Shown one piece after another: positions 1 through 64,000 of a stretch of 64,000 nucleotides of DNA. The DNA comes from Bacteroidaceae bacterium. GTDB taxonomy: Bacteria; Bacteroidota; Bacteroidia; Bacteroidales; Bacteroidaceae. How positions within the stretch are numbered: position 1 is the first letter of the stretch; each line of letters opens with the position of its first letter. The DNA is taken from positions 124,001-188,000 of the forward strand of contig JAFWYF010000015.1 of the NCBI GenBank assembly GCA_017522785.1, given 5' to 3'. The translations under genes were made by a program, and so were the position numbers. The notes beneath the pieces were generated by a model. That model worked only from the letters and a program-made list of their open reading frames with translations, did not search any database and was not told the origin of the DNA.

Positions 1-513
1 TCCCGGAAGGTCGGTCAAATTAATTCTATAACCCTTGTAATTGAGACTGCCTGTTTTTGCGTCTACTGTTACACCGCTGTAATTTCCTACATGCTCACTA
101 CTGCCCGACAAAGCATTGAAAAGCGATGTCTTGCCACTGTTGGGGTTTCCTATAAGTGCAACATTAATAATGTTGTTACGTTTCGCTTTTATAGGACGAT
201 AGGCACAATTTTGTCCTATACCATTACAACTATCACACACCGATGAACATCCAAAAGAGTTTATAGGGGTAAGTTCTTTCTTTGCCTCCTCTTCGGGAAG
301 AACCTCTATCATGGATGCTTCGTTTCGTCGTAGTGATACATCGTACCCCATTACATGATATTTAACGGGGTCGTGCATGGGGGAGTCAAGCACCGACTTT
401 ACTTTCTCGCCGCGTATGAACCCCATTTCCATTATGCGTTTACGAAAACCACCATGCCCCGACAGACGGACAATTACGGCGGTTTCGCCATTCTTTAATT
501 CCGATAATTTCAT
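1..513 (-). CDS. feoB: FeoA-FeoB fusion ferrous iron transporter (N-terminal part, cut by window edge)
   Basis: Fe(II) uptake GTPase of the inner membrane; only residues 1-171 are in the window. Reading leftward from the ATG at 513, residues 1 to about 75 form a FeoA-type SH3-like domain, followed by a short linker with four cysteines (C89, C93, C96, C103). The G-domain then begins with the G1 loop GNPNSGKTS (122-130), followed by a G2/switch region and the G3 motif DLPG at the last residues visible. FeoA fused to the front of FeoB is common in Bacteroidota. The membrane permease part lies beyond base 1. A complete TTG-N20-TAATTTTG promoter sits at 581-611, about 70 bases upstream, and its -7 element is half of a perfect palindrome, so iron-responsive control is likely (inference). 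Confidence 0.93.
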
Positions 514-566
514 TTTGCATTACAATTATAATCAGCATGTTCTTTTTCTCAAAGAAAACAGTAATG

Positions 567-589
567 CTAATTTTGCTATGCAAAATTAG
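567..589. promoter_or_regulatory. Perfect palindrome over the feoAB -7 element (candidate operator)
   Basis: CTAATTTTGC, three bases (TAT), then GCAAAATTAG: ten bases on each side match perfectly. The right half contains the leftward -7 element of feoAB. The left half contains an equally good TAATTTTG on the + strand, so two -7 elements face each other. A dimeric repressor bound here would block feoAB; which regulator it might be is unknown. Confidence 0.5.
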
Positions 590-611
590 TAATCTCATGT
601 TTAACATACAA
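581..611 (-). promoter_or_regulatory. feoAB promoter
   Basis: On the minus strand TTG (609-611) is followed after 20 bases by TAATTTTG (581-588), matching the Bacteroidota -33/-7 consensus. The predicted start lies about 60 bases upstream of the feoAB ATG. Confidence 0.65.
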
Positions 612-729
612 TAATAATTATATGTAAAAAAAGAGAAAATATTAGTCATATATTGCTATAGAAAACTATTTTATGTCATGTTTACTAACATGTTGCTATA
701 AAATGATATTAAAATCACAAATAGAGTGA

Positions 730-760
730 TTGTGGGCTTCTTAATGTTGCTATAATTTTG
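730..760 (+). promoter_or_regulatory. Promoter of an orphan small transcript
   Basis: TTG (730-732), 20 bases, then TAATTTTG (753-760). No protein gene follows on this strand. The predicted start, about base 767, coincides with the first base of a 10-pair stem. Three copies of TTGCTATA (653-660, 693-700, 747-754) lie in or upstream of it. Confidence 0.55.
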
Positions 761-766
761 CAACGT

Positions 767-970
767 GAATAGAAACGATTTGTGATGTTGAGTCTTGTAA
801 GAGAGTGTTCGATGTTTCTATTTATGTGAATAGACCACAAATAAATTAAATCTGATTATCTCAACGTATTATCCCATTGGCTGTCGTGAGACATCCCGAG
901 ATAATCGAAAATGTTATCTTAAGCCAAAAAAATATTTCCTGCAAACAACCATTTGCAGGAAATATTTTTT
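767..970 (+). ncRNA. Candidate structured small RNA
   Basis: This occupies most of the gene-free stretch 514-1011. From the predicted start it holds a stem GAATAGAAAC (767-776) with GTTTCTATTT (814-823), then GATTATCTC (854-862) with GAGATAATC (898-906) enclosing a small TGTC/GACA hairpin. It ends in a 16-pair terminator (930-967) followed by Ts. No ORF of note is present. Promoter, folded body and terminator form a complete unit of about 200 nt. I do not recognise the family; it is not tmRNA, SRP RNA or RNase P as far as I can tell. Its position between feoAB and a His-rich secreted protein suggests, without proving, a metal-related role. Confidence 0.5.
930..967. terminator. Bidirectional intrinsic terminator
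   Basis: A perfect 16-base inverted repeat (930-945/952-967) with a six-base loop, flanked by A-run and T-run. It can end the small transcript from the left and the His-rich protein gene from the right. Confidence 0.85.
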
Positions 971-1011
971 GTAATGTGTCTAATTAATTATGAAACTTGT
1001 ATTTATGCTTT

Positions 1012-1476
1012 TTAATTGGAAAGCATCGATATTATTCCGGCAACTCCCAATACAATTGCAGCTGCTTCTACCACATCGTTATCGCAGTGGTGGTGAACTA
1101 CCGGGTAATGCACCGATGAATAAACCGGGACATTGCAGTTGTGGCTTATTACTACCGGTCTTGGTGCCGGTTTGTGTATCACAACAGGACGTGGTGCTAC
1201 TACAGGGTGGTGCTTGTGTTTATGTGAAACTATAGGGCGTGGCTTTGAATGGTTAATGTGATTCTTGCCAATATGCTTCTTGTGCTCACCTTTTTTCTTT
1301 GTGTTGAAATTCTTACTACCTTTGTTTACCTCCTTCTTGTTATTGTTTCTCTTCTTGTCGATTTGCACCTTGCGCTCTCCCTTTTCCATTCTTCTGTTCT
1401 GTGCAATACTCTGTGCAGGCATAAGCAATGCGCCTATCATCACTGCAATAATCATCATCTTTTTCATAGCTCTCAT
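1012..1476 (-). CDS. Secreted His/Lys-rich basic protein
   Basis: A small exported protein of unknown function, up to 154 residues. A signal peptide (hydrophobic stretch after MKKMM, cleavage likely after SIAQ) is followed by a very basic, low-complexity region rich in Lys and Asn. Next come many His and HKH/HHH clusters and two PRPVV-like repeats, then a short hydrophobic C-terminus (AAAIVLGVAGIISML). The ATG of MKKMM, nine bases inside, is an equally plausible start. The His clusters could bind Ni, Zn, Cu or Fe (inference); feoAB lies next door. A good promoter lies directly upstream and a strong terminator directly downstream, so it is probably monocistronic. Confidence 0.7.
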   Translation of the reverse strand: MRAMKKMMIIAVMIGALLMPAQSIAQNRRMEKGERKVQIDKKRNNNKKEVNKGSKNFNTKKKGEHKKHIGKNHINHSKPRPIVSHKHKHHPVVAPRPVVIHKPAPRPVVISHNCNVPVYSSVHYPVVHHHCDNDVVEAAAIVLGVAGIISMLSN

Positions 1477-1512
1477 TTTTTGAAGTTAAACATCTGTTGT
1501 CTGTTTCTGCAA

Positions 1513-1543
1513 CAAAGGTATGGATGTAAATATCCCCCTGCAA
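1513..1543 (-). promoter_or_regulatory. Promoter of the His-rich protein gene
   Basis: On the minus strand TTG (1541-1543), 20 bases, then TACCTTTG (1513-1520), about 36 bases ahead of the start codon. Confidence 0.65.
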
Positions 1544-1571
1544 CGTTAATTACCTAATCGTTGCAGGGGGA
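1533..1571 (-). terminator. Hairpin downstream of the nan operon
   Basis: A 13-pair perfect stem (TCCCCCTGCAACG at 1533-1545 with its complement at 1559-1571) begins 29 bases after the stop codon of the last nan gene. It lacks a clear T-run on the minus strand and overlaps the -33 element of the next gene, so it may be terminator or operator. Confidence 0.5.
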
Positions 1572-1599
1572 ATCCCTAAACATGTGAGGTGTTTCCTCT

Positions 1600-2694
1600 T
1601 TAATCTTTGTACTGGTGTATCTGCGGGGTACGTATACCCGGTTTTAGTTCACCTCCAATATAGAAAATATTCTCATCGTCTCCAATTATCACTGCTCCGG
1701 CACGTGCAAATACGTCATCACTGCATTTCTCATACCATTCTCCATTTGCATCATATATGAGCAGGTATTTATTAAAGGAGTACCATTCTGCTGGTTGATA
1801 CATATATTCCTCTTTGGAAATAATGTTATATCTACCCGATATGGCATCGGCGAAGATATGGCGATTGACACCTCCGGCAACAATAATGCTGTTGTCTATA
1901 TTTGTTGCAACGCCACCCGAAACGGTTATAGTATCTCCATTCACAACAATATGTGGTAAATGGCTCCACTTCTTTTCTTTTATATTATAGCATACTCCGT
2001 CGGTATGAACCATTGCCACTTCTGTACTGTCGTTTGGAGCAAATCCTCCCCAAACAAATATACTCCCATTGTTCGAAGCACACACCGGTTGTACACGTGC
2101 ACGTGAAGGCATTTCTTCAATCATTTCCCAACAGTTGGCTATGCTCAAGTCGAGAGCATATACTCTGTTCGACGCTTTTCCTTCAATATTTCCACCTGCA
2201 ACATATATGACATTGTTTGCTATGCAACCGGATGCATTATCTATTGAGTTGGGTAGTGACGGCAATGTGTCTATTTTGCATCCATTTGAGATATCTATAC
2301 TCAAAACGGTCTTTAGTGATGAATTTTCATTAATTCCACCTATTATATACCATCGTTCGTCCTCTTGAACAGATACTCCGTATGCCGATGCTTCGGGTAG
2401 TGTGCCAACCTGTTCCCACACAAGTGTGTCGGCAAGTGTGGCACGATAAATTCCCTTGTAGTATCTTTTTGTTCCACCTTCGGCAGCCGGTTTATCGGGG
2501 AAATTGCATCCTCCGGCAATGTATAGTGCTCCATCGTACAACGCTGCATAGCATGCCGAGACTCCTTGCTCGTAACCCTCTTCAATGGCAGGCATCCTGC
2601 CTATCTCCTTTAAAAGGCATGCGCTCTCGCGTTTGCCTGTGCAAGCCAAGAGCGCAATACCTATAATGAATAGTGATATTATTTTCTGCATCAC
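1600..2694 (-). CDS. nanM: N-acetylneuraminate mutarotase (kelch-type lipoprotein)
   Basis: Probable sialic-acid mutarotase, which speeds conversion of alpha-Neu5Ac released by sialidase to the beta anomer used downstream. The 364-residue protein has a lipoprotein signal ending at Cys18 (IALLAC). Kelch repeats with GG pairs then build a six-bladed propeller (for example LYIAGGCNFPD, WYIIGGINEN, IYVAGGNIEG, IFVWGGFAPN, IIVAGGVNRH, IFYIGGELKP), as in the cyclically permuted mutarotase family. It is the last gene of the nan operon: its ATG overlaps the stop codon of the transporter gene by four bases, so translation is probably coupled. The role rests on family resemblance and operon position. 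Confidence 0.85.
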   Translation of the reverse strand: MMQKIISLFIIGIALLACTGKRESACLLKEIGRMPAIEEGYEQGVSACYAALYDGALYIAGGCNFPDKPAAEGGTKRYYKGIYRATLADTLVWEQVGTLPEASAYGVSVQEDERWYIIGGINENSSLKTVLSIDISNGCKIDTLPSLPNSIDNASGCIANNVIYVAGGNIEGKASNRVYALDLSIANCWEMIEEMPSRARVQPVCASNNGSIFVWGGFAPNDSTEVAMVHTDGVCYNIKEKKWSHLPHIVVNGDTITVSGGVATNIDNSIIVAGGVNRHIFADAISGRYNIISKEEYMYQPAEWYSFNKYLLIYDANGEWYEKCSDDVFARAGAVIIGDDENIFYIGGELKPGIRTPQIHQYKD

Positions 2695-3956
2695 TCAATA
2701 TTTATTGTTTTAGGACGTAGTGCAATTATCTGTATGAGCAACGAAAGAATGGTTACTCCTCCAAGTAGAGCAAATCCAACTCCAAGCGACAGATTGCCCA
2801 ACATTGTAGTGATGGCGGCACCACCAAGTACACCCGACATGTTTATGAAACCGTATGCAGTAGCACGCTGACGCGACGGAATAAATTGACATAGTATAGG
2901 CATGTTGTTGGTATCGAAAAATCCATAGCCAATACCAAAACATAATATGGCAAGTATCACCGACAGCATGTCGTTTCCAAGTCCCATGAATATTAGTGAA
3001 GGAACTATAAGTGCCAAACCTATGCTGCTTGTGTAAACACGCCCACGAACATTCTTCTGTACCCATTTATCGGATAGATGTCCTCCAATCATTGCTCCAA
3101 TGAACGATGCTCCTGCAAGGCTGATGACGGCAATAGGTCCGGCGTAGTTCATCGCTTCGCCAACATCTATTCCCCAATTGTTGCCTATAACGGTTGCGAG
3201 CAATTCCGGTAACCAGTTTTTTGTTGCCCAACCCGGCATGCTCAATGTGGTAAAGACAAAGAGTACAGCCCAAAAGGCAACATTGCTAAGTACCAATGTG
3301 ATGCTTTTTATAACGCTAGGTTGGTTAATGTTCTTTTCTGCAGTTTCTGCAGGTCTCTTTTCACGTCCGGGGTCGCTGATAAAGAAAATGAGTACAATGG
3401 AGTATAGCATACCAACCAAACCGCAAACAAGAAATACTGTGTGCCAATTGAGCAGTCCCGAGAATATTGAACCGAAACCACCGGCAATCTGACCTAGGTA
3501 TAATCCTGTCATGTGTATACCAATGGCAATGGAACGTGTCTTGCCATTGTGTATATCTGCAATTAGCGAAAGTGCGGCGGGAATGTACAGTGCTTCGCTG
3601 AAACCCATTACTGCGCGCAAAATATAAAGTTCTGTGTATGTGTCTACATATCCCATTAGGAATGTTACAGCCGACCAAATAAACAGGCTCCATACTATAA
3701 GATTCTTTCTGTTAAGACGGTCTGCAATAGCACCTGATACGGGGCTCATCAAACCGTAAATCCACATGAAGGCAGCCATGAGTGCTCCCCATCCCCAAGG
3801 GCCTGTGTAGCTTGTTGCAACCTCTATAATATCCTCTGCCATGGCAAATCTCATCGTACTGAGCATTTGTCGATCCATGTAGTTGAGGAATGCTACACCC
3901 GATAGCAGTACCACTACCAACCAAGGATACCATTTCTTTTCTGTTATCTTGTTCAT
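2691..3956 (-). CDS. nanT: MFS sialic acid transporter (NanT type)
   Basis: Inner-membrane major facilitator superfamily permease of 421 residues with about 12 hydrophobic segments. The MFS loop 2-3 signature is visible as GAIADRLNRKN near residue 85, and FLNYMDRQ in helix 1 is typical of the anion:cation symporter-like branch. The best assignment is Neu5Ac/H+ symport, based on its place between the ManNAc epimerase (19 bases upstream) and the mutarotase (4-base overlap downstream). The nanL-nanE-nanT order matches the sialic-acid operon described in Bacteroides fragilis. Another acid sugar substrate is possible. Confidence 0.85.
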   Translation of the reverse strand: MNKITEKKWYPWLVVVLLSGVAFLNYMDRQMLSTMRFAMAEDIIEVATSYTGPWGWGALMAAFMWIYGLMSPVSGAIADRLNRKNLIVWSLFIWSAVTFLMGYVDTYTELYILRAVMGFSEALYIPAALSLIADIHNGKTRSIAIGIHMTGLYLGQIAGGFGSIFSGLLNWHTVFLVCGLVGMLYSIVLIFFISDPGREKRPAETAEKNINQPSVIKSITLVLSNVAFWAVLFVFTTLSMPGWATKNWLPELLATVIGNNWGIDVGEAMNYAGPIAVISLAGASFIGAMIGGHLSDKWVQKNVRGRVYTSSIGLALIVPSLIFMGLGNDMLSVILAILCFGIGYGFFDTNNMPILCQFIPSRQRATAYGFINMSGVLGGAAITTMLGNLSLGVGFALLGGVTILSLLIQIIALRPKTINIE

Positions 3957-3975
3957 TTTGTGTCTCTTTTTTCTG

Positions 3976-5157
3976 TTACTTTTCTTTTATTAATATATTG
4001 CATAGGTCGTATGACTTTATCATCATACGTGGAATGTGGAAAGGTCCTTTGAATATATTTCCTTTGGCTGGTTGCGCCACCGTTCCATCTCTGTGCAGAT
4101 ATCCATACCACTCGCCATGCAATTCATCGGGGAAATGCGCGTATGTCCACTCGCTTATCTGTTTGTGCCAAATGAGATATTTATCATCGCCAGTTGCTTC
4201 ATAAGCATAAAGTGTTGCAATGATAGCCTCTGTTTGCGGCCACCAGAATTTCATATCTTGCGAGTAGTCCTGTGGTGGCAGGTTGCGACAATCGCGGAAG
4301 TTGATGATTCCGCCATATTGCTTGTCCCATCCCCACTCCCAAGACCAATCGAGAATAGTCAAAGCTTGTTTGGTGAGTTCGGGCTCCCATCCTCGATATT
4401 TTGCCTCTTCGAGCAGGAACCATGCTGTTTCTATACAGTGGCCGGGGTTAATTACACGTCCGTTAATAGTGTCTATGAACTCTCCGTTGGGTCCTACCAT
4501 TTCGAGCAGGGCTTTATACTCGGGCTTCATAAAGTCTTTTAGTGATGCTATCGATTCATCAATCTGTTTGTCGAGTACAGGGTCGCTTATTACGTTACGT
4601 ATACGCGACGCTGTGTTTATCAATATCATCACAAGTGAGTGCCCTTTGGCCTGCAATGAGTCGAGGTATTTAGGCTCCATGTATCCCGGTGTGGAGATAA
4701 ACTTGCGAATATCCTTAAACAGGTCTAATGCTTTCTGTGCATATCTGTTGTCGCCCGATGCTTTTGCATATTCAGCCATTGCAATGGCGGCGAAACTCTC
4801 CGAAAATACATAGCGACGTTTACGCAATGGAGTACCATCGGCCATAACCTCGAAATACATGCGACCATCGCTGTCGAAACAGTGTGCCTCAATGAATTCT
4901 ATTGTGCTTTTTGCCGCTGCAAGCCAATCGGGGTTTTTCTCGATAGTGTTATATGCAAAACTGCACACAAATGCAAAGCGACCTTGAAACCAAACCGATT
5001 TGGTGCTGTCTATCAGCGAACCGTCGCGGTCCAGACAGGTATATATTCCTCCGTTTACTATGTCCAATCCATTCTTTAACCAAAAGGGCATTATATCCTC
5101 GGTGAGCTCCTTGCGATATTTCTCTTGCCACTCTTGTAAATAGTTTTTCCAGTTCAT
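3976..5157 (-). CDS. nanE: N-acylglucosamine/N-acetylmannosamine 2-epimerase
   Basis: Cytoplasmic AGE-family (alpha/alpha)6-barrel enzyme of 393 residues that converts ManNAc, the product of the sialic-acid lyase, into GlcNAc. Characteristic barrel motifs are visible: the NGGIYTCLDRDG start, WFQGRFAFVCSFAYN, GHCIETAWFLLEEAK with its active-site His, and HGEWYGYLHRDG with a second conserved His near the C-terminus. This RenBP-like epimerase replaces the NanE TIM-barrel of enterobacteria, as in other Bacteroidales. It starts 9 bases after the lyase stop codon and precedes nanT in the same operon. No GlcNAc kinase or nagA/nagB is in the window, so the pathway continues elsewhere. Confidence 0.9.
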   Translation of the reverse strand: MNWKNYLQEWQEKYRKELTEDIMPFWLKNGLDIVNGGIYTCLDRDGSLIDSTKSVWFQGRFAFVCSFAYNTIEKNPDWLAAAKSTIEFIEAHCFDSDGRMYFEVMADGTPLRKRRYVFSESFAAIAMAEYAKASGDNRYAQKALDLFKDIRKFISTPGYMEPKYLDSLQAKGHSLVMILINTASRIRNVISDPVLDKQIDESIASLKDFMKPEYKALLEMVGPNGEFIDTINGRVINPGHCIETAWFLLEEAKYRGWEPELTKQALTILDWSWEWGWDKQYGGIINFRDCRNLPPQDYSQDMKFWWPQTEAIIATLYAYEATGDDKYLIWHKQISEWTYAHFPDELHGEWYGYLHRDGTVAQPAKGNIFKGPFHIPRMMIKSYDLCNILIKEK

Positions 5158-5166
5158 AGTGCTAAA

Positions 5167-6084
5167 TTAGAATTTATTGCAACGTTCAAAGAAATTGATT
5201 GCTTCGAGCTCCTTACGCATTGCTGCCTCCTCCTCGTCAGTCATATTCTGGAATGGAGTACGATTCTTGCCAAGGTCTAAACCAATCAGTTTCATGATTC
5301 GCTTACCTCCAACAATGTTTCCACGATAGTGGCAAATGACATTTATTACATCTTGTGAGAAGTTCTGTAGTTCACGTGCCTTCTCCAAGTCGCCGGCGTT
5401 CCAAGCATTAATTATGCCAACAAGGTTACAACCGTTGTAGTTGGTTGTTCCGCCAATACCTCCTTGTGCGCCACCCATGGCAAGACAGGGTAGTATAGTC
5501 TCGTCTTGTCCATGCAACATGTCGAACTTACCATTTTTGTAGAGACGGCATTGGTTGTATTCATACATGCTTTCGAATGTATATTTTATACCTGCAAAAT
5601 TGGGTATGCGACCATCGACTGCCTGCAAGAAACTTACCATAGAAAGATATGCTCCATTAAATGCAGGAATGTGATAGAAATAGAATGGCAGTTCGGGAGC
5701 AGCAGATGCAATCTCTTCGCAATACTTAACCAACTCTTCTACACGATTTACTTTTGGGAAAGGAGGAGCCATGGCGCCAATGCCGAATACTCCCAACTTT
5801 TGTGCATGTTCTGCCATGCGACGGCTCGATTTTACACATGTACTACCTACATGCACGATAATCTTGAAATCTTTAGGCGCCGCCGCTACCCATGCTTCAG
5901 TAAGTTTAATTCTCTCCTCTTCGGTTAGCATATATCCTTCGCCCGACGAACCATTTATAAATACTCCTTTGAGACCATTCTTTGCTAACATCTGAGCGTA
6001 TGCTGGAATTGGTTCGTAATTTACTTCGCCATTCTCATAAAACGGTGTGAAAGGTGCATTGATAAGGCCAAAAATCTTTTCCAT
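5167..6084 (-). CDS. nanL: N-acetylneuraminate lyase
   Basis: Class I aldolase of the DapA/NAL TIM-barrel family that splits Neu5Ac into pyruvate and ManNAc; first gene of the nan operon. GSSGEG near residue 45 is the form of the carboxylate-binding loop found in NAL enzymes rather than in dihydrodipicolinate synthase. YFYHIPAFNG carries the catalytic Tyr, and FAGIKYTFES carries the Schiff-base Lys. I chose the ATG at 6084 (MEKIFG, 305 residues) over the one at 6120, because homologues begin just before GLINAPFTPF and the 12 extra residues look like leader. Two dyads lie upstream (6110-6125, 6133-6152). Confidence 0.92.
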   Translation of the reverse strand: MEKIFGLINAPFTPFYENGEVNYEPIPAYAQMLAKNGLKGVFINGSSGEGYMLTEEERIKLTEAWVAAAPKDFKIIVHVGSTCVKSSRRMAEHAQKLGVFGIGAMAPPFPKVNRVEELVKYCEEIASAAPELPFYFYHIPAFNGAYLSMVSFLQAVDGRIPNFAGIKYTFESMYEYNQCRLYKNGKFDMLHGQDETILPCLAMGGAQGGIGGTTNYNGCNLVGIINAWNAGDLEKARELQNFSQDVINVICHYRGNIVGGKRIMKLIGLDLGKNRTPFQNMTDEEEAAMRKELEAINFFERCNKF

Positions 6085-6109
6085 AATTTTATATATTTTG
6101 TGGTTGATG

Positions 6110-6152
6110 TTCTTTTGCAAAAGAAACTAAAAATATTTGTTTCAGCAAATAT
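6110..6152 (-). promoter_or_regulatory. Two dyad sequences upstream of the nan operon
   Basis: TTCTTTTG|CAAAAGAA (6110-6125) is a perfect 16-base palindrome. ATATTTG (6133-6139) and CAAATAT (6146-6152) form a second dyad. They lie 26-68 bases upstream of the nanL ATG. No full consensus promoter is visible, only CATATTTG and TTCTTTTG near matches, which fits an activator- or repressor-controlled operon (inference). Confidence 0.35.
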
Positions 6153-6167
6153 GAATATGTTTAATAT

Positions 6168-6875
6168 CTATTTTAAATAGTAATCGACAGTTGTTACAAC
6201 ACGTATCTTTTTCAGTTGCGGGGTTGTCTGGTCGCTGTTTATACTGAATTGTCCTTGATTTGCCTGACGTATTCCACCAAGTCGGCTCTCTGAATCGTCT
6301 GCAAATTTTTGTGCTACAGCGCGAGCATTGCGTGTGGCCTCTTCTATCATTTCGGGTTTCAATTCGTTGAGTGCGGTAAATTCAAATCGTGTTTGATATT
6401 GATAATCTTGTCTTATAGCCACGCCCTCTTTCATTAATTCTGCTTGGCGACTCATCAGTTCCAATATCTTTTCTACTTGCGAAGAGATAACTGTAATGAG
6501 CGATTCTACCTGAAAACGATATTTTATATTTTCGGGTGTGTAACTCATTGCTTCGCGGTCGGTTACTATGGGTGCCGCTATAATTATCTCTTTGTCGCTG
6601 ATACCATTATTGTGCAGAAAATCTACAATAATATCTCGGTTCTTTTCTACGGTGTTATATAACTCTTCTAGGTTGTTTCCGGCATTGTTGTATGGTAGTG
6701 GCCACACTACGTGGTTTGCCATAACTTCGCGTTCTGCAAGACCTTTAACTGTTACATAGCGGTCTTTCTCTGCAAAACTGTTTATACCTTTACCTACCAA
6801 ATATCCCAATACAATTAGTCCTATCATTGTACAGATAGCAACGCTTTTCAGCCCCGATAATTTAAGTCTTTCCAT
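6168..6875 (-). CDS. SIMPL (DUF541) domain protein
   Basis: A 235-residue membrane-anchored protein: one N-terminal transmembrane helix (residues 11-31, ending GYLVGKGI), then a periplasmic SIMPL domain starting RYVTVKGLAEREV. The latter is the typical opening of this family, related to BP26/OMP28. These proteins are linked to envelope stress in several bacteria, but no biochemical role is settled. The conserved RxQ-type features and the NARAVAQKFAD segment are present. It lies alone between the nan operon and the receptor/nuclease locus. Its own -7 element (TATCTTAG on the minus strand, 6896-6903) has a TTG 18 bases further upstream. Confidence 0.8.
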   Translation of the reverse strand: MERLKLSGLKSVAICTMIGLIVLGYLVGKGINSFAEKDRYVTVKGLAEREVMANHVVWPLPYNNAGNNLEELYNTVEKNRDIIVDFLHNNGISDKEIIIAAPIVTDREAMSYTPENIKYRFQVESLITVISSQVEKILELMSRQAELMKEGVAIRQDYQYQTRFEFTALNELKPEMIEEATRNARAVAQKFADDSESRLGGIRQANQGQFSINSDQTTPQLKKIRVVTTVDYYLK

Positions 6876-6895
6876 AATCCGGTTTTTAATCGCTA

Positions 6896-6924
6896 CTAAG
6901 ATAGTGATTTTTTAGTTTATACAA
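6896..6924 (-). promoter_or_regulatory. Promoter of the SIMPL gene
   Basis: On the minus strand TTG (6922-6924), 18 bases, then TATCTTAG (6896-6903), one base off the TAnnTTTG consensus, 20 bases ahead of the start codon. Confidence 0.5.
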
Positions 6925-6948
6925 TCTTTTGTGTGCACTTAAGGTGTT

Positions 6949-6996
6949 AATAAAATAGAATAGGATGCGAAATTTCGCATCCTATTCTATTTTATT
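6949..6996 (-). terminator. Perfect 48-base palindromic terminator
   Basis: Twenty-four bases (6949-6972) followed directly by their exact complement (6973-6996), 12 bases after the stop codon of the leftward lipoprotein gene. The arms end in A/T-rich tracts suitable for termination in both directions. Confidence 0.85.
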
Positions 6997-7008
6997 ATCG
7001 TATCAATA

Positions 7009-8706
7009 TTATTTTACTGCTATTGATGTTATGTACAATGTTCCTGTAACGCTGAATGTAACACTGTTTGCACTACCATTCCATGTCCCTGAACTGAATG
7101 TACCTGTTTTGGCAGTCATTGTGCTCTTTTTGCCTCCTTCAAATACAATTTCTTTAATCTCACCACCATCCGATTTAGATATTGTGATAGTTGAATTCTT
7201 GTATGTACGAAGTTCAACATCACCTCCTGTTTTTGTCCAAATTCTTACAGGTGTACTAGAACTACCTTGATTAAGATTAATATTTACATTAGAATTTGTG
7301 AATGTTACATCGTCAAATTCAACACCTACTCCTTGTGTCGCTCCGGGCTCAACCTTGCCGGGTGTTACCGATGGTGTCAATGCAACGGGGTTGCTAAAGT
7401 CGAATGTAACAGTTTCTGTTGTGGCGCTATCATCATCTTTGTCATCCTCACCGGGTGTAGTAGGCTCTTCGACATTTCCGCCATCCTCACCGGGTGTAGT
7501 AGGCTCTTCAACATCTCCGCCATCCTCTTCGCCTTCAGCTGCTACAACACTCACAGCCATTGTATTTAGAAATTCATTCCGATTTACTCCAATTGTGTAG
7601 CCTGTTACAACGATTTTTTTGCCATTTAGATTTTCGTCTACCATGCCATCGTGGGGGTAGGCAATGCTACCGATTGCTTTTGAAGCGTCATCGATGTACA
7701 CATTGTAGTAGCCATTGATATTTAGTCTACCTGTGTATTGTACAAATTCAATAGTGGGTGTAGATAAATAATTATCCATGTCGCTACCATTCCAAACTGT
7801 AGGCTCGCTCTCACTTACGGTTGCTGTACCTGTCTTTTCGACGGTAGATGAATTGCCGAACTGCAACATTCCTGCATACATGCTGGTTGTTCCGCTTACA
7901 GTTACCACATCACCTACAACATAGTCTTCGTTCTCACCAAGGCCAAGGTAAACTAATATGGTTGCGGTTGCATCCTTAACCAAGAATCCACGAGAGTATG
8001 TAGCAATAATTGTACCGGAAATTTTTGCATCACATGCTCCTGCATTTATAACGGTGCTAATCTCTGTAATTGCTTCGGGGTCGATAGATGGAGCTTCACT
8101 CTCAATAATTCCGCCATCAATTGTTTTAAATGTAATGTCGTCTACAAGAATAGATGCGCCTTCGCCTCTCTTGTTGTTCATGATAATTAGAGAAACTTCG
8201 GTCTCCTCATTGACAGTGAACTCTGCTGTAACCTCCTCCCACTCATTAGATACACTTGCTGCGCTAATTAGATATACATAGTCGTTCTCTGTATCGGCAA
8301 CGCTTCCATTGGTGAGTTTTGCATAACCTATGTTATATTTTCCGGCAGTTTCGCCACTCTGTTTTAAAAATGCTCCTATCTGATATGTGCCGGGTTGCAA
8401 AAAATAACTCTTGGATGCAAAGCGTTTGTTACCATTGCTGTTACCCTTAATTAAAACAGCACTTGTACCTGAATAGGCATCATTCGACTGCTCTACTTCG
8501 CAGTTTGTTACACCAAGACACCAATTTTGGGGTTTACCATTTTTCCATGTCTCCAAATCGTTGTTTGGGAGAAGGTTTTCACCAAACTCAGTGCCACCTT
8601 CATCAACTCCTCCTCCGGGAATGGGGTATGGAGCCGGAACATCTTCACATGCATTGAACATGAATGTTGACAATGCTACAAGAAATAGATTTCTTAAGAA
8701 TTTCAT
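7009..8706 (-). CDS. Surface lipoprotein with choice-of-anchor and OB-fold-like domains
   Basis: A 565-residue lipoprotein. The signal peptide ends at Cys20 (MFNAC), and the acidic residues right after it (EDVP) resemble the Bacteroidota surface-export signal. Residues about 40-200 look like a beta-sandwich carbohydrate/anchor module (NLLPNNDLETW, then YFLQPGTYQIGAFLKQSG). Residues about 210-390 resemble an OB-fold (ISGTIIATYSRGFLVKDAT, VGDVVTVSGT). A Pro/Glu/Gly-rich linker made of two 13-residue repeats follows, then a C-terminal beta domain (TVTFDFSNP onward). It is the last of three leftward genes with the DUF5689 lipoprotein and the TonB-dependent receptor. A role in nucleic-acid binding at the surface is inferred only from the OB-like region and the divergent nuclease gene. 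Confidence 0.75.
   Translation of the reverse strand: MKFLRNLFLVALSTFMFNACEDVPAPYPIPGGGVDEGGTEFGENLLPNNDLETWKNGKPQNWCLGVTNCEVEQSNDAYSGTSAVLIKGNSNGNKRFASKSYFLQPGTYQIGAFLKQSGETAGKYNIGYAKLTNGSVADTENDYVYLISAASVSNEWEEVTAEFTVNEETEVSLIIMNNKRGEGASILVDDITFKTIDGGIIESEAPSIDPEAITEISTVINAGACDAKISGTIIATYSRGFLVKDATATILVYLGLGENEDYVVGDVVTVSGTTSMYAGMLQFGNSSTVEKTGTATVSESEPTVWNGSDMDNYLSTPTIEFVQYTGRLNINGYYNVYIDDASKAIGSIAYPHDGMVDENLNGKKIVVTGYTIGVNRNEFLNTMAVSVVAAEGEEDGGDVEEPTTPGEDGGNVEEPTTPGEDDKDDDSATTETVTFDFSNPVALTPSVTPGKVEPGATQGVGVEFDDVTFTNSNVNINLNQGSSSTPVRIWTKTGGDVELRTYKNSTITISKSDGGEIKEIVFEGGKKSTMTAKTGTFSSGTWNGSANSVTFSVTGTLYITSIAVK
7443..7527. repeat. Tandem 39-base repeat in a lipoprotein linker
   Basis: Two near-identical 39-base units (7443-7481, 7482-7520; differences only near the end of each unit) and the first 7 bases of a third. 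They stay in frame and encode a repeated GEDGG-VEEPTTP linker, so copy number could vary without breaking the gene. Confidence 0.85.
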
Positions 8707-8739
8707 AGTATGTATGTTTTTATTGTTTTTATTTCTGTT

Positions 8740-9621
8740 TTATTCTGCTTTTATCATGTCGTCTGTCGATGTTAGCATGAACTGCCAAACATCGTTGCTA
8801 TCGCTGTTGCTGCCGGGGTTGCGGTATCTTGTAAGAACTCCGTAGATATCAAACTTGCCTTTGGGAATTACGGTGTTTGCGAAATCGGCATATGTGCTCA
8901 TGCGGAACAGTACCTTGTGATTGCCAACATATACGTTGCGCTCGACAGCTGTGTTGGTTTCGCTAATTTGCTCCTCTTCGGGCGCAAAAAGTCTTCTGCC
9001 ATCGGCCTCTTTAAACGATACGCCTTTTAGTACAGCATATATTGGTGCCGAATCCTTATTAGTCTTGTTATCTAGGAATTCTTCTGTTACCTCTAATGGG
9101 GTAAGTTCCTCTTGATTGGTATTAGGTTCTCCAACAATTCTCATGTGGTCTCTGAACTCTTTTTTCGACATACGACCAATCTGGTATTCGGAATACTTTG
9201 CGTTATAGTATTTGATTCCAATTTGTGCAAGACTGCCATATCCGCCAATGAATAAATCTTTGCAACTGATTCTTATACGTTGTCCAATGGGCAGTGTAGC
9301 ATATATACCAACATCGTTCACTCCAATGATGATTGCTCCTGTGGCATCGTTTATAACAATTTGTTTGTAGACATTGCCTGTTTCGTCATTGGCTACTACA
9401 ACACCTTCGATGACAATATCGTCGGTAAATTGTTCATATCCGTTGGACTTAATTGTAGATGCATATTTTACCTTCAAATCTTTGATGGTTGTTGTGGCTT
9501 CTCCAATGTTGTTGTTTCCAATGGGTGGAAACTCCAATGTGGGGTCATCGAAGTTGTTCATGCATGCTGTTGTAGCAAATAGGGATATTGCTAATATAAA
9601 CAGATATTTTATAGTTTTCAT
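8740..9621 (-). CDS. DUF5689 surface lipoprotein
   Basis: A 293-residue lipoprotein with signal peptide ending at Cys20 (FATTAC), followed by an Asn/Asp-rich tether. The body matches the DUF5689 pattern. It has an OB-fold-like core opening DIVIEGVVVANDETGNVYKQIVINDATGAI with the later GQRIRISCKDLFIGGYG segment, then a second half with FRMSTYADFANTVIP and GKFDIYGVLTRYR. DUF5689 proteins are regularly found next to a TonB receptor and an EEP-type nuclease in Bacteroidales. It sits 19 bases after the receptor gene and 33 bases before the OB-like lipoprotein, so the three are probably one operon. Its ligand is unknown. Confidence 0.8.
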   Translation of the reverse strand: MKTIKYLFILAISLFATTACMNNFDDPTLEFPPIGNNNIGEATTTIKDLKVKYASTIKSNGYEQFTDDIVIEGVVVANDETGNVYKQIVINDATGAIIIGVNDVGIYATLPIGQRIRISCKDLFIGGYGSLAQIGIKYYNAKYSEYQIGRMSKKEFRDHMRIVGEPNTNQEELTPLEVTEEFLDNKTNKDSAPIYAVLKGVSFKEADGRRLFAPEEEQISETNTAVERNVYVGNHKVLFRMSTYADFANTVIPKGKFDIYGVLTRYRNPGSNSDSNDVWQFMLTSTDDMIKAE

Positions 9622-9640
9622 ACTTTAATTATTTACATTG

Positions 9641-12280
9641 TTAGAAACGAAGGCCTATATTCAAATATGCGTTGAACGCACTTGCATAGTACAAGAATGG
9701 GTTTTTAGAGAATTTGTATGTTCTATCTTCTCCATCGGAATATTTGTTGTTACGGTTTTGCTCATAACCACCTGTAATCATATTCTCATTGTTTAGAACG
9801 TTGTTGAGCATTAGGTTGATGTTCAAACGTTTGCCACCTCTCAAATTTATGCTCTTTCCTATAGATGCGTCTACCATGAAGCCTCCTTTTCCTTTGAATT
9901 GCGATGGACGTTGTATTTCGGTAACAGTCTCTCCATCGGAACCAATGCCTTCTGTGAGGTTGCCATTTATCTTTAATGTTTCACCAAGACGTGCATAGGG
10001 CGATGCACTGATATATACGCGGTCGTAGTAGTTCACGCTTGCGTTCAGGTACCATCCTTTGATGTTGTAATCTACACCCAAACTCAATGCTGTCAAAGGT
10101 GTTCCATTAATATGTGCTCCTCTCATATACACTTTGTCTTCTGTAGGTTTTGTGTCGCTTTCGCTTATAAAAGAACCATCAACATCGTTCATGTACTCTG
10201 CATTGCCAATGCTACCTACAAAATTGAATGATAGAGATGATGTTGCGTTGTATACAACGGCCAATTCTGCTCCGTAGTGCTGTTTCTCAATACCATTCAT
10301 TGTGAGATATGTAAATTGATTCTCGTTGTCGTTGTAGAATGCCGATAGTTGCACAGCGTTGCTAATCAATGTGTAATATCCGCTAAGTTTAGCCGTTATG
10401 GGGCCATATGCGAAACGGTATGAAATTTCTTGGTTCCATATTCTTTCATTGGTAAGGCCACTGACAAAGTCATTGCGAACACGAGGTGCTATGAATGAGT
10501 TGGCTGCAAGAGGAGCATTCTCCTGAAGACCAAAGCCTGCAGAAATAGTGTTGTTGCCATCGATGTTCCAGTTGAAACCGATTTTTCCACCTCCGCTAAG
10601 GAATTTTGCTGTGCCACTGCTACCTTTTGAATAGTGAACTGCACGACCATTACGCATGTTTCCGTAACGCTCAATTGTAGTTCCTTCGATGTTTGCACCT
10701 GCGTAGAAGAAGAATCCGTCGATATTATGTGTGAATTGTCCGAATAGGTTTGCCTTGTTTACATTAATATCATAGTCGTAGTTGAATACATCACCTTTTT
10801 TGATAATACGATTAGGATTATCAACGTCGTTCATAACCTGTATGTCGTTTATACCAAAATCGCCAATGGAGAACTTGTCAATATCCAATCCATAACTATT
10901 TGAACCTAGCAGGTCGTCGAGGGTCTTGTAGTGCATGCCTTTTGTTGTACCTACATTTATACCTACCATAAATTTGTTGTTCTTGTCTATTTCGTGGTTC
11001 AATACAGAACTTAGGTTAATAGCCATCTGGTCGTTATGACGTTTTTCGATATAGTACAAAGCATCAATACCCGAAGCATTTGCTTGTCTGTTAGCAAAGT
11101 AAAGCTGGTCCCAATTAATCTGACGGTTGCTTTTGCTTGCTTTCCAATAGTTGTAGCTCTCTTGCCAATTTGCAAGCTCATCATCTGTAGGCTCGTAGTT
11201 AAGGTCCCAAACATCGAATTCGGCACTAGGAAGGTTCTTATAATAGTTTGGACGTGGGTCGGCGGCATTACCATTCCAGCCCAATGCTGTTGTTGCATAG
11301 TTTGAATATTTTCCGGCAACCGACGTGGTGAGTTTGGTCTCACGATCTATTTGCCAATCCCATGTGAACAGAACTGTAGGCTCAAATGAAGTAACTACAC
11401 GAGAATTGCGTTTTTCGCCATTCTGGTATCCCCAATAAGGGTTGTAGTAGTGGCTGTTTGCAAGCCAATATGCCTCTTCTGTTGCTGCACCTTGCTGGCC
11501 ACGTTCTGTGGGTGAGCCCCAAGTGGTAATAGAAATAGAGTGGTTGTCATTAATAACTTTTTGCGCGCTCAAGAAATAACCGAATGAGTTGTAGAATGTT
11601 CCTTCAATAACTCCTTCGTTGGCCCAACGGTACGATGCTGAGCCTGTCAAAGCCCAACCGTTATTCATTAATCCTGTTGAATAGGTGTACATTACGCGGG
11701 CTAGGTAGTTACGGTTGCAACCAACAAGTGATAACTTGTGTCCGGCTGCATATTGGCTGGCGCGAGTGTTTATATTGCTTGCTCCACCTATGTTGCTATA
11801 ACCAAAACTGTTGTTCTCCAAGTAGGTTGCACCCTCTTTGTTACGTGTAGCATCGTTCAAACCACCAATCATACCAAAACTGAATGTGCCACGCTCGGCA
11901 TCGTTCATCAACACACCATTCATGTATACATTGTTGTATTGGTTTTCGTATGCTCTAATTCTAAATCTCATTGGGCTGAACAAGTAACCAACTTCCGATA
12001 GGAAATAGTCGTCGTTTGATGAAACCATTGATGATGAACCTTGTATCAGGTCCTCGTCATCATCCAACTGACCTTCGGAAAAGGTAAATGAGTCTTTGTC
12101 ATCATTAGATGCCTGTAACATCTCATTATACTCTCCCAACAACACTGTGTCTTGGGCAAAGCGTAACATGGGATCTCTTTTAATCTCTTTGTTAAGCTTC
12201 ATTTCTTCTTGTGCACTTACTCCTATTGCACTCATGCAACAAAATAGTAATAATGCAAACTTGTTAAAAATGCTTTTCAT
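9641..12280 (-). CDS. TonB-dependent outer-membrane receptor
   Basis: An 879-residue outer-membrane receptor. A signal peptide (cleaved after GVSA) is followed by about 75 acidic residues, a compact plug-like region (SEVGYLFSPMRFRIRAYENQYNNVYMNG is its core) and a long beta-barrel with repeated aromatic-ended strands. The last strand ends in LNIGLRF, the usual C-terminal Phe signature for Bam insertion. It lacks the N-terminal carboxypeptidase-regulatory-like domain of SusC proteins and has no SusD partner. Instead it heads an operon with two OB-fold-like lipoproteins and faces a secreted nuclease gene, so the cargo may be nucleic-acid derived (inference). Confidence 0.88.
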   Translation of the reverse strand: MKSIFNKFALLLFCCMSAIGVSAQEEMKLNKEIKRDPMLRFAQDTVLLGEYNEMLQASNDDKDSFTFSEGQLDDDEDLIQGSSSMVSSNDDYFLSEVGYLFSPMRFRIRAYENQYNNVYMNGVLMNDAERGTFSFGMIGGLNDATRNKEGATYLENNSFGYSNIGGASNINTRASQYAAGHKLSLVGCNRNYLARVMYTYSTGLMNNGWALTGSASYRWANEGVIEGTFYNSFGYFLSAQKVINDNHSISITTWGSPTERGQQGAATEEAYWLANSHYYNPYWGYQNGEKRNSRVVTSFEPTVLFTWDWQIDRETKLTTSVAGKYSNYATTALGWNGNAADPRPNYYKNLPSAEFDVWDLNYEPTDDELANWQESYNYWKASKSNRQINWDQLYFANRQANASGIDALYYIEKRHNDQMAINLSSVLNHEIDKNNKFMVGINVGTTKGMHYKTLDDLLGSNSYGLDIDKFSIGDFGINDIQVMNDVDNPNRIIKKGDVFNYDYDINVNKANLFGQFTHNIDGFFFYAGANIEGTTIERYGNMRNGRAVHYSKGSSGTAKFLSGGGKIGFNWNIDGNNTISAGFGLQENAPLAANSFIAPRVRNDFVSGLTNERIWNQEISYRFAYGPITAKLSGYYTLISNAVQLSAFYNDNENQFTYLTMNGIEKQHYGAELAVVYNATSSLSFNFVGSIGNAEYMNDVDGSFISESDTKPTEDKVYMRGAHINGTPLTALSLGVDYNIKGWYLNASVNYYDRVYISASPYARLGETLKINGNLTEGIGSDGETVTEIQRPSQFKGKGGFMVDASIGKSINLRGGKRLNINLMLNNVLNNENMITGGYEQNRNNKYSDGEDRTYKFSKNPFLYYASAFNAYLNIGLRF

Positions 12281-12553
12281 ATTAATATTATTAAATTTTA
12301 GTCTCTTTTACCGGTGTCTATTTCAGGCGGTTTTTAAAACGACCTACAAAATTGGTAAAATATAATGATATTATAAAATTAAAAATTGTTTTTTTTACGA
12401 AAAAATAAAGTAATTGTATGTATTGCGAAAAAATTATTTCATAACCCTGATTATGCAATATTTTTTTCTTAATTTTACGCAATAAATGTCTTATATGTGC
12501 TATTGTGGCGCGTAAAACATTTAAAATGTTGAGTTTAAATTTATATCTGTTAC

Positions 12554-13597
12554 ATGAAAAGAAATTTTATTTTTCTACTTTTTATATCTCTTTTCTCCAT
12601 GTCGTTTTTGCTAACGGCGCAAGAAAAGCGATACGAGGTTTATAGTGTAGGCTTTTATAACCTCGAAAATTTGTTCGATACTATTCACGACGCAGGAAAA
12701 AATGATTTTGAGTTTCTTCCTCAAGGCGTAAACAAGTGGGGTAGTATGAAATATGTCAATAAATTAAAAAATATGGCGACAGTGCTTCGTGAAATGTCTA
12801 CCGATTTATTACCAATGGGCTTGGCTGCTGTAGGTGTTTCCGAAATAGAAAACAGTCGTGTTTTGAGCGATTTGGTTTCTCATGAGATTCTGGCCGACCG
12901 TAAATGGGATTTTATACATCACGAAGGCCCCGATAAGCGTGGAGTAGATTGTGCTTTGCTATACAATCCAAAATTGTTTAAACCAATCACAAGCAGATTG
13001 GTCCCTTATACAACTGTAGATAATGATACTACATATAAAACACGTGGCTTTCTTACAGTCAGTGGCGAAATGGCTGGTGAAATAGTTCACATAATAGTAA
13101 ATCATTGGCCATCGCGTTATGCGAAATCTCCGGCTCGTGAACGTGCCGGTGTATTGGTTAAAGCGGTAAAAGATTCTCTCATGGCTGCCAACCCATTGTC
13201 AAAAGTAATAATAATGGGAGACATGAATGATGACCCAGATGACAAAAGCATGAAAACTTGTCTGGGTGCTGTTCGTGAACAAAATCAGGTAAAAAAATCT
13301 AGCGATTTATATAATCCATGGTGGAATATATTGCGTAAAAAGGGTGTGGGAACTCTTAAATATCGCGGAAAATGGAATCTATTCGACCAAATTATAATTA
13401 GTGGAAATTTATTGGGTAAAGACCGTTCTTCGCTTAAATTATATAAACCCGAGATATTCTCCCGCAGTTATATGCTACAGCAAGAGGGTAAGTATAAAGG
13501 TTCCCCAAAACGAACTCATGCAAGTGGTGTTTGGCTAAATGGCTACAGCGACCACTTACCCGTTATAGTTTATCTAATTAAGGAGCAGAAACAATGA
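12554..13597 (+). CDS. Secreted endonuclease/exonuclease/phosphatase family protein
   Basis: A 347-residue EEP-fold hydrolase with an N-terminal signal sequence (hydrophobic to SFLLTAQ). Catalytic signatures of DNase I-like enzymes are visible: a metal-binding Glu in AVGVSEIENSRVL, HHEGPDKRGVDCALLYNP, the His in IVNHWPSR, GDMNDDPDD (GDxN motif) and SDHLPVIV near the end (SDH motif). It is expected to cut phosphodiester bonds outside the cytoplasm in a Mg-dependent way. It is divergent from the TonB receptor operon, 273 bases away, and a terminator overlaps its stop codon. DNase, RNase and phosphatase substrates cannot be separated by sequence. Confidence 0.88.
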   Translation: MKRNFIFLLFISLFSMSFLLTAQEKRYEVYSVGFYNLENLFDTIHDAGKNDFEFLPQGVNKWGSMKYVNKLKNMATVLREMSTDLLPMGLAAVGVSEIENSRVLSDLVSHEILADRKWDFIHHEGPDKRGVDCALLYNPKLFKPITSRLVPYTTVDNDTTYKTRGFLTVSGEMAGEIVHIIVNHWPSRYAKSPARERAGVLVKAVKDSLMAANPLSKVIIMGDMNDDPDDKSMKTCLGAVREQNQVKKSSDLYNPWWNILRKKGVGTLKYRGKWNLFDQIIISGNLLGKDRSSLKLYKPEIFSRSYMLQQEGKYKGSPKRTHASGVWLNGYSDHLPVIVYLIKEQKQ

Positions 13598-13610
13598 TTT
13601 CTGCTCCTTA
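13579..13610 (+). terminator. Terminator overlapping the EEP nuclease stop codon
   Basis: A 13-pair perfect stem (13579-13591/13598-13610) with a 6-base loop. The loop contains the TGA stop codon (13595-13597), and T-rich sequence follows. Confidence 0.85.
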
Positions 13611-14007
13611 ATTTATTTAAAAATGTTATCATACGCTCTTTTTTAGTTAATATTATGTTAAAAGGGTTTTGTTTTGATTCGTTTTTAAATAGGATTTATT
13701 TAATTTGTGAAACCATTACAAATTTAAAGTTATTTACTTTTGATTTGTGCATGGTTTAAGATGTTCAGCCCACATTTTATATATGGACTCACATCCATTG
13801 AAAACAACAAGAAAAGTGAAATATTTAACTAAGAAAAACAAAATCTAAACAAAAACAGACAACTGAGAATTAAACTGAAATTTGATTAAACTGAGAAAAC
13901 TAAACTATCTGTATTTTATGGTAATTAATCGCTCTTGGCATCCGTATTTAATATTGGTGCCAAGAGATCTTTATATTTTCAAAGTCTAAATATCTTAACT
14001 TTCTAAC
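13611..14007. other. Gene-free stretch, A-rich, with one possible promoter and hairpin
   Basis: No ORF. A lone TACTTTTG (13735-13742) lacks a well-spaced -33 element. Bases 13790-13910 are very A-rich with imperfect TTAAACTGA repeats. An inverted repeat CTCTTGGCA/TGCCAAGAG (13932-13940/13958-13966) probably ends transcripts of the leftward gene at 14008. A small transcript is possible but weakly supported. Confidence 0.3.
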
Positions 14008-14637
14008 TCAAATTTGTAAATCATTCTCTCTGTTACTATAGAAGTACTCTTCTATCTCCTTGAGCCACATTTTACGTTTTTCGACGCCAACACGTTTCAC
14101 CATATCCAATTTAATCCATTTGCAATTCTCTATGCCAATAACTTTGAATGTGCCTTCATACAGTGCTCTCCAAATGGCATTACCAAAAATGGTTTCATAG
14201 ACATTGGACGGTGTCTCCATTGTACTGATGACTGTAACACGTCGCAATTTTTTAAGTAGCGATTTCATGCTGCCATCTTCATCGTAATTGTATGCAATCT
14301 CGGGAAATATTACTTTGTCTATAAATCCTTTTGTAAGGGCCGGCATAAGCATCCACCATGTTGGGAAAATGAATACAAGGTGCTCGGCTTTTTCCAAACG
14401 CTCTTTGTACTCAATGACTTTTTTGTCCAACATGCCGAGTGCACGTTGTGCATCGTTACGTGCTAATCCAAATGCTTTAAGGTCGTTACTACTCATGACA
14501 GGGTCGAAACCCTCTTTGTCCAAATGTATCAAATCGACCTCTCCATTACTACGTTCTATGCCTAATATAACAGCATCTAAAATGGCATTGCAATAACTAC
14601 CATCGTAGGGGTGATTAAATATAACCAATGTTCTCAT
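14008..14637 (-). CDS. Flavodoxin-fold NAD(P)H oxidoreductase
   Basis: A 209-residue cytoplasmic FMN/FAD enzyme of the Flavodoxin_2 (NQO1/KefF/MdaB-like) family. The N-terminal strand and phosphate loop read LVIFNHPYDGSYCNAILDAV. The flavin-contacting segment LVFIFPTWWMLMPALTKGFIDKV (near residue 90) is the hallmark of the family. It would reduce quinones or nitro/azo compounds by two electrons; the exact substrate is unknown. The first five codons are half of a 16-base inverted repeat whose other arm lies upstream, so read-through mRNA from the phosphate transporter gene would fold over its start codon. Confidence 0.82.
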   Translation of the reverse strand: MRTLVIFNHPYDGSYCNAILDAVILGIERSNGEVDLIHLDKEGFDPVMSSNDLKAFGLARNDAQRALGMLDKKVIEYKERLEKAEHLVFIFPTWWMLMPALTKGFIDKVIFPEIAYNYDEDGSMKSLLKKLRRVTVISTMETPSNVYETIFGNAIWRALYEGTFKVIGIENCKWIKLDMVKRVGVEKRKMWLKEIEEYFYSNRENDLQI

Positions 14638-14680
14638 ACCAAACGTTTTATTTATAAACGTAGATATGAGAACATTGGTT
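14623..14680. repeat. 16-base inverted repeat covering a start codon
   Basis: AACCAATGTTCTCATA (14623-14638) and its exact complement (14665-14680) with 26 bases between. The left arm contains the ATG and codons 2-5 of the flavodoxin-fold gene. An AACGTTTG near-match to the -7 element lies in the loop on the minus strand. Confidence 0.8.
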
Positions 14681-14709
14681 CACTAAATCTTGCTTTCTAT
14701 ATAAATGGA

Positions 14710-16437
14710 TTAACTTATCGCTTTATTGTTTACAGCCTCGGATACATTAATTATATAGTCGCCCATGTGCTCCAGTTCTGTAATGATATCTATGTAGTAA
14801 ACACTGCTTTGGTAGCTTGAACTGTTTTGTTCTATCTTCAATATCTCCTCTTCGCGTAATGTGTTACGCATATTGTTAATCTCAATTTCACAATCTACTG
14901 CATGGCGTAAATCGATGCTCTCTCCCGGCTGTTTCTTTAGGTTCTCAATCATTGCATCGTATGCTTTATCGACCAATTCTATCATGGCATCAATCTTTTC
15001 GACATTCTTGTCTGTGAAACGTTTACCATGTATGTTGCGTCGCGATAATATTCTGCTTATAGATTCTCCTGAATCTCCTAAACTCTCCAACTCGTTTATT
15101 ATTTTGTACATAGTCTTTGTTTGCGTCAATGTGGTATCGCTTATACTCTCTTTGGGAATAGAGTTTAGGAACGATGCTATTTCGTACTCGATGCGGTCGG
15201 CAATTTCCTCGTATTTTACAAGTTTTTTACGATATGTCTCAAATTCATCATCGGTTTGGCTGTGTATAGCCGATTTTATATATCCAAGTCCGTTGCGAGA
15301 AATTTGTGCAAAGTGGATAATCTCATTTTTAGCTTGTCCAATAGCTAGTTCTGCATTACCTACAGGGCCGGCATTTATAAACTTGAGTTTGAATCCTTCC
15401 TCTTCGCTTTGTGGTTTCGACTTAATTGCAAATGTAACAGCCTTCACAATTAGTGGAGTGCACCAAACAAGAATACAGGTATTAATTACATTGAACATTG
15501 TATGCAACATTGATATTCCATATAATGCCGCTGTCGATTCGTTGGAACCACTTACTATGTTTGTGGTGTATACAATATTGGTGGGGTTGGGATAGCCCAT
15601 GAGTGTAATAATCCAACCGATAAATTCCAAAAATAGATGGAAGAATAGTAAAGCCCATATAACACCGAAAATATTGAACAATGTGTGTGCCAATGCTGCA
15701 CGGCGGGCATTTGTGTTACCAACGGCTGCTGCAATGTTGGCTGTTATTGTTGTTCCTATGTTCTCTCCAAGTACCATAGCTGCAGCCATCTCAAATGGTA
15801 ACCATCCCATGCTCAACATAATTAATGTAAGGGCCATAGTAGCACTTGATGATTGAAGTACAAGTGTTAGAACAGTACCAAATACAAGAAATATTATAAC
15901 AGAACCAAATCCATATCCGGTCCATTGGGTGATAAAAGAGAGCACTTCGGGCATCTCACGTAAATCGGGTACTGAGTCTTTCATCATGGCCAATCCAAGG
16001 AATAGCAGTGAGAAACCAATGATAAACTCGCTAAGATTTCTATATTTCTCCTTTTTTGCAATACTCATAACAAAACCTATTGCCATGAGTGGCACTGCAA
16101 GTACCGATATATCCATCTTGAAACCGAGCCAAGAAACAAGCCATGCAGTAACAGTTGTTCCTATGTTTGCTCCCATAATTACACCAATGGCTTGTGTCAG
16201 TGTCAGTAGTCCGGCATTAACGAAACCTACTACCATGACAGTGGTTGCACTCGACGATTGTATTACTCCTGTAATACCTACACCGGTCATTACTCTTTTA
16301 AACGTGTTCGAGGTCATTGCTGCAAGAAGATTACGCATGCGGTCTCCGGCTACTTTTTGGAGTCCCGAACTCATAATATTCATTCCATATAGGAACATTC
16401 CAAGTGCTCCTATAAGTGTTAAAACTTGTAGTATCAT
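14710..16437 (-). CDS. Na/Pi cotransporter family protein with PhoU-like C-terminus
   Basis: A 575-residue inner-membrane phosphate transporter. Two inverted Na/Pi-cotransport repeats are visible by their QSSSAT motifs: GVIQSSSATTVMVVGFV near residue 60 and LVLQSSSATMALTLIML near residue 200, each followed by a GANIGTT or GENIGTT motif. Residues about 350-575 form a helical PhoU-like domain. The family imports phosphate with sodium (type II); the C-terminal domain probably regulates this. It stands alone, upstream of the flavodoxin-fold gene on the same strand and 73 bases from it; that gap contains the inverted repeat. Confidence 0.9.
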   Translation of the reverse strand: MILQVLTLIGALGMFLYGMNIMSSGLQKVAGDRMRNLLAAMTSNTFKRVMTGVGITGVIQSSSATTVMVVGFVNAGLLTLTQAIGVIMGANIGTTVTAWLVSWLGFKMDISVLAVPLMAIGFVMSIAKKEKYRNLSEFIIGFSLLFLGLAMMKDSVPDLREMPEVLSFITQWTGYGFGSVIIFLVFGTVLTLVLQSSSATMALTLIMLSMGWLPFEMAAAMVLGENIGTTITANIAAAVGNTNARRAALAHTLFNIFGVIWALLFFHLFLEFIGWIITLMGYPNPTNIVYTTNIVSGSNESTAALYGISMLHTMFNVINTCILVWCTPLIVKAVTFAIKSKPQSEEEGFKLKFINAGPVGNAELAIGQAKNEIIHFAQISRNGLGYIKSAIHSQTDDEFETYRKKLVKYEEIADRIEYEIASFLNSIPKESISDTTLTQTKTMYKIINELESLGDSGESISRILSRRNIHGKRFTDKNVEKIDAMIELVDKAYDAMIENLKKQPGESIDLRHAVDCEIEINNMRNTLREEEILKIEQNSSSYQSSVYYIDIITELEHMGDYIINVSEAVNNKAIS

Positions 16438-16554
16438 ATTATATATTTAGAATTTGTTATTGTTAAAGTGTTTATTTTTAATAATAGATGTCGGCTGTCT
16501 GCTAAACAAATATTGCAGATGAGCCGTTGATTTAGGCCGATGATAAAGAGAGGG

Positions 16555-16947
16555 CTAAATGATTAGCCTGCCTAATTTAATAAACGATTTATTTGATGAA
16601 TAACAAATTTTATGTAACGATGTTGCACACGAAGATACACCGACTGCTAAACTGTTGTCTTTCTCTTTAAAAATGTAGAAAGGTAATGGTGATATCGATT
16701 TGATTGTTCGAGTGCGGGAGTCTATTCTGTTGTTGCTCCTGTATACTTGCTGCCCTGTGATGGCATGTTGTTGAATTTCGTTCGCAGGGGGTACAACGTG
16801 AGTTTTTACTACTTCGGCCTTGTTTGTAAATATTTCTAAACACTGTTTCTCATTAAAAGAGAATTGTGTCTTTTTTACATCATTGCCAATAACTATTAAC
16901 AATGACATTACTACAATTGCAAGTATAAACGTATATAGGCGTTTCAT
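16555..16947 (-). CDS. Small hypothetical protein with N-terminal membrane anchor
   Basis: A 130-residue protein I do not recognise. One hydrophobic helix (residues 4-21) is followed by a polar stretch with a QQHAITGQQVY segment, then a C-terminal part with three Cys (two of them in SSCATSLHKICYSS). It is probably periplasmic. A full promoter directly upstream supports that it is a real gene: TTG, 19 bases, TATATTTG, with the -7 element 11 bases from the ATG, giving a very short leader. Confidence 0.6.
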   Translation of the reverse strand: MKRLYTFILAIVVMSLLIVIGNDVKKTQFSFNEKQCLEIFTNKAEVVKTHVVPPANEIQQHAITGQQVYRSNNRIDSRTRTIKSISPLPFYIFKEKDNSLAVGVSSCATSLHKICYSSNKSFIKLGRLII

Positions 16948-16957
16948 AAACTTGTTG

Positions 16958-16987
16958 CAAATATAGTAAAATAAATGATAAATACAA
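16958..16987 (-). promoter_or_regulatory. Promoter of the small hypothetical gene
   Basis: Minus strand: TTG (16985-16987), 19 bases, TATATTTG (16958-16965). Confidence 0.6.
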
Positions 16988-17020
16988 ATAATGTATAATG
17001 TTTGTTATTTGGTGTTTTCT

Positions 17021-19039
17021 CTATTTCTTTTCTTTCAGCAACTCTTGTAGTTTAAACATTTCATCGCGGTATTGTGCAGCTTCTATAAAGTTCATCTTGT
17101 CTGCGGCATCCTGCATGAGTCGTCGGGTACGTGCGATGCTCTTTTCGAGTTGCTCTTTGCTCATATACTTTACAATTGGGTCGCATGCAATAGCCGGTTG
17201 CATGGTCTCTTCGCTGTATATTTTGGCCGGTGTGTTTTCTCTCTTTTCTTGTACAAGAGCATTGGCAATCTGCTTCTTTATTTGTGTCGGAGTTATTCCG
17301 TTTGCTTCGTTATATGCAATCTGCTTCTCTCTACGTCTGTTAGTCTCATCTATGGTTTTTTGCATACTGGCAGTAATCTTTTCGGCATAAAATATGACCA
17401 ATCCATTTATGTTGCGTGCTGCACGTCCCGCAGTCTGTGTCAATGAGCGATGGCTACGTAAGAAACCCTCTTTGTCGGCATCCATGATAGCTACAAGAGA
17501 TACTTCGGGCAGGTCCAACCCTTCTCGTAATAGGTTTACTCCAATCAATACATCGTATAATCCTTCGCGCAGGTCTGTCATTATTTGAATTCTGTCGAGA
17601 GTCTCCACATCGCTGTGTATGTAGTTGCAACGCACTCCATTCTTTTGCAGGTACTCGGTAAGTTCTTCGGCCATACGCTTTGTGAGTGTAGTAACCAATA
17701 CTCGTTCATCGCGTTCGCAACGTTGCTGTATCTCTTCCATTAAATCGTCTACTTGGTTCTTGCTACTACGAACTTCAATTATTGGGTCTAATAGCCCAGT
17801 GGGGCGAATAAGTTGTTCTACAACCACTCCTTCGCTTTTTTGTAGCTCATAATCGTCGGGAGTGGCACTAACGTATATAACTTGATTGGTAAGTTCTTCG
17901 AACTCTTCGAATTTCAGTGGGCGGTTGTCGAATGCGGCAGGCAGACGAAAACCGAATTCTACAAGATTACTCTTTCGTGCGCGGTCTCCACCATACATTG
18001 CATGTATTTGTGGAACGCTTACGTGGCTCTCATCTATAATAAGTAGAAAATCTTCTGGAAAAAAATCGAGCAAACAGTAGGGGCGTGTTCCGGGCTCTCG
18101 TCCGTCGAAGTAACGGGAGTAGTTCTCAATGCCGGAGCAGTGTCCTAATTCACGTAACATCTCAGTGTCGTATGTTACACGCTCGTGTAATCGTTTTGCT
18201 TCAAATGGTTTACCAATCTCTTTAAAATAGTCTACGCGCTCGGCAAGGTCTTTTTCAATTTCGGAAATAGCACGTAAAGTGCTCTCCTTTGTTGTCATGA
18301 ATAGGTTTGCCGGGTAAATTTTGTATTCTTCAAAATCTGTTATACGCACGCCTGTTTGTGGGTCAATTTCCTCAATTCCATCAATCTCGTCGTCCCAGAA
18401 AGTTATTCGAAGAACATGGTCGCTGTATGCTAAACTAACTTCAACGGTGTCGCCTTTCACACGAAATGCACCTCTATTTAGTTCAAGGTCGTTTCGTACA
18501 TACAAACTGCTAACCAATGAGCGTAAAAAGACATTTCGGTCGAGCTTCATGCCCATTCTTACGTCAATAACATTATTGTAGAAATCGGCCGGATTGCCCA
18601 TACCATATATGCACGATACCGATGACACAACTACAACGTCTTTACGTCCCGATAGCAGTGCCGATGTTGCAGATAATCGCAATTTGTCTATTTCGTCATT
18701 TATAGCAAGGTCTTTCTCTATGTATGTGTCAGTCGATGGAATATATGCTTCGGGTTGGTAGTAGTCGTAGTACGATACATAGTATTCAACAGCATTGTTT
18801 GGGAAGAAGCCCTTAAACTCGTTGTAGAGCTGTGCCGCCAACGTTTTATTGTGGCTTAGTATGAGTGTTGGCTTGTTTATCTCTTTTATGACATTGGCAA
18901 TGGTAAATGTTTTACCCGAACCGGTAACGCCAAGCAGTGTTTGTGCCGGCATTCCACTCTTTATTCCATCGACAAGTTGTGCGATAGCCTCTGGTTGGTC
19001 TCCGGTGGGTGAATAGTCCGATATCAGTTGAAATTTCAT
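17021..19039 (-). CDS. uvrB: Excinuclease ABC subunit B
   Basis: The DNA-damage verification helicase of nucleotide excision repair, 672 residues, full length. Walker A is GVTGSGKT (37-44). The beta-hairpin that probes the DNA appears as YYVSYYDYYQPEAYIPSTD. The Walker B/DEAD-like box is IDESHVSVPQ, helicase motif VI appears as SLTQTAGRAARN, and a UvrC-interacting UVR coiled coil forms the last 40 residues. No uvrA or uvrC is adjacent. A -7 element (TACCTTTG on the minus strand, 19114-19121) lies 75 bases upstream. No LexA-type box was recognised. Confidence 0.97.
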   Translation of the reverse strand: MKFQLISDYSPTGDQPEAIAQLVDGIKSGMPAQTLLGVTGSGKTFTIANVIKEINKPTLILSHNKTLAAQLYNEFKGFFPNNAVEYYVSYYDYYQPEAYIPSTDTYIEKDLAINDEIDKLRLSATSALLSGRKDVVVVSSVSCIYGMGNPADFYNNVIDVRMGMKLDRNVFLRSLVSSLYVRNDLELNRGAFRVKGDTVEVSLAYSDHVLRITFWDDEIDGIEEIDPQTGVRITDFEEYKIYPANLFMTTKESTLRAISEIEKDLAERVDYFKEIGKPFEAKRLHERVTYDTEMLRELGHCSGIENYSRYFDGREPGTRPYCLLDFFPEDFLLIIDESHVSVPQIHAMYGGDRARKSNLVEFGFRLPAAFDNRPLKFEEFEELTNQVIYVSATPDDYELQKSEGVVVEQLIRPTGLLDPIIEVRSSKNQVDDLMEEIQQRCERDERVLVTTLTKRMAEELTEYLQKNGVRCNYIHSDVETLDRIQIMTDLREGLYDVLIGVNLLREGLDLPEVSLVAIMDADKEGFLRSHRSLTQTAGRAARNINGLVIFYAEKITASMQKTIDETNRRREKQIAYNEANGITPTQIKKQIANALVQEKRENTPAKIYSEETMQPAIACDPIVKYMSKEQLEKSIARTRRLMQDAADKMNFIEAAQYRDEMFKLQELLKEKK

Positions 19040-19113
19040 AATGCTTTTTGTATAGTTTTACTCAATTGCGAATATTGCTATCGTGAAATGAATTTTTATT
19101 TTTTCTCAACCAA

Positions 19114-19121
19114 CAAAGGTA
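19114..19121 (-). promoter_or_regulatory. -7 element for uvrB
   Basis: TACCTTTG on the minus strand, 75 bases upstream of the uvrB ATG; no clear TTG at -33. Confidence 0.45.
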
Positions 19122-19173
19122 TCTATTTTTATTATAGCAGCATAGGATTTATCATTAAAAATTCTCTCTTGTA

Positions 19174-19200
19174 GCCATTAACATCTATAATAGTAATGGC
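19174..19200 (+). promoter_or_regulatory. Dyad upstream of the MATE exporter promoter
   Basis: GCCATTA (19174-19180), 13 bases, TAATGGC (19194-19200), a perfect inverted repeat ending 27 bases before the -7 element of the exporter gene; candidate regulator site. Confidence 0.4.
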
Positions 19201-19227
19201 AGATAATAATCTATATAAAATTAATGT

Positions 19228-19235
19228 TATCTTTG
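19228..19235 (+). promoter_or_regulatory. -7 element of the MATE gene, very short leader
   Basis: TATCTTTG ends 10 bases before the ATG at 19246, so the mRNA leader would be only a few bases long. Confidence 0.6.
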
Positions 19236-19245
19236 TACGTGAATT

Positions 19246-20607
19246 ATGAAAAGGGATGCAATTGATTTTGAGAAAGAGAGAGTAACTGTTCTGTTCAGAA
19301 AATTACTAATTCCAACACTGCTGGGAACAATATCGCTATCGGCAGTAACGGCTATCGATGGCATTTTGGTAGGGCATGGTGTGGGAGCAGAGGGCGTTGC
19401 ATCCATAAATATAATTGTTCCAATCTATCAAATAATGTCAGGGGTAGGGCTTATGATCGGAACCGGTTGCTCGGTAGTTGCTTCTATTCATCTTGCACGA
19501 CAAAATGAAAGGGTTGCCCGGTTGAATATCTCACAGGCAATAATATTTACGTCGCTTGTTACGGTATTACTCTGCTCATTGGTGTTGGCTTTTCCTGTAT
19601 ATACGGCAACATTGCTAGGTGCATCAAAAACACTCATGCCACAAGTTCTGGACTATCTACAATGGATTATGCCCTCTTTCCTTTTTGAAATGTGGAGCCT
19701 GATAGGCTTGTTTATAATTCGTTTGGATGGTTCGCCACGCTATGCTATGTGGTGCAATATTCTTCCTTCTGCTCTTAATGCCTTCCTCGATTGGGTCTTT
19801 ATCTTCCCATTGGATATGGGTGTGAAGGGCGCAGCAATAGCTACTACAATATCTATAACTGTTGGTGGTGTCATGGCATTGGCGTATCTGCTTTTCTTTG
19901 CAAAATCGTTGAGAATAGTATCACTTAAAATAAGTTGCAAAAGTATAATGCTTTCATTGCGTAATATTGGTTATCAGTGTAAAGTGGGCTCATCGACACT
20001 GTTTGGCGAACTAACGCTTGCTGTGCTAATCTTTGTTGGCAATATTGTCTTCATGAATTATTTGGGTGATTCCGGTGTTGGAGCATTTGGCATAGCATGT
20101 TACTACACACCGTTTTTCTTTATGATGGGTAATGCAATTGCTCAATCGGCGCAACCAATTATAAGTTATAATTATGGTGCTTCGCGTTGGAAACAAATAC
20201 GTGAAGCTCGCAAACTGCTTTTGTCTACTTCTTTGTTTTTTGGGGTAATAGTAGCCTTGCTGTTTATATTTATTCCCGATAAATTGGTCGCTCTGTTTGT
20301 CGATACTACGAGCGTTGCCGGTCAAATAGCAATCGATGGCTTTCCATATTTTGCCACCGGGGTCCTGTTTTTTATTTTGAATGTGGCAATTGTTGGCTAT
20401 TACCAAAGCGTGGAGCAGATTAAACGTGCAACGCTTCTTGTCTTTCTTCGGGGTTTTGTTTTGTTAATTCCTAGTTTCATCCTTCTTCCAAGTATGTTGG
20501 GAGTGCGTGGAATTTGGTTGGCTATGCCGTTTGCAGAATTTTTGACAACACTTATTATTCTTTTGCTATTTATTTGTCAATATTTAAAAAAGGGTACAAG
20601 TCGCTAA
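19246..20607 (+). CDS. MATE family multidrug/metabolite exporter
   Basis: A 453-residue inner-membrane protein with about 12 helices in two homologous bundles. The family-typical first helix region reads KLLIPTLLGTISLSAVTAIDGILVGHGVG, and the second bundle repeats a related pattern (VGSSTLFGELTLAVLIFVGNIVFMNYLG). MATE proteins exchange Na+ or H+ for organic cations, drugs or metabolites; this one resembles the MepA-like bacterial branch. Substrate unknown. The gene stands alone, with a palindromic sequence and a near-leaderless promoter upstream, which suggests regulated expression. Confidence 0.9.
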   Translation: MKRDAIDFEKERVTVLFRKLLIPTLLGTISLSAVTAIDGILVGHGVGAEGVASINIIVPIYQIMSGVGLMIGTGCSVVASIHLARQNERVARLNISQAIIFTSLVTVLLCSLVLAFPVYTATLLGASKTLMPQVLDYLQWIMPSFLFEMWSLIGLFIIRLDGSPRYAMWCNILPSALNAFLDWVFIFPLDMGVKGAAIATTISITVGGVMALAYLLFFAKSLRIVSLKISCKSIMLSLRNIGYQCKVGSSTLFGELTLAVLIFVGNIVFMNYLGDSGVGAFGIACYYTPFFFMMGNAIAQSAQPIISYNYGASRWKQIREARKLLLSTSLFFGVIVALLFIFIPDKLVALFVDTTSVAGQIAIDGFPYFATGVLFFILNVAIVGYYQSVEQIKRATLLVFLRGFVLLIPSFILLPSMLGVRGIWLAMPFAEFLTTLIILLLFICQYLKKGTSR

Positions 20608-20668
20608 ATATGGCTTTGTTAGGAGTGTGCTGTTTGTATGTAAGTTCTTGTGCAAATTTTGCTTTATA

Positions 20669-20700
20669 TTGTTCTTTTTTGTGATTTTTTGCTAATTTTG
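20669..20700 (+). promoter_or_regulatory. Promoter of the GH27-GH16 gene
   Basis: TTG (20669-20671), 21 bases, TAATTTTG (20693-20700); leader of about 100 bases to the ATG. Confidence 0.6.
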
Positions 20701-20806
20701 CAAAATATGCGAATATAGTCTTTAGCAGTACATAATATTGCAGTTTAACCTAATTCAGCATCTTTGTTAATTGTTAGTTAAGCATGAATAATTTAAATAT
20801 ATTCTT

Positions 20807-23800
20807 ATGAGAAAAAAACTATTGTACTTTTATGCAAATGCATTATTGCTTGTTCTGTTTGTTGGGTCTTTTTTACCGGCAAATGCAGTTGAACCACCGT
20901 TGATGGGGTGGAGTTCGTGGAATGCCTATGGCTTTAAAATCAGTGAATCGGTTATTAAAGCACAAGCCGATGCTATGGTCGATTTAGGTTTCTACGCAAA
21001 GGGCTATAATCATATAAATATCGATGATGGCTTTTTCGGTGGCAGGGACGAGAATGGGAAATTAAAAATACATCCCGAACGTTTCCCTAACGGCATGCGT
21101 ACAATTGTCGATTATATTCATGCAAAAGGATTAAAAGCCGGAATATATTCCGATGCAGGATGTAATACTTGTGCTTCGTATTGGGGCGAACCAAAAGATG
21201 AAATAGGAATAGGTGTGGGCCTTTATGGCCACGATGATCAGGATATGGAACTCTATTTTAATGAATTTGATTTCGATTTTATTAAGATAGATTATTGTGG
21301 CGCCGATGCTCGAAACAATGCCGACAAACTCGACCTAGATGTTGAACTGCGTTATAAAGAGATATACGAGGCCATAAAAAAGACCGGCAGAGACGATATT
21401 ACATGGAATATATGTCGTTGGGCTTTTCCCGGAACTTGGGCGTGCGAAATAGCAAATTCATGGCGTACAACAGAGGATATCTACTTGGGTTGGGCTTCGG
21501 TCAAGAGTATTATAAACCAAAGTCTCTATCTGTCGGCCTATACCGGTGGTGGCCATTACAACGATATGGATATGCTTGAGGTTGGACGTGGCATGAGTGA
21601 AGAGGAGGATAAGACTCATTTCGGTATGTGGTGTATAATGAGTTCTCCACTGCTTATTGGTTGCGACCTTAACGATATCAAAGGAGATGCTTTGTCGCTT
21701 ATGCAAAACGAGGAATTGATTGCTCTTAATCAGGATGCACTAGGTTTGCAGGCATACGTCGTGAAAAAAGAAAACAACTCCTATGTACTTGTTAAAGATA
21801 TTGAAACTCTGAATGGTAATAAACGTGCAGTAGCGTTTTATAATCCTTCCGATGCTGAAGCAACCATCTCTGTTGATTTTATGCAACTCGATCTCTATGG
21901 TAGTGTGAAAGTGCGCGACCTGTTCGAGAAAAAAGATTTAGGCATGAAAACCGAAGGTATGACAGTTACGTTGCCTGCACATGGTACACGCATATATAAA
22001 TTGGAAGCTGAAAGACGTTTGGAACGAGTAATTTATGAGGCAGAAACAGCATGGTTGACATCTTATCAGGAATTGGAGGAGGACCCGACAATATCGGAAA
22101 CAGCTATATATAATAGCGATGAAAATTGTTCAGGTGGCATGAAGGCTTCTTGGCTTGGTAATGCAGACGATAATGATTTGCAATGGCGTAATGTCTTTAG
22201 TGAGAATGGTGGCGATTACACCATGACGCTAGCTTTTATAACGGGTGATTCACGTACAACCAAAATCTCGGTAAACGATGAGGCTCCAATAGAGGTTTCT
22301 CTAAACTCAGGCTCATGGAGCACAGTTGTTACAAAAGATGTAGAGATTAAATTGAAGAAAGGTAACAACGTAATTCGTCTCTATAACGAAAATGGTTGGA
22401 TGCCCGACTTCGATTATATGAAATTGACCTCACATGATAATCCTCGTCCTAATGGTGATTATCCAATTGTTGTGGAAAAGTCGCAAAAATATACACATGC
22501 TTCACGTAGACTAAACGGTATTTCGTTAAATGGCTCTAAAGATGGTAGCCAGTCAATCTCATTGTCGTCGAACTATATATATAACAAAATTGATGACAAG
22601 GTGTTCACAGCACGTGCCGGTGAAACATTGTCGCCTACATTCAATTTTACAACAGATTGGATGAATGGCTACGTATACCTAGATTGTGGCATGGATGGTG
22701 AGTTTAATGCTGAATTAGGAACAAACGGTTCTATTCCTGCCGGTAGCGATATAATGGCATATTCTCATTTCGAAGGATATAATAGTACAGGTGTAGCAAC
22801 ATCAAGTGGTAACGTGATTAATCCTCCCTCGTTTACACTGCCTGCCGACATGAAATCGGGTGTATACAGAATGAGATATAAAGTGGATTGGGATTATATT
22901 GACCCTGCAGGTCGTTCCGAGGATGGAAACGGTATCATCAAAAATGGTGGTGCAATAGTTGATGTATGCTTAAATATCCACACCGAAAATTGTAATATTA
23001 AAGCAACTGCAAATAACGGAGCAATTACAACAGTCGATGGAAATGCTGTGAATGGTTTGGTGCACCCATTTGGTAAACCTCTTACAGTTAAACTGACCCC
23101 CGACAATGGATATATGTGCGATGCAATAAGCATACGTCATGGACATAATCTCGATGGTGAAAGATATATCCATGGTGTTGCACAATATAACGAAATTGTT
23201 GTTCCGGCATATCTTATAAATAATAATAGTTATGAGATACCGGCAGAAATATTAGATGGTGATGTTGAGATTGTGGCACATTTTGCCAAAAGTGTCGAAG
23301 ATGAAGCTGTTGGCGAATATGCACTCTCTTTCGATAAAAATACAAAAACTCCGAATGAGGCAATAGCCTCTGTAGGTGCAGTAATTAACGTTGATAAAGG
23401 AATTGACAAAACAATTACTCTCCCGGCAACAGCTACAACTGTGTATAATTATCTTGAAACGGAATTAGCTGTACGTTCCGGAGCAGAGGTGGATGTGAAA
23501 ATAGATGTCGATGCACCATATCACTACTATTTTTATGTCGATCTTAACAATGACGGCAAATTTACTGCTCTTTTGAACGACGATGGTCTGCCTTCCTATT
23601 CTAGTGAGTTGCTGTCATTTACATACTATAATGGCAAAAATAGTGCCGGCGATGTTATAGTGGAAACTGCTTATAGTTCGCAACTTCCTCTATTTACGGT
23701 TTCTACATTGTTGCCAAACGGAATATATCGTGCGCGTATAAAGGCCGATAGAAACGATGTAAATCCTGCCGGTTCTAAATCAATTGTAGAAGATGGCGGT

Positions 23801-25093
23801 GTGGTAGTGGATTTCCTATTGAATGTTTATAGCGAAAGTGTAAATGTCAATTTGTATACATCAAATGGTAATATCTACTATTCAAATGGCGATGCAATAC
23901 CCATGACTGTTACTGCATTCAATTCGCTCGATGTTAAATCTGTGCCCGTAAAAGGTTTTGAACTAAAAGAACTAAAGGTTCGTCATGGATATAACTTAGA
24001 TGGTCCTCAGTTTGTGAATGGTAATCGTCAGTGGAAAGAATTTACACCCGATGCAGAAACATTTACAATACCGTCGGATTGTGTGAATGGTTCTCTTGAG
24101 GTGTATGCAAATTATAAGTCGGGAGCCAATACAGAATATCGTCTTGTCTTTAACGACGAATTTGATTCAGCCGACGGTACACAACCTGTTTCCGACAAAT
24201 GGATACGTTGTACTCGTATGGGCTCAACATGGAATCGTTGGCTTTCGGATAGCGAAGAGGTGGTTTATATAGAAGATGGTAAACTTGTTACACGTGCAAT
24301 ACCCAATCCCGACACTGCAACAGATGATGTTCCAATGATTACAGGAGGTATTAAATCGAATACTAGGTTTGCTTTTACCTATGGATATGTCGAGGGACGT
24401 ATACTTACCAATCCTTGGGTTGGCAACTTCCCTGCTTTTTGGATGATGCCAGAGAGCCAGCCTTTGGGATGGCCCAGAGATGGCGAGATTGATATTTTTG
24501 AATCTATAGATGGAGAGAATCGTGCATGGCATACTGTTCACTCTAATTGGACTTGGAACCTTGGTAATAAAAACAACCCTAAGTCGAGTTACGATGAGTA
24601 TGTGAATCTCGACCGTTACCATACTTACGGCTTGGAGTGGAACGAAAGTGCTCTCATTTGGTATGTCGATGGAAAAGAGGTCGGGCGATATGAAAAATCT
24701 ACTAATCAACAGACGTTAGAAAACGGGCAATGGCCTTTCAATCATCATTTCCATTTGATACTAAACCAAAGTGTTGGTAATGGTTCATGGGCGAAGAATC
24801 CCGACTTATCACACACCTATGAAACTCTTTTCGATTGGGTACGAGTATATCAAAAGGATGGAATGAGCAATACAAATGGAACAGTTGGCGTTGAATATGT
24901 TTCAGAAGAGAATGGAATTAATGTAAGTGCAGTAGATGGCGGTGTACTTCTTTCTGTTGAACAGCCACAACTTGTTCGCCTGTTTGATGTGATGGGACGC
25001 AATTTGTTTGAGTCTGTTGTAGATAGCTCTGTAACAATTCCATTAGAACGTGGATTCTATTTGGTTAATGGCATAAAAATATATGTAAAGTAA
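20807..25093 (+). CDS. Multidomain secreted glycosidase: GH27 + CBM + two GEVED-type repeats + GH16
   Basis: A 1428-residue exported enzyme with two catalytic modules. After a signal peptide (cleaved after ANA) comes a GH27 alpha-galactosidase barrel (about 28-400): opening PPLMGWSSWNAYG, nucleophile D162 in FIKIDYCG, acid/base D255 in YNDMDMLEVG. Residues about 405-540 look like a CBM35-type module (RVIYEAETAWLTS). Two tandem units follow, each a GEVED-like domain (YVYLDCGMDGEFN; FYVDLNNDGKFT) plus a segment with RHGHNLDG or RHGYNLDG. A GH16 domain (about 1108-1360) has the active site GEIDIFE with E1227 and E1232. The last 60 residues resemble a type IX sorting tail (RLFDVMGRNLFE). Possible substrates are alpha-Gal-capped galactans or mucin polyLacNAc (inference). 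Confidence 0.88.
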   Translation: MRKKLLYFYANALLLVLFVGSFLPANAVEPPLMGWSSWNAYGFKISESVIKAQADAMVDLGFYAKGYNHINIDDGFFGGRDENGKLKIHPERFPNGMRTIVDYIHAKGLKAGIYSDAGCNTCASYWGEPKDEIGIGVGLYGHDDQDMELYFNEFDFDFIKIDYCGADARNNADKLDLDVELRYKEIYEAIKKTGRDDITWNICRWAFPGTWACEIANSWRTTEDIYLGWASVKSIINQSLYLSAYTGGGHYNDMDMLEVGRGMSEEEDKTHFGMWCIMSSPLLIGCDLNDIKGDALSLMQNEELIALNQDALGLQAYVVKKENNSYVLVKDIETLNGNKRAVAFYNPSDAEATISVDFMQLDLYGSVKVRDLFEKKDLGMKTEGMTVTLPAHGTRIYKLEAERRLERVIYEAETAWLTSYQELEEDPTISETAIYNSDENCSGGMKASWLGNADDNDLQWRNVFSENGGDYTMTLAFITGDSRTTKISVNDEAPIEVSLNSGSWSTVVTKDVEIKLKKGNNVIRLYNENGWMPDFDYMKLTSHDNPRPNGDYPIVVEKSQKYTHASRRLNGISLNGSKDGSQSISLSSNYIYNKIDDKVFTARAGETLSPTFNFTTDWMNGYVYLDCGMDGEFNAELGTNGSIPAGSDIMAYSHFEGYNSTGVATSSGNVINPPSFTLPADMKSGVYRMRYKVDWDYIDPAGRSEDGNGIIKNGGAIVDVCLNIHTENCNIKATANNGAITTVDGNAVNGLVHPFGKPLTVKLTPDNGYMCDAISIRHGHNLDGERYIHGVAQYNEIVVPAYLINNNSYEIPAEILDGDVEIVAHFAKSVEDEAVGEYALSFDKNTKTPNEAIASVGAVINVDKGIDKTITLPATATTVYNYLETELAVRSGAEVDVKIDVDAPYHYYFYVDLNNDGKFTALLNDDGLPSYSSELLSFTYYNGKNSAGDVIVETAYSSQLPLFTVSTLLPNGIYRARIKADRNDVNPAGSKSIVEDGGVVVDFLLNVYSESVNVNLYTSNGNIYYSNGDAIPMTVTAFNSLDVKSVPVKGFELKELKVRHGYNLDGPQFVNGNRQWKEFTPDAETFTIPSDCVNGSLEVYANYKSGANTEYRLVFNDEFDSADGTQPVSDKWIRCTRMGSTWNRWLSDSEEVVYIEDGKLVTRAIPNPDTATDDVPMITGGIKSNTRFAFTYGYVEGRILTNPWVGNFPAFWMMPESQPLGWPRDGEIDIFESIDGENRAWHTVHSNWTWNLGNKNNPKSSYDEYVNLDRYHTYGLEWNESALIWYVDGKEVGRYEKSTNQQTLENGQWPFNHHFHLILNQSVGNGSWAKNPDLSHTYETLFDWVRVYQKDGMSNTNGTVGVEYVSEENGINVSAVDGGVLLSVEQPQLVRLFDVMGRNLFESVVDSSVTIPLERGFYLVNGIKIYVK

Positions 25094-25121
25094 GATAGAA
25101 ATCTTAATTCTATAGACATAG

Positions 25122-25155
25122 TAAACCTCAAAGTTTCTGAAAACTTTGAGGTTTA
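25122..25155 (+). terminator. Terminator after the GH27-GH16 gene
   Basis: 15-pair perfect stem (25122-25136/25141-25155), 4-base loop, T-rich tail. Confidence 0.85.
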
Positions 25156-25260
25156 TTTTACATATACCAGATGCATCGTTAGTACAATATATTTACTCTA
25201 ATTTAAACAGTTTATAAGTTTTATTTTATCATTTTAAAATAAATAATAACATTGTTTTCG

Positions 25261-25290
25261 TTGTATTTTCGTCAAAAAGCACTATCTTTG
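25261..25290 (+). promoter_or_regulatory. Promoter of bamD
   Basis: TTG (25261-25263), 19 bases, TATCTTTG (25283-25290). A GCAAAAT/ATTTTGC dyad (25290-25306) covers the predicted start. Confidence 0.65.
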
Positions 25291-25390
25291 CAAAATGAAA
25301 TTTTGCGATGGTGGGTTAGTGGGGCGTTAAATAATGAAATTGTTGCTTATATACGTCTCTACAGCTGTTTGCAATTGAAATAAGAATAGG

Positions 25391-26206
25391 ATGAAAAACG
25401 TTTTTTATATATCATTTTTTGTGTTACTCTTCTTTACATCTTGTTATAGCAGATATAACAAGGTGCAGAAAAGTACCGATGTGGAATATAGATACGAAGT
25501 GGCGAAAGAATACTATCTTGAAGGAGATTACTCAAAGGCAACCCCAATTTTAGAGAGCACTATAGCATTCCTTAAAGGAAGTGATAAAGGCGAAGAGTCG
25601 CTGATAATGTTGGCTATGTGCTACTATGAGTCGGGCGACTATTCTACAGCAGCACAATATTTTAAAACATTTTATACCAATTATCAGCGTAGCGAATACA
25701 CAGAATTGGCACGTTTCTACTCTGGGAAATCTCTGTTTAAAGGTATCTTAGAACCAGAACTAGACCAAACCGATACATTTACAGCAATTCAGGAATTACA
25801 GCTGTTCATGGAGTATTTTCCAACAAGCAGTTACAAAGACGAAGCTCAACAGATGCTTTTTGATATGCACGATGTGATAGTTAAAAAGGATTATCTTTCG
25901 GCTAAACTCTACTATGAACTGGGTAGTTATATGGCATATAAAGGTAATAACTATTTGGCTTGTATAATTACAGCTCAAAATGCATTGAACGACTATCCTT
26001 ACACTTCGTTGCGCGAAGAACTTTTGATACTTATATTGCGCGCTAAATATAAGATGGCATTTCATAGTATAGAAGATAAAAAGATAGATAGATATCGCGA
26101 AACTGTAGATGAATATTACTCTTTTAAAAATGAGTTCCCAACAAGTAAGTATTTAAAAGAGGCTAATGAATATTACAAAGAATCGCTCGAAGTGGTAAAT
26201 GAATAA
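25391..26206 (+). CDS. bamD: Outer membrane assembly lipoprotein BamD
   Basis: An essential lipoprotein of the BAM complex that works with BamA to insert beta-barrel proteins; 271 residues. The lipobox ends at Cys18 (FFTSC). Five TPR-like helical pairs follow, for example YEVAKEYYLEGDYSKATPILE and LAMCYYESGDYSTAAQYFKTFYTNYQRSEY, the pattern of the YfiO/BamD family. It begins a three-gene set with rpoZ (41 bases downstream) and a DUF4293 gene, an arrangement that recurs in Bacteroidales. It has its own promoter with both elements about 100 bases upstream. Confidence 0.93.
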   Translation: MKNVFYISFFVLLFFTSCYSRYNKVQKSTDVEYRYEVAKEYYLEGDYSKATPILESTIAFLKGSDKGEESLIMLAMCYYESGDYSTAAQYFKTFYTNYQRSEYTELARFYSGKSLFKGILEPELDQTDTFTAIQELQLFMEYFPTSSYKDEAQQMLFDMHDVIVKKDYLSAKLYYELGSYMAYKGNNYLACIITAQNALNDYPYTSLREELLILILRAKYKMAFHSIEDKKIDRYRETVDEYYSFKNEFPTSKYLKEANEYYKESLEVVNE

Positions 26207-26247
26207 TTTATAAAAGGTAAATAATAATAACAATCAATAATAAAGCA

Positions 26248-26583
26248 ATGGATTACAAGAAAACAAACGCTCCTACAACTACTGTAACACGTAACATGGC
26301 CGATTTTGTTAATGAAACAGGTAACGTATATGAGTCGGTGGCAATTATCGGAAAACGTTCCAACCAGATAGCAACTGAGATGAAAGAAGAGTTGTTGAGA
26401 AAACTCAATGAGTTTTCTTCTACAACAGATAACCTCGAGGAGCAATTCGAGAATCATGAGCAAATAGAGATTTCTCGCTACTACGAGAGACTCCCTAAAC
26501 CTACACTCATTGCGGCACAGGAATTCCTAGAGGATAAGGTCTACTTCCGCGATCCTGCAAAGGAAAAAGACGATGAGGAGTAA
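26248..26583 (+). CDS. rpoZ: RNA polymerase omega subunit (Bacteroidota type)
   Basis: A 111-residue protein of the Rpb6/omega family as found in Bacteroidota, where it is divergent from the proteobacterial form. It starts MDYKKTNAPTTTVTRNMADF, followed by the conserved helix NVYESVAIIGKRSNQI (which matches the omega A-x(2)-R-x-NQ-type core) and an acidic C-terminus. Omega helps fold and bind the beta' subunit. Its position between bamD and the DUF4293 gene supports the call, since this order recurs in Bacteroides relatives. The acidic EKDDEE tail is usual for the group. Confidence 0.85.
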   Translation: MDYKKTNAPTTTVTRNMADFVNETGNVYESVAIIGKRSNQIATEMKEELLRKLNEFSSTTDNLEEQFENHEQIEISRYYERLPKPTLIAAQEFLEDKVYFRDPAKEKDDEE

Positions 26584-26609
26584 ACGCTATCAATAGTAAA
26601 AGCAGATAT

Positions 26610-27089
26610 ATGAAATTTCGTATATATCAATTATATTATATTACCACAGTAGTACTGCTTATAGTAACTATGTGTAGCAGATTGGGATATATATTGTCAT
26701 CGAACAACGATATATATTCTATAAATTGCTTTACACTCACAAAACCCGATTTAACAGTTTCTTACTCTGTTGTAGCATTGGGCGTTGTGCTTATTGTTGC
26801 TACAGTTGTTAATCTGTTTGGCCTGTTGGTTTCACTGTTCAGCAATTTTGAATTACAAAAGAGAACATCTATATTATCGATGCTTTTAATAGCAGGGTTT
26901 TATATATTATATGTATTATATGCTTTTGCAATAATATATTGCGATGAAAATTTGGTAACTTATGGCATGGACGAAGGTACGCTCTTCCCGTTTACAGCAT
27001 TGGTTCTGAATTTCTTAACCTTCTTGGCTGTTCGTAAAACAGAAGCAAACATTTTGGCTAAGGCTACAGGCTTTCGATTAAGAGATTAA
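26610..27089 (+). CDS. DUF4293 membrane protein
   Basis: A 159-residue protein with four hydrophobic segments (about 8-26, 46-73, 83-107, 118-138) of the DUF4293 family, known only from Bacteroidota. The opening RIYQLYYITTVVLLIVTM and the short charged C-terminus are typical. Function unknown. It lies 26 bases after rpoZ and before a strong terminator, so it is probably co-transcribed with bamD and rpoZ. Confidence 0.85.
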   Translation: MKFRIYQLYYITTVVLLIVTMCSRLGYILSSNNDIYSINCFTLTKPDLTVSYSVVALGVVLIVATVVNLFGLLVSLFSNFELQKRTSILSMLLIAGFYILYVLYAFAIIYCDENLVTYGMDEGTLFPFTALVLNFLTFLAVRKTEANILAKATGFRLRD

Positions 27090-27110
27090 CATATAATAAT
27101 ACGAGTTTAT

Positions 27111-27139
27111 AAGGGTGATGCAATGCATCACCCTTTTTG
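27111..27139 (+). terminator. Terminator after the bamD-rpoZ-DUF4293 set
   Basis: 11-pair perfect stem (27111-27121/27125-27135) followed by TTTTTG-type tail. Confidence 0.88.
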
Positions 27140-27205
27140 TGTAAATTTTGTTAAGTTGCAACAATATACATCTGTAACTTGTTTTATTTGAAAAATGTTA
27201 CAGAT

Positions 27206-28198
27206 ATGAATATGCTTAAAATTACAGAATTTGCCGACCCTGTATGCACATGGTGCTGGGGTAGTTCTCCCATTGTTCGTGCCTTGGAATATCGTTTTAA
27301 AGGCGAAATAGAAATTAACTATGTCATGACAGGCATGGTAGAGGATATACGTACATTTAACAATAGACGTCTTGGTATTGGTGGCGACATAGAAATGTCT
27401 AACAGAAACATGATGAAAGCGTGGGTGGATGCTTCTGCAATTCATGGTATGCCGGTTCAAGAGCATGGGTTTCATCTTTTTAGTAAGGACAGATTATCGA
27501 CAATTCCTCAAAACCTTGCGTATATTGCTGCTAAAGTTTGTTCTGCAAGGGGAAAAGAGGGTGAAAAAGACCTTCGTAAGGCAAAACATTTCTTTCGACG
27601 CATACAGGAAGCAACGGCTGTTGAGGCGATGCATACAAACGACGTAAAGGTGTTGGCCGACTTGTCTGCTGTTGAAGGGTTTGAACCAAATCATTTTCTC
27701 GATGTGATGAATAGCGATGATGTGCATCGTGCTTTCGAAGCCGATAAGGCTCTTTGTAAACGATATGGTGTACAATCTACTCCAACATATCTGCTGGAGT
27801 ATAAGGGCGAAGAGTTGTTGCTGCATGGATTTACCACTTATGAAACATTGGAGCAAAAAATCAATCAACTTACCTATGGAAAAATAGTTCCACAAGAAAA
27901 AGATGAAAGAGGAAATGAGTATCTAAAACCGACAAAAGATAATGTAAGGGCTTTTATTGTCCGATATAAATCGGTATATCCTGTGGAAATAGCAACTGCA
28001 TTCTGTTTTGAGCGTATCAGTGGAAAATCGGCTTTGAATATTGAATCTTATAAGCATCTTCCCGACATAATAGATGAACTATTGCATGCCAATGAGATAG
28101 AAATGACACCACAAGGTAACGGATTTAAGATTATTGCAGTGAATGATACCATCACTCAAACTCAAAAACGTGAACGGGAATATGCCGGAACGTTCTAG
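27206..28198 (+). CDS. DsbA-family thioredoxin-like protein
   Basis: A cytoplasmic protein of about 330 residues of the DsbA/FrnE superfamily. The redox site is CTWC in EFADPVCTWCWGSSP near the N-terminus, and the cis-Pro loop is seen in GVQSTPTYLLEYKGEE. Helical insertion lies between them. A C-terminal extension of about 110 residues (from QLTYGKIVPQ) looks like a small winged-helix-type domain. It has no signal peptide, so it is unlikely to be a periplasmic oxidase. I chose the ATG at 27206 (27212 is also possible) over the TTG at 27179. Substrate unknown; similar proteins act in thiol stress. Confidence 0.75.
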   Translation: MNMLKITEFADPVCTWCWGSSPIVRALEYRFKGEIEINYVMTGMVEDIRTFNNRRLGIGGDIEMSNRNMMKAWVDASAIHGMPVQEHGFHLFSKDRLSTIPQNLAYIAAKVCSARGKEGEKDLRKAKHFFRRIQEATAVEAMHTNDVKVLADLSAVEGFEPNHFLDVMNSDDVHRAFEADKALCKRYGVQSTPTYLLEYKGEELLLHGFTTYETLEQKINQLTYGKIVPQEKDERGNEYLKPTKDNVRAFIVRYKSVYPVEIATAFCFERISGKSALNIESYKHLPDIIDELLHANEIEMTPQGNGFKIIAVNDTITQTQKREREYAGTF

Positions 28199-28229
28199 TT
28201 GTAATAACTATCAGACTTTATAATTTTTT

Positions 28230-28270
28230 AAAACCGATGTGTGAAATTTCTATTTGCACATCGGTTTTCT
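28230..28270 (+). terminator. Terminator after the DsbA-like gene
   Basis: 12-pair stem (28230-28241/28257-28268) with 15-base loop and T-rich tail. Confidence 0.82.
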
Positions 28271-28321
28271 TTAATCTTTTTTGTACCTTAGCAAGGTTTT
28301 AGAAATAATTAAAATAATAAT

Positions 28322-28777
28322 ATGTTGAATGTAGGAGATAAATTACCCGAGTTATTGGGCTTGGACGAGAATGGAAACGAGGTGAAAACAAGCAATTACG
28401 CCGGTAGAAAACTAATATTATATTTCTATCCCAAAGATAGCACTCCCGGTTGTACGGCTGAAGCATGCTCACTGCGCGATGGAATGGATTCATTGGTGAA
28501 ATCGGGTTTCGCTGTAGTTGGTGTAAGTGCCGATAGTGTAGCTTCTCATAAACGTTTCATAGAGAAACAGCAATTGAATTTCCCTCTTATAGCCGATGTC
28601 GATAAATCGCTTATTCAGGCTGTGGGAGCATGGGGAGAAAAGAAAATGGCCGGTCGAGCATATATGGGAATTATACGTACCACATTTATAATAGATGAAA
28701 ATGGGGTGGTTGAGCATATTATCAGAAAGGTTGACACAAAGAATGCGGCTAATCAAATTCTCGAAATATTTAAATAA
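28322..28777 (+). CDS. bcp: Thioredoxin-dependent thiol peroxidase
   Basis: A 151-residue peroxiredoxin of the Bcp/PrxQ type that reduces H2O2 and organic peroxides using thioredoxin. The peroxidatic Cys and the resolving Cys five residues later stand in GCTAEACSLRDG. YFYPKDSTPG precedes them, and the conserved Arg is in MGIIRTTFIID. Length and motifs are normal for the family. It follows the terminator of the DsbA-like gene and has a weak -7 match (TACCTTAG, 28284-28291). The mscS gene starts 26 bases downstream and may be co-transcribed. Confidence 0.93.
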   Translation: MLNVGDKLPELLGLDENGNEVKTSNYAGRKLILYFYPKDSTPGCTAEACSLRDGMDSLVKSGFAVVGVSADSVASHKRFIEKQQLNFPLIADVDKSLIQAVGAWGEKKMAGRAYMGIIRTTFIIDENGVVEHIIRKVDTKNAANQILEIFK

Positions 28778-28803
28778 TATAAATATATAATAGACTTATT
28801 ACT

Positions 28804-29727
28804 ATGATTTTGGATTTCTTATTTCTTCAAGGAACGGCAGCGTTGGACGTTGCTTCCGATTCTTTAGTTGCGACATCGCATACTATAGATGGTGCTATAA
28901 GTGCATTGTCGGGTATGACTATAGCTGAAGTGGTTGAGGTTTTAATTCAATACGCCATTGCATTTGGAGCAAAAATAATTAAAGTTCTTTTAGTGTGGTT
29001 CATTGGTCGTTGGGTTACAAAACGTCTTATATCATTTGTTAAAATGTTGATGGAGCGAAGAAAAACCAACCCGTCGGTTCAATCCTTCCTATCGAGTCTC
29101 TTGGATGTTGTGATGCTGATTATTCTTATTGTAATGATAATAAGCATATTCGGTATTGATACCTCTTCGTTTATTGCTCTGTTTGCATCGGCTGGTGTTG
29201 CTGTTGGTATGGCTCTTAGTGGAACGTTGCAAAATTTTGCAGGTGGAGTTATTATACTATTGTTCCGTCCATACAAAGTAGGAGATTATATCGAAGCACA
29301 AGGACAGTCGGGTACAGTAAAAGAGATTCAGATATTCAATACTGTTTTGCAAACTCCCGATAACAAAATTATTCTTGTTCCTAATGGTCCAATTTCGACC
29401 GGAATTGTAAATAACTATTCGCGTGAGCAGTTGCGTCGAGTAGATTTCACATTCTCAATAAGATATGGCGACGATTATAACAAGGCAAAAACTGTATTGG
29501 AAAAATTAATAGCAGCCGACTCGCGTATACTGAAAGATCCGGCTCCATTTATTGCATTAGGTTGTTTGAATTCAAGTTCAATTGATGTAACAGTACGCGT
29601 GTGGGTAAATCAAGCCGATTATTGGTCTGTATTTTTTGAAATGAACAAGACTGTTTATGAGGAATTCCCAAAGAATGGTTTGAATTTCCCATATCAGACT
29701 TTAATAGTGAATGTTACAAAGGATTGA
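28804..29727 (+). CDS. mscS: Small-conductance mechanosensitive channel
   Basis: A 307-residue MscS-family inner-membrane channel that releases solutes on osmotic downshift. Three N-terminal helices are visible, about 42-63, 95-120 and the pore-lining segment TSSFIALFASAGVAVGMALSGTLQNFAGGVIIL, the signature TM3 with its Gly/Ala pattern. The cytosolic beta domain (FRPYKVGDYIEAQGQSGTVKEIQIFNT) and the C-terminal alpha/beta vestibule follow. It lies 26 bases after bcp, and a terminator follows. Confidence 0.93.
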   Translation: MILDFLFLQGTAALDVASDSLVATSHTIDGAISALSGMTIAEVVEVLIQYAIAFGAKIIKVLLVWFIGRWVTKRLISFVKMLMERRKTNPSVQSFLSSLLDVVMLIILIVMIISIFGIDTSSFIALFASAGVAVGMALSGTLQNFAGGVIILLFRPYKVGDYIEAQGQSGTVKEIQIFNTVLQTPDNKIILVPNGPISTGIVNNYSREQLRRVDFTFSIRYGDDYNKAKTVLEKLIAADSRILKDPAPFIALGCLNSSSIDVTVRVWVNQADYWSVFFEMNKTVYEEFPKNGLNFPYQTLIVNVTKD

Positions 29728-29741
29728 TAATAACATATTAT

Positions 29742-29772
29742 AAAACAGTGTTGCTGGCAACACTGTTTTTTT
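29742..29772 (+). terminator. Terminator after mscS
   Basis: AAAACAGTGTTGC (29742-29754) pairs with its complement (29757-29769) and is followed by a T-run. Confidence 0.85.
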
Positions 29773-29926
29773 ATTTTAATAATTACCTAAACGGTTATAC
29801 TGTGTAGGCCGAATTATTCTATACGATTTACCTTCTTCGTAATATTTGCGGTGAACACAAATATTTACTGCGAGTATGGTAGATATATTTGTTCGATAAA
29901 TATAGTTAATAACTGCTTTTTTTTTG

Positions 29927-29934
29927 TAATTTTG
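29927..29934 (+). promoter_or_regulatory. -7 element for the SulP gene
   Basis: TAATTTTG after a T-run; no clear TTG at the expected -33 distance. Confidence 0.4.
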
Positions 29935-29997
29935 CAAACCAAAATAAAACAGAGTGTTGCATGTATCGACATGTAATAGAGTAATTTATAATTTGAT

Positions 29998-31698
29998 ATG
30001 AAAGCGAAGAAAATTATTGATTTTCGTCCTAAGTTCTTCGAAACAATGAAGAACTATTCACGCGAGAAATTTAGTGCCGATGTTATGGCCGGTATAATTG
30101 TCGGTGTTGTGGCAATTCCTTTGGCAATAGCATTTGGTATAGCAAGTGGAGTGGGTCCGACAGAAGGCTTGGTTACAGCAATCATTGCCGGTATGTTAAT
30201 CTCGGTATTTGGTGGCTCCAAAGTGCAGATAGGTGGTCCTACCGGTGCATTCATCATAATCATTTATGGTGTGGTGCAACAGTATGGACTTGGAGGTCTT
30301 GCTATTGCAACTATTATGGCCGGTATAATACTTGTGGTTATGGGATTATGCCACATGGGAAGTATAATAAAGTACATGCCATATCCTATAATAATTGGTT
30401 TCACAGGCGGTATAGCCATAACAATCTTCTCTACGCAAATAAACGATTTGTTGGGATTGGGCATAAGTAATGTACCCGCCAACTTCATTGACAAGTGGAT
30501 ATGCTATTTTGGAAATATTTCCGGTATCGATTGGTGGAGTACAGCTATGGGCTTGCTTAGTATTGCCCTCATTGCTGTTACTCCTAAATTCTCAAAGAAA
30601 GTTCCCGGTTCATTGTTGGCAATTATTGTTATGACAATTGTGGCATGGTTGCTTCGTGAGTATGCCGGTGTAACATCTATAAAAACTATTGGCGATTTAT
30701 ATGAATTACCTTCGGGATTACCGGAGTTTCGTCTGCCGGTGATAGACCTCTCCGAAGGTAGCCTTTTTGCTACTATTCAGGAACTTGCACCGGTGGCATT
30801 TACAATTGCAATGTTGGGTGCAATAGAGTCGCTATTGTCGGCTATGGTTGCCGATGGAGTCATTGGCGATAGTCATAACTCAAATACAGAGCTCATAGGT
30901 CAGGGTATAGCAAATATTGTTGTACCTTTCTTCGGAGGTATTCCTGCAACTGGTGCAATAGCACGTACCATGGCAAATATAAACAATGGAGGAAAAACTC
31001 CCGTAGCCGGTATTGTACATACATTTGTACTGTTGTTGGTATTACTGCTGTTGGGTGGCATTGTAGGACAAATACCAATGCCATGTCTTGCCGGTGTACT
31101 CGTTATGGTTGCATACAATATGAGTGGTTGGAGAACAATTCTGTCTATGTATCGTAGTTCAATGTCGGGCACAGGTGTGCTGTTTGTAACATTGTTGTTA
31201 ACAGTCTTCTTCGACCTTACATTAGCTATAGAGGTTGGTTTGGTAATGGCAATTGTCATTGTTCTAAAACGTCTTTCCGAGAGTGCTAATATACAGGTTG
31301 TACGCGACCGTATGGATGTGCATCACGATGGTGAGCACGATGAAACACTAGACATTCCTAGCGGTACCGAGGTATATGAAATTGAAGGACCGTTCTTCTT
31401 TGGCGTTGCAAATAAATTCGATGAATTAACTCGTGATAGCGATTCAATGCCAATACGTGTGGTTCGCATGAGAAAAGTCTCTTTTATAGACTCAACAGGT
31501 TTGCATGACCTCGAGATTTTTATAAAATCTTCGCTTAAAGAGGGAAGAGCTGTAATACTTTCCGGTGTACACGAAAATGTAGAGAAATCTCTTAGAAAAG
31601 CCGGTATAGTAAAACTTGTTGGAAAAAATAATGTTTGCAGTGATATCTATTTGGCTCTTGAACGAGCACAACAAATATCTAAGGAAATAGGATTATAA
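29998..31698 (+). CDS. SulP family anion transporter with STAS domain
   Basis: A 566-residue inner-membrane transporter of the SLC26/SulP family. The opening SADVMAGIIVGVVAIPLAIAFGIASGVGP and the QIGGPTGAF motif are family signatures. About 12-14 membrane segments are followed by a cytosolic STAS domain (about 455-555: VYEIEGPFFFGVANKFDEL, with VRMRKVSFIDSTGLHDLEIF). Substrates in the family include sulfate, bicarbonate and other anions; this one cannot be assigned. A TAATTTTG element (29927-29934) lies 63 bases upstream, and a terminator shared with the convergent HAD gene follows. Confidence 0.92.
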   Translation: MKAKKIIDFRPKFFETMKNYSREKFSADVMAGIIVGVVAIPLAIAFGIASGVGPTEGLVTAIIAGMLISVFGGSKVQIGGPTGAFIIIIYGVVQQYGLGGLAIATIMAGIILVVMGLCHMGSIIKYMPYPIIIGFTGGIAITIFSTQINDLLGLGISNVPANFIDKWICYFGNISGIDWWSTAMGLLSIALIAVTPKFSKKVPGSLLAIIVMTIVAWLLREYAGVTSIKTIGDLYELPSGLPEFRLPVIDLSEGSLFATIQELAPVAFTIAMLGAIESLLSAMVADGVIGDSHNSNTELIGQGIANIVVPFFGGIPATGAIARTMANINNGGKTPVAGIVHTFVLLLVLLLLGGIVGQIPMPCLAGVLVMVAYNMSGWRTILSMYRSSMSGTGVLFVTLLLTVFFDLTLAIEVGLVMAIVIVLKRLSESANIQVVRDRMDVHHDGEHDETLDIPSGTEVYEIEGPFFFGVANKFDELTRDSDSMPIRVVRMRKVSFIDSTGLHDLEIFIKSSLKEGRAVILSGVHENVEKSLRKAGIVKLVGKNNVCSDIYLALERAQQISKEIGL

Positions 31699-31702
31699 AC
31701 CC

Positions 31703-31738
31703 AAAAGAAATGAGCACTTTTCGGTGCTCATTTCTTTT
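31703..31738. terminator. Shared terminator between convergent sulP and HAD genes
   Basis: 15-pair perfect stem (31703-31717/31724-31738), loop of 6, A-run on one side and T-run on the other. Confidence 0.88.
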
Positions 31739-32368
31739 TTATATATTGTGTGAAGTAAGATAGTCGCTTAACTTTTTGCGCCAGTCTTCGCCATTTTTAA
31801 CCTGCAAAACATTTATTCCCACCCTGCTTGCCGCTTCGAGGTTTCTGCTACTATCATCGATGAATAAAACCTCTTCAGCTTTCATGCCACCTTCTAACAG
31901 CATTTTGCGATATATCTCTTCGCCCGGCTTTGAGCAGTTCATCTTGTAACTTAGGTATAAATTGTCGAAGTAATCATCCAACGATTTTTCTTCATCGGTA
32001 AAATCCTTGCTACGTGCCCAGCTTTGCAAAAATGGATTTGTATTGCTTAGCACCGATAGACGGTGTTGTGGACGTAGTTGTTGTATGAAATCCAAACACT
32101 CTGTTTGCACTCTAACAATGAAACCCAACCAAGCATTTTTCGCTTCTTCGTATGTGATTTTGCGGTTACATAGTTCAGACAAGTCTTCTATGAACTTTTC
32201 GGCTGTAATATCTCCATTTTCCAGTGAGTAGAATGTTCCTATCTGCTGATAACTATTCAAATACTCTTCGGCATTTGTTAGACCTAATGCTTTAAAACAA
32301 TTAATTGCTTGTGGGGTGTCTATTTCAATTAGAACACCACCAAAATCAAATACTATATCCTTAATCAT
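31739..32368 (-). CDS. HAD-family phosphatase (YihX-like)
   Basis: A cytoplasmic 209-residue HAD-superfamily hydrolase. Motif I is DIVFDFGGVLIEID, with Asp preceding FGGV as in the YihX/epoxide-hydrolase-N-like branch. Motif II Ser/Thr is in RLSVLSNTNPF, the motif III Lys in CSKPGEEIYRKML, and motif IV DD in VLFIDDSSRNLEAA. Family members dephosphorylate sugar phosphates such as glucose-1-phosphate; substrate not determinable here. I chose the ATG at 32368 because the longer start at 32407 overlaps the -7 element TATCTTCG (minus strand, 32397-32404). It converges on sulP. Confidence 0.87.
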   Translation of the reverse strand: MIKDIVFDFGGVLIEIDTPQAINCFKALGLTNAEEYLNSYQQIGTFYSLENGDITAEKFIEDLSELCNRKITYEEAKNAWLGFIVRVQTECLDFIQQLRPQHRLSVLSNTNPFLQSWARSKDFTDEEKSLDDYFDNLYLSYKMNCSKPGEEIYRKMLLEGGMKAEEVLFIDDSSRNLEAASRVGINVLQVKNGEDWRKKLSDYLTSHNI

Positions 32369-32464
32369 ATATGTCGCAATATGTTTTTTTCTGTCGCGAA
32401 GATACAATTTTTTATCTTGTAATGCTCCTAAATCCTTCTGCTTGTCATAATTTTAATGTTTTTA

Positions 32465-32495
32465 TTGATTAAAAGTGCTAAAACATTTATCTTCG
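32465..32495 (+). promoter_or_regulatory. Promoter of the 5'-nucleotidase gene
   Basis: TTG (32465-32467), 20 bases, TATCTTCG (32488-32495), one base off the -7 consensus; leader about 13-15 bases. Confidence 0.55.
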
Positions 32496-32514
32496 CAACA
32501 GAAAATAATAATTT

Positions 32515-33465
32515 ATGGAGGATTTAACAGGACGTTTGGTTATAGGTGTCTCATCGCGTGCTCTTTTCGATTTGGAAAAAGAGAATGAAATTTTTGAGCG
32601 TGATGGCATAAAGAAATATAGAAAATATCAAGAAGAACATGAAAATGAACCTTTGGAAAAAGGAACCGCGTTCTATCTTGTGAAAAGTTTGCTGGAACTG
32701 AATAAACAGGCTAATAGACCCATTGTTGAAGTAGTTGTTATGTCGCGTAACAGCCCCGAAACAGGAATGCGCATGCTAAAATCTCTCGACCAATATGGGC
32801 TCGATATAACTCGTGTCGCCTTGTCGGGTGGGGAGTCGCTATCGAAATATCTAAAAGCTTTTTCAATAGATTTGTTTTTGTCCAAAGACGAAGGAGATGT
32901 ACAACGTGTCATCGATTCGGGTATATGTGCGGCTGCACTCATATATGCTCCTCCAACAGAATTTGACCCAGAAGATAGCAGAGTGAAAATCGCATTCGAT
33001 GCCGATGCTGTAATCTTCTCCGACGAATCGGAGTGTCGCTATAAAGAAGAGGGTATAGATGCATTCTATAAATATGAAAAAGAGCATGCCGATGAACCTC
33101 TAAAAGAGGGTCCCTTTGCCAATCTTTTAAAGAAACTGTCGCAAATTCAGGAGTCGTTGCCAACATCAATAGAGCTCTCTCCTTTGCGTTTGGCAATAGT
33201 AACATCGCGTAGCTTGCCTTCGCATTTTCGTGTCATAAAGACTTTGCGCAAATGGGGTGTATATGTCGATGAGGCATATTTCCTAGGTGGGCTGCGTAAA
33301 GACGAAGTGTTAAAGGCCTTTGGAGCACACATATTCTTTGATGACCAAGATACCCATCTTTCTTCATCGAGCAGGTATGTGCCGTCGGGCAAAGTGCCAT
33401 ATCACTCAAATTCTCAAATTAATGAGGTGATAAATACTAAAAAGCAGAAGAGCGAGGTTGAATAG
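32515..33465 (+). CDS. Cytosolic 5'-nucleotidase (cN-I type)
   Basis: A 316-residue enzyme of the 5'-nucleotidase family (PF06189, cN-I-like), which removes phosphate from nucleoside monophosphates. Recognisable segments are LVIGVSSRALFDLEKEN at the start, VVVMSRNSPETGMRML (substrate-specificity region), VALSGGESLSKYLKAF, IAFDADAVIFSDESE (metal-binding DAD-type acidic site) and GAHIFFDDQDTHL near the end. It heads a three-gene rightward set with a DUF456 gene 14 bases on and tspO further downstream. This would keep purine or pyrimidine pools in balance. Confidence 0.88.
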   Translation: MEDLTGRLVIGVSSRALFDLEKENEIFERDGIKKYRKYQEEHENEPLEKGTAFYLVKSLLELNKQANRPIVEVVVMSRNSPETGMRMLKSLDQYGLDITRVALSGGESLSKYLKAFSIDLFLSKDEGDVQRVIDSGICAAALIYAPPTEFDPEDSRVKIAFDADAVIFSDESECRYKEEGIDAFYKYEKEHADEPLKEGPFANLLKKLSQIQESLPTSIELSPLRLAIVTSRSLPSHFRVIKTLRKWGVYVDEAYFLGGLRKDEVLKAFGAHIFFDDQDTHLSSSSRYVPSGKVPYHSNSQINEVINTKKQKSEVE

Positions 33466-33479
33466 CAGTAATTGATATT

Positions 33480-33971
33480 GTGGAGACTGAGATTATACTA
33501 ATAATATTGTCGCTGATATGTGCTATGGTAGGGTGGTTTGGGGCTATTCTTCCTGCACTTCCGGGCCCACCAATTTCTTATGTGGGTTTGCTTCTACTAT
33601 TCTTTTGCAAAGGAGTGGATGTCGGGGTAGTGGAACTTATTGTAGCCGGTGTGTTTGTTGCTACTGTAACGTTGCTCGATTATATTATGCCAATGTGGCT
33701 GGCTAAAATAACAGGTGGCACCAATAAAGGAATTGTAGGTGCCGGAATAGGAATGTTTGTAGGTCTTTTCTTTATTCCGCTGGGTCTTGTGATAGGCCCA
33801 TTTTTAGGGGCACTCGTTGGCGAACTATTGGCAGGCACTCAATTAAATAAAGCATTGGGCGTTTCATTTATGTCGTTTGTTTCGTTCATGCTCACTACCG
33901 GAATAAAATTTATTTATGTTTCGGTGTTGTTGTATATGATTTTCTCAAAAACAATTCATTTCTTTATATAG
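33480..33971 (+). CDS. DUF456 membrane protein
   Basis: A 163-residue, very hydrophobic inner-membrane protein of the DUF456 family. Gly-rich helices include GWFGAILPALPGPPISYVGL (the family's PGP-type motif) and GIVGAGIGMFVGLFFIPLGLVIGPFLGA. The start is GTG at 33480, giving METEIILI; no better ATG lies upstream. Function unknown. It follows the nucleotidase gene by only 14 bases, so they are probably one transcript. Confidence 0.82.
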   Translation: METEIILIILSLICAMVGWFGAILPALPGPPISYVGLLLLFFCKGVDVGVVELIVAGVFVATVTLLDYIMPMWLAKITGGTNKGIVGAGIGMFVGLFFIPLGLVIGPFLGALVGELLAGTQLNKALGVSFMSFVSFMLTTGIKFIYVSVLLYMIFSKTIHFFI

Positions 33972-34035
33972 CATATTCTGTACTAAAGTACGAAACAAAA
34001 ACCTTTTTGTAGGTGTTTTCAAATTAAACAATTAT

Positions 34036-34500
34036 ATGAAAAGGTCTGTTTCTGTTTTACTATGGGTGCTTGTCTGTTTTGCAATAGGTGCTGTGGCATC
34101 CTATATGCAGAGTGATGCGCTTGTAGAGTGGTATCCATATTTGAATAATTCGTCGCTAACACCGCCGGCTTGGGTGTTTCCTGTGGCGTGGAGTGTACTC
34201 TATCTGCTTATGGGTATATCTGTCGGGTTGTTATGGGGTGTTCGAAGTATATATTCAACAATACTCTATCTGTTGTTTGGGATGCAACTTGTGCTTAATT
34301 TTCTATGGAGCGTATTCTTCTTCTATTTCCGCAGTCCGGTATTGGGTATAATCGACCTTGTTATGCTCGATATATTTGTATTGCTATATTTTGTTGGTGC
34401 TTATGTTGTCAAACGCGCCTCGGCATTACTCGTTATACCATATCTGCTATGGCTTGCCTTTGCTACATATCTCAACCTGTATATTGCTATATATAACTGA
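34036..34500 (+). CDS. tspO: TspO/MBR family protein
   Basis: A 154-residue five-helix membrane protein of the tryptophan-rich sensory/translocator family. Signature stretches are WYPYLNNSSLTPPAWVFPVAWSVLYLLMGISVGL (the Pro/Trp-rich helix 1-2 loop) and NFLWSVFFFYFRSPVLGIIDLV. TspO binds porphyrins and other hydrophobic ligands in bacteria and mammals; its precise role varies. It is the third rightward gene after the nucleotidase and DUF456 genes and converges on the J-domain gene, with only 4 bases between stop codons and no terminator, so the mRNAs probably overlap. Confidence 0.92.
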   Translation: MKRSVSVLLWVLVCFAIGAVASYMQSDALVEWYPYLNNSSLTPPAWVFPVAWSVLYLLMGISVGLLWGVRSIYSTILYLLFGMQLVLNFLWSVFFFYFRSPVLGIIDLVMLDIFVLLYFVGAYVVKRASALLVIPYLLWLAFATYLNLYIAIYN

Positions 34501-34504
34501 TAGA

Positions 34505-35413
34505 CTATTTAGCGTGTTGCATTTCTCGAAGCAGTTCTTCTTGTTTTGTGTTTAACTGCGGTATTTGTAATTTCAATGTAATAATCATATCGCCGTACTC
34601 TTTATCTTTTTTGTATATAGGAAATCCTTTGCCACGTAAACGAAGTTTCTTGTCGGGGTTACTTCCTTTCGCCACTTTTATGCGTACACTCCCTGTCAAT
34701 GTAGGTACAATTACCTCTCCGCCTAGCAGTAGTGTGTAAAGGTCTATTGGAACAGTTGTTTCAAGGTCGTTCCCTTTGCGTGTAAATTGTTTGTCGGTCT
34801 CTATGTGAAATGTAATATACAGGTCGCCACGTGTGCCACCCTGCGGGGCCGGTGCACCGTATCCTTTTAAACGAATTCTTTGCCCATCGGCAATGCCGGC
34901 CGGAATAGTGATTCGTATACTCTCTCCGTTTATGTTCAGTACACGTTTGTGTGTCTCCGATGCTTCATGTAGAGATAGCGATAGCTCTGCTTGCAGGTCT
35001 TCTCCACGCATGGTGCTGTTATTTCTACCACCTCTTGCTGAGAAATTTCCAAATAACTCTTCGAAAAAGTCACTGAAACCACCTCTGTTGTTTGCACTTC
35101 TGCTGAAATCGCCAAAACCACCAAACCCGCCAAAGTCAAATCCGCCACTTTGTTGATATTCCCGACGTTGTGCCTCATATTCATCGGCATGACGCCAATG
35201 TTCACCATACTCATCATATTTTTTTCTTTTCTCGGGGTCGCTAAGTACCTCGTTAGCCTCGTTTATAGCTTGAAAACGCTCTTCAGCTTTAGGGTCCTCT
35301 TTGTTAATGTCGGGATGATACTTTTTCGCCATTTTGCGAAACGCTTTTCTAATCTCTGCTTGTGAAGCTTTTGGGTCTACTCCCAATACTTTGTAATAGT
35401 CGATAAATGCCAT
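34505..35413 (-). CDS. DnaJ-like J-domain co-chaperone (CbpA type)
   Basis: A 302-residue Hsp40. The N-terminal J domain (about 4-70) has the HPD motif in [13 protein letters not shown] Gly/Phe-rich linker (about 90-130: [16 protein letters not shown]) follows, then two C-terminal beta-barrel substrate-binding domains ([43 protein letters not shown]). The zinc-finger domain of true DnaJ is absent, which makes it CbpA-like. It stimulates DnaK ATPase and delivers clients. No other chaperone gene is near. Confidence 0.92.
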
Positions 35414-35510
35414 AATACTATTTTTGTATGTTTATCAAATAAATAACAAGTTGTCCCATTAAGAGGTTGGTGTCGAATGTTTCTCTTTTAGAATTATTAA
35501 ATGCTAAAAG

Positions 35511-35542
35511 TTGTCGTTTTAAGGTAAAAAGATTTATCTTCG
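35511..35542 (+). promoter_or_regulatory. Promoter of the DUF4595-like lipoprotein gene
   Basis: TTG (35511-35513), 21 bases, TATCTTCG (35535-35542). It supports the ATG at 35574, because a start at 35553 would leave almost no leader. Confidence 0.55.
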
Positions 35543-35573
35543 CACCCGTAAATTGAATATTAAGAAAACAATT

Positions 35574-36437
35574 ATGAATAGAAACCTTTTTATTTTATTG
35601 ATGTTGTCGCTATCTCTGCCTATATTCACTTCTTGTAGCGATGATGAAGATTATAACCCCGATACGGCAATCTCCAACTATGTTCCTGTGGATAAACCCA
35701 AAGTTGGTGAAATTAAAATGAGTATCTCTGGAGAAGATACTCGTAAACACACATGGGACTACAAGTTTGTGTATGATGCAAAGGATAGGATCAAGCAGGT
35801 TGACTTAAACTTCACTACATTTGTAAAGAGGGGCAATAATAATCGTATTTGGCAATTAGATGTTGAGTGCGAAACCAACTATAAATTTGTAAAGGAGGAT
35901 GTTCTCTCGGTTGCATACCACATAAATCACATTTATCCAGACTATCCTAAATGGAATAAAACACCAATAGATGTTGGTTCATACAGTGGCGTGTTTAATT
36001 CTAATGGCTATTTAATTAGTTATGGCCCTTTCGACTGCGAATATGAATACAACGGTTCAAGATTAAAGAAAGCCTATTTGGACAATGGTCGCGAGTATAC
36101 ACTATATTATAACACCTACGATAACATTACCGGTTATGTGTGTGATTCAGTGGATAAAAAAACAGAGATGCGCGATATATATAAGTATGAGTATATAAGT
36201 GAGCACAAGAATAATACTAATTTCGACTTTTCGGCATTCATTGGCAATATAGTTATAGAACGTGAACTACCGATAAATGAAGAATGGTACTATGCGCCTA
36301 TCCATTTGGGAGCCTTCGGCATGTTGGGTAACCCCGGTATCTATCTTCCAAAAGGCGATTGGACAATGGAAAATGGCTTGCCGGTCAAGTATATTCATCC
36401 GCAGGGTTTCGAAATGACAATTAAATATGTGGAATAA
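35574..36437 (+). CDS. Surface-exposed lipoprotein, DUF4595-like
   Basis: A 287-residue lipoprotein. The signal peptide ends at Cys21 and is followed at once by SDDEDY, a strong Bacteroidota surface-export signal. The rest is rich in beta strands with Tyr/Asp repeats that alternate like YD repeats (KFVYDAKDRIKQVD, FNSNGYLISYG, CEYEYNGSRLKKAYL, YNTYDNITGY), the pattern of DUF4595-type proteins common in Bacteroides. Function unknown. The TTG 21 bases upstream is an unlikely start. Own promoter; no obvious partner gene. Confidence 0.75.
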   Translation: MNRNLFILLMLSLSLPIFTSCSDDEDYNPDTAISNYVPVDKPKVGEIKMSISGEDTRKHTWDYKFVYDAKDRIKQVDLNFTTFVKRGNNNRIWQLDVECETNYKFVKEDVLSVAYHINHIYPDYPKWNKTPIDVGSYSGVFNSNGYLISYGPFDCEYEYNGSRLKKAYLDNGREYTLYYNTYDNITGYVCDSVDKKTEMRDIYKYEYISEHKNNTNFDFSAFIGNIVIERELPINEEWYYAPIHLGAFGMLGNPGIYLPKGDWTMENGLPVKYIHPQGFEMTIKYVE

Positions 36438-36501
36438 TGTAAATTCCAATTCGTGTAGTAAAAAAACAGGTATCAATGCCCTAAATTATAACTTTATTGC
36501 T

Positions 36502-36509
36502 TAACTTTG
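36502..36509 (+). promoter_or_regulatory. -7 element of the SPOR lipoprotein gene
   Basis: TAACTTTG, 44 bases ahead of the ATG; no good TTG at -33. Confidence 0.4.
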
Positions 36510-36553
36510 CAATTAATAGATATTTAGATAAAAACAACAAATAAAAATTGATT

Positions 36554-37051
36554 ATGAAAAAAATTATTGTATTTGGATTGGCTATAGTAGCTCTTACAAT
36601 CACATCTTGTAAATCATCTAAAGAGAGTGCGTACAAAGCTGCTTATGACCAAGCTAAACAACAGGAATTGGTACAAGGCCAGAGCCAAACAACCGATTTG
36701 ATTGAGATTGCTCCCGTTGCATCTAGTTCTACAATGTCATCTCAGGCTGTAGACACATCGTATCGCGAGGAAAAAGTTGTTCTTGCATCGGGTGCAGAAG
36801 GCTCATTAAAGGCTTTTAGTGTAGTTTGCGGAAGTTTTGCATCAAAAACAAATGCAGAGGCTTTACAAGGTAATTTGGTAAGTGAGGGATATAGTGCAAT
36901 TGTAGTTCAAAATCCTACAACAGGCATGTATCGTGTTGTTTGTGCTTCTTACGACGACAAACAGCAGGCAGCTGAGGCTAGAGCTAAATTCAAGGCAGAG
37001 CATCCCGGCAATGCCGATTTCCAAAAAGCTTGGTTGCTTTACAATAAGTAA
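36554..37051 (+). CDS. SPOR-domain lipoprotein
   Basis: A 165-residue lipoprotein (Cys19 in ITSC) with a low-complexity Gln/Ser region to about residue 75 and a C-terminal SPOR domain (about 85-160). The latter opens AFSVVCGSFASKTNAEALQGNLVSEGYSAIVVQN and closes YRVVCASYDDKQQAAEAR. SPOR domains bind denuded peptidoglycan glycan strands, often at the division site. The ATG at 36554 is preferred to the TTG at 36548. It stands alone between two terminators. Specific role unknown. Confidence 0.85.
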   Translation: MKKIIVFGLAIVALTITSCKSSKESAYKAAYDQAKQQELVQGQSQTTDLIEIAPVASSSTMSSQAVDTSYREEKVVLASGAEGSLKAFSVVCGSFASKTNAEALQGNLVSEGYSAIVVQNPTTGMYRVVCASYDDKQQAAEARAKFKAEHPGNADFQKAWLLYNK

Positions 37052-37061
37052 TCAGTATTAA

Positions 37062-37110
37062 ACACAAAAAAGGCTCCACTTCAATGAATGAAGTGGAGCC
37101 TTTTTTGTGT
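37062..37110 (+). terminator. Very long perfect terminator hairpin
   Basis: 22-pair perfect stem (37062-37083/37089-37110) with a 5-base loop, ending in a T-run. Confidence 0.9.
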
Positions 37111-37183
37111 TGTTTTTGTAAAGAAACTCCCAATTTATTCAACAGGTTTCGATTTTTTTATTATTATTGCATTCTTGTAATAA

Positions 37184-37196
37184 ACGTATAATACGT
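37184..37196 (+). promoter_or_regulatory. Palindrome upstream of fucI (candidate operator)
   Basis: ACGTATAATACGT, a perfect 13-base palindrome 73 bases upstream of the fucI ATG, in an A/T-rich leader with no other structure. GntR-type fucose repressors bind such short dyads (established for the family in general); the link here is inference. Confidence 0.35.
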
Positions 37197-37269
37197 AAAA
37201 ATAAAATATAAATGCTTTTTATATCATTCAGCATAAAGAAAAAGTAAAAATCTTAAAACTACTACGAAA

Positions 37270-39042
37270 ATGAGTAAATATCCAAAAATCGGTATTCGCC
37301 CTACAATCGATGGACGTCAGGGTGGTGTAAGAGAGAGTCTCGAAGAGAAAACAATGAATTTGGCAAAGGCTGTTGCCGAACTCATCTCAAATAATGTGAA
37401 ATATGCCGACGGCAAGCCTGTTGAGTGTGTTATTGCAGATGGTACTATTGGTAGAGTAGGTGAAAGTGCCGCATGTGCAGCTAAATTTGAGCGTGAGGGG
37501 GTAGGTGCTACTATATCTGTAACATCGTGCTGGTGCTATGGCTCAGAAACAATGGATATGAATCCTCATTGGCCAAAGGCTGTTTGGGGCTTCAATGGAA
37601 CAGAGCGTCCCGATGCTGTATATCTTGCCGCTGTGTTGGCAGGACATGCTCAAAAAGGTCTTCCGGCATTTGGCATATATGGACACGATGTGCAAGACCT
37701 CGATGATAATACAATACCAGCCGATGTGCAAGAGAAAATCTTGCGTTGGGCACGTGCTGCAGTTGCTGTAGCTCAAATGCGTGGCGAGAGTTATCTTTCA
37801 ATTGGTAGCCAATGTATGGGTATTGCAGGTAGTATTGTCGATCAGAACTTCTTCCAAGAGTATCTTGGTATGCGCAACGAAAGCGTTGATGAAACAGAAA
37901 TCCTAAGAAGAATGGAAGAGGGCATTTACGACCACGAAGAGTATGCCAAAGCTATGGCATGGACCGAGAAATATTGTAAGCCCAATGAGGGTTGGGACAA
38001 GAATCGTCCTGAAAAACAGAAAGACCGTGCAGGAAAAGATTCCGATTGGGAGTTTGTTGTTAAAATGACACTCATTGTTCGCGACCTTATGCTCGGAAAT
38101 CCAAAATTGCGCGAAATGGGCTTTAAAGAGGAGGCTATAGGTCATAATGCGTTGGCAGCAGGTTTCCAAGGACAGCGTCAATGGACCGATTGGAAGCCTA
38201 ATGGCGACTTTACCGAAGCTTTGATGTGCAGTACTTTCGACTGGAACGGTATACGCGAAGCCTATGTTCTTGCAACAGAAAATGATGCTTGCAATGCTGT
38301 TGCCATGCTCTTTGGTAAATTGCTCACCGGGTGTGGACAAATGTTCTCGGATGTTCGTACATATTGGAGTCCCGAGGCTGTTAAGCGTGTAACAGGCAAG
38401 GAACTAACTGGTATTGCATCTAACGGAATGATTCATCTTATAAACTCGGGTGCAACAACACTCGATGCCACCGGTGCAAGTACTAATGATGCCGGTGAAC
38501 CTTGCATGAAACCATGTTGGGAAATGACAGATAAGGATGTTGATGCTTGTCTAAAGAATACTAACTGGATGCCTGCCGACCGAGACTATTTCCGCGGTGG
38601 TGGTTTCTCTTCTAACTTCTTGTCGAAGGGTGGTATGCCTGTTACAATGAGCCGCCTGAATCTAATCAAAGGTCTTGGACCAGTGTTACAGATTGCCGAA
38701 GGTTGGACTGCCGATGTAGACCCCGAAATACATGAGGTGTTGAATATGCGTACCGACCCAACTTGGCCCACAACATGGTTTGTGCCACGTTTGTGCGATA
38801 AGGCTCCATTCAAAGATGTTTATTCGGTTATGAACTATTGGGGAGCAAATCATGGCGCTATAAGCTATGGACATATAGGTGCCGACTTAATAACCCTTGC
38901 ATCTATCTTACGTATTCCTGTATGCATGCATAATGTGGATGAAGATAAGATATTCCGTCCTGCGGCATGGAATGCATTTGGAATGGATAAAGAGGGTGCC
39001 GATTATCGTGCTTGCCAAAACTATGGTCCAATCTATAAATAA
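37270..39042 (+). CDS. fucI: L-fucose isomerase
   Basis: A 590-residue cytoplasmic Mn-dependent ketol isomerase that converts L-fucose (and D-arabinose) to the ketose. Typical segments are [21 protein letters not shown] at the start, [32 protein letters not shown], and the active-site region with Glu and Asp in [20 protein letters not shown]. The metal-binding His region is [15 protein letters not shown] near the C-terminus. Length is normal. It is the first gene of fucI-mutarotase-fucP; fuculokinase and aldolase, usually nearby in Bacteroides, are missing from this window. Confidence 0.96.
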
Positions 39043-39062
39043 ACAAATTCATCGGTTTAAGT

Positions 39063-39452
39063 ATGAGCAAAACAAAAACATCTGGCTATAAGGTTCAGGA
39101 ATATAATGTTCCTGTACAACGTTTTTGTCAAACTTTGGACTTAAAGGATAAACCTGAACTGATAGCTGAATATCGCAAACGTCATAGCGAAGGCGAGGCA
39201 TGGAGTGAAATAATCGATGGAATACGCGAGGTGGGTATTCTGGAAATGGAAATCTACATTGTAGGAACAAGGCTTTTTATGATAGTGGAAGCTCCACTCG
39301 ACTTTAATTGGGATGAGGCTATGGCTCGTCTTTCGACATTACCACGTCAACAAGAGTGGGAAGATTATATGTCTGAATTTCAGGTTGCACCTCCCGGAGC
39401 TTCTTCCGATGAGAAATGGGTTATGATGGAACGTATGTTTCACCTTTATTAA
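39063..39452 (+). CDS. L-rhamnose mutarotase family protein, probable fucose mutarotase
   Basis: A 129-residue protein of the RhaM fold (dimeric ferredoxin-like, PF05336), which interconverts sugar anomers. The core opening is FCQTLDLKDKPELIAEYRKRHSEGEAWSEI with the conserved His after YRKR. Then come the EMEIYIVGTRLFMIVEAP strand pair and the aromatic EWEDYM segment. Position between fucI (20 bases upstream) and fucP (18 bases downstream) argues that it acts on L-fucose, not rhamnose. It is unrelated in sequence to E. coli FucU. It may correspond to the small fucX gene reported in Bacteroides fucose operons (recollection, unchecked). Confidence 0.82.
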   Translation: MSKTKTSGYKVQEYNVPVQRFCQTLDLKDKPELIAEYRKRHSEGEAWSEIIDGIREVGILEMEIYIVGTRLFMIVEAPLDFNWDEAMARLSTLPRQQEWEDYMSEFQVAPPGASSDEKWVMMERMFHLY

Positions 39453-39470
39453 AACTATAAATGGTTTATA

Positions 39471-40775
39471 ATGGATAAAAGTACAAAAAAAGCAAAGCTT
39501 ATAGAAAAAAAGTATTTACTGCCATTTATCCTCATAACTTCGCTATTTGCTTTGTGGGGGTTTGCCAATGATATTACAAATCCTATGGTGGCGGCTTTCC
39601 AAACGCTTATGGAACTGCCTGCTGCAGAGGCTTCTTTGGTGCAGTTTGCCTTTTACGGTGGATATGCAACGATGGCTGTTCCGGCTGCTCTCTTCATACG
39701 TAAGTATAGTTACAAGAGTGGTGTGCTGTTGGGATTGCTTCTCTATGCCATTGGCGCATTTATGTTTATACCTGCGGCTGAATATCAGAAATTCTCATAT
39801 TTCTGTATATCGCTCTATGTATTGACATTTGGTTTGGCATTTCTTGAGACAACAGCAAATCCCATGATTATGTCGTTTGGCTCTAAAGAGACTGCAACCC
39901 GTCGTCTTAATCTAGCACAGGCTTTTAATCCAATGGGCTCGTTGTCGGGAATGGCTGTTGCATCGCTTATTGTGTTGCCTTCGCTCATTTCCGATAAACG
40001 TGATACTGCAGGAGAAATAATATATCATGGTTTGAGTGCAGTCGAAAAAGCAGAGATACGTTTGCATGACCTTGCTGTTATTCGCGACCCGTATGTAGCA
40101 ATAGGCTTGTTGGTTCTTGTTGTGTTTGTTGTTATTGCTTGCACAAAAATTCCTGTCGAGAACAAGAATGAACAGATAAATGTTGCCGATTCACTACGTC
40201 GCTTGTGGAAAAACAAAATCTATTGCGGTGGAGTAATGGCACAGGTGTGTTATGTCGCTGCTCAAATTATGGTGTGGACTTTCATCATACAGTATGCCGA
40301 TAATTTGGGAATTAATAAGGCTACAGCACAAAACTATAATATTCTTGCCATGTCTATGTTCTTGTGTAGCCGTTTTATATGTACACTCCTTATGCGCTAT
40401 TTCAATTCACGTACATTGCTTTTGTGGTTTGGTATTGGTGCTGTTGTTGCCTCTGCGGGAACAATATTTATAGTAGGCATGCCCGGCTTGTATTGCTTGA
40501 TAGCAATAAGTTTCTTTATGTCTTTGATGTTCCCAACGATATATGGAATTGCTTTGGAGAATGTAGAGCGTGAGGATACAACATTGGGTGCGGCATTTTT
40601 GGTGATGGCCATTGTTGGTGGTGCTTTGATGCCTCCTTTGCAGGGACATATCATAGACCAAGGTGTTATTGCCGGATTGCCGGCTGTGAACGTTTCATTC
40701 ATTCTGCCACTTATTTGCTTTTTTGTTGTTGCACTCTATGGATTTGTATCTAAACAAAGAAGTAAAGTAGCATAA
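39471..40775 (+). CDS. fucP: L-fucose:H+ symporter
   Basis: A 434-residue MFS permease of the FucP branch. Twelve helices are predicted. Family-typical motifs are FALWGFANDITNPMVAAFQTLMELPAAEASLVQFAFYGGYATMAVPAALF in helices 1-2 (including the Asp that carries protons) and LAFLETTANPMIMSFGSKETATRRLNLAQAFNPMGSL in helix 4-5. It imports L-fucose with a proton. It is the last gene of the fucI set and is followed by a strong terminator. Confidence 0.93.
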   Translation: MDKSTKKAKLIEKKYLLPFILITSLFALWGFANDITNPMVAAFQTLMELPAAEASLVQFAFYGGYATMAVPAALFIRKYSYKSGVLLGLLLYAIGAFMFIPAAEYQKFSYFCISLYVLTFGLAFLETTANPMIMSFGSKETATRRLNLAQAFNPMGSLSGMAVASLIVLPSLISDKRDTAGEIIYHGLSAVEKAEIRLHDLAVIRDPYVAIGLLVLVVFVVIACTKIPVENKNEQINVADSLRRLWKNKIYCGGVMAQVCYVAAQIMVWTFIIQYADNLGINKATAQNYNILAMSMFLCSRFICTLLMRYFNSRTLLLWFGIGAVVASAGTIFIVGMPGLYCLIAISFFMSLMFPTIYGIALENVEREDTTLGAAFLVMAIVGGALMPPLQGHIIDQGVIAGLPAVNVSFILPLICFFVVALYGFVSKQRSKVA

Positions 40776-40791
40776 AGCATATATTAATTAT

Positions 40792-40829
40792 AAAGAGCAA
40801 TTCATTTTTTTTGAATTGCTCTTTTTTGT
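40792..40829 (+). terminator. Terminator after fucP
   Basis: 13-pair perfect stem (40792-40804/40812-40824), T-rich loop and T-run tail. Confidence 0.88.
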
Positions 40830-40913
40830 AAATACAACATTTTTTTACTTGCTTTATCTAAACCTTTCAACTTATTTGGCTAAATTCGCACAAAATTTCC
40901 CTTTGACAGAAAC

Positions 40914-41342
40914 ATGGCAAGAATATTGGCAATTGACTATGGAAAAAAACGTACCGGTTTGGCTGTAAGTGATGAACTGCAAATAATTGCCGGGGGGCTT
41001 ACAACGGTTGAAACTAAAACGTTGCTCGATTACATCCTCAACTATCTGCAACGTGAAAATGTGGAGCGTATTGTTGTTGGTTTTCCTAAGCAGATGAATA
41101 ACACCCCGTCGGAAAATATGGCGCGTATTGAGCCATTTGTAAATCGCCTGCGTAAGTTAGTAACAATTCCGGTTGAATTCTATGATGAACGCTTTACATC
41201 GGTGCTTGCACATAAAGCCATGCTTGAGTCGGGAATTGGTAAGATGGCTCGTCGAAATAAAGAACTTGTGGATGAAATTAGTGCTACAATAATATTGCAA
41301 TCCTACATGGAGAGTCGCAGAATGAGATTAGGAAATAAATAA
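40914..41342 (+). CDS. ruvX: Putative pre-16S rRNA nuclease / Holliday junction resolvase-like YqgF
   Basis: A 142-residue RNase H-fold protein of the YqgF/RuvX family. The N-terminal MARILAIDYGKKRTGLAVSD with catalytic Asp, IVVGFPKQMNN, YDERFTSVLA with Glu, and the late acidic residue in ELVDEISATIILQSYME are all family motifs. In E. coli the homologue matures the 16S rRNA 5' end. It lies 10 bases upstream of def, so they are probably one transcript that also carries the TPR gene. Confidence 0.92.
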   Translation: MARILAIDYGKKRTGLAVSDELQIIAGGLTTVETKTLLDYILNYLQRENVERIVVGFPKQMNNTPSENMARIEPFVNRLRKLVTIPVEFYDERFTSVLAHKAMLESGIGKMARRNKELVDEISATIILQSYMESRRMRLGNK

Positions 41343-41352
41343 AACAATAATT

Positions 41353-41910
41353 ATGATACTACCCATTTATCTTTACGGACAAACCGTACTTAGAAAAGTT
41401 ACAGAGGATATTACTCCCGAATATCCCGAATTGAAAAAGTTAATAGAGGATATGTTTGAAACTGTTGAGCATGCCGAAGGTATCGGACTTGCTGCTCCTC
41501 AGATTGGTTTGCCTATCCGCTTAGTGATTATTGACCTTACTCCTTTAGCAGATGATATGCCGGAGTATGCCGATTTTCGTAAGGCATACATAAATGCGCA
41601 CATTATTGAGACTTCGGAAGAGACCGATGCAATGGAAGAGGGTTGCTTGAGTTTGCCCGGAATTCACGAAAAGGTTACTCGTCCCACACGCATACGTGTA
41701 CAATATGTTGATGAGAACTTTGTGGAGCATGACGAGTGGGTCGATGGCTATTTGGCACGTGTTATGCAACATGAATTCGACCATCTCGAGGGAAAGGTCT
41801 TTGTAGATCGTCTTTCGCCGTTGCGCCGTCAGATGAATAAAAACCGTTTGACAAATCTTATGAAGGGAAAGGTTCAATGCACCTACAAGACAAAAAGAAA
41901 CGTTAGATGA
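41353..41910 (+). CDS. def: Peptide deformylase
   Basis: A 185-residue Fe(II)/Zn hydrolase that removes the formyl group from new proteins. All three motifs are present: GIGLAAPQIG (motif 1), EGCLSLPG (motif 2 with metal Cys) and QHEFDHLEGKVF (motif 3, HExxH). Length is normal. It is preceded by ruvX (10 bases) and overlaps the TPR gene start by 4 bases, so translation of the latter is probably coupled. Confidence 0.96.
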   Translation: MILPIYLYGQTVLRKVTEDITPEYPELKKLIEDMFETVEHAEGIGLAAPQIGLPIRLVIIDLTPLADDMPEYADFRKAYINAHIIETSEETDAMEEGCLSLPGIHEKVTRPTRIRVQYVDENFVEHDEWVDGYLARVMQHEFDHLEGKVFVDRLSPLRRQMNKNRLTNLMKGKVQCTYKTKRNVR

Positions 41911-43922
41911 TAAAAAAGAGAAACGGTCTTTTTCTTTTAATGTTGTTTGTCTTTTGCTGTTTAAGAGCACAGATAAACACCGATTATGTTATGATAATAG
42001 GGCGTAATGCGCTCTATTTTGAAGACTATGTTCTCTCTATCCAATATTTTAATAAGGTGATAGGAGCAAAACCCTATCTGTATGAACCATACTTTTTCAG
42101 GGGGCTTGCAAAATATAATCTGGATGATTTTACAGGTGCCGAAAAGGATCTCACATCGGCTATAGATAGAAATCCTTATGTCTCCCGAAGTTATCAATTG
42201 CGTGGTTTGACCCGTGCCAATCTCGAGAAATATAAAGATGCCGAGAGCGATTTTCGCATGGCAATTAAATATGACCCACAAAATCCTGTTCTTTGGCAGA
42301 ATTTGGCTGTAACAGCTGTTAAGTGTGAGGAATGGGATAGGGCTGCCTCTGTCATAGATTCCATGTTGCAATTCTCACCACGTAACACCGATGGCTATCT
42401 CATGCGTACTCATGTGGCTGTAAAACAGGGGGATAGTATAACTGCACACCGCATGATAGAGGAGGCTGTAAAGTGCGATAAATATTCTCCCGAGGTGTAC
42501 ACAACACGTGCAATGTTACATGTCGAAAATGAGCGTTACGAAGATGCAGAAAATGATATGAACCGTGCCGTCGATTTAATGCCCGGTGATGCCTCTCACT
42601 ACATAAATCGTGCTCTTATTCGTTACTATAGGAATAATTTGCGTGGAGCAATGGAAGATTATGACATTGCATTGTATATCGACCCGAAAAGTTTTACAGG
42701 ACACTACAATCGTGGCTTGTTACGCATGCAGGTGGGCGATGATAACCGTGCTATAGAAGATTTTGATAAGATATTGGAAATAGACCCCGACAATACAATG
42801 GCACGCTTCAATCGTGGATTGCTACGCGACAATACCGGCGATTATAATGGAGCAATAGAGGATTACACACGTGTGATAAACGACTATCCAAACTTTGAAT
42901 ATGGTTATCAATGTCGTGCTGCTGTACGTCGCAAAGTTGGTGATAATAAGGGTGCCGATGCCGATGAAGTGTGGCTCTTAAAGCGACAGATGCAAAGCTA
43001 CAATGGCAATCAAAATGCAGACAAAGATACAGCAAAAGTAAAAGAGGATAAAGTTCGTAAACGCTCCGACAGAAATGTACGCAACTATCATAAAATGGTT
43101 GTTTCCGATGATGCTGTTGGCAAACAGTATGCAACAGTATATCGTGGTAAAGTACAAAACAGAAAGGTCTATGTGGAACTGGAGCCAATGTTTGCACTAA
43201 CATATTATGAGCAACCACAAGAGATTAACGAACAAACTCATTATTATAAGGCGATAGAAGACTTGAACAAAAGTGAATACATGCCTTACACTCTTTTGCT
43301 TACGAACAAAGAACGTGCGCTCAGCAAAATAGAGGTTGATAGACATTTTTCCGATGTTGATGTACAATCGAAAAATATCGTAGAGAACGAAAATGACCTA
43401 TATCCACGTTTAGCTCGCGCACTCGATTACTATCTTGTACAGGATTTTGATGCATCTATAAATGACCTTAATATCGCTTTAACTCTGGAGGGTGATGTGT
43501 GGATTGTTTATCTTGTACGTGCACTTGTGCGTTATAAGCAATTGGAAATAATGCAAATGAACAGGGCCGGCGAAGATGAATTCGCTAAATCAAACAGTGA
43601 TAAATCTTTATCCAATATCAATTATAAACTGGTGAAAAGTGATTTGGATAAGATTATTGACATAGTTCCCGATTTTGTCTATGCCTATTACAATCGAGGA
43701 AACGTTTTCTGTAAGTTGAGCGACTATAAATCGGCAATTGTAGATTATACTAAGGCTATAGAACTCAATAGTGAGTTTGCAGAGGCCTATTATAATCGTG
43801 GATTGGCAAAAATATATTTAGGCGACACCGAAAAGGGCATATCCGACCTTAGCAAAGCCGGAGAACTTGGCTTATATAGTGCATATAACGTTATAAAACG
43901 ATTTAAAAACAGTGATGAGTAG
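41907..43922 (+). CDS. TPR-repeat protein, exported
   Basis: A 671-residue protein with a signal peptide (cleaved after RAQI region) and at least eight TPR units in the first 360 residues (LAKYNLDDFTGAEKDLTSAIDRNPYVSRSY; RGLLRDNTGDYNGAIEDYTRVIND). A non-repeat stretch of about 110 residues (about 365-480) is charged and Tyr-rich, and further TPRs close the protein (YYNRGNVFCKLSDYKSAIVDYTKAIEL). It is probably periplasmic or outer-membrane associated, serving protein-protein contact. No known partner; it sits downstream of def by overlap. Confidence 0.8.
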   Translation: MIKKRNGLFLLMLFVFCCLRAQINTDYVMIIGRNALYFEDYVLSIQYFNKVIGAKPYLYEPYFFRGLAKYNLDDFTGAEKDLTSAIDRNPYVSRSYQLRGLTRANLEKYKDAESDFRMAIKYDPQNPVLWQNLAVTAVKCEEWDRAASVIDSMLQFSPRNTDGYLMRTHVAVKQGDSITAHRMIEEAVKCDKYSPEVYTTRAMLHVENERYEDAENDMNRAVDLMPGDASHYINRALIRYYRNNLRGAMEDYDIALYIDPKSFTGHYNRGLLRMQVGDDNRAIEDFDKILEIDPDNTMARFNRGLLRDNTGDYNGAIEDYTRVINDYPNFEYGYQCRAAVRRKVGDNKGADADEVWLLKRQMQSYNGNQNADKDTAKVKEDKVRKRSDRNVRNYHKMVVSDDAVGKQYATVYRGKVQNRKVYVELEPMFALTYYEQPQEINEQTHYYKAIEDLNKSEYMPYTLLLTNKERALSKIEVDRHFSDVDVQSKNIVENENDLYPRLARALDYYLVQDFDASINDLNIALTLEGDVWIVYLVRALVRYKQLEIMQMNRAGEDEFAKSNSDKSLSNINYKLVKSDLDKIIDIVPDFVYAYYNRGNVFCKLSDYKSAIVDYTKAIELNSEFAEAYYNRGLAKIYLGDTEKGISDLSKAGELGLYSAYNVIKRFKNSDE

Positions 43923-44005
43923 CAACCCCTTTGCCCTATGTTGTTTTTCTTTGCCTTAAAAGCATATTTTAATAAATAAAAGACTTTTCTTAGAAAAGAA
44001 ATTGC

Positions 44006-44013
44006 TATCTTAG
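44006..44013 (+). promoter_or_regulatory. -7 element of thrS
   Basis: TATCTTAG, one base off consensus, 57 bases ahead of the preferred start at 44071. Confidence 0.4.
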
Positions 44014-44070
44014 CAAAGTTTTTGCGAAGTGTTTTCGCACATAATGGTTTTGGAAATAAATAGTACTACT

Positions 44071-46032
44071 ATGATAAAAATTATTTTACTCGAAGGCGCT
44101 GTTCATGAATTCGGCGCAGAGAATTGTGGAAAGTCTATTATAGAGTTAATATCTTCAATAGATCCTAAGATTTTGAATAGAGTTGTTGCCGCAAAAGTAG
44201 ACGGTAATGTAATAGATTTAAGAGATATTCCTGCTGATGGAACAACTGTTGAACTTGTTTCAATAGATAGCAAAGAGGCGCTTCATGTGTTGCGCCATAC
44301 TACAACACACATTATGGCAGAAGCTGTTAAGCATCTTTTTCCCGAGGCTAAACTTACAATTGGTCCTGCAACAGAAAACGGATATTTCTACGATTTCGAT
44401 ACACCTCCTTTTACAAAAGAGAATCTTGCGGATATCGAAAAGGAGATGAAGCGCATCATTAAATCTAATCCTCGTATCGAAAGAAAGGTTGTTTCTCGAG
44501 AAGAGGCTATGGAGATGATGAAAGATGAGCCATACAAATTGGAACTCATAGCCGATATTCCCGAGGGTGAGCGAATAACAATATATTCACAAGACGATTT
44601 TGTCGATTTGTGTATGGGGCCTCACTTGCTTAACACAAAGTTAATTAAAGGTTTTAAATTGTTATCAACCTCTACTGCATATTGGCGTGCAGACAAAAAT
44701 AACGCATCGTTGTCGCGTATCTATGGTACAGCATTCTTTACAAAAGAGGAGTGTGAAGCCTACTTGGCGCATTTAGAGCACATTAAGAATATTGACCATA
44801 ACAAAATTGGTCGTGAAATGGAACTATTTACAACAGTAGATGTGATAGGACAAGGTTTGCCCTTGCTCATGCCTAAAGGTGCAAAAATTATCCAAACATT
44901 GCAACGTTGGATAGAGGACCTAGAGGATAACGAGTGGGGCTACATTCGCACAAAAACTCCCCTCATGGCAAAGAGCGATTTGTATAAAATTTCGGGCCAT
45001 TGGGACCACTACAAAGAGGGTATGTTTGTTCTTGGCGATGAAGAGAAAGACAAAGAGGTGTTTGCCTTGCGTCCTATGACATGTCCTTTCCAATACTATG
45101 TATATAAAGCCGGACAAAAATCATATCGCGACCTGCCTTTACGCTATAGCGAAACATCAACTCTGTTCCGTAACGAAGATTCCGGAGAGATGCATGGTTT
45201 GACACGTGTTCGTCAGTTTACTATCAGTGAGGGACACCTCATTGTGCGCCCCGACCAGATGGTAGAAGAGTTTAAAGGTTGTCTTGCTCTTGCAAAGCAT
45301 GTTATGACAACACTTGGCTTGCAAGATGATGTAACATACGTTCTTGCAAAATGGGACCCCGAAAATCGTGCTAAATATATTGGAGAACCCGAAGTTTGGG
45401 AAGAGACTCAGGAGCATATACGTCAAATGTTGAAAGAGTTAGAAATACCATTTATAGAAGAGGTTGGTGGTGCTGCATTCTATGGTCCGAAGGTGGATAT
45501 TAATGCAAAGAACGTATATGGCAAAGAAGATACCATGATTACAGTTCAATGGGATGCTTTGTTAGCTTGCCAGTTCGATATGACATATATCGACCATAAC
45601 GGAGAGAAGGTACGTCCTTATATAATTCATCGTACCAGCCTTGGATGTTACGAGAGAACACTTGCATGGCTAGTTGAAAAATATGAGGGTAAATTCCCAA
45701 CATGGCTCTGTCCCGAGCAGGTGCGCGTGTTGCCAATCTCGGAAAAATATACCGATTATGCAAATGAGGTTGTAAAAGAGCTCAAACGCAATGGTATACT
45801 TGTTGGGCTTGATGCTCGTTCCGAAAAGATTGGCTATAAGATACGTGACGCGCGTAATAGTCGTGTGCCTTATATGCTTGTTCTTGGACAAAATGAGGCT
45901 GAAAGTAAAACAGTTTCTGTACGTAGTCGTTATGCAGGCGACGAAGGTACAAAACCTTTGCAGGAGTTCATTTCGGCTATTTGTGAAGAGATACGTACAA
46001 AAGAAATAAGAAAAGTAGTTGTTACAGAATAA
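44071..46032 (+). CDS. thrS: Threonyl-tRNA synthetase
   Basis: A 653-residue class II aminoacyl-tRNA synthetase. The order is: N-terminal TGS domain (MIKIILLEGAVHEFG); editing/SAD domain with HxxxH in RHTTTHIMAEAV; catalytic core with the Zn-binding Cys in MTCPFQYY, motif 2 FRNEDSGEMHGLTRVRQF and the His in YIIHRTSLGCYERT; then an anticodon-binding domain (CPEQVRVLPISEKY). The ATG at 44071 is preferred to one 14 codons upstream (44029), since homologues begin with MIKI. It stands ahead of infC-rpmI-rplT as in many Bacteroidales and other bacteria. Confidence 0.96.
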   Translation: MIKIILLEGAVHEFGAENCGKSIIELISSIDPKILNRVVAAKVDGNVIDLRDIPADGTTVELVSIDSKEALHVLRHTTTHIMAEAVKHLFPEAKLTIGPATENGYFYDFDTPPFTKENLADIEKEMKRIIKSNPRIERKVVSREEAMEMMKDEPYKLELIADIPEGERITIYSQDDFVDLCMGPHLLNTKLIKGFKLLSTSTAYWRADKNNASLSRIYGTAFFTKEECEAYLAHLEHIKNIDHNKIGREMELFTTVDVIGQGLPLLMPKGAKIIQTLQRWIEDLEDNEWGYIRTKTPLMAKSDLYKISGHWDHYKEGMFVLGDEEKDKEVFALRPMTCPFQYYVYKAGQKSYRDLPLRYSETSTLFRNEDSGEMHGLTRVRQFTISEGHLIVRPDQMVEEFKGCLALAKHVMTTLGLQDDVTYVLAKWDPENRAKYIGEPEVWEETQEHIRQMLKELEIPFIEEVGGAAFYGPKVDINAKNVYGKEDTMITVQWDALLACQFDMTYIDHNGEKVRPYIIHRTSLGCYERTLAWLVEKYEGKFPTWLCPEQVRVLPISEKYTDYANEVVKELKRNGILVGLDARSEKIGYKIRDARNSRVPYMLVLGQNEAESKTVSVRSRYAGDEGTKPLQEFISAICEEIRTKEIRKVVVTE

Positions 46033-46083
46033 TCTTTTTGTGAAAAAATGCTCAAAGTGCTTTAATATTTGAATATTAAATGC

Positions 46084-46091
46084 TATCTTTG
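46084..46091 (+). promoter_or_regulatory. -7 element of the infC-rpmI-rplT operon
   Basis: TATCTTTG, 66 bases upstream of infC; the nearest TTTG (46068-46071) is too close for a normal -33 element. Confidence 0.5.
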
Positions 46092-46157
46092 CGCCGCATT
46101 AAGCAGAAGTCAATTTTAACAATAGTAAAATAATTTAAGAATTTACTCCATTTTTTA

Positions 46158-46748
46158 ATGAAGAACGACAATCTAAAGAACCAGTACAGAGTAAACGAGC
46201 AAATTCGTGCACACGAAGTACGTATTGTGGGTGATGACATTGAATCAACGGTAATGCCGTTGCATAAAGCGTTAAATCTTGCCGATGAAAAAGGCTTGGA
46301 CTTGGTTGAGATTTCGCCTACTGCAGTTCCACCGGTATGTCGTCTTATAGAGTATTCAAAATTCCTTTATCAACTAAAAAAACGTCAGAAGGAACAAAAG
46401 GCTAAACAGGTTAAAATTGATGTTAAGGAGATACGTTTCGGTCCTCAAACCGATGACCATGATTACAACTTTAAGTTGAAACATGCAATCAGTTTCTTGC
46501 AAGATGGCGACAAAGTAAAAGCCTATGTGTTCTTTAAAGGTCGTTCAATCCTTTTCAAAGAACAGGGCGAAATCCTATTGTTGCGTTTCGCTAAAGACTT
46601 GGAAGATTATGGTAAATTGGAAATGATGCCGTTGCTCGAGGGTAAACGCATGACAATTATGGTTGCTCCCAAAAAAGCGACTCCTGCAAAAAAAGAGAAG
46701 CCTGTAGTGAAACCTCAGGAACCAAAGAAAGAAGAGAAAAGCGAGTAA
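46158..46748 (+). CDS. infC: Translation initiation factor IF-3
   Basis: A 196-residue initiation factor. The N-domain opens with [21 protein letters not shown], the linker is Lys/Gln-rich ([33 protein letters not shown]), and the C-domain binds the 30S subunit ([21 protein letters not shown]). A 20-residue Lys/Pro/Glu tail is common in this phylum. The start is a plain ATG, unlike the AUU of E. coli infC, so the autogenous start-codon discrimination known there is not visible here. First gene of infC-rpmI-rplT. Confidence 0.96.
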
Positions 46749-46797
46749 CGTTGGATAGTACGTTATCGTAATAATATTAACTATTAATTTTTATACA

Positions 46798-46995
46798 ATG
46801 CCAAAAGTTAAAACTAACTCCGGTGCCAAAAAAAGATTCGCTCTTACCGGAACGGGTAAAATTAAAAGAAAACATGCTTATCACAGTCACATCCTGACTA
46901 AGAAAACAAAGAAGCAGAAGAGAAATCTTGTACACTTTACAACTCTCGATTCTGCAAACGTTAGAAGTGTTAAGGAATTGTTGTCATTGCGTTAA
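46798..46995 (+). CDS. rpmI: Ribosomal protein L35
   Basis: A 65-residue, very basic ribosomal protein starting [36 protein letters not shown], the standard L35 pattern. It lies 49 bases after infC and 79 bases before rplT; that second gap contains a three-stem RNA structure. Confidence 0.97.
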
Positions 46996-47012
46996 GTAGA
47001 AAAGTATTAACC

Positions 47013-47059
47013 GAATGCATTAGCCGAAAAGTCCGTCAAAATGGACGGCGCTAACATTC
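47013..47059 (+). promoter_or_regulatory. Three-stem RNA structure between rpmI and rplT (candidate L20 control element)
   Basis: Coaxial stems, from outside in: GAATG (47013-47017) with CATTC (47055-47059); a two-base bulge; TTAGC (47020-47024) with GCTAA (47050-47054); an asymmetric internal loop (8 bases left, 1 base right); CCGTC (47033-47037) with GACGG (47044-47048), closed by a 6-base loop. It ends 15 bases before the rplT ATG. L20 is known in other bacteria to repress its own operon by binding an mRNA mimic of its 23S site; this may be a Bacteroidota version (inference). Confidence 0.55.
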
Positions 47060-47074
47060 AAAAGAATTTAAACT

Positions 47075-47422
47075 ATGCCAAGATCAGTAAATCACGTTGC
47101 TTCAAGAGCAAGAAGAAAGAAAATTTTAGGTTTAACCAGAGGTTACTTTGGTGCACGCAAGAATGTATGGACTGTTGCTAAGAATACTTGGGAAAAAGGT
47201 CTTACATATGCATTCCGCGACCGTCGTAACAAGAAACGCGAATTCCGCGCATTGTGGATACAGCGTATCAATGCAGCTGCTCGTCTCGAGGGTCTTTCAT
47301 ACTCTCAGTTGATGGGTGCATTGCACAAAGCAGGTATCGAAATCAATCGCAAGGTTCTTGCCGATTTGGCTATGAACAACCCTGCTGCGTTCAAAGCAAT
47401 TGTTGATAAAGTTAAGAAGTAA
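47075..47422 (+). CDS. rplT: Ribosomal protein L20
   Basis: A 115-residue primary-binding protein of the 50S subunit. The basic N-terminal arm ([30 protein letters not shown]) and the globular C-domain ([39 protein letters not shown]) are canonical. It ends the infC-rpmI-rplT operon with a perfect terminator 20 bases on. The structured RNA just upstream of its start may give autoregulation. Confidence 0.97.
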
Positions 47423-47442
47423 TTTTTATATATCGACAATAC

Positions 47443-47482
47443 AAAAATAGTGAACGAATTAATTCGTTCACTATTTTTTTTG
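47443..47482 (+). terminator. Terminator of the infC-rpmI-rplT operon
   Basis: A perfect 36-base palindrome (47443-47460/47461-47478) ending in a T-run. The T-run also supplies the TTTG (-33) of the next promoter. Confidence 0.9.
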
Positions 47483-47509
47483 TCTATTTACATTATTTAT
47501 CTATATTTG
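47479..47509 (+). promoter_or_regulatory. Promoter of the GH123-GH33 gene, with a long leader
   Basis: TTTG (47479-47482), 19 bases, TATATTTG (47502-47509). The leader to the ATG at 47749 would be about 230 nt. It includes a direct repeat of GTACTTG and an 8-pair hairpin GATATATG/CATATATC (47661-47668/47676-47683) followed by T-rich sequence, which could act as an attenuator. Confidence 0.55.
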
Positions 47510-47748
47510 AGGCAGTACTTGAATACACTCTGTACTTGCAGTAAAAATATTAGAGTAAAACTTCGTATTTTTCTCTGGTTTTTGGTGTGTTTGAGTCGAA
47601 ATAATATTTTGAACCGATGGCAATTGTATAATTGTCAGGTTGTGTAGGTAATATTTCTGTGATATATGTAAAACTCATATATCCGCTTTTGTTTACTTAT
47701 ATCTGTTGTTGTTAAAAAATGTATATAGATACTTATTTAATTATATTT

Positions 47749-50700
47749 ATGAAACTTAATCGTTTATTTTTACTAATGCTTACTATGCTTCTTTGCATAG
47801 GAGCAAATGCTCAGAGCGACTATGAAGTCTCTCATGGTGCGAATGTGAATGTGAACCACAACGACCATTATCCAAAAGCGGTATCTATTGTTGGTACACA
47901 AAGTAAAAGACAGGTGCTCGACAATATTGCCACAGCTCCAAGGTGTGCGGCATATTTCGACAAGACAACAACTGTATTCGAAGTTAAATCGGGTGAGACA
48001 GTAACTCCAAACATTACAATTAATGGTAATTATATGCACGGGTATGTCTATGTCGATTGGAATAGCGACAAGCAGTTTAAGGCTTCTCTCAGTGGCACAG
48101 GTCCCTATACACAAAATGCTGATAATGAATTGGTGTGTTGGTCGCTATATGGACATAATACCGATGGTGATAGTGGCTGGAATAGTGATGGCACATATTT
48201 GTCTTCGGGTGATGTTATTGCTCCCGGTTCTTTTAAGGTACCTACAGGCCTAGAAGTAGGTTCAACCTATCGTATGCGCTATAAAGTGGAGTGGAACAGC
48301 ATTAATCCTGCCGGTGAACCCGGTAATAAATTTATCACAGATGGTGGCTCAATAATTGATGTTACTCTGAAAATTGCGGGTGTTGCCGAGGATGTAGAGG
48401 AAGGCGAGAAATATCCTATTGAGGATTATGAAGAGCCACGTTTGGATACAACCCCCGACGAAGTTGCATGGAGTACCGTTGCCGATGGTCTGAATGCTTC
48501 GTGGGCATCACGTGATGTACACTATTCTTTGCATGAAGTTCCCGACCTTGTACAGAAAGATGTAGCTACCATACATGCATGGAAGGGCGAGCGTGCGAAT
48601 ATACAGGCTGTATTGTATAGCAAAACAAATCAGGGTATGCTGAGTGTGCGCATGACTGAATGGAAAAAAGCCGGAGTTGCTACAGGTATCAAAGCCGGAG
48701 AAGCTCGTTTTGTGAACTATATCATTACCGATGATTATGATGCATGTAATGCACATCCCATGTCGTTGCCTTTGTGGCTCGTTGCCGATGTTATTGACCA
48801 CGATAAACCACATGCTGTTCTTGCAATGGAGACACGTCCTGTGTGGTGTACTTTGGAAATACCTCGCAATGCCGATGCCGGTGAGTATACCACTGAACTG
48901 GAAATTGTAAATGCAGATAATCAGGTAGTTAAAACACTTACATTGAATATAAATGTAAATAGTCGTTCATTGCCTACTGTTGCCGAGCAAAAATTCCACC
49001 TTGACCTCTGGCAACAACCCTATGCTGTTAGTCGTTACTATAAAGTAGATCGTTGGAGCGATGAACATATTGCAGCATTGCGTCCCTATCTCGAGGCTCT
49101 TGCACGTGCAGGACAACGTACTGTTTCTGCTATCATGTTTTATGAGCCTTGGGGAGAGCAGACACACGATTTGTTCGACCCTATGGTTGAAACTATCAAA
49201 AAGCAAGATGGAACTTGGGCATATAACTATGATATATTTGATAAATATGTTGAGTTGTGTAATTCGTGTGGTATAAACAAACAGATAAACTGTTTCTCTA
49301 TGGTGCCTTGGGATATGAACTTCCGCTATAAAGATGAGGCAACAGGTGAATATAAATTCATTAAGACAACAACTGGAACACAAGAGTACAAAGATTTGTG
49401 GACAAGTTTTCTCAAAGCATTTAAAGAGCACCTCGAGAGCAAAGGCTGGTTTGAGAAGACCAATATAGCAATGGATGAGCGTGCCGAAGCAGATATGCTT
49501 AACGCATACAATATAGCAAGTTCATTAGGATTTAATATGGCTTTGGCTGGTAGCTACCACTCTTCATTGTATAATAAGTTACGCGACTTCTGTGTGGCAT
49601 TGGGAGAGGAAAAACTATTTACTCCTGAGCAACTTGCATACAGAAAGGCAAACAACATGATTACAACCGTTTACACAAGTTGTGCAAACGCAGAACCTAA
49701 TATCTATACAAATTCATATCCCGCAGAGGCTACATATCTTCCTATCTATGCGGCTGCGAATAATGTAGATGGTTATTTGCATTGGGCATGGATAAATTGG
49801 CACGAAACTCCGCTTACAGATAGCCGTTTCCGTAAATTTGGTTCCGGAGATACCTATTTCTACTATCCCGGAAACCGTTCTAGTATTCGCTTCGAGCGTC
49901 TAATTGAGGGTATTCATCAGTTCGAAAAGATACATATCTTGCGCGATGAGTACAAAAACGATTCTGAGAAACTTGATGCTCTCGATGCATTGCTCTCTCG
50001 TTTCAAAAACAGTTCTATAGCAGGTGAACAGTGTGCTAAATATGTAAATGATATAGAGGATTTCTTAAATGGTCTTGAGGTTGAGATTCCTATGCCAAAA
50101 GAGGTAACAACTGGCTACTATCACTTGGTAAGCAGAGCTACAGGACGTTCTGAATATCTCTATAACGATGCACTTTTGAGTGGAAATAACAATAAATTTA
50201 CACTTCAATCGAACAATCTTGTATATTCAAATAATGGAATTTGGCACATTACAGTAAAAGATGGTAATAAGTTGGCAGTAAAGAATGGCGACGGTAATCC
50301 AATTGTTGCCGGTGCTAATTGGGCCGCTTCAATTGCAGGTACATTCAAAGAGTTAACAGTAGGTGATAAATTCGAAGTTGGTGAATATATGTACTACTAT
50401 TTTACCGAGGCGCTTAACTGTACAAATGGTAGCAATAACTTTAAAATAGGTGGAGCCGAGTTTCTTACTACTTGGACCGATGGAGGTAGCGACAAAGAAG
50501 ATAACCAATGGCGATTCGAGCCTGTCGATGTTGAGGGAATGCACATATACGATGTTGTAATTGAGGGCGATGATGATGTCTATGTAACATTCCAAAATGG
50601 CGCAAGACAAGAGAAGGCATTCAATGGCGGATTCTTTATCTCTAGTAACAAAATAACAAGTGATGCACTTTCTGTTGCAATGAAGGGTAATATACTTAAC

Positions 50701-52773
50701 GGTGCAACTGTATCAGTTGAAGAAAATACTATTAAGGTTACAGACGTAAAGGTGGCTGTTGCTCCAACAAAGCAGGACCTTTTCAACACAAGTAAAGGCG
50801 ATGGCGTCGTTCCTCCTTATCGTATTCCCGGTATTGCAACAACAAAGAGCGGACGTCTTATAGCTGTGGCTTCGCGCTTGGTATGTGGAACCGACCCCGG
50901 ATATGGTCAGGTGGATGTTGTGTGTCGCATAAGTGATAACAATGGTGAAACTTGGAGCGAAATGAAAGATGTTGCAGTGGGAGATGGTAAGACTTCTGCT
51001 ACTGTAAACTATTTTGAAACAGCATTTGGCGATCCCGCGATTGTTGCCGATCGAACAAGTAACGAGGTAATGGTGCTTGCTGTTGCAGGCTGTACTGTGT
51101 ATGGCAATGGCAATACTACTCGTCAGAATCCAAACCTTATAGCTCTTATCCGTAGTAAAGACAATGGCGATACATGGGAAAAACCTATAAATGTTACAGA
51201 ACAAATTTATAGTCTGTTCGACGACGGAAATCCTATTCAGGCGGCATTTGTGGCTGGTGGTAAAGTGTTCCAAAGCCGTATTGTGAAAAAAGGAGATTAT
51301 TACCGTGTTTATGCGGCAATGTGTGCTCGCCCCAATGGTAATCGTGTTATCTACTCCGATGACTTTGGTGCTACATGGCATGCTCTTGGCGGTGCTTCGG
51401 CTCTTCCGGCACAAGGAGGTGATGAACCAAAGTGCGAAGAGCTACCCGATGGTCGAGTAATTTTGTCGAGTAGAGTAGGTGGTGGTCGTATATACAACAT
51501 ATATACATACAGCAACACTCTTGAGGGTGAAGGCGAGTGGAGTACCGAGGTTAAGAGTACATTCAGTGGCTCCGGACTTGTTCCCGGTGGCAACTCAACC
51601 AATGGAGAGGCTCTTGTGATACCTGTACAACGCAATGCCGATAAAAAAGAGATGTATCTCTTATTACAATCTTTGCCAACAGGTAGTGGTCGTACAGATG
51701 TTAGCATTTTCTACAAGGAGTTGAATAACTTAAATGATATGAATAGCGTTGCAAACCTTGCAAAAGATTGGAATGGCTATTATCAGGTAAGTTCAACATC
51801 TTCGGCATACAGTTCAATGGATTTGCAGGCAGATAACCGAATTGGTTTTATCTATGAAGAGACCTTAACCGGTTTTGGAAAACGCAATAATCCTATATCT
51901 ACATCTTTCCCAACCGGCTCGGGACAACACAACTTCGATGGTTTCGACAATTTGTATGTAGCATATGACCTTGAATATATCACCAATGGTGCATATAGTG
52001 TAAAGAAAAATGTTGACCGTCGTGCATTTTTGGTAAACTATTTCAATGCTCTTGCTGAGTCTTCAGAGATTTCAGATGAACTGAAACAGGCTATTGGCGT
52101 AGCTGTCAATAAATTAAGTGAAGAGCCTACAACAAAAGAGATAGACAATATCTATGGCTTGTTTGCCGGTGAAGCTCCTGCCGACAAGTGGGACGGCAAG
52201 GTGCTCACTTTTACCAATATGCAACAAAACGGTACAGAGTATACATTATATATTGATGATAATAATACTTTGAATTTAAGTACTAAGAGTGCAGAGGAAC
52301 TTGGCTCTGCTGCTGAATTTCAATGTAAAAAAGAGACTAGTGAAAAGTATAGCTTTTATAACGATGCAAAAAAGTTGTATATGATTTGGCGTGCTGGAAA
52401 TAATTATGGATATAACAATAATAGTGGAACTTTGGCCGAATATAATGCAACATATTGCGATTGGAGTATAAATGACGGCAGTGAATTGCTTGAGAATTCC
52501 TATTATATTGTCAGTAAAAGAAATGATGGAACTACCGATGGCGCTATCATATTGATGGCTACAGGAGTGTTTGATTCTTGGGGAAATTCTGCCGGATATA
52601 GTGATAGGTATAGCAACTTGTTTCGTATCGATGTAAAAGAAATTGAGACAGGAATTAATGCAGTAGTTGATGTTGTATCAGACGGTAAAATATATGACTT
52701 GACAGGACGTGTCGTTGAGAATGTTACTAAAGGGATATATATTATAAGTGGAAAGAAGGTTTTTGTAAAGTAA
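47749..52773 (+). CDS. Secreted multidomain enzyme: GEVED-type + GH123-like + GH33 sialidase
   Basis: A 1674-residue exported enzyme. Signal peptide (cleaved after GANAQ); a GEVED-like domain (about 75-210, YVYVDWNSDKQFK); a GH123/DUF4091-like beta-N-acetylgalactosaminidase module (about 240-780) with an adjacent acidic pair D576-E577 in IAMDERAEADM, as expected for substrate-assisted GH123 enzymes; and a ricin-like stretch (about 790-900). A GH33 sialidase propeller (about 1010-1420) then starts with YRIPG (R1025) and has Asp boxes SDNNGETW, SKDNGDTW and SDDFGATW. A second ricin-like part and a type IX-like tail (IYDLTGRVV, GIYIISGKKV) close it. The ATG at 47749 fits the signal peptide better than the one at 47719. 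Confidence 0.88.
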   Translation: MKLNRLFLLMLTMLLCIGANAQSDYEVSHGANVNVNHNDHYPKAVSIVGTQSKRQVLDNIATAPRCAAYFDKTTTVFEVKSGETVTPNITINGNYMHGYVYVDWNSDKQFKASLSGTGPYTQNADNELVCWSLYGHNTDGDSGWNSDGTYLSSGDVIAPGSFKVPTGLEVGSTYRMRYKVEWNSINPAGEPGNKFITDGGSIIDVTLKIAGVAEDVEEGEKYPIEDYEEPRLDTTPDEVAWSTVADGLNASWASRDVHYSLHEVPDLVQKDVATIHAWKGERANIQAVLYSKTNQGMLSVRMTEWKKAGVATGIKAGEARFVNYIITDDYDACNAHPMSLPLWLVADVIDHDKPHAVLAMETRPVWCTLEIPRNADAGEYTTELEIVNADNQVVKTLTLNINVNSRSLPTVAEQKFHLDLWQQPYAVSRYYKVDRWSDEHIAALRPYLEALARAGQRTVSAIMFYEPWGEQTHDLFDPMVETIKKQDGTWAYNYDIFDKYVELCNSCGINKQINCFSMVPWDMNFRYKDEATGEYKFIKTTTGTQEYKDLWTSFLKAFKEHLESKGWFEKTNIAMDERAEADMLNAYNIASSLGFNMALAGSYHSSLYNKLRDFCVALGEEKLFTPEQLAYRKANNMITTVYTSCANAEPNIYTNSYPAEATYLPIYAAANNVDGYLHWAWINWHETPLTDSRFRKFGSGDTYFYYPGNRSSIRFERLIEGIHQFEKIHILRDEYKNDSEKLDALDALLSRFKNSSIAGEQCAKYVNDIEDFLNGLEVEIPMPKEVTTGYYHLVSRATGRSEYLYNDALLSGNNNKFTLQSNNLVYSNNGIWHITVKDGNKLAVKNGDGNPIVAGANWAASIAGTFKELTVGDKFEVGEYMYYYFTEALNCTNGSNNFKIGGAEFLTTWTDGGSDKEDNQWRFEPVDVEGMHIYDVVIEGDDDVYVTFQNGARQEKAFNGGFFISSNKITSDALSVAMKGNILNGATVSVEENTIKVTDVKVAVAPTKQDLFNTSKGDGVVPPYRIPGIATTKSGRLIAVASRLVCGTDPGYGQVDVVCRISDNNGETWSEMKDVAVGDGKTSATVNYFETAFGDPAIVADRTSNEVMVLAVAGCTVYGNGNTTRQNPNLIALIRSKDNGDTWEKPINVTEQIYSLFDDGNPIQAAFVAGGKVFQSRIVKKGDYYRVYAAMCARPNGNRVIYSDDFGATWHALGGASALPAQGGDEPKCEELPDGRVILSSRVGGGRIYNIYTYSNTLEGEGEWSTEVKSTFSGSGLVPGGNSTNGEALVIPVQRNADKKEMYLLLQSLPTGSGRTDVSIFYKELNNLNDMNSVANLAKDWNGYYQVSSTSSAYSSMDLQADNRIGFIYEETLTGFGKRNNPISTSFPTGSGQHNFDGFDNLYVAYDLEYITNGAYSVKKNVDRRAFLVNYFNALAESSEISDELKQAIGVAVNKLSEEPTTKEIDNIYGLFAGEAPADKWDGKVLTFTNMQQNGTEYTLYIDDNNTLNLSTKSAEELGSAAEFQCKKETSEKYSFYNDAKKLYMIWRAGNNYGYNNNSGTLAEYNATYCDWSINDGSELLENSYYIVSKRNDGTTDGAIILMATGVFDSWGNSAGYSDRYSNLFRIDVKEIETGINAVVDVVSDGKIYDLTGRVVENVTKGIYIISGKKVFVK

Positions 52774-52782
52774 TCTGTTAAT

Positions 52783-52830
52783 ACACAAAAAGAATGGGAA
52801 AGTTGAAAAACTTTCCCATTCTTTTTGTGT
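52783..52830 (+). terminator. Terminator after the GH123-GH33 gene
   Basis: 22-pair perfect stem (52783-52804/52809-52830), 4-base loop, ending in T-rich sequence. Confidence 0.9.
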
Positions 52831-52882
52831 ATTTTTCTTTAACTTGTTTTATTCTATTTTAGCAAAAAAAACATATCAAAAT

Positions 52883-52913
52883 TTTGTTTTTATATAAAAC
52901 AGTGTTATGTTTG
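52883..52913 (+). promoter_or_regulatory. Promoter of the 6S-like RNA
   Basis: TTTG (52883-52886), 19 bases, TATGTTTG (52906-52913). The predicted start, about 52919-52920, is the first base pair of the RNA closing stem. Confidence 0.65.
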
Positions 52914-52918
52914 CGTAT

Positions 52919-53105
52919 GGTTTGTTGTATCGATTGACTGGGAAACTCATCAATTATATTTGAAAACCGAGATGCCTTCAATTGTTCAATGGCGGGCCAC
53001 GCCTTCGGGTAGTTTTCGAGAACCGGTGGATTACAAAGAACAGGAGCGCTCAAATCTTATTTTCTCGGAGTTTCATCGTCTTCTTCGTACAGCAAACCTT
53101 TTTTT
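52919..53105 (+). ncRNA. ssrS: 6S-like RNA (candidate ssrS / Bacteroidales-1 type)
   Basis: A rod-shaped RNA of about 187 nt in the 368-base gap between two glycosidase genes. The ends pair over 11 bases: GGTTTGTTGTA (52919-52929) with TACAGCAAACC (53088-53098), followed by seven Ts. Further in, GAAACTC (52942-52948) pairs with GAGTTTC (53068-53074), CGAGA (52968-52972) with TCTCG (53063-53067), and TGTTC (52983-52987) with GAACA (53038-53042). A GCC-TTCG-GGT hairpin lies near the tip. A closed long hairpin with internal bubbles, own promoter and T-run is the plan of 6S RNA, which binds sigma70-type RNA polymerase. Family assignment is by architecture and size only. Confidence 0.6.
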
Positions 53106-53108
53106 ATA

Positions 53109-53137
53109 AATAAAGACTTGTATCGCAAGTCTTTATT
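53109..53137 (-). terminator. Terminator of the GH20 gene
   Basis: 12-pair perfect stem (53109-53120/53126-53137) just after the stop codon at 53142; on the minus strand an A/T-rich tail follows. Confidence 0.75.
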
Positions 53138-53141
53138 ATTT

Positions 53142-54764
53142 TTATTTTGCTATCTCAAATGGAACCCTGAACGATATTCCACATTTCATTAAATCTGTAA
53201 GGTTGGGATAAAGTCTCTCTTTGAATGAGTCCCACTCTCTATTTTTCATCTCGCTCCATCCAGCTTCGGCAATTGCAATGCCTCGTGGAAAAAACATATA
53301 ATTGACTCTGTTTATGTCCTTAATGGCTTCGGCCCACATTGTTGCCATGACTCCCAAAATGTGCTCTTGTTTGTCGTGTGGCAATCCGTAGCTTGGGTCT
53401 AATTTATAACAATTTTCGAGGCTGGTAATTGGCATTCCCCAATTGTTGAACTCGGGAAGGTCGTTCTTCCATTGTGGGTAGTCGAGGTATGTGTACTCTC
53501 CCGGTGCCATAATAAGTTTATGACCATGCTCTCGAGTGAGTTCTATACATTTTGGTGTTAAACCGTTGCGCCATGTTACCAATGTAACATCCGAAGGGTA
53601 GGGAAACAGATAATCGTTTGCGGGTGGGTATATGTTATCTAACTCACACCATAATATTGCTTCTTTTCCATTTTTGCGTATAGCCGAGAGAATCTTCTCG
53701 AAGAAGATATTCATTAGTTCCGATGGCTTCTGATATCCTGCTTTGTGCATTAAAGCGAGGCATGAGTCGCATTTTGCCCAATTATCTTTTATTGCAGCTT
53801 CGTCTCCTCCCAAATGTATCTGTTTTGATGGGAAAATATCTGCAACTTCTTTTATAATATCCTCATAAATTTTGTATACATCGTTGTTGTTTGCACATAA
53901 CATCATGTTTGTTGTGCTACCCAAATCTTTCTTTTCGTTATGACGAAATGGACATCCTAATCGTGGGTATGCCGATAGAATCGCAACCGAGTGTCCCGGT
54001 ATATCCAGCTCCGGAATTATCTCAATATGTCGCTCTTGTGCATATCTGACAATCTCTTTTAGTTCTTCTTGTGTGTAGAATCCGTTGTCGGGGCCATTGT
54101 TGCTTCCATTAGGATTGCGGAATGCTCCAATCTTTATAAGCTCTGGATGACTCTTAATTTCAATGCGCCAACCTTGATCATCTGTTAAATGCAGTTGTAA
54201 TACGTTATATTTGAATTTTGCTATTTGGTCTATAAATAGTTTTACATCTTCTACCGGTAGAAAATGTCGTGCCGGGTCTAGCATAACTGCTCTATGGCTG
54301 TAACGTGGCTTGTCCTCTATTCTTATTTGTGCAATTTTTCCATTTTTGCTGTTTGTTGCATCGCCAAGCATTATTTGGTCTAGTGTTTGAAGAGCATAAT
54401 AAACACCGGCTTTACCACCTTTAATTGTGATATATTTGGATTTTATATCTATCGTATATTCTTCATTGTCAAATGTATTCGCATCCTCTGTTAAAGAGAT
54501 AGTATAAGGCTTTTTACACTCTTCAATGGTTATTCCGCATCTTTTGCTAATAATGTGTGATAGTTCTTGTCTAATAAATGTGTCGTTCGATGTGTTACAC
54601 TCTATTTTTCCTACTTTATTCAGGTCAAAAGGCTTTTTGTTATCCCTTAATTCTATCTTATTTGGTATTGGAATTAGTGCCGATATGGAGTTTTGTGCTA
54701 TTGATTTTGCGATGCATAGGATTAGCAATAACATGCAAATGCATAATTGTCTTAAGGTCTTCAT
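53142..54764 (-). CDS. Beta-N-acetylhexosaminidase (GH20)
   Basis: A 540-residue exported glycosidase that releases terminal beta-GlcNAc or beta-GalNAc. Signal peptide (about 1-23, ending SIAQ); N-terminal GH20b alpha/beta domain (to about 150); catalytic TIM barrel beginning YSHRAVMLDPARHFLPVEDVKLFIDQIAKFKYNVLQLHLTDDQGWRIEI. The catalytic Asp-Glu pair is in HLGGDEAAIKDNW, and substrate-binding Trp residues (ILWCEL, VTWRNG, MWAEA) follow. It lies 65 bases downstream of mltG on the same strand and may share its transcript. With the sialidase fusion nearby it fits stepwise removal of host-glycan ends. Confidence 0.94.
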   Translation of the reverse strand: MKTLRQLCICMLLLILCIAKSIAQNSISALIPIPNKIELRDNKKPFDLNKVGKIECNTSNDTFIRQELSHIISKRCGITIEECKKPYTISLTEDANTFDNEEYTIDIKSKYITIKGGKAGVYYALQTLDQIMLGDATNSKNGKIAQIRIEDKPRYSHRAVMLDPARHFLPVEDVKLFIDQIAKFKYNVLQLHLTDDQGWRIEIKSHPELIKIGAFRNPNGSNNGPDNGFYTQEELKEIVRYAQERHIEIIPELDIPGHSVAILSAYPRLGCPFRHNEKKDLGSTTNMMLCANNNDVYKIYEDIIKEVADIFPSKQIHLGGDEAAIKDNWAKCDSCLALMHKAGYQKPSELMNIFFEKILSAIRKNGKEAILWCELDNIYPPANDYLFPYPSDVTLVTWRNGLTPKCIELTREHGHKLIMAPGEYTYLDYPQWKNDLPEFNNWGMPITSLENCYKLDPSYGLPHDKQEHILGVMATMWAEAIKDINRVNYMFFPRGIAIAEAGWSEMKNREWDSFKERLYPNLTDLMKCGISFRVPFEIAK

Positions 54765-54829
54765 TTTTATTTATCTGTTTAATGGCGAATACCTATGTTA
54801 GTAGGTTTTGATATGTTTATTCGATTTAT

Positions 54830-55858
54830 TTAGCGTTTTATATTTAACTTGTTGAGCGCTTGTTGATAACGTCTTGCATTGGCATTGTGCTCCGTAAGAG
54901 TCCTTGCAAAATTGTGCGTGCCGGACATATCTTCCTTTGCACACATATAAATATAGTTGTGCTTTTGGTAATTTAGTACGCTTTCAATGGCTTGAATTGT
55001 GGGGATGCGTATAGGGCCGGGGGGTAGTCCTTTGTATTTGTATGTGTTGTACGGCGATTCAATTTGTAGGTCGGCATTAAGTATGCGTTTACGTGCAAAA
55101 TCTCCTAACGCAAATTTCACAGTTGGGTCGGCTTGCAGCGGTATGCCTCTTTTTAATCGGTTAATGTATAGTCCGGCAACAGTTGGCTTTTCTGCATCGT
55201 TGTTGGTCTCTTCATCTACAATTGATGCAAGTGTTGCAACTTCTTCAATTGTGAGCCCAATGGCTTTGGCCTTTGCTATGCGCTTTTCGTTCCAAAAGTT
55301 TCTGCGCTCTTTCATCATTCGTATCATAAAACGTTCGGGTGTGATATCCCAATACAGTTCGTAGGTGTTGGGGATGAACAGAGTGGGTAGTGTCTCTTTG
55401 GTGTAGCCTATTCTTTGGTAATAGACAGGCGATGTGGTGAAATTGCTTAAATCGACAGAATCGAGCATGAGTTGCTTGCCTACAGTGGCAAGCAATTGTG
55501 GAATTGTGCGTGTAGCAGGTATAACAACATCAATGGGGGCTTGTTCGTGGCAAACGATGCGACGGTATATGGCATGCATGTTGTCGTTATTATATATCGG
55601 GTAGCGTCCGGTATATTTTTGTTTGTCTAAATTATTGTGCTTTGCCAAAATTCTAAAACCGAGCATATTGTCGGGGTGTGCAACCTCTTCAATTTTGTTT
55701 ATGATTGCTTCTGTTGAATCCTCTTCATAAATATAAATATAGGTTGTTTCATCGAGTGAAACTTGAGGCGATTTAACAAGGTAGTATACATAGCCCATTG
55801 CCCCTAACAAAAGAATTGCTATTGTTACGAGCGAAAAGATAATTTTTTTTGTTTTCAT
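54830..55858 (-). CDS. mltG: Endolytic murein transglycosylase MltG
   Basis: A 342-residue inner-membrane enzyme that cuts nascent glycan strands and so ends their growth. One transmembrane helix (about 8-26) is followed by a LysM-like region and the YceG catalytic domain. The catalytic Glu is in LASIVDEETNNDAEKPTVAGLYINRLKRGIPLQADPTVKFAL, and GLPPGPIRIPTIQAIESVLN is also conserved. The ATG at 55858 is right because the longer ATG at 55912 lies inside the promoter (TTG 55910-55912, 20 bases, TATCTTCG 55882-55889, minus strand). GH20 follows on the same strand. Confidence 0.93.
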   Translation of the reverse strand: MKTKKIIFSLVTIAILLLGAMGYVYYLVKSPQVSLDETTYIYIYEEDSTEAIINKIEEVAHPDNMLGFRILAKHNNLDKQKYTGRYPIYNNDNMHAIYRRIVCHEQAPIDVVIPATRTIPQLLATVGKQLMLDSVDLSNFTTSPVYYQRIGYTKETLPTLFIPNTYELYWDITPERFMIRMMKERRNFWNEKRIAKAKAIGLTIEEVATLASIVDEETNNDAEKPTVAGLYINRLKRGIPLQADPTVKFALGDFARKRILNADLQIESPYNTYKYKGLPPGPIRIPTIQAIESVLNYQKHNYIYMCAKEDMSGTHNFARTLTEHNANARRYQQALNKLNIKR

Positions 55859-55881
55859 TTTGTGTCTGTAGCTTTTGTCTG

Positions 55882-55912
55882 CGAAGATAACGCAATATGT
55901 TTTATGGGGCAA
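55882..55912 (-). promoter_or_regulatory. mltG promoter
   Basis: Minus strand: TTG (55910-55912), 20 bases, TATCTTCG (55882-55889). Fixes the mltG start at 55858. Confidence 0.6.
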
Positions 55913-55936
55913 TTATTCCGTTTGAAATTTTTAGAC

Positions 55937-56092
55937 TTAATATGCAACCTCCATAGTTGTATCTATCCATATTGCTTCATCCGTTATTGCTCTATTTATC
56001 TTCTTGTCGCACCTGAAAAGCGATAGTATTCCAATAACAATACCAATCACAACAATAATAACCCATAAATTGATTTTACTCTTGTTTGTCAT
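55937..56092 (-). CDS. Small membrane protein, 51 residues
   Basis: A short ORF too small for usual cut-offs. MTNKSKINLW is followed by one strong hydrophobic helix (VIIVVIGIVIGILSLF, residues 11-26), then a basic stop-transfer end (RCDKKINR) and an acidic C-terminal tail. The design is that of a single-pass membrane peptide with N-out or N-in tail. A -7 element TAATTTTG (minus strand, 56160-56167) lies 68 bases upstream and faces the promoter of the divergent export gene. Function unknown; ordinary codon use for the window. No other gene fills the 300-base gap between mltG and the export gene. Confidence 0.5.
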   Translation of the reverse strand: MTNKSKINLWVIIVVIGIVIGILSLFRCDKKINRAITDEAIWIDTTMEVAY

Positions 56093-56145
56093 AATTTTTT
56101 TGAAATATTTACATTATAAACAACATTTGTTTACCATTTGTTTTG

Positions 56146-56167
56146 TATCTTTGCGTTCGCAAAATTA
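56146..56167. promoter_or_regulatory. Face-to-face -7 elements between the 51-residue gene and the export operon
   Basis: TATCTTTG (56146-56153, + strand) and TAATTTTG (minus strand, 56160-56167) are separated by six bases and share the palindrome TTTGCG-TT-CGCAAA (56150-56163). Polymerase at one would exclude the other. Confidence 0.5.
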
Positions 56168-56212
56168 AAATGCCGTTTTTGTGGCTGTCTAAAAGGTTAA
56201 ATTTATTGATAA

Positions 56213-57016
56213 ATGAGCAAAATAAATATAAATACTCTAATCGCATTGTTTGTAGTGCTTTTTGTTACGGTTTCTTGTACTTCATACAAGAGCGTGCCTT
56301 ATCTGCAAAATAGTCATGACCTTAAAAATATAACTCAAAATTCGGGCTTATACGATGCAAGGGTGCAACCAAAGGATTTGTTGTCGATTATAGTTTCGTC
56401 CGAGAATCAGGGTGCTGCAGATGCGTATAATCTAATGGTTCCACGTGTATATGAACAGGGTAATACCAGTTTGACAAGTATGCCTACTTTGCAAACCTAT
56501 CTTGTGGATAATGATGGTAATATAGAATTTCCGACATTGGGAACACTGCATATTGCCGGGCTTACACAATCCGAAATAGAAGATTTGATTTTGAGTAAAA
56601 TAAGTGGTAGTTTTACAAAAAAACCTGTAGTTACAGTGCGTTTTGCCGATTTTAAGATATCGGTATTGGGCGAGGTTGCTTCCCCCGGTACATATAATAT
56701 AAAGAACGAAAAAGTGAATGTCTTTGAGGCACTTGCTTTGGCAAAAGATTTGACAATACATGGCCGACGCGACAATGTGAAGCTTATTCGCGAAGATATT
56801 ACCGGAAAAAAAGAGATACACGAACTCAATTTAAATGATGTAGGTATATTGACATCGCCATATTACTATTTGCAACAGAATGATATTCTTTATGTTACTC
56901 CAAACAAAACAAAGGCTCGAAACTCCGATATAGGAAGTAGTACAACTTTGTGGTTTTCGGCAACATCGATAATGATATCTTTAACTTCGTTGCTGTATAA
57001 TATTCTACACAACTAA
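56213..57016 (+). CDS. Polysaccharide export outer-membrane lipoprotein (Wza-like)
   Basis: A 267-residue lipoprotein (Cys22 in TVSC) of the polysaccharide biosynthesis/export family. The Poly_export domain begins NSGLYDARVQPKDLLSIIVSSEN. An SLBB-type beta-grasp segment follows (ISVLGEVASPGTYNIKNEKVNVFEALALAKDLTIHGRRDNVKLIRED), then a C-terminal hydrophobic helix (STTLWFSATSIMISLTSLLYNIL) that would cross the outer membrane, as in Wza. It sits 16 bases ahead of the tyrosine autokinase gene, its usual partner in capsule/EPS assembly, but no glycosyltransferase or flippase gene follows. Confidence 0.9.
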   Translation: MSKININTLIALFVVLFVTVSCTSYKSVPYLQNSHDLKNITQNSGLYDARVQPKDLLSIIVSSENQGAADAYNLMVPRVYEQGNTSLTSMPTLQTYLVDNDGNIEFPTLGTLHIAGLTQSEIEDLILSKISGSFTKKPVVTVRFADFKISVLGEVASPGTYNIKNEKVNVFEALALAKDLTIHGRRDNVKLIREDITGKKEIHELNLNDVGILTSPYYYLQQNDILYVTPNKTKARNSDIGSSTTLWFSATSIMISLTSLLYNILHN

Positions 57017-57032
57017 TTTTTATTTGGCTATT

Positions 57033-59408
57033 ATGATAAATCACCAGCAAGAGCAGGATAATGATTTTAATCTAAATTTAATGCTCTTTTATATTATCCG
57101 TTATTGGAAATATTTTCTGCTCTCTGTATTTGTATGTTTTGTAGTTGCATTTTTCTATTTACGTTGCACAACAAACGTGTATAATGCTACCGCAAAAGTT
57201 TTGTTGCAAGATAAAGAGAAGGGTACATTCAGTTCGCAGGTGGATGTCCTTTCCGATTTTGGCTATCAAGGTGTGAATACAAGTGTAGAGAACGAAATTG
57301 AGATGCTCTGCTCTAAATCGGTAGTGCAGGGAGCTGTTCTTAACGCGGGGCTATATGTGAAATATTCAATAGATGATTTCTATGTAGATAAACCTATTTA
57401 CAAGGAAAATTCTCCTGTTCAGGTTGCTATTTTAGAGGAAGATTTGATGAAACTTCAAAAGCCTTTATTTTTGCATCTGAAATTGAATGAGGATTCTATT
57501 TACAGTGTCTCTTACGAGTATAACAACGAAATGGGTGAATTAACAAAGAGAGCACCTGTTGCAATGAATGAATATCCCTACTTGTTGGAGACAGAAAAAG
57601 GTGAACTGTTGCTCTCTGATGTACCCGATGCTCCTAAATATAAAAATATAACTATTGTTGTTCATCCTATAACTTCAATGACCTCATTATATAAAGGTGC
57701 TTTGTCGGTGCAACCTGTATCTAAGACGGCATCGGTTGCTACCATATTGGTTAGGGATGTTGTTCCAATGAATGGAGTAGATTTCATAAATTCTCTTATA
57801 GTCAGTTATAATAGACAAAAGAATGACGATAAGCAGTTGGTGGCTCGAAAAACAAAGGAGTTTATTGACGGACGTATCGATGAGATAAGTTCCGACTTGG
57901 CAAAACGCGAAAAGACGTTAGCCGATTATAAGAGAGACCAACAACTTATTAATCCAACAATTGATGCTCCTCGTGTGCTTGAGAGTAAATCGGCATATAC
58001 CAAACAGCTCGAGGCTGTGAATTTGTCGATAGAACAGGTGCAGTTCTTGTTGGATTACGTAAAAGATGGCAAGAATGCATTGCAGGCTGTTCCTGTTGCC
58101 GGAATGGAGTCTAATAGCGCTCTGTTGTCTGTAATTTCAAAATATAATACAGCTGTTTCCAAACGAAACGATTTGCAACGAACTGCGACAGATGAAAACC
58201 CAATGATGATAGCAATAACTGAGGAAGTAAGAAGTTTGCATGGTGAAATCAGAGAGTCGTTGGAGTCTATGAAAAAGTCTCTATTGATACAAAAGGAGTC
58301 CCTTTCTAAACTGGCAGAGCGTTATTCCAGCAGAATTGCACAGACACCTGCAATAGAGAGTAAATTGTCCGATTTATCTCGTGAACGCGATATAAAATCG
58401 CAACTCTATGTGATGTTGTTACAAAAGTACGAAGAGAATGCTCTTGCTATGGCTGTAACATCGGACAATTTAAAATGTATCGACCCTGCATCTGCTTCAT
58501 TTGCTCCGGTGTCGCCACGACGCTCACTTGTTTTTCTCATTGCCTTGGTTGTTGGTCTTGCAATACCTTCTTTGTTCCTTTATCTAAAGGAGTTGCTAAG
58601 AACTAAAATAGAAAGTTTGTCCGATTTGGAAAGACTCACCGATATTCCTATTGTGGGTTCTGTTCCTTTGAATAATAAAAATGGAGTAAAGAAAAGTTCT
58701 ATTGTCGTGAAAGAAAATAACAACGATGTGATGATGGAGGCTTTCCGCTCTATAAGAACAAACATGCAATTTCTTATAAAAAAGAATGAGGGCAAAGTGA
58801 TAATGTTTACATCTACCACATCGGGTGAAGGTAAAACATTTGTCTCTTCTAACTTGGCGGTTTCTCAAGCATTGCTTGGTAAAAAAGTCCTGCTAATTGG
58901 TCTGGATGTACGCTGTCCTCGTCTGTCCGAAGTTTTTGATATACACAATAGAAAAGAAGGTATTACATCTTTCCTAATTTCAAGCCCCGACAATACGGCG
59001 CTTATCGATAAACTTGTTGTGCCATCGGGTGTCTCTTCGAATTTGGATATCTTGCCTTCGGGAATAATCCCTCCAAATCCAGCAGAATTATTGGCAAGTG
59101 ATAATCTCGATATTGCAATTGAGTATTTTAAAAAGAAGTACGATTACATTATTATTGATACAGCGCCGGTTGGTCTCGTTACAGACTCTATTATAATGAG
59201 TAGGGTTGCAAATGCAGTTGTCTATGTTGTTCGTGCAAAATATACCGAGAAGGGTAGTTTGGATTTTATAAGTTCTCTAATATCAGATAATAAATTAAAG
59301 AATGTGTCAATAGTGTTCAATGCCGAAGATTTGGATTCGAAAAGCAAATATGGAAAATACAAATATGGATATTCATATTACGGTTTTGGATATGGCAATG
59401 AAAATTAA
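57033..59408 (+). CDS. Polysaccharide co-polymerase / BY-type tyrosine autokinase (Wzc-like)
   Basis: A 791-residue inner-membrane protein. N-terminal Wzz domain with TM1 (about 20-40); long periplasmic coiled coil (about 270-460: KTKEFIDGRIDEISSDLAKREKTLADYK); GNVR-type segment and TM2 (FLIALVVGLAIPSLFLYL, about 500-518). The cytosolic CpsD-like kinase has Walker A STTSGEGKTFVSSNLA, Walker A' LLIGLDVRCPR, Walker B YIIIDTAPVG and a C-terminal tyrosine cluster (SKYGKYKYGYSYYGFGYG) for autophosphorylation. It controls chain length and export. The ATG at 57033 is preferred to the TTG at 57024. Confidence 0.93.
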   Translation: MINHQQEQDNDFNLNLMLFYIIRYWKYFLLSVFVCFVVAFFYLRCTTNVYNATAKVLLQDKEKGTFSSQVDVLSDFGYQGVNTSVENEIEMLCSKSVVQGAVLNAGLYVKYSIDDFYVDKPIYKENSPVQVAILEEDLMKLQKPLFLHLKLNEDSIYSVSYEYNNEMGELTKRAPVAMNEYPYLLETEKGELLLSDVPDAPKYKNITIVVHPITSMTSLYKGALSVQPVSKTASVATILVRDVVPMNGVDFINSLIVSYNRQKNDDKQLVARKTKEFIDGRIDEISSDLAKREKTLADYKRDQQLINPTIDAPRVLESKSAYTKQLEAVNLSIEQVQFLLDYVKDGKNALQAVPVAGMESNSALLSVISKYNTAVSKRNDLQRTATDENPMMIAITEEVRSLHGEIRESLESMKKSLLIQKESLSKLAERYSSRIAQTPAIESKLSDLSRERDIKSQLYVMLLQKYEENALAMAVTSDNLKCIDPASASFAPVSPRRSLVFLIALVVGLAIPSLFLYLKELLRTKIESLSDLERLTDIPIVGSVPLNNKNGVKKSSIVVKENNNDVMMEAFRSIRTNMQFLIKKNEGKVIMFTSTTSGEGKTFVSSNLAVSQALLGKKVLLIGLDVRCPRLSEVFDIHNRKEGITSFLISSPDNTALIDKLVVPSGVSSNLDILPSGIIPPNPAELLASDNLDIAIEYFKKKYDYIIIDTAPVGLVTDSIIMSRVANAVVYVVRAKYTEKGSLDFISSLISDNKLKNVSIVFNAEDLDSKSKYGKYKYGYSYYGFGYGNEN

Positions 59409-59507
59409 AGTAATTTTACATGCTTTATAATAAAGTAGATACGGGCAGTTGAAAAAAAACTTGTAAAAATAAATATAAAAAAATATTTATACTTGAAAAT
59501 AATTGCT

Positions 59508-59515
59508 TATCTTTG
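59508..59515 (+). promoter_or_regulatory. -7 element of the serine palmitoyltransferase gene
   Basis: TATCTTTG 58 bases ahead of the ATG; no TTG at normal spacing. Confidence 0.5.
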
Positions 59516-59573
59516 CACCCTGTAAAGCTGATAGATATAGAAATCAACTTTAGCGAGGTTTAAAAAGAAAAGA

Positions 59574-60758
59574 ATGGGAATGCTAAAAGAAAAATACGCA
59601 AAGTACGATCTTCCTCAGCAGTTTATGGCTAAGGGCGTATATCCTTATTTCCGTTGTATCGATAGCGAACAAGATACAGAGGTGATAATGAGTGGCAAGA
59701 AAGTATTGATGTTTGGCTCAAACTCATATCTTGGCTTGACAAATCACCCTAGAATTAAAGAGGCTGCTATTGAGGCAGTGCGAAAGTATGGTACAGGTTG
59801 TGCCGGTTCTCGTTTCCTTAATGGAACTCTCGATATTCATATACAATTGGAGAATGAATTGGCGGAATTTGTAGGAAAGGATGAGGCTTTAGTATATTCT
59901 ACCGGTTTTCAGGTGAACCTCGGTGTTCTCTCTTGCTTGACAGGACGTAGAGACACAATTTTGTGTGATGAATTGGACCATGCCTCTATTGTAGATGGAC
60001 GTCGTTTGTCGTTCTCTACAACACGCAAGTTCAAACACAACGACATGGAGCATCTCGAAAGAGAATTGCAGAAATGTGAACCCGACACTTTGAAACTTAT
60101 TGTAGTTGATGGTGTATTTTCTATGGAGGGCGATGTTGCAAATCTACCCGAAATAGTACGTTTGAAAAATAAGTATAATGCCAGCATATTTGTAGATGAG
60201 GCACATGGTTTGGGAGTGCTTGGTAAGGAAGGACGTGGTACTTGTAATCACTTCGGTCTTACAAAGGATGTAGACCTAATAATGGGTACTTTCAGTAAAT
60301 CACTTGCAACCATCGGTGGTTTTGTGGCAGGAGATAAAGAGGTTATAAACTATATTCGCCACAATGCTCGTTCATACATTTTCAGTGCAAGTAATACTCC
60401 TGCGGCAACAGCAGCCGCAATAGAGGCACTGCACATTATGAAAGAGGAGCCCGAACGTTTGGAGAACCTTTGGAAGGTTACAAACTATGCTCTCGAAAAC
60501 TTCCGTAACTTGGGATTCGAGATAGGTGCAACTTCTACTCCCATTATACCTATATATATACGCGATACCGACAAAACATTTATGGTAACAAAAATGTTAT
60601 GGGATGAGGGTATTTTTGTTAATCCTGTAGTGCCTCCTGCATGTTCGCCTCAGGATACTCTTATCCGCTTCTCGCTCATGGCTACTCATACCAAAGAACA
60701 GGTAGACCGTGCATTGGAAGGAATGGTTCGTGTATTTAAAGCATTAGAATTGCTTTAA
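59574..60758 (+). CDS. spt: Serine palmitoyltransferase (sphingolipid synthesis)
   Basis: A 394-residue PLP-dependent alpha-oxoamine synthase that condenses serine with a long-chain acyl-CoA to give 3-ketosphinganine, the first step of Bacteroides sphingolipids. The sequence opens MGMLKEKYAKYDLPQQFMAKGVYPYFR, close to the known B. thetaiotaomicron enzyme as I recall it. PLP contacts are visible: DHASIVDGRR (His), VDEAHGLGVLG (Asp, His) and the Schiff-base Lys in GTFSKSLATIGGF. KBL and BioF are the alternatives, but the N-terminal segment favours Spt. tRNA-Pro follows 15 bases after the stop. Confidence 0.93.
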   Translation: MGMLKEKYAKYDLPQQFMAKGVYPYFRCIDSEQDTEVIMSGKKVLMFGSNSYLGLTNHPRIKEAAIEAVRKYGTGCAGSRFLNGTLDIHIQLENELAEFVGKDEALVYSTGFQVNLGVLSCLTGRRDTILCDELDHASIVDGRRLSFSTTRKFKHNDMEHLERELQKCEPDTLKLIVVDGVFSMEGDVANLPEIVRLKNKYNASIFVDEAHGLGVLGKEGRGTCNHFGLTKDVDLIMGTFSKSLATIGGFVAGDKEVINYIRHNARSYIFSASNTPAATAAAIEALHIMKEEPERLENLWKVTNYALENFRNLGFEIGATSTPIIPIYIRDTDKTFMVTKMLWDEGIFVNPVVPPACSPQDTLIRFSLMATHTKEQVDRALEGMVRVFKALELL

Positions 60759-60773
60759 TAATTAAAATACCTA

Positions 60774-60847
60774 CGGGGTGTAGCGCAGTCCGGTAGCGCA
60801 CCTGGTTTGGGACCAGGTGGTCGCAGGTTCGAATCCTGTCGCCCCGA
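60774..60847 (+). tRNA. tRNA-Pro (anticodon TGG)
   Basis: A full cloverleaf: acceptor CGGGGTG (60774-60780) with CGCCCCG (60840-60846) and discriminator A; D arm GCGC..GCGC; anticodon stem CCTGG/CCAGG with loop TTTGGGA, giving anticodon TGG; T arm CAGG-TTCGAAT-CCTG. CCA is not encoded. A terminator follows immediately. Confidence 0.97.
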
Positions 60848-60884
60848 CACAAAAAAAGCAGAGTATACTCTGCTTTTTTTGTGT
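60847..60884. terminator. Terminator after tRNA-Pro, shared with the convergent HAD gene
   Basis: A perfect 38-base palindrome (60847-60865/60866-60884) with A- and T-runs; it starts at the tRNA discriminator base. Confidence 0.9.
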
Positions 60885-60895
60885 TTATTGTTATT

Positions 60896-61306
60896 TTACC
60901 AAAACCAACCTTTTTTCTTCTGTTTGGGTAGATTGCTTCCCTTTGTGTAAATGTCTTTCCATGTTTTATTATCCTTTATCATGGAGTAAATTTGTCCCCA
61001 GTCGGGCAATCCACCTAGGTTTAGGTCGTCAATGAAGAGGTCGGCATTTATTTTGCTATATTCACCACCTTCTTCAACTTTTTCTTCGGGATAGTTCTTG
61101 TTTATTGCATAAAATTCAACGCCTCGTTCTTTGCACCATGCTACAGCCTCGTCCAGTGTCTTGCCTTTACGTACAGTCCATAGTATAAGATGATGTTGCT
61201 CTTTCATGAGCATCTTGAGTGTGGTTGTTGCAAATGGAATCTCTTTGCCAATCTCGGGATATTTGTGTTCTACTATTGTTCCGTCAAAATCTACTGCTAT
61301 AATCAT
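60896..61306 (-). CDS. Small HAD-superfamily hydrolase
   Basis: A 136-residue protein with the HAD core but no cap. Motif I is VDFDGTIVEH with nucleophile Asp8 or so, motif II is LWTVRKGKTLDEAV (Thr), and the late acidic motif IV is LFIDDLNLGG. Such short HADs, common in Bacteroidales, are annotated as BT0820-like hydrolases; the substrate is unknown. It converges on tRNA-Pro and shares its terminator. The promoter (TTG 61355-61357, 19 bases, TATCTTAG 61328-61335, minus strand) is a short distance upstream. Confidence 0.82.
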   Translation of the reverse strand: MIIAVDFDGTIVEHKYPEIGKEIPFATTTLKMLMKEQHHLILWTVRKGKTLDEAVAWCKERGVEFYAINKNYPEEKVEEGGEYSKINADLFIDDLNLGGLPDWGQIYSMIKDNKTWKDIYTKGSNLPKQKKKGWFW

Positions 61307-61327
61307 ATCTGTATTCTTTTTTCTTTG

Positions 61328-61357
61328 CTAAGATAGTGATTATCTTAATTCCTTCAA
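61328..61357 (-). promoter_or_regulatory. Promoter of the small HAD gene
   Basis: Minus strand: TTG (61355-61357), 19 bases, TATCTTAG (61328-61335). The -7 element is part of the dyad TAAGATA-GTGAT-TATCTTA. A separate TATTTTTG (61378-61385) on the + strand may serve the AlkD-like gene. Confidence 0.5.
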
Positions 61358-61415
61358 ACTGTAAACGATAAAATGCTTATTTTTGTATGGAATTTTGAAT
61401 TGATATTCTAAGAAT

Positions 61416-62183
61416 ATGATTGAGAAAATTATATATCCTTATATCTCAGAACGTTTTCTATCCGATGTGCGCTATCGCGAGGGACATCTAAGAGTTATAA
61501 ATGCTTTACCACGTCGTAAAGTTATGGGACTGCATACGCCCGATATGAAACAGCTTGCTAGAAATTTATATCTTGAGCATGGTAAGTCGATTATATTGCG
61601 TTTCGAGAGTGAAAATCCAGAGTTCTTGTCTTACGAAGAGACCATGATATGGGGCTTTATTATAAATATGCATAAATGTGATGTAGATGAGCATTTCGAA
61701 ATGGTTACTCATTTTGTTCCTGTGATTGATAATTGGGCTGTTTGTGATGCTTTTTGTGCAAATGCAAAATGGATGGCAAAAATTGATAGGGACAGTTTGT
61801 GGAATTTTCTTTTGCCCTATTTTGCTTCGTCACGAGAGTTTGAAGTTCGTTTTGCAATAGTTGCTTCTATGTGCTATCTTTTGCACGAAGATTCTCTTTC
61901 TGCTCTTTTTGAAAGACTAGATTCCTTGAATTTTTCATCTATCAAATCGGAATACATAACAAAAAAGGGTAGGCCGGAAGTTGCGCAACAAGGTTATGTA
62001 CAGGGTGCAGAACCCTACTATGTGAGAATGGCTGTCGCATGGCTGTTGGCTACGTCGTTAGCAAAGTTCCCTTCTCTTACACGTGAATATGTTCGTTCAT
62101 CACATCTGCCCGACGATGTAGTTCGTCTTTATGTTCGCAAGGCACGCGAATCGTTCCGTACAAAGTTCGTAGAGGCTTTATAA
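61416..62183 (+). CDS. DNA alkylation repair protein (AlkD-like)
   Basis: A 255-residue all-helical protein of the AlkC/AlkD HEAT-repeat family. Recognisable segments are MGLHTPDMKQLARNLY, MIWGFIINM, VPVIDNWAVCDAFCANAKW (the conserved DNWAVCD motif that carries the catalytic Asp region) and FEVRFAIVASMCYLL. AlkD removes N3- and N7-alkylated purines without base flipping; activity here is inferred from the fold. No other repair genes adjoin. A perfect terminator follows, shared with the convergent glycosidase gene. Confidence 0.9.
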   Translation: MIEKIIYPYISERFLSDVRYREGHLRVINALPRRKVMGLHTPDMKQLARNLYLEHGKSIILRFESENPEFLSYEETMIWGFIINMHKCDVDEHFEMVTHFVPVIDNWAVCDAFCANAKWMAKIDRDSLWNFLLPYFASSREFEVRFAIVASMCYLLHEDSLSALFERLDSLNFSSIKSEYITKKGRPEVAQQGYVQGAEPYYVRMAVAWLLATSLAKFPSLTREYVRSSHLPDDVVRLYVRKARESFRTKFVEAL

Positions 62184-62184
62184 T

Positions 62185-62222
62185 AAAAGAACTCAGTTGC
62201 ACATGTGCAACTGAGTTCTTTT
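62185..62222. terminator. Shared terminator, perfect palindrome
   Basis: Nineteen bases (62185-62203) and their exact complement (62204-62222), A-run left and T-run right, between the convergent AlkD-like and glycosidase genes. Confidence 0.9.
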
Positions 62223-62240
62223 ATATCATAAATATCTTTT

Positions 62241-64000
62241 TTAGAGCAATACTTTCTTACCATTGCTGATGTAGATTCCATGCTCTGCCTTTTCAACTTT
62301 ACGTCCGCTAAGGTCGTAAATGTTTCCATCTTCGTTATTATTCTCTGCTTTGTCAGATGTAATATCCTCAATACCTACAGTGGGAAATTCTTCTCCAATA
62401 CCATTGAAAATATATACGCTGCTACCGGGAAGAGTCAAAGTGAGTGTCTCGTCGATGTTAATAGGCTCTTCCTCTTTCAATCCACTCAATGCTGCTTGAT
62501 CTGCAAATGCTTTGCTTAGTTTGATGCTGCCATTGTAGTTTGCGGGAATCTCTAATGCCTCACGTAATGTGATGGTTATTGTTTGCTCGCCATTTGCTCC
62601 ATTACGCAAAGTGAATGTAGATTTTGTTCCGTTCCATGCAGCCCAACCATAAATTTCTGCTTTGCTACCTGTCCAAGGATCTCCGCCTACCCAGTGAGCA
62701 TCCATCAATACGTCGGCATTAGCCTCTTGCCATCTGATACAATCGGCCAAGTCGCTCCACAATTTACCGTTCTCTATGGTGTTCATCAAATCGTAGTCGT
62801 TGTAAAGCTCAACCAAGCCACTACCACATGCAAAGGCACAACGCATTTCGTTAAGAATATATTTGTATTCACGAGAATCGCTCGCAGGAGGACCATTCTT
62901 TGTTAGCATGAATCCATGAGTCATCAAAGTGTTGATGGGGCATATTGGCGATCTTGTAACGTAGTTCTGGTGTACAAGATTGTCACGGTATGTAATCCAG
63001 TTCTCTCTATTGATGCTATTGTTACCAATACGATCGTGGTCGTTTTCCTGACGCCATGTTGCATCGCTTATCTGATACCAGAAAGGAGAAGCCCATGTTC
63101 CCACTGTTGTATTGAAGAAGATATCCTCTTTTAGGTTTTCACGAACATATTGCTCTAGGCGAATAATACCCTCGGCATTCTCGTTACCTGTGTCGCCTGC
63201 ATCGGGGCCAACAGATGTGAACTGTCCCGATATTCCATCAAACTTAAAGAAGTTATATTCTCCCTTGCCATCGATGTGCTGGTTTACTACAAGATTCTCT
63301 GCAGCGTTAAGGAATGTCTCGTAGTATGCAGGGTTACTCAACTGCATGCCACCTTTATCGCTCCAATATTGACGACGGTAACTGCCACTTTGGCCATAAC
63401 CACCAACCGGTCCTAACCATGCGCCTACACCTGCATTCATGTCTGCAGCGTTAGCCGCCATATCTTTCATTTCGTTGGGGAATCCGCTGTGGAATGTCCA
63501 TGTTCCGTATTCGTCCCAACCGTCATCTATCATGAAGCTTTTAGGTGCAACACCATATTTTTCGAATAATTGTGTCTTCCATTGAGATATTACATCAAGA
63601 ACCGATTCTGCCTGCATGTTTGTATGCTCTAGTCCGGGAGCTGCATTGTTACGGTTGATGTTTAGTTCATACCAGCTGATGTAGCATGGGAATGCACGCC
63701 AAGGTACTGCACGCTCGCGCTCGCTATATGCCAAGAATGAACGACGTTTCTGTGTCTTGCGAATGTCGCTTTCGGCTTGTGTTCCATCTTGTGCAATCAA
63801 ACCAACAACAGCTCCAACCTTCCAAGTCTCACCAGCTTTGAGTACAACATTGCGACTCCAACGACCTTCAATATTTACAATGTCGGTCATGATTTCTACG
63901 CCGGCTTTTGCCTCGTAAACCTCTACTTTGAATTCGCTAGATGATTCAATAGCGCCCTCTCTATTGTCGCAGAACATGCGAACCGAGAATGTACCATCGT
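62241..64000 (-). CDS. GH-D-like (GH36-related) secreted glycosidase, N-terminus beyond window
   Basis: The last 586 residues of a larger protein; the frame stays open to base 64000. The visible part starts in a beta-sandwich (DGTFSVRMF, then VEVYEAKAGVEIMTDIVNIEG). A TIM barrel with alpha-galactosidase-clan features follows: YISWYELNINR, FMIDDGWDEYGTW (DDGW as in GH36), GVGAWLGPVGGYG, and FFKFDGISGQF, whose Asp could be the nucleophile. A C-terminal beta domain and a type IX-like tail (IYDLSGRKV, GIYISNGKKV) close it. Relatives in Bacteroidales are often mislabelled enterotoxin. Substrate unknown; an alpha-galactoside or alpha-GalNAc is a guess. Confidence 0.65.
   Translation of the reverse strand, partial: DGTFSVRMFCDNREGAIESSSEFKVEVYEAKAGVEIMTDIVNIEGRWSRNVVLKAGETWKVGAVVGLIAQDGTQAESDIRKTQKRRSFLAYSERERAVPWRAFPCYISWYELNINRNNAAPGLEHTNMQAESVLDVISQWKTQLFEKYGVAPKSFMIDDGWDEYGTWTFHSGFPNEMKDMAANAADMNAGVGAWLGPVGGYGQSGSYRRQYWSDKGGMQLSNPAYYETFLNAAENLVVNQHIDGKGEYNFFKFDGISGQFTSVGPDAGDTGNENAEGIIRLEQYVRENLKEDIFFNTTVGTWASPFWYQISDATWRQENDHDRIGNNSINRENWITYRDNLVHQNYVTRSPICPINTLMTHGFMLTKNGPPASDSREYKYILNEMRCAFACGSGLVELYNDYDLMNTIENGKLWSDLADCIRWQEANADVLMDAHWVGGDPWTGSKAEIYGWAAWNGTKSTFTLRNGANGEQTITITLREALEIPANYNGSIKLSKAFADQAALSGLKEEEPINIDETLTLTLPGSSVYIFNGIGEEFPTVGIEDITSDKAENNNEDGNIYDLSGRKVEKAEHGIYISNGKKVLL

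What the first reader, a model, noticed from the sequence alone, without database searches (positions are those of the whole stretch)
7009..13597. TonB receptor, two OB-fold-like surface lipoproteins and a secreted EEP nuclease: possible nucleic-acid scavenging locus
The receptor has no SusD partner and lacks the SusC-type N-terminal domain. The two lipoproteins both contain OB-like segments, a fold that often binds nucleic acids, and the divergent gene encodes an exported DNase I-like enzyme with all catalytic motifs. The gene set recurs in Bacteroidales, but I know of no described function. Capture, cutting and uptake of extracellular DNA or nucleotides would explain it.
Basis: inference. 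Interest (0 to 1): 0.62.

Follow-up and report, generated by a model that had tools for sequence, protein, structure and literature searches.

The report
Probable outer-membrane DNA-uptake locus
These genes are the Bacteroidales counterparts of two genes that a related bacterium needs to take up DNA from its surroundings, so this gut-type bacterium probably carries a DNA-import machine in its outer membrane that does not depend on pili.

Summary
The four genes are real and correctly placed: EEP nuclease (12554-13597 +), divergent from an operon of a TonB-dependent receptor (TBDT), a DUF5689 lipoprotein and a second lipoprotein. The TBDT and DUF5689 genes are homologues of RA0C_RS04915 and RA0C_RS04920 of Riemerella anatipestifer, whose markerless deletions abolish natural transformation (PMC8459023). 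I located the Riemerella locus through a published comEC primer. It has the same EEP-divergent-TBDT-DUF5689 layout, about 2 kb from comEC. The Riemerella TBDT has a single hit in the window's genome, the window TBDT. Strong TBDT and DUF5689 hits fall in exactly the same 39 of 61 sampled genomes of the class, and TBDT in 0 of 186 outside it. Among 80 loci picked by TBDT alone, DUF5689 follows in 79 (1 cut off) and the divergent EEP is present in 67 of 74 with room. The DUF5689 model (pLDDT 93) resembles OB-fold proteins, including tandem-OB DNA binders. Best reading: an outer-membrane DNA importer serving transformation, perhaps also nutrition. Against it: no periplasmic HHH protein found, acidic lipoproteins, no functional test in Bacteroidales.

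The parts
12554..13597 (+). EEP (DNase I-like) nuclease with signal peptide, divergent gene; probably periplasmic
   Evidence: PF19580 6e-103; motif residues N36, E97, H184, D223, N225, D278, D333, H334 in 99 of 99 aligned module EEPs and D132 in 98 of 99; only PF19580 gene in the genome
12281..12553 (.). Divergent intergenic region, presumably holding both promoters
   Evidence: between the two start codons; TAnnTTTG Bacteroidota -7 motif (motif recalled) not found on either strand; sigma-70 scan no better than chance over the region
9641..12280 (-). TonB-dependent receptor, homologue of Riemerella RA0C_RS04915; proposed outer-membrane DNA channel
   Evidence: no Pfam hit alone; Plug in 7 of 25 and CarbopepD_reg_2 in 18 of 25 orthologues; single hit of the Riemerella TBDT in own genome, 30% identity, 1.2e-76
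8740..9621 (-). DUF5689 lipoprotein (C20), homologue of the N-terminal part of RA0C_RS04920; tandem OB-like, proposed surface DNA binder
   Evidence: PF18942 9e-54; NF052645 105.6 bits, below its cut-off of 475; model pLDDT 93; fold matches
7009..8706 (-). Second lipoprotein (C20): CBM4/16/22-like jelly roll 43-197, possible OB domain about 205-392, C-terminal beta domain about 430-565
   Evidence: CBM_4_9 1e-4, under cut-off; fold of 43-197; OB part weak
6949..6996 (.). Perfect 48-bp palindrome, probable terminator at the operon end

Best explanation
The locus encodes an outer-membrane DNA-import module used in natural transformation, of the kind needed by Riemerella anatipestifer. Proposed path: the surface DUF5689 lipoprotein (tandem OB folds), helped by the second lipoprotein, holds extracellular DNA and sits on the TBDT. 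TonB energy moves the DNA through the receptor into the periplasm. The EEP nuclease nicks, trims or degrades the incoming duplex there. ComEC then takes one strand across the inner membrane and DprA/RecA handle it. Shown: homology, gene order, co-occurrence, catalytic residues, the OB-like fold of DUF5689 (predicted), and ComEC and DprA in the same genome. Published for Riemerella: both outer-membrane genes are essential, and tonB mutants transform less. Inferred: DNA as the ligand, threading through the receptor, the EEP's place in the path, and that this organism transforms at all.
For: Markerless deletion of RA0C_RS04915 (TBDT-like) or RA0C_RS04920 (DUF5689+DUF5017) brings transformation below detection (PMC8459023). 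tonBA and tonBB mutants transform less (PMC8383284, passages). The Riemerella locus was located by an exact match of a published ATCC 11845 comEC primer (2 of 283 family genomes). Its gene order comEC-2 genes-EEP/TBDT-DUF5689 fits the published locus-tag order, which makes the EEP RS04910, and its DUF5689+DUF5017 domains match the paper. The Riemerella TBDT has one hit in the window's genome at E<=1e-5. TBDT and strong DUF5689 occur in the same 39 of 61 class genomes. Synteny: DUF5689 in 79 of 79 with room, divergent EEP in 67 of 74 with room. ComEC and DprA are present and no PilB/PilT-type ATPase was found in the own genome. The DUF5689 model matches CST, HIN-200 and RADX and the LysRS OB domain at Z 9.4, rmsd 3.8, 117 aligned.
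Against: No ComEA-like helix-hairpin-helix protein was found in the own genome: the two HHH_3 hits are Tex- and DnaE-like, whereas the Riemerella HHH gene is essential. The DUF5689 lipoprotein is acidic (pI 4.9, net charge -10), as is lipo2 (pI 4.2), unlike the positively charged HIN surface. comEC and dprA queries found nothing near the module in the other loci, although the DprA query was probably a wrong ORF. ComEC is nearly universal (243 of 247), so its presence discriminates nothing. The EEP was not among the genes hit in the Riemerella screen. Flavobacterium johnsoniae did not transform under the conditions tried although PMC8459023 states it has all the homologues. The Riemerella lipoprotein scores over the cut-off of the M949_1556 family, named after a gene reported to affect antigenicity and pathogenicity (title in a reference list), so other surface effects are possible.
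Confidence: 0.6

Rival explanations
1. Nutritional DNA scavenging: the same parts capture and import extracellular DNA or large fragments for phosphate, purines or carbon, with the EEP digesting it; recombination is incidental.
For: Same anatomy. A review states that P. gingivalis, a competent Bacteroidales, may scavenge DNA as a nutrient (PMC5907639, passages). EEP conserved with the module. A Na/Pi cotransporter gene lies nearby in the window.
Against: Both Riemerella genes are essential for transformation itself. The Na/Pi gene is not conserved beside the module. No nucleoside transporter or phosphatase was recognised among the neighbours scanned. Usually single copy: 8 of 161 Bacteroidales genomes with a match have more than one.
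Confidence: 0.22
2. A receptor-lipoprotein system for another ligand (glycan, glycoconjugate or protein): the CBM-like lipo2 suggests carbohydrate binding, and loss of transformation in Riemerella would be indirect, through the cell surface.
For: lipo2 residues 43-197 match carbohydrate-binding modules, best Z 15.8, rmsd 2.1, 134 aligned. OB folds can bind oligosaccharides. The M949_1556-family gene was reported to affect antigenicity (title only). DUF5689 is acidic.
Against: No SusD and no glycan-degrading gene directly beside the module among the proteins scanned. The constant partner is a nuclease-family enzyme with all motif residues. Deletions of the two Riemerella genes drop transformation below detection, while the screen's partial mutants drop about 10- to 2000-fold.
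Confidence: 0.13
3. The EEP is not part of the machine: its divergent position is historical and it acts as a phosphatase or phosphodiesterase elsewhere. This can be true together with the best explanation.
For: Missing within reach in 7 of 74 TBDT-selected loci with room, absent beside three further class loci (L081, L092, L094), and not hit in the Riemerella screen. EEP enzymes include lipid phosphodiesterases (recalled).
Against: Divergent in 67 of 74 Bacteroidales loci and in Flavobacteriia-type loci and Riemerella; co-directional directly upstream in 3 loci.
Confidence: 0.3

Closest known systems
Riemerella anatipestifer RA0C_RS04915/RA0C_RS04920 transformation genes (PMC8459023)
   Same: Homologous TBDT and DUF5689 lipoprotein in the same order with a divergent EEP gene; ComEC and DprA in the genome
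   Different: Riemerella has one lipoprotein (DUF5689+DUF5017) and a CarboxypepD_reg domain on the receptor, lies near comEC and has a separate essential HHH protein. The window has two lipoproteins, no receptor N-terminal domain, its comEC about 50 kb before the window start, and no HHH protein found
SusCD nutrient uptake systems
   Same: TonB-dependent receptor plus surface lipoprotein
   Different: No SusD; no hydrolase set; conserved nuclease-family partner; different lipoprotein fold
Type IV pilus/ComEA competence of proteobacteria
   Same: ComEC and DprA downstream
   Different: No PilB/PilT-type ATPase match and no ComEA-like HHH protein in the own genome
HIN-200 domains (AIM2, IFI16, p202)
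   Same: Tandem OB folds with a helical linker
   Different: Low TM scores (about 0.3-0.35 of the query), 7-13% identity, and an acidic rather than basic protein; fold resemblance only

Membership tests
Riemerella-type outer-membrane transformation module | Orthologous TBDT (RS04915) | tested here: met
Riemerella-type outer-membrane transformation module | DUF5689 lipoprotein directly downstream (RS04920) | tested here: met
Riemerella-type outer-membrane transformation module | DUF5017/choice-of-anchor-J domain fused to DUF5689 | tested here: not met
   window DUF5689 protein has none; lipo2 jelly roll not related to it by hhalign, probability 0.3%. Whether this is defining is open: many Bacteroidales carry split forms and L075 carries a DUF5689-DUF6359-DUF5017 fusion
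Riemerella-type outer-membrane transformation module | ComEC and DprA in the genome | tested here: met
Riemerella-type outer-membrane transformation module | Periplasmic HHH DNA-binding protein (RS02645) | tested here: not met
   only Tex- and DnaE-like HHH_3 hits in a 98.6% complete draft
Riemerella-type outer-membrane transformation module | Required for natural transformation | not testable with these tools
   needs a deletion strain
NCBIfam NF052645 lipo_M949_1556 | Score over curated cut-off 475 | tested here: not met
   105.6 bits; the Riemerella protein scores 599.3
SusCD system | SusD partner next to SusC | tested here: not met
EEP superfamily, Exo_endo_phos_3 | Profile match and catalytic residues | tested here: met
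ExeM/NucH extracellular DNase | NF033681 match | tested here: not met
   no match for the window EEP at E<=0.01; Riemerella EEP 22.2 bits against cut-off 300
Type IV pilus competence | PilB/PilT-type ATPase (PF00437) | tested here: not met
   no match at E<=0.001 in own genome
Tandem-OB DNA binder, HIN-200-like fold | Two OB folds with helical linker | tested here: inconclusive
   Foldseek E 3.9e-4, probability 0.99, but TMq about 0.3; VIA-align rows cover mainly residues 26-176; the two halves are not similar in sequence

The most novel reading that the evidence does not exclude
A TonB-dependent receptor is itself the outer-membrane DNA translocon: in much of class Bacteroidia a TBDT, a tandem-OB surface lipoprotein and a periplasmic EEP nuclease form the standard DNA-import machine in place of type IV pili, so that roughly half of Bacteroidales, including many gut and oral species, carry the outer-membrane part of competence.
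Probability: 0.38. Interest if true: 0.85.

Novelty: new variant of a known kind. Interest (0 to 1): 0.6.

Why it matters
How Bacteroidota without type IV pili bring DNA across the outer membrane is not established. A TBDT as DNA gate would be a new kind of cargo for that receptor class. The module gives named, testable genes for competence in gut and oral Bacteroidales, where gene exchange is usually credited to conjugation, and it offers a candidate for the unidentified nuclease step of the Riemerella model.

Tried and rejected
SusCD/PUL: rejected, no SusD. Anti-phage defence: no PADLOC match for any of the four proteins. Solved relatives by sequence: none credible for the four proteins (one chance-level hit at E 0.3 for P0002). 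Relation of the lipo2 jelly roll to the C-terminal domain of RS04920: not found. Sequence similarity between the two halves of DUF5689: none. Linkage of comEC or dprA to the module elsewhere: none found, but the DprA query there was the longest ORF of L187 and is probably not DprA, so that half is uninformative; comEC was tested with a partial Riemerella protein. Conserved promoter motif: none found. ExeM/NucH for the EEP: not met. In the fold searches the absence of a family proves nothing; residues 177-293 of DUF5689 and everything outside 39-198 of lipo2 were barely tested by VIA-align. Literature: DUF5689 occurs in one paper; DUF6359, PF18942, PF19886 and PF19580 in none; searches for natural transformation with Bacteroidota or Bacteroidetes and TonB terms gave nothing; the search with Bacteroides gave the Riemerella paper and an unrelated one. 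Most subscription papers and all preprints are outside that library.
Full report
What is there. Four intact genes occupy 7009-13597. On the minus strand, a TonB-dependent receptor (879 aa), a DUF5689 lipoprotein (293 aa) and a second lipoprotein (565 aa) follow each other with 19- and 33-bp gaps. A perfect 48-bp palindrome at 6949-6996 lies just past the operon end. Divergent from it, 273 bp away, is an EEP enzyme of PF19580 (E 6e-103). Both lipoproteins have a cysteine at position 20 in a lipobox-like context. The TBDT alone hits no Pfam family, but 7 of 25 aligned family members hit Plug and 18 of 25 hit CarbopepD_reg_2. The window's receptor lacks that N-terminal domain. No SusD was found among the ten proteins scanned.

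A described function exists. The only paper in the held library that names DUF5689 is a transposon screen for natural transformation in Riemerella anatipestifer (PMC8459023: Results part 1, distribution section and Discussion read; other passages). Markerless deletions of RA0C_RS04915, a TBDT-like outer-membrane protein, and RA0C_RS04920, DUF5689+DUF5017, abolish transformation. Other essential genes are comEC, dprA, comF, recA, an HHH protein and a DUF1343 protein. The authors propose that RS04920 binds DNA and RS04915 carries it in, and leave the nuclease unidentified. They report RS04915 homologues only in Flavobacteriaceae. A companion paper finds lower transformation in tonBA and tonBB mutants, with iron effects confounding tonBB (PMC8383284, passages).

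Same locus, checked directly. An exact match of the published ATCC 11845 comEC primer was found in 2 of 283 genomes of the family searched, both in one genus. Their DNA holds recA, comEC, two genes, the EEP and, divergently, TBDT and DUF5689. The order fits the published locus tags, which makes the EEP RS04910. The lipoprotein carries DUF5689 and DUF5017, as published. Its score of 599 bits passes NCBIfam NF052645, lipo_M949_1556. The window TBDT matches the Riemerella one at 1.3e-79, and the Riemerella TBDT has a single hit in the window's genome at E<=1e-5, the window TBDT at 30% identity. The own genome has one DUF5689 and one PF19580 gene.

Distribution. In 247 genomes of the phylum sample, 61 belong to the window's class. 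Strong TBDT hits (over 530 bits) and strong DUF5689 hits (over 115 bits) fall in exactly the same 39 of these 61 (sets compared). Outside the class the best TBDT score is 273 bits, that is 0 of 186 strong. Weaker DUF5689 hits occur in many other genomes (114 of 247 in all), mostly in larger proteins, so DUF5689 alone is no marker. In one genome (G017) the two genes lie on different contigs, and in one (G222) the TBDT carries stops. In Bacteroidales 161 of 296 genomes match at E<=1e-100, of which 150 at E<1e-200 by my count from the table; 8 of the 161 have more than one match. ComEC is in 243 of 247, so its presence says little. PilB/PilT/GspE-type ATPases (PF00437, E<1e-25, counted by eye) are in 8 of 61 class genomes, all with the TBDT, and in 122 of 186 outside; the own genome has none at E<=0.001. 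This contrast follows phylogeny and is suggestive only.

Synteny. Of 80 loci drawn from named genomes by TBDT alone (the best 80 of 589), 79 have DUF5689 just downstream and one is cut off. A divergent EEP is present in 67 of the 74 with enough upstream sequence; 7 lack it within 3 kb. The DUF5689 and EEP profiles were built from other loci. A cruder count over 125 loci, including those picked by DUF5689, gave 93 with DUF5689 and divergent EEP, 3 with EEP co-directional, 14 without EEP, 7 cut off upstream, 4 with other partial states and 4 without the TBDT, two of these being Riemerella flank pieces. Named carriers include Paraprevotella clara, Prevotella denticola, Hoylesella timonensis and Segatella albensis. 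The nearest relatives are Bacteroidaceae MAGs from ruminants, which suggests a herbivore-gut origin for the window (inference). The window's flanking genes are not conserved beside the module outside close relatives.

Folds. The DUF5689 model (68 sequences, pLDDT 93, pTM 0.87) is mostly beta with helices between two halves. Foldseek's best PDB matches are OB-fold nucleic-acid binders: CST (E 1.6e-4), HIN-200 domains of p202, p204 and IFI16 (E from 3.9e-4, probability up to 0.99) and RADX. VIA-align puts residues 26-176 on the OB domain of LysRS (Z 9.4, rmsd 3.8, 117 aligned). TM scores are low (0.2-0.35 of the query), so this shows a fold class, not a relative. HIN domains are two OB folds that grip the dsDNA backbone through a positive surface (PMC7830601, passages). 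The DUF5689 protein is acidic (pI 4.9), which argues against the same chemistry. For lipo2, only residues 43-197 are confident over a long stretch: a carbohydrate-binding-module jelly roll, best Z 15.8, rmsd 2.1, 134 aligned. Its middle part resembles DUF5689 weakly (hhalign probability 6.9%). Homologues carry DUF6359, and one also an OB hit at 5.6e-4. One Bacteroidales protein fuses DUF5689, DUF6359 and DUF5017 (L075), which suggests that separate lipoproteins elsewhere act together.

EEP. All DNase I-type motif residues are kept in 99 of 99 module EEPs, except D132 (98). The enzyme is basic (pI 9.3 here, 9.2 in Riemerella). With a signal sequence and no room for a sorting domain it is likely periplasmic. 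It is a candidate for the unassigned duplex-processing step, but no mutant is reported in the sections read.

Mechanism and doubts. The best reading is an outer-membrane DNA importer feeding ComEC and DprA. The main results against it: no ComEA-like HHH protein in a 98.6% complete draft, although the Riemerella HHH gene is essential; acidic lipoproteins; a Flavobacterium with the homologues that did not transform under the conditions tried; a reported antigenicity effect of the M949_1556 gene (title only). P. gingivalis shows that Bacteroidales can be competent and may also use DNA as food (PMC5907639, passages), so the two purposes need not exclude each other. Whether P. gingivalis has this module was not tested.

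Noticed in passing
window 2691-6120: MFS transporter, 393-aa protein (looks like an acylglucosamine 2-epimerase, by eye) and a DHDPS/N-acetylneuraminate-lyase-like gene: a possible sialic-acid catabolism cluster next to the module.
   Followed up: no
L075:9474-11156: One polypeptide carries DUF5689, DUF6359 and DUF5017, a fusion of parts that are separate lipoproteins in other Bacteroidales.
   Followed up: partly
L066:6127-9186 and L067:6363-9422: Same-genus TBDT orthologues with about 100 extra residues at the N-terminus that are not a CarboxypepD_reg domain by eye.
   Followed up: no
G222:C19:401291-404102: TBDT of this module interrupted by stop codons in one genome that keeps DUF5689.
   Followed up: no
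L104:1-8734: In Riemerella the module's EEP lies about 2 kb from comEC, a linkage not seen in the other loci with a partial comEC query.
   Followed up: partly
window 14008-16437: Flavodoxin-like NAD(P)H oxidoreductase and Na/Pi cotransporter beside the EEP; neither is conserved next to the module in other loci.
   Followed up: yes

Follow-up and report, generated by a model that had tools for sequence, protein, structure and literature searches.

O-glycanases initiate mucin breakdown by human gut bacteria, and in the systems described so far, to our knowledge, the chain caps are removed by separate exo-enzymes. Among the closest described systems are the GH16_3 endo-O-glycanases BACCAC_03717 (6T2R), BACCAC_02680 (6T2O) and BF4060 (6T2S) (Crouch et al. 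2020, PMC7419316; PDB codes are paired with enzyme names by elimination from that paper). The GH27 enzyme Amuc_1187 of the mucin degrader Akkermansia cleaves linear Galα1,3Gal and no blood-group structure (PMC11790493). In Bifidobacterium bifidum, the GH123–GH33 protein SiaBb3 carries two ordered glycosidases in one mucin-active polypeptide (PMC12856340).

We analysed a 64,000-nucleotide stretch (the window) from a gut bacterium in a lineage of the ruminant hindgut, in which a single gene encodes both a GH27 and a GH16 domain. We give a probability of about 0.62 to the reading that its product is a secreted or surface mucin enzyme of the polyLacNAc endo-O-glycanase type, with an exo-α-galactosidase fused in front, uncapping and then cutting the chain. 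Among the titles and abstracts listed by searches of an open-access library, none describes a GH27–GH16 fusion protein.

Domain architecture and predicted export

The open reading frame begins with ATG, has a single stop and encodes 1428 amino acids. The features of the locus are as follows.

17021..19039, minus strand: uvrB, left marker of a conserved chromosomal address
20807..25093, plus strand: whole gene, GH27–CBM35-like–(GEVED–RHG)x2–GH16–CTD, 1428 aa (ORF, Pfam, relatives)
20807..20887, plus strand: predicted Sec signal peptide, residues 1-27, …LPANA/VEPP (read from the sequence by eye)
20888..22006, plus strand: GH27 barrel and C-terminal β-sandwich, residues 28-400 (Pfam, PDB sequence matches, alignment, fold match); nucleophile D162 (21290), acid/base D224 (21476), D73/D74, invariant C203-R204-W205
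22028..22432, plus strand: CBM35/CBM6-like β-sandwich, residues 408-542 (sub-threshold Pfam, confident all-β model, conserved in relatives)
22454..22987, plus strand: GEVED domain 1, residues 550-727 (Pfam, unit alignment)
22988..23290, plus strand: RHG-NLDG domain 1, residues 728-828, a small all-β spacer (structure model, unit alignment)
23309..23842, plus strand: GEVED domain 2, residues 835-1012 (Pfam, unit alignment)
23843..24115, plus strand: RHG-NLDG domain 2, residues 1013-1103 (relatives, structure model, unit alignment)
24116..24862, plus strand: predicted GH16 endo-glycanase domain, residues 1104-1352 (Pfam, PDB ranking, tree, fold, alignment); E1227 (24485), D1229, E1232 (24500), platform tryptophans W1212 and W1222
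24884..25090, plus strand: putative C-terminal sorting-type domain, T9SS-like, residues 1360-1428 (conserved, β-rich)
25391..26206, plus strand: BamD/YfiO-like gene, right marker of the conserved address

The first-pass annotation had read GH27, CBM35-like, duplicated GEVED and GH16 modules in this one protein, and both Pfam (Melibiase_2, E=7e-47; Melibiase_C, 1e-12; Glyco_hydro_16, 1e-16; GEVED, 2e-9 in two stretches) and an alignment of the repeated units agree. When aligned with each other over 280 residues, the GEVED-RHG units at 22454-23290 and 23309-24115 are 28% identical (E=1e-36). The label "CBM35-like" fits as originally worded, because the CBM_35 score lies under the curated cut-off (19.7 vs 28 bits). 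Elsewhere in the window, at 47719-52773, there is a GH123–sialidase protein with a layout similar to that of SiaBb3.

The predicted signal peptide lacks a lipobox cysteine. The C-terminal domain is conserved in relatives and β-rich in the model, and it has no NCBIfam CTD match at E up to 1. The genome encodes a type IX translocon (SprA_N match, E 2e-199). From its signal peptide and C-terminal domain, together with the SprA match, we infer that the protein is a T9SS cargo that would pass through Sec and then type IX export to the surface or outside. The CBM35-like and GEVED-RHG modules could serve as spacers or binders that keep both active sites near mucin. GEVED has been described as an adhesin-associated domain (PMC10952558), and a catalytic role for it was therefore rejected. 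Among relatives, an RHG domain is kept beside GH16 in a short form of the protein and in a form joined to GH84.

The GH16 domain

The jelly-roll domain has the intact ExDxxE site previously claimed for it, and E1227, D1229 and E1232 are invariant in 31 aligned sequences. By sequence, tree and predicted structure, its nearest solved relative is 6T2R, the Bacteroides caccae polyLacNAc endo-O-glycanase. The top four of 35 matches in the PDB sequence ranking are Bacteroides O-glycanase structures (6t2r, 1.9e-32; 6t2s, 6t2o and 6t2p, about 1e-23); the best-placed laminarinase follows at 1e-22. In a tree whose O-glycanase branch comprised three reference sequences, with Amuc_0724 left out, the GH16 clade and all three references split from the laminarinases (support 0.994), and the clade joins 6T2R and its relatives (support 0.859). 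A fold search that covered chiefly the GH16 portion of an 884-residue model gave 6t2r as the best match (Z 34.2, with 237 residues superposed at rmsd 1.5 Å) and a laminarinase as the second (Z 30.2, rmsd 2.0 Å). Sequence rank, tree and predicted structure place the domain as O-glycanase-like within GH16_3, the outcome that the first-pass annotation had said would favour mucin. The domain is neither laminarinase- nor agarase-like.

By homology to 6T2R, the GH16 domain would cut the internal β1,4 bond after Gal in [3Galβ1,4GlcNAcβ1] repeats, so that each product would carry Gal at its newly formed reducing end. An alternative is attack on plant polysaccharides, with GH27 removing α-Gal or β-L-Arap substituents while GH16 cuts β1,3-glucan or β1,3-galactan. 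The breadth of GH16_3, which takes in laminarinases, is consistent with this, as is the very weak laminarin activity of BACCAC_03717 (PMC7419316); the separate grouping of our GH16 from laminarinases argues against it.

Algal galactans had also been suggested as targets, and there is an NCBIfam kappa-carrageenase match, far sub-threshold at 45 vs 350 bits. Yet W1212 and W1222 are the alignment counterparts of 6T2O W129 and W138, the Trp platforms for the β1,3 bond at subsites -1/-2, and such platforms are reported missing from GH16 enzymes other than those with β-glucanase and O-glycanase activities (PMC7419316). The carrageenase fold match is also poorer (Z 22.4 vs 34.2 for 6t2r), and none of the best relatives has a marine habitat. 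It is thus very improbable that the protein depolymerizes agar, porphyran or carrageenan.

The GH27 domain and the chain cap

The GH27 galactose pocket (DD pair, K, R, CxW) was found together with the Asp nucleophile and Asp acid/base; D162 and D224 are conserved in relatives, as the earlier reading of these two residues would have it. The best solved relatives are the β-L-arabinopyranosidase 3A21 of Streptomyces avermitilis (E 8.5e-71) and the rice α-galactosidase 1UAS (E 1.8e-68; rmsd 1.7 Å to the predicted fold). Every compared galactose-pocket residue of the rice enzyme is kept except a Glu, replaced by R204. This Arg occupies the human E203 / rice CEW position in 66/66 sequences of the GH27 group; the Glu, common but not universal in GH27, is absent here. 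3A21 has Asn there, and the position is therefore variable within GH27. From its fold and catalytic residues, the domain is probably a retaining α-galactosidase.

We infer that it would strip terminal linear α-Gal, of the Galα1,3Gal type, from capped LacNAc; such a cap is the best candidate target. Blood group B, proposed at first, is unlikely: Amuc_1187 spares blood-group structures (PMC11790493) and the B antigen was undetected in the cattle gut (PMC2699481). The proposal of α-Gal-capped polyLacNAc of mucin fared better, in that the GH16 placement and the genome, operon and partner context speak for it, but its cap is opposed by one study that found no α-Gal on the epithelium of the distal bovine gut (PMC2699481).

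That absence also favours a reading in which GH16 is a polyLacNAc O-glycanase while GH27 acts on a different α-galactoside (Galα1,4Gal, Galα1,3GalNAc, a glycolipid or dietary α1,6-Gal), so that the fusion would provide co-secretion and not sequential attack. GH27 enzymes are broad, with Amuc_1187 acting on globotriose too (PMC11790493), and congeners also carry both halves as unlinked genes. Against this, the GH27 of the hindgut clade differs from forestomach relatives by fixed changes adjoining the catalytic residues (Y163, E223, W126, W200), which suggest retuning, their direction not being indicated. We regard co-secretion for separate substrates as unlikely, though it is the most probable rival to sequential uncapping and cutting.

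The nearest forestomach relatives of GH27 (~61% identical) adjoin genes for plant side-chain enzymes (GH43, GH51-type, GH2), and a plant substrate is therefore possible. This is countered by D74, an Asp where 3A21 has Glu.

Relatives, genome context and known systems

The same architecture was found elsewhere, uninterrupted in about 17 of 37 congeneric genomes (57-62% identity), with a shorter version in three more. The fusion is thus no artefact of chimeric assembly or of the reading frame. Three forms occupy the uvrB–bamD address, namely the full GH27 fusion, a short GH27 fusion and a form with no partner; in other species the gene found there encodes GEVED2–GH16 by itself, or else the short form. 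Away from this address, congener G007 joins the same GH16 to a GH84 β-N-acetylglucosaminidase, with a GH2 β-galactosidase next. In L040, a gene for a GH84-GH2 protein precedes the fused gene by about 35 bp. In 11 relatives a GH29-type fucosidase is directly followed by the GEVED2-GH16 gene, and two of these have the cluster's downstream gene, typed as a sulfatase in L049.

The small genome (2.1 Mb) has a mucin-oriented enzyme set, with five BNR sialidase matches, six GH20, two GH29, two GH84 and GH123, and also encodes four sulfatase-family proteins and one M60-like peptidase. The host-glycan reading gains from the GH84 partner of the same GH16 in G007, the fucosidase beside the GH16 gene in 11 relatives and this enzyme set; oligosaccharides released by the fusion could be finished by the GH20, GH84, fucosidase, sialidase and GH123 enzymes. 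Plant polysaccharide attack gains from the herbivore-gut origin of the relatives, but GH26 was looked for in the genome and not found, host-glycan enzymes are many, and the GH84 and fucosidase linkages also count against it. GH16-bearing forms come from the hindgut in 21/21 cases and GH27-only forms from hindgut (11) and forestomach (17), a hindgut link that is not independent of phylogeny; no GH16-bearing form was found in forestomach samples. Overall, we consider a plant target quite improbable.

Neither the GH27 nor the GH16 tree sorts fused from stand-alone forms, and deep support is weak in both. The junction that the fused forms have in common points to a single early fusion that was later split, and G009 resembles a split of the fused gene; repeated fusion may have occurred instead. 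In phage collections the GH27 and GH16 matches were all distant, and none was a fusion. Tentatively, and with less than even confidence, we propose that this herbivore-hindgut genus builds its polyLacNAc depolymerases by a modular "swap" system, in which one O-glycanase GH16 is recombined with GH27 (against an α-galactose cap), with GH84 (against β-GlcNAc) or with no partner, and that the resulting single-polypeptide processors suit α-Gal-capped non-primate mucins. If true, combining the two activities in one protein would offer a ready means to analyse or trim α-Gal-capped glycans and would show the adaptation of hindgut bacteria to non-primate host mucins. The natural variants (alone, GH27-linked, GH84-linked) permit a direct test of whether exo-endo linkage speeds mucin attack.

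Like the GH16_3 O-glycanases, its nearest sequence and fold relatives, our GH16 has ExDxxE and the tryptophan platforms, and it shares an LGxxNNPK loop with 6T2R. However, it is about 30% identical to 6T2R, forms its own well-supported clade and lies towards the end of a 1428-residue chain that also bears GH27, CBM35-like and GEVED modules and a T9SS-type terminus. Unlike many known O-glycanases, this protein is not a lipoprotein, which we counted against the main reading. The GH27 domain differs from the human and rice enzymes, which both have Glu, by its invariant R204, and neither 3A21 nor 1UAS is linked to GH16. By family and role it is likened to Amuc_1187, for which removal of linear α-Gal from mucin glycans was proposed (PMC11790493), but here it is fused to an endo-enzyme. 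As in SiaBb3, two glycosidases would act in order from one polypeptide; SiaBb3 pairs two exo-enzymes on the Sda antigen (PMC12856340), whereas the protein described here is predicted to pair an exo- with an endo-enzyme.

Domain architecture and its distribution in the genus

Features of the window and, where a locus is named, of related contigs
20807-25093 (+), GH27–CBM35-like–GEVED–GH16 gene, one reading frame of 1428 residues
21416, GH27 residue R204, Arg at the human E203 position, invariant in the GH27 group
1600-6120 (-), cluster resembling sialic-acid use genes (NanM-like epimerase, MFS transporter, GlcNAc 2-epimerase, DHDPS/NanA-family lyase)
37270-39042, L-fucose isomerase
47719-52773 (+), GEVED, GH123 and BNR sialidase protein, 1684 aa (GH123 Pfam 5e-96)
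53142-54764, GH20
Locus L111 (contig C25 of the window's own genome), 6365-10319, GH29-type fucosidase, then an 806-aa protein
Locus L148 (congener G007), 8198-16458, GH84–lectin–RHG–GH16 gene with adjoining lectin–GH2 β-galactosidase

Pfam identifies GH27 (Melibiase_2, 7e-47; Melibiase_C, 1e-12), two GEVED stretches and GH16 (1e-16) in the fusion, together with a CBM_35 match that scores under the cut-off. The two GEVED–RHG units align over 280 residues at 28% identity (E 1e-36), and by this alignment they are true repeats of one another. AlphaFold models of residues 28-544 (pLDDT 91.9) and 545-1428 (pLDDT 89.5) are both confident. Congeneric genomes encode the same architecture, unbroken, at about 60% identity, thus excluding chance and assembly error. 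The first-pass annotation, which had described these domains as parts of one protein, was therefore right. The copy in locus L004 (G032:C30:7088-11368) has an in-frame TAA within the matched stretch, yet its open frame keeps every domain; the TAA probably sits just upstream of the true start.

The architecture recurs elsewhere: the full fusion is present in 17 of the 37 genomes of the genus and a short GH27–CBM35–RHG–GH16 form in three, while the remaining genomes encode GEVED2–GH16 alone, GH27–CBM35 alone, or both as unlinked genes (counted by hand, with some frames cut by contig ends). The conserved site between uvrB (17021-19039, -) and a BamD/YfiO-like gene (25391-26206, +) holds the full fusion in the window and loci L033 and L037, the GH27-less form in L044, and the short form in L056, L142 and L143; the GH27-less form also adjoins uvrB in L041 and L045. 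At a different address in G007, a GH16 71% identical to that of the fusion is joined to GH84, ricin-type lectin and RHG domains, and a GH2 β-galactosidase comes next. In locus L040, the fused gene lies about 35 bp behind a GH84–lectin–GH2 protein. Unlike the arrangement in G007, GH84 and GH2 are fused to one another there (151-7068). Both activities would be expected where LacNAc chains are the target, GH84 for the GlcNAc and GH2 for the Gal; a β-glucan or algal galactan would give little reason for a GH84 partner.

Placement of the GH16 and GH27 domains

With the whole GH16 domain as query, four Bacteroides O-glycanase sequences from Crouch et al. 2020 (PMC7419316) took ranks 1-4 among 35 solved relatives, headed by 6t2r (1.9e-32; best laminarinase 1e-22), which corresponds to BACCAC_03717 by elimination from the list in that paper. 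The tree comprised the present clade, 6T2R, 6T2O/6T2S, five laminarinase/glucanase references and a further eight GH16 domains of Bacteroidales, without Amuc_0724 (6t2n). In this tree the present clade, 6T2R and 6T2O/6T2S split from the laminarinases (several of which span the catalytic core only) with support of 0.994, and the present clade groups with 6T2R and its relatives (0.859). The predicted structure matches 6t2r with Z 34.2 (rmsd 1.5 Å, 237 residues); the second-best match is a laminarinase (Z 30.2, rmsd 2.0). Thus the subfamily, which the first-pass annotation had left to phylogeny, is O-glycanase-like by sequence rank, tree and predicted fold. E1227, D1229, E1232 and both platform tryptophans are invariant; the tryptophan pair has been associated with a β1,3 linkage spanning subsites -1 and -2 (PMC7419316).

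The GH27 nucleophile (D162), acid/base (D224) and galactose pocket (D73, D74, Y114, K160, C203, W205, R220, D253 and D255) are as in rice α-galactosidase. The compared positions differ only at R204, an Arg invariant in 66 sequences, where the rice enzyme has Glu. At the position of D74 (Asp), the Streptomyces β-L-arabinopyranosidase 3A21 has Glu. Relative to forestomach sequences about 61% identical, the hindgut GH27 group has fixed differences next to its catalytic residues: Y163 follows the nucleophile and E223 precedes the acid/base, and W126, W200, A166 and L227 are fixed as well. These differences hint at an altered aglycone site. The Akkermansia GH27 Amuc_1187 cleaves globotriose as well as Galα1,3Gal/GalNAc and leaves blood-group structures uncut (PMC11790493). 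By analogy within the family, linear α-Gal would therefore be a likelier target than blood group B.

Genomic context and wider relatives

The genome (2.1 Mb, 98.6% complete) encodes one GH16, five BNR sialidase hits, six GH20, two GH29, two GH84, two GH123, four sulfatase-family proteins and one M60-like peptidase; no GH26 mannanase was found in it. Window frames 9641-12280 (-, 879 aa) and 62241-63977 (-, 578 aa) have no Pfam match. GH123 domains within open frames of about 1670-1710 aa were repeatedly seen across the genus.

Eleven relatives, Prevotellamassilia included and most apparently outside the genus, carry a GEVED2–GH16 gene with an added N-terminal β-sandwich-like region, and in every case the gene directly before it encodes a GH29-type fucosidase, at distances of -34 to 26 bp. 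Loci L049 and L052 have a further gene downstream, from a single cluster, which in L049 is typed as a sulfatase. The L111 fucosidase is orthologous to that of the relatives (55-65% identity), and its 806-residue neighbor has their β-sandwich-like, GEVED and RHG regions without GH16; the locus looks like the fucosidase–O-glycanase pair with something else in place of the GH16 end.

Stand-alone GH27–CBM35 genes from the forestomach adjoin GH43, GH51-type and GH2 genes, and thus a plant-glycan setting may be the origin of the GH27 half. Grouped by the gut site at which the relatives were sampled, GH16-bearing forms are from the hindgut in 21 of 21 cases and GH27-only forms from the hindgut in 11 and the forestomach in 17 (Fisher p 7e-6, which overstates independence because genomes share ancestry).

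Proposed mechanism and comparison with known enzymes

The analysis establishes the domain composition of the fusion, the integrity of both active sites, its family assignments and its genomic context. SprA, a protein of the type IX translocon, is encoded in the genome, in keeping with the signal peptide and C-terminal domain of the fusion, although no CTD model matched this domain. We propose that the protein would be exported by the T9SS, that GH27 would take off a linear α-Gal cap and GH16 would cut polyLacNAc internally, and that the benefit of fusion would be the proximity of both enzymes. Among the targets suggested by the first-pass annotation, mucin is favored by the predicted O-glycanase placement and the host-glycan gene context. 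Blood group B is not, given the specificity of Amuc_1187, nor are algal galactans (kappa-carrageenase fold Z 22.4, against 34.2 for 6t2r).

The fusion is a new variant within a known enzyme kind and comes with a conserved, informative set of natural variants. B. bifidum SiaBb3, in which GH123 and GH33 are joined, removes the Sda antigen in order (PMC12856340). The window protein at 47719-52773 has a similar layout, and SiaBb3 offers a precedent for joined mucin enzymes such as we propose for the GH27–GH16 fusion.

Follow-up and report, generated by a model that had tools for sequence, protein, structure and literature searches.

A predicted 6S RNA gene of the Bacteroidales-1 family in an uncultured gut Bacteroidaceae species and its relation to 6S-Flavo RNA

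Introduction

What is encoded between two glycosidase genes in a 64-kb window of DNA from an uncultured gut Bacteroidaceae species? The window is the whole stretch of 64,000 nucleotides that was analysed. Working from its letters, the initial annotation had proposed a rod-shaped, 6S-like regulatory RNA of the kind called the Bacteroidales-1 motif. This motif was reported by Weinberg 2010 (PMC2864571), who listed it as an RNA of undetermined role. 6S RNA has been detected in Bacteroides (Ryan 2020, PMC7366714) and in Flavobacterium psychrophilum (PMC9723704). Judged from sequence comparison, the locus almost certainly holds this species' one 6S RNA gene, the equivalent of ssrS.

Identity and copy number

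Searching the entire window against Rfam 15 returned only two matches, to RF01693 (Bacteroidales-1) and to one tRNA. RF01693 matched positions 52923-53100 of the forward strand at 117.4 bits (E 8.2e-19), with a gathering cut-off of 60 bits. The match spanned model positions 1-179, end to end. Rfam's own description of this family reads "6S-Bacteroidales RNA suggested".

52919-53105, forward strand: 6S RNA gene (Bacteroidales-1, RF01693), predicted transcript of 187 nt with predicted ends; Rfam match at 52923-53100
60774-60847, forward strand: tRNA gene, the sole other above-cut-off Rfam match in the window

A genome-wide search found RF01693 as a single copy in the source genome. The RF01693 score, together with the covarying fold in relatives described below, shows that the initial annotation had named the RNA correctly as Bacteroidales-1 or 6S, and its length of about 187 nt agrees with the span 52919-53105. 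It had also proposed a covariance-model check, which held for Bacteroidales-1 (RF01693, E 8e-19) but not for the general 6S model: RF00013, which describes 6S RNA of Proteobacteria and Firmicutes, gave no match to the locus even at E 10. A covariance model built from 49 Bacteroidales sequences with the closing stem included (R1) covered 52918-53100 at 174 bits, the window sequence being itself among those 49. The kind of RNA is already known, and the locus is an ordinary 6S RNA gene, because the presence of a 6S RNA is expected here.

The window RNA has the conserved blocks GGGAAACUCAUCA, AAUGGCGGGCCAC, GGAUUAC, CUCAAAUC and GGAGUUU in common with RF01693. While the Rfam model draws its first 54 and last ~50 positions unpaired, the ends of the window RNA pair as three helices, P1, P2 and P3. 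Compared with the RNAs of RF00013 (E. coli ssrS, B. subtilis 6S-1), it is a similarly long rod, closed at its ends and interrupted by internal bubbles, and the same mechanism is proposed. It differs in that its bubble is split by P3, in the predicted fold, into two offset bulges.

Between 52756 and 52873, models of microRNA, snoRNA and other Rfam families matched locally; these matches, mostly on the hairpin at 52782-52831, were rejected as chance fits to a long stem. The hairpin is a long, nearly perfect inverted repeat followed by a T-rich tail, and it accounts for many spurious Rfam microRNA matches. It lies after the upstream glycosidase gene (GH123), whose terminator it probably is.

Promoter

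The RNA is preceded by a promoter-like pair of elements separated by a spacer of 19 nt.

52883-52886, forward strand: -33 element TTTG, matched by a TTTG-like element in most relatives
52906-52913, forward strand: -7 element TATGTTTG (consensus TAnnTTTG), kept 6/6 in 84 of 87 loci

Taken alone, a single exact promoter pair in the window is weak evidence, as the exact pair occurs 6 times in the 64 kb against 1.8 expected. Its conservation was examined at 87 Bacteroidales loci. In 84 of them, TAnnTTTG was present in the 60 nt before the RNA; in shuffled upstream regions it turned up in 6.2 loci on average and never in more than 12. In 81 of the loci, a TTTG-like element (at least 3 of 4 bases) preceded the -7 box by 17-23 nt, and TAnnTTTG combined with a TTTG-like partner 18-21 nt upstream was found in 76 (shuffles: mean 1.3, maximum 4). 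We take the promoter reading to be right because conservation across the 87 loci is far above that in the shuffles. The -33/-7 pair with 19-base spacing in the initial annotation is where it had been placed, and its -7 element is conserved in 84 of 87 loci. On these sequence grounds, the RNA gene has its own Bacteroidota-type promoter and is predicted to be an independent transcript.

Gene neighbourhood

The genes around the RNA were compared with those at the other loci.

44029-46032: thrS
46158-47422, forward strand: infC-rpmI-rplT, the commonest upstream neighbours of the RNA in relatives
47075-47422: rplT (ribosomal protein L20)
47719-52773, forward strand: GH123/BNR protein gene, between rplT and the RNA in the lineage of the window
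53142-54764, reverse strand: GH20 (hexosaminidase-type) gene, convergent; 11 of the 87 loci have a neighbour from this cluster

In 46 of the 87 loci, rplT lies upstream of the RNA on the same strand, typically 125-300 nt away and usually after infC and rpmI. This gene order argues for orthology. At five loci (L002, L003, L004, L008, L021) rplT is directly upstream of the RNA and the GH20 gene downstream. The 1684-aa product of 47719-52773 combines a GH123 catalytic domain with BNR repeats and has no counterpart among the neighbours of the other loci. For this reason its gene looks inserted, and comparison of gene order suggests that this 5-kb gene came to lie between rplT and the RNA. The position between two glycosidase genes, as first annotated, is correct in that GH123 lies upstream and GH20 downstream. 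It is nonetheless incidental: in relatives, rplT is found upstream more often than any other gene, and the flanking by glycosidases is a local accident because the 5-kb GH123 gene separates rplT from the RNA here.

Two further features of the GH123 gene were observed. The C-terminus of its 1684-aa product resembles, in our reading, a type IX secretion sorting domain, and a promoter-like pair of its own precedes the gene at 47479-47509.

The 3' end

Two candidate ends of the transcript follow one another closely.

53099-53105, forward strand: T7 tract, directly after the 3' arm of P1
53109-53137, forward strand: candidate terminator, a hairpin of 13 pairs and a T-rich tail, in the gap that separates the RNA from the convergent GH20 gene

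The T7 tract is present right after the 3' arm, as the initial annotation had it, but the hairpin at 53109-53137 is a second terminator candidate. The tract need not be the true 3' end because this terminator-like hairpin begins 4 nt later. The transcript may run to the hairpin and then be trimmed. A hairpin of at least 7 pairs just downstream of the RNA was found in 62 of 87 loci, a count made without a shuffle control.

Fold and covariation

Our analysis shows a predicted RNA of ~187 nt that is closed by pairing of its two ends; further in come short helices, which two offset conserved bulges separate, and then an apical arm.

52919-52929, forward strand: closing stem P1, 5' arm, pairing with 53088-53098
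52942-52948, forward strand: P2 5' arm GAAACUC, pairing with 53068-53074 GAGUUUC
52949-52967, forward strand: 5' bulge AUCAA..., first bases nearly invariant; candidate pRNA template strand
52968-52972, forward strand: P3 5' arm CGAGA, pairing with 53063-53067 UCUCG
52976-53047, forward strand: apical arm, P4/P5 and two small hairpins; the portion paired in Rfam's model
53048-53062, forward strand: 3' bulge, which contains the conserved block CUCAAAUC; a candidate for the second template strand
53063-53074, forward strand: P3 and P2 3' arms UCUCGGAGUUUC, pairing in relatives
53088-53098, forward strand: closing stem P1, 3' arm, pairing with 52919-52929

The 11-pair stem joining both ends was found where the initial annotation had drawn it, and the ordered inner stems separated by bubbles that it described appear in the predicted fold (MFE -53.4 kcal/mol). 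This energy corresponds to z = -2.67 against dinucleotide shuffles, of which 2 of 200 fold as well, such that folding energy alone is modest evidence for the modelled structure. P1 comprises 11 pairs, one of them G-U, and begins 6 nt after the -7 element. Within the genus it is longer (GGUUUUGCUGUA), starts ~6 nt past the -7 box, and is paired in 100% of cells.

Compensatory changes in relatives, which the initial annotation had named as support for the fold, were found: across the order, 29 of 44 pairs changed on both sides over 49 sequences. The covariation score of these 49 sequences was 0.325, compared with 0.170 for shuffles and at most 0.122 for controls with slid partners. Over 30 genus sequences the full structure was paired in 96.1% of cells, and in 33-54% when partners were slid by 1-3 columns, a comparison biased toward a structure read from one member sequence, as here. 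The double changes in P1 are safer evidence than the slid-control comparison. All 11 of its pairs changed on both sides over the 49 Bacteroidales sequences, and its six inner pairs were paired in every sequence.

P2 and P3 scarcely vary within Bacteroidales, so their covariation within the order is uninformative. The sole covariation support for P2 is its outer pair, which changes from G-C to U-A in 6S-Flavo. P1, P2, and P3 are additions to Rfam's structure. In the predicted fold, the central bubble consists of two offset conserved bulges divided by P3 and becomes one bubble only if P3 opens. One 6S-Flavo relative folds with more symmetric internal loops.

Relation to 6S-Flavo

Rfam 15 keeps RF01693 and RF01685 (6S-Flavo) apart, and neither belongs to a clan. 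Matched against Bacteroidales RNAs, RF01685 scored 19.7 bits at the window locus and 22-23 bits in three relatives. These cross-matches of 19.7-23 bits were always full length and in register but under the cut-off of 85, so that the window RNA is not a member of RF01685 by score. In the other direction, R1 matched 13 of 13 loci fetched with 6S-Flavo at the right position, on the right strand, and at full length. The E values ranged from 7e-11 to 0.03, with 12 of 13 below 0.001; the best misplaced match had E 0.012.

When 12 Flavo loci were aligned with two Bacteroidales sequences, 209 of 210 cells (99.5%) of P1 and P2 were paired, and 7 of 15 P1/P2 pairs changed on both sides. Among these changes, P1 showed a switch from G-C to C-G, and the outer P2 pair went from G-C to U-A. 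The closing stem and P2, with their compensatory changes, are thus common to both families, as are the ACUCA, CUCAAA-like and GAGUUU blocks, whereas the apical arm of 6S-Flavo is shorter than that of Bacteroidales-1. For one 6S-Flavo member the fold is a closed rod (z = -6.1).

Gene order differs between the two: the 6S-Flavo loci examined are upstream of rny and beside zapA, while Bacteroidales loci stand after rplT. The rny gene was downstream in 12 of 13 6S-Flavo loci, and zapA was upstream in all four loci examined for it, with domains confirmed. In E. coli, zapA is a neighbour of ssrS as well. A zapA/rny gene order was rejected for the Bacteroidales loci, as neither gene was found in the 1.5-kb flanks of any of the 87. 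The R1 matches, the P1/P2 pairing, and the gene-order evidence lead us to treat RF01693 and RF01685 as one family. We consider it very probable that they form a single Bacteroidota 6S family, with P1 and P2 common to both though unpaired in both Rfam models, and with the gene at the side of zapA/rny in genomes of the Flavobacteria type and, in many Bacteroidales, following infC-rpmI-rplT.

Alternative explanations

Instead of being a 6S RNA, Bacteroidales-1 could be a structured small RNA of another function, acting for example by base-pairing with mRNA or as a 3' UTR element of the rplT operon. The missing RF00013 match, the undetermined role given to the motif by Weinberg 2010 (PMC2864571), and the frequent position just after rplT on the same strand are in keeping with such a function. 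However, the rplT link is broken here by a 5-kb gene and the RNA is still intact and keeps its own promoter, which disfavours a 3' UTR element. That promoter is conserved, the RNA is homologous to 6S-Flavo, which adjoins zapA, and Ryan 2020 (PMC7366714) found a 6S RNA and pRNAs in Bacteroides. We regard a function other than 6S as very improbable.

The reading of the locus as a decayed or chance structure, or as a piece of a broken protein gene on the minus strand, could draw on the modest folding z-score of -2.67 and on a 64-aa frame at 52859-53053 (reverse strand). As a gene this frame was rejected, as it has no Pfam match, in line with the initial annotation, which had held the RNA to be the better explanation of the opposite-strand frame. 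The strong covariance-model match and the covariation already refute this reading, the conserved promoter also speaks against it, and its probability is negligible. A 6S RNA gene accounts for the locus best.

Proposed mechanism and significance

From established knowledge of 6S RNA, the rod would mimic an open promoter and occupy the RNA polymerase holoenzyme carrying the housekeeping sigma factor, which would lower transcription as nutrients become scarce. Once the cell recovers, the polymerase would copy a bulge strand into a short product RNA (pRNA), which would refold the 6S RNA and free the polymerase. Two pRNA classes, pRNA and pRNA*, have been reported for B. thetaiotaomicron (PMC7366714). 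The AUCAA bulge (from 52949) and/or CUCAAAUC (within 53048-53062) would be the likely templates for these two classes.

6S RNA is a global brake on transcription. The closing stem, the 6S-Flavo link, and the gene order are annotation refinements. As by-products, the analysis offers a more complete structure of the Bacteroidales family, evidence that two Bacteroidota Rfam families are one, and, in the position after rplT, a gene-order marker that is useful for locating the RNA. These help annotation, and the bulges give concrete sequences for seeking pRNA starts in Bacteroides.

Distribution among genomes

At genus level 33 of 44 genomes matched RF01693, at family level 146 of 151, and at order level 55 of 198; Bacteroidales-1 normally occurs once per genome in Bacteroidales. 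With R1 the order count rose modestly from 55 to 63 of 198, a number perhaps held down by the first-look search filter. Among named genomes, an exact 21-base core was found nearly always in Bacteroidaceae or other Bacteroidales, including Phocaeicola vulgatus ATCC 8482. Two other records carried it (the L116/L184 pair): one named Clostridium sp., which is probably misnamed, and Paracoccus kondratievae, probably a chance match.

Eleven of the 44 genus genomes had no RF01693 match, three of them at least 90% complete. In two of these three (G022, G026) a protein search did not find rplT, and as rplT is absent too, sequence is likely missing from both. Loss of the RNA is possible in some of the genus genomes that had no match. 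Neither a whole-genome search with R1 nor an unfiltered scan beside rplT revealed a hidden 6S RNA in the genomes that had no match. Five genomes at least 90% complete (G099, G177, G022, G026, G037) had no detectable Bacteroidales-1 RNA. In G099 and G177 (loci L264 and L266), rplT and 1.5 kb of downstream sequence are present and the RNA is not there, so it is elsewhere, absent, or missing from the assembly. One genome, G106, had three RF01693 matches of differing scores on contigs C107, C214, and C219, which likely reflect a mixed bin and not real copies.
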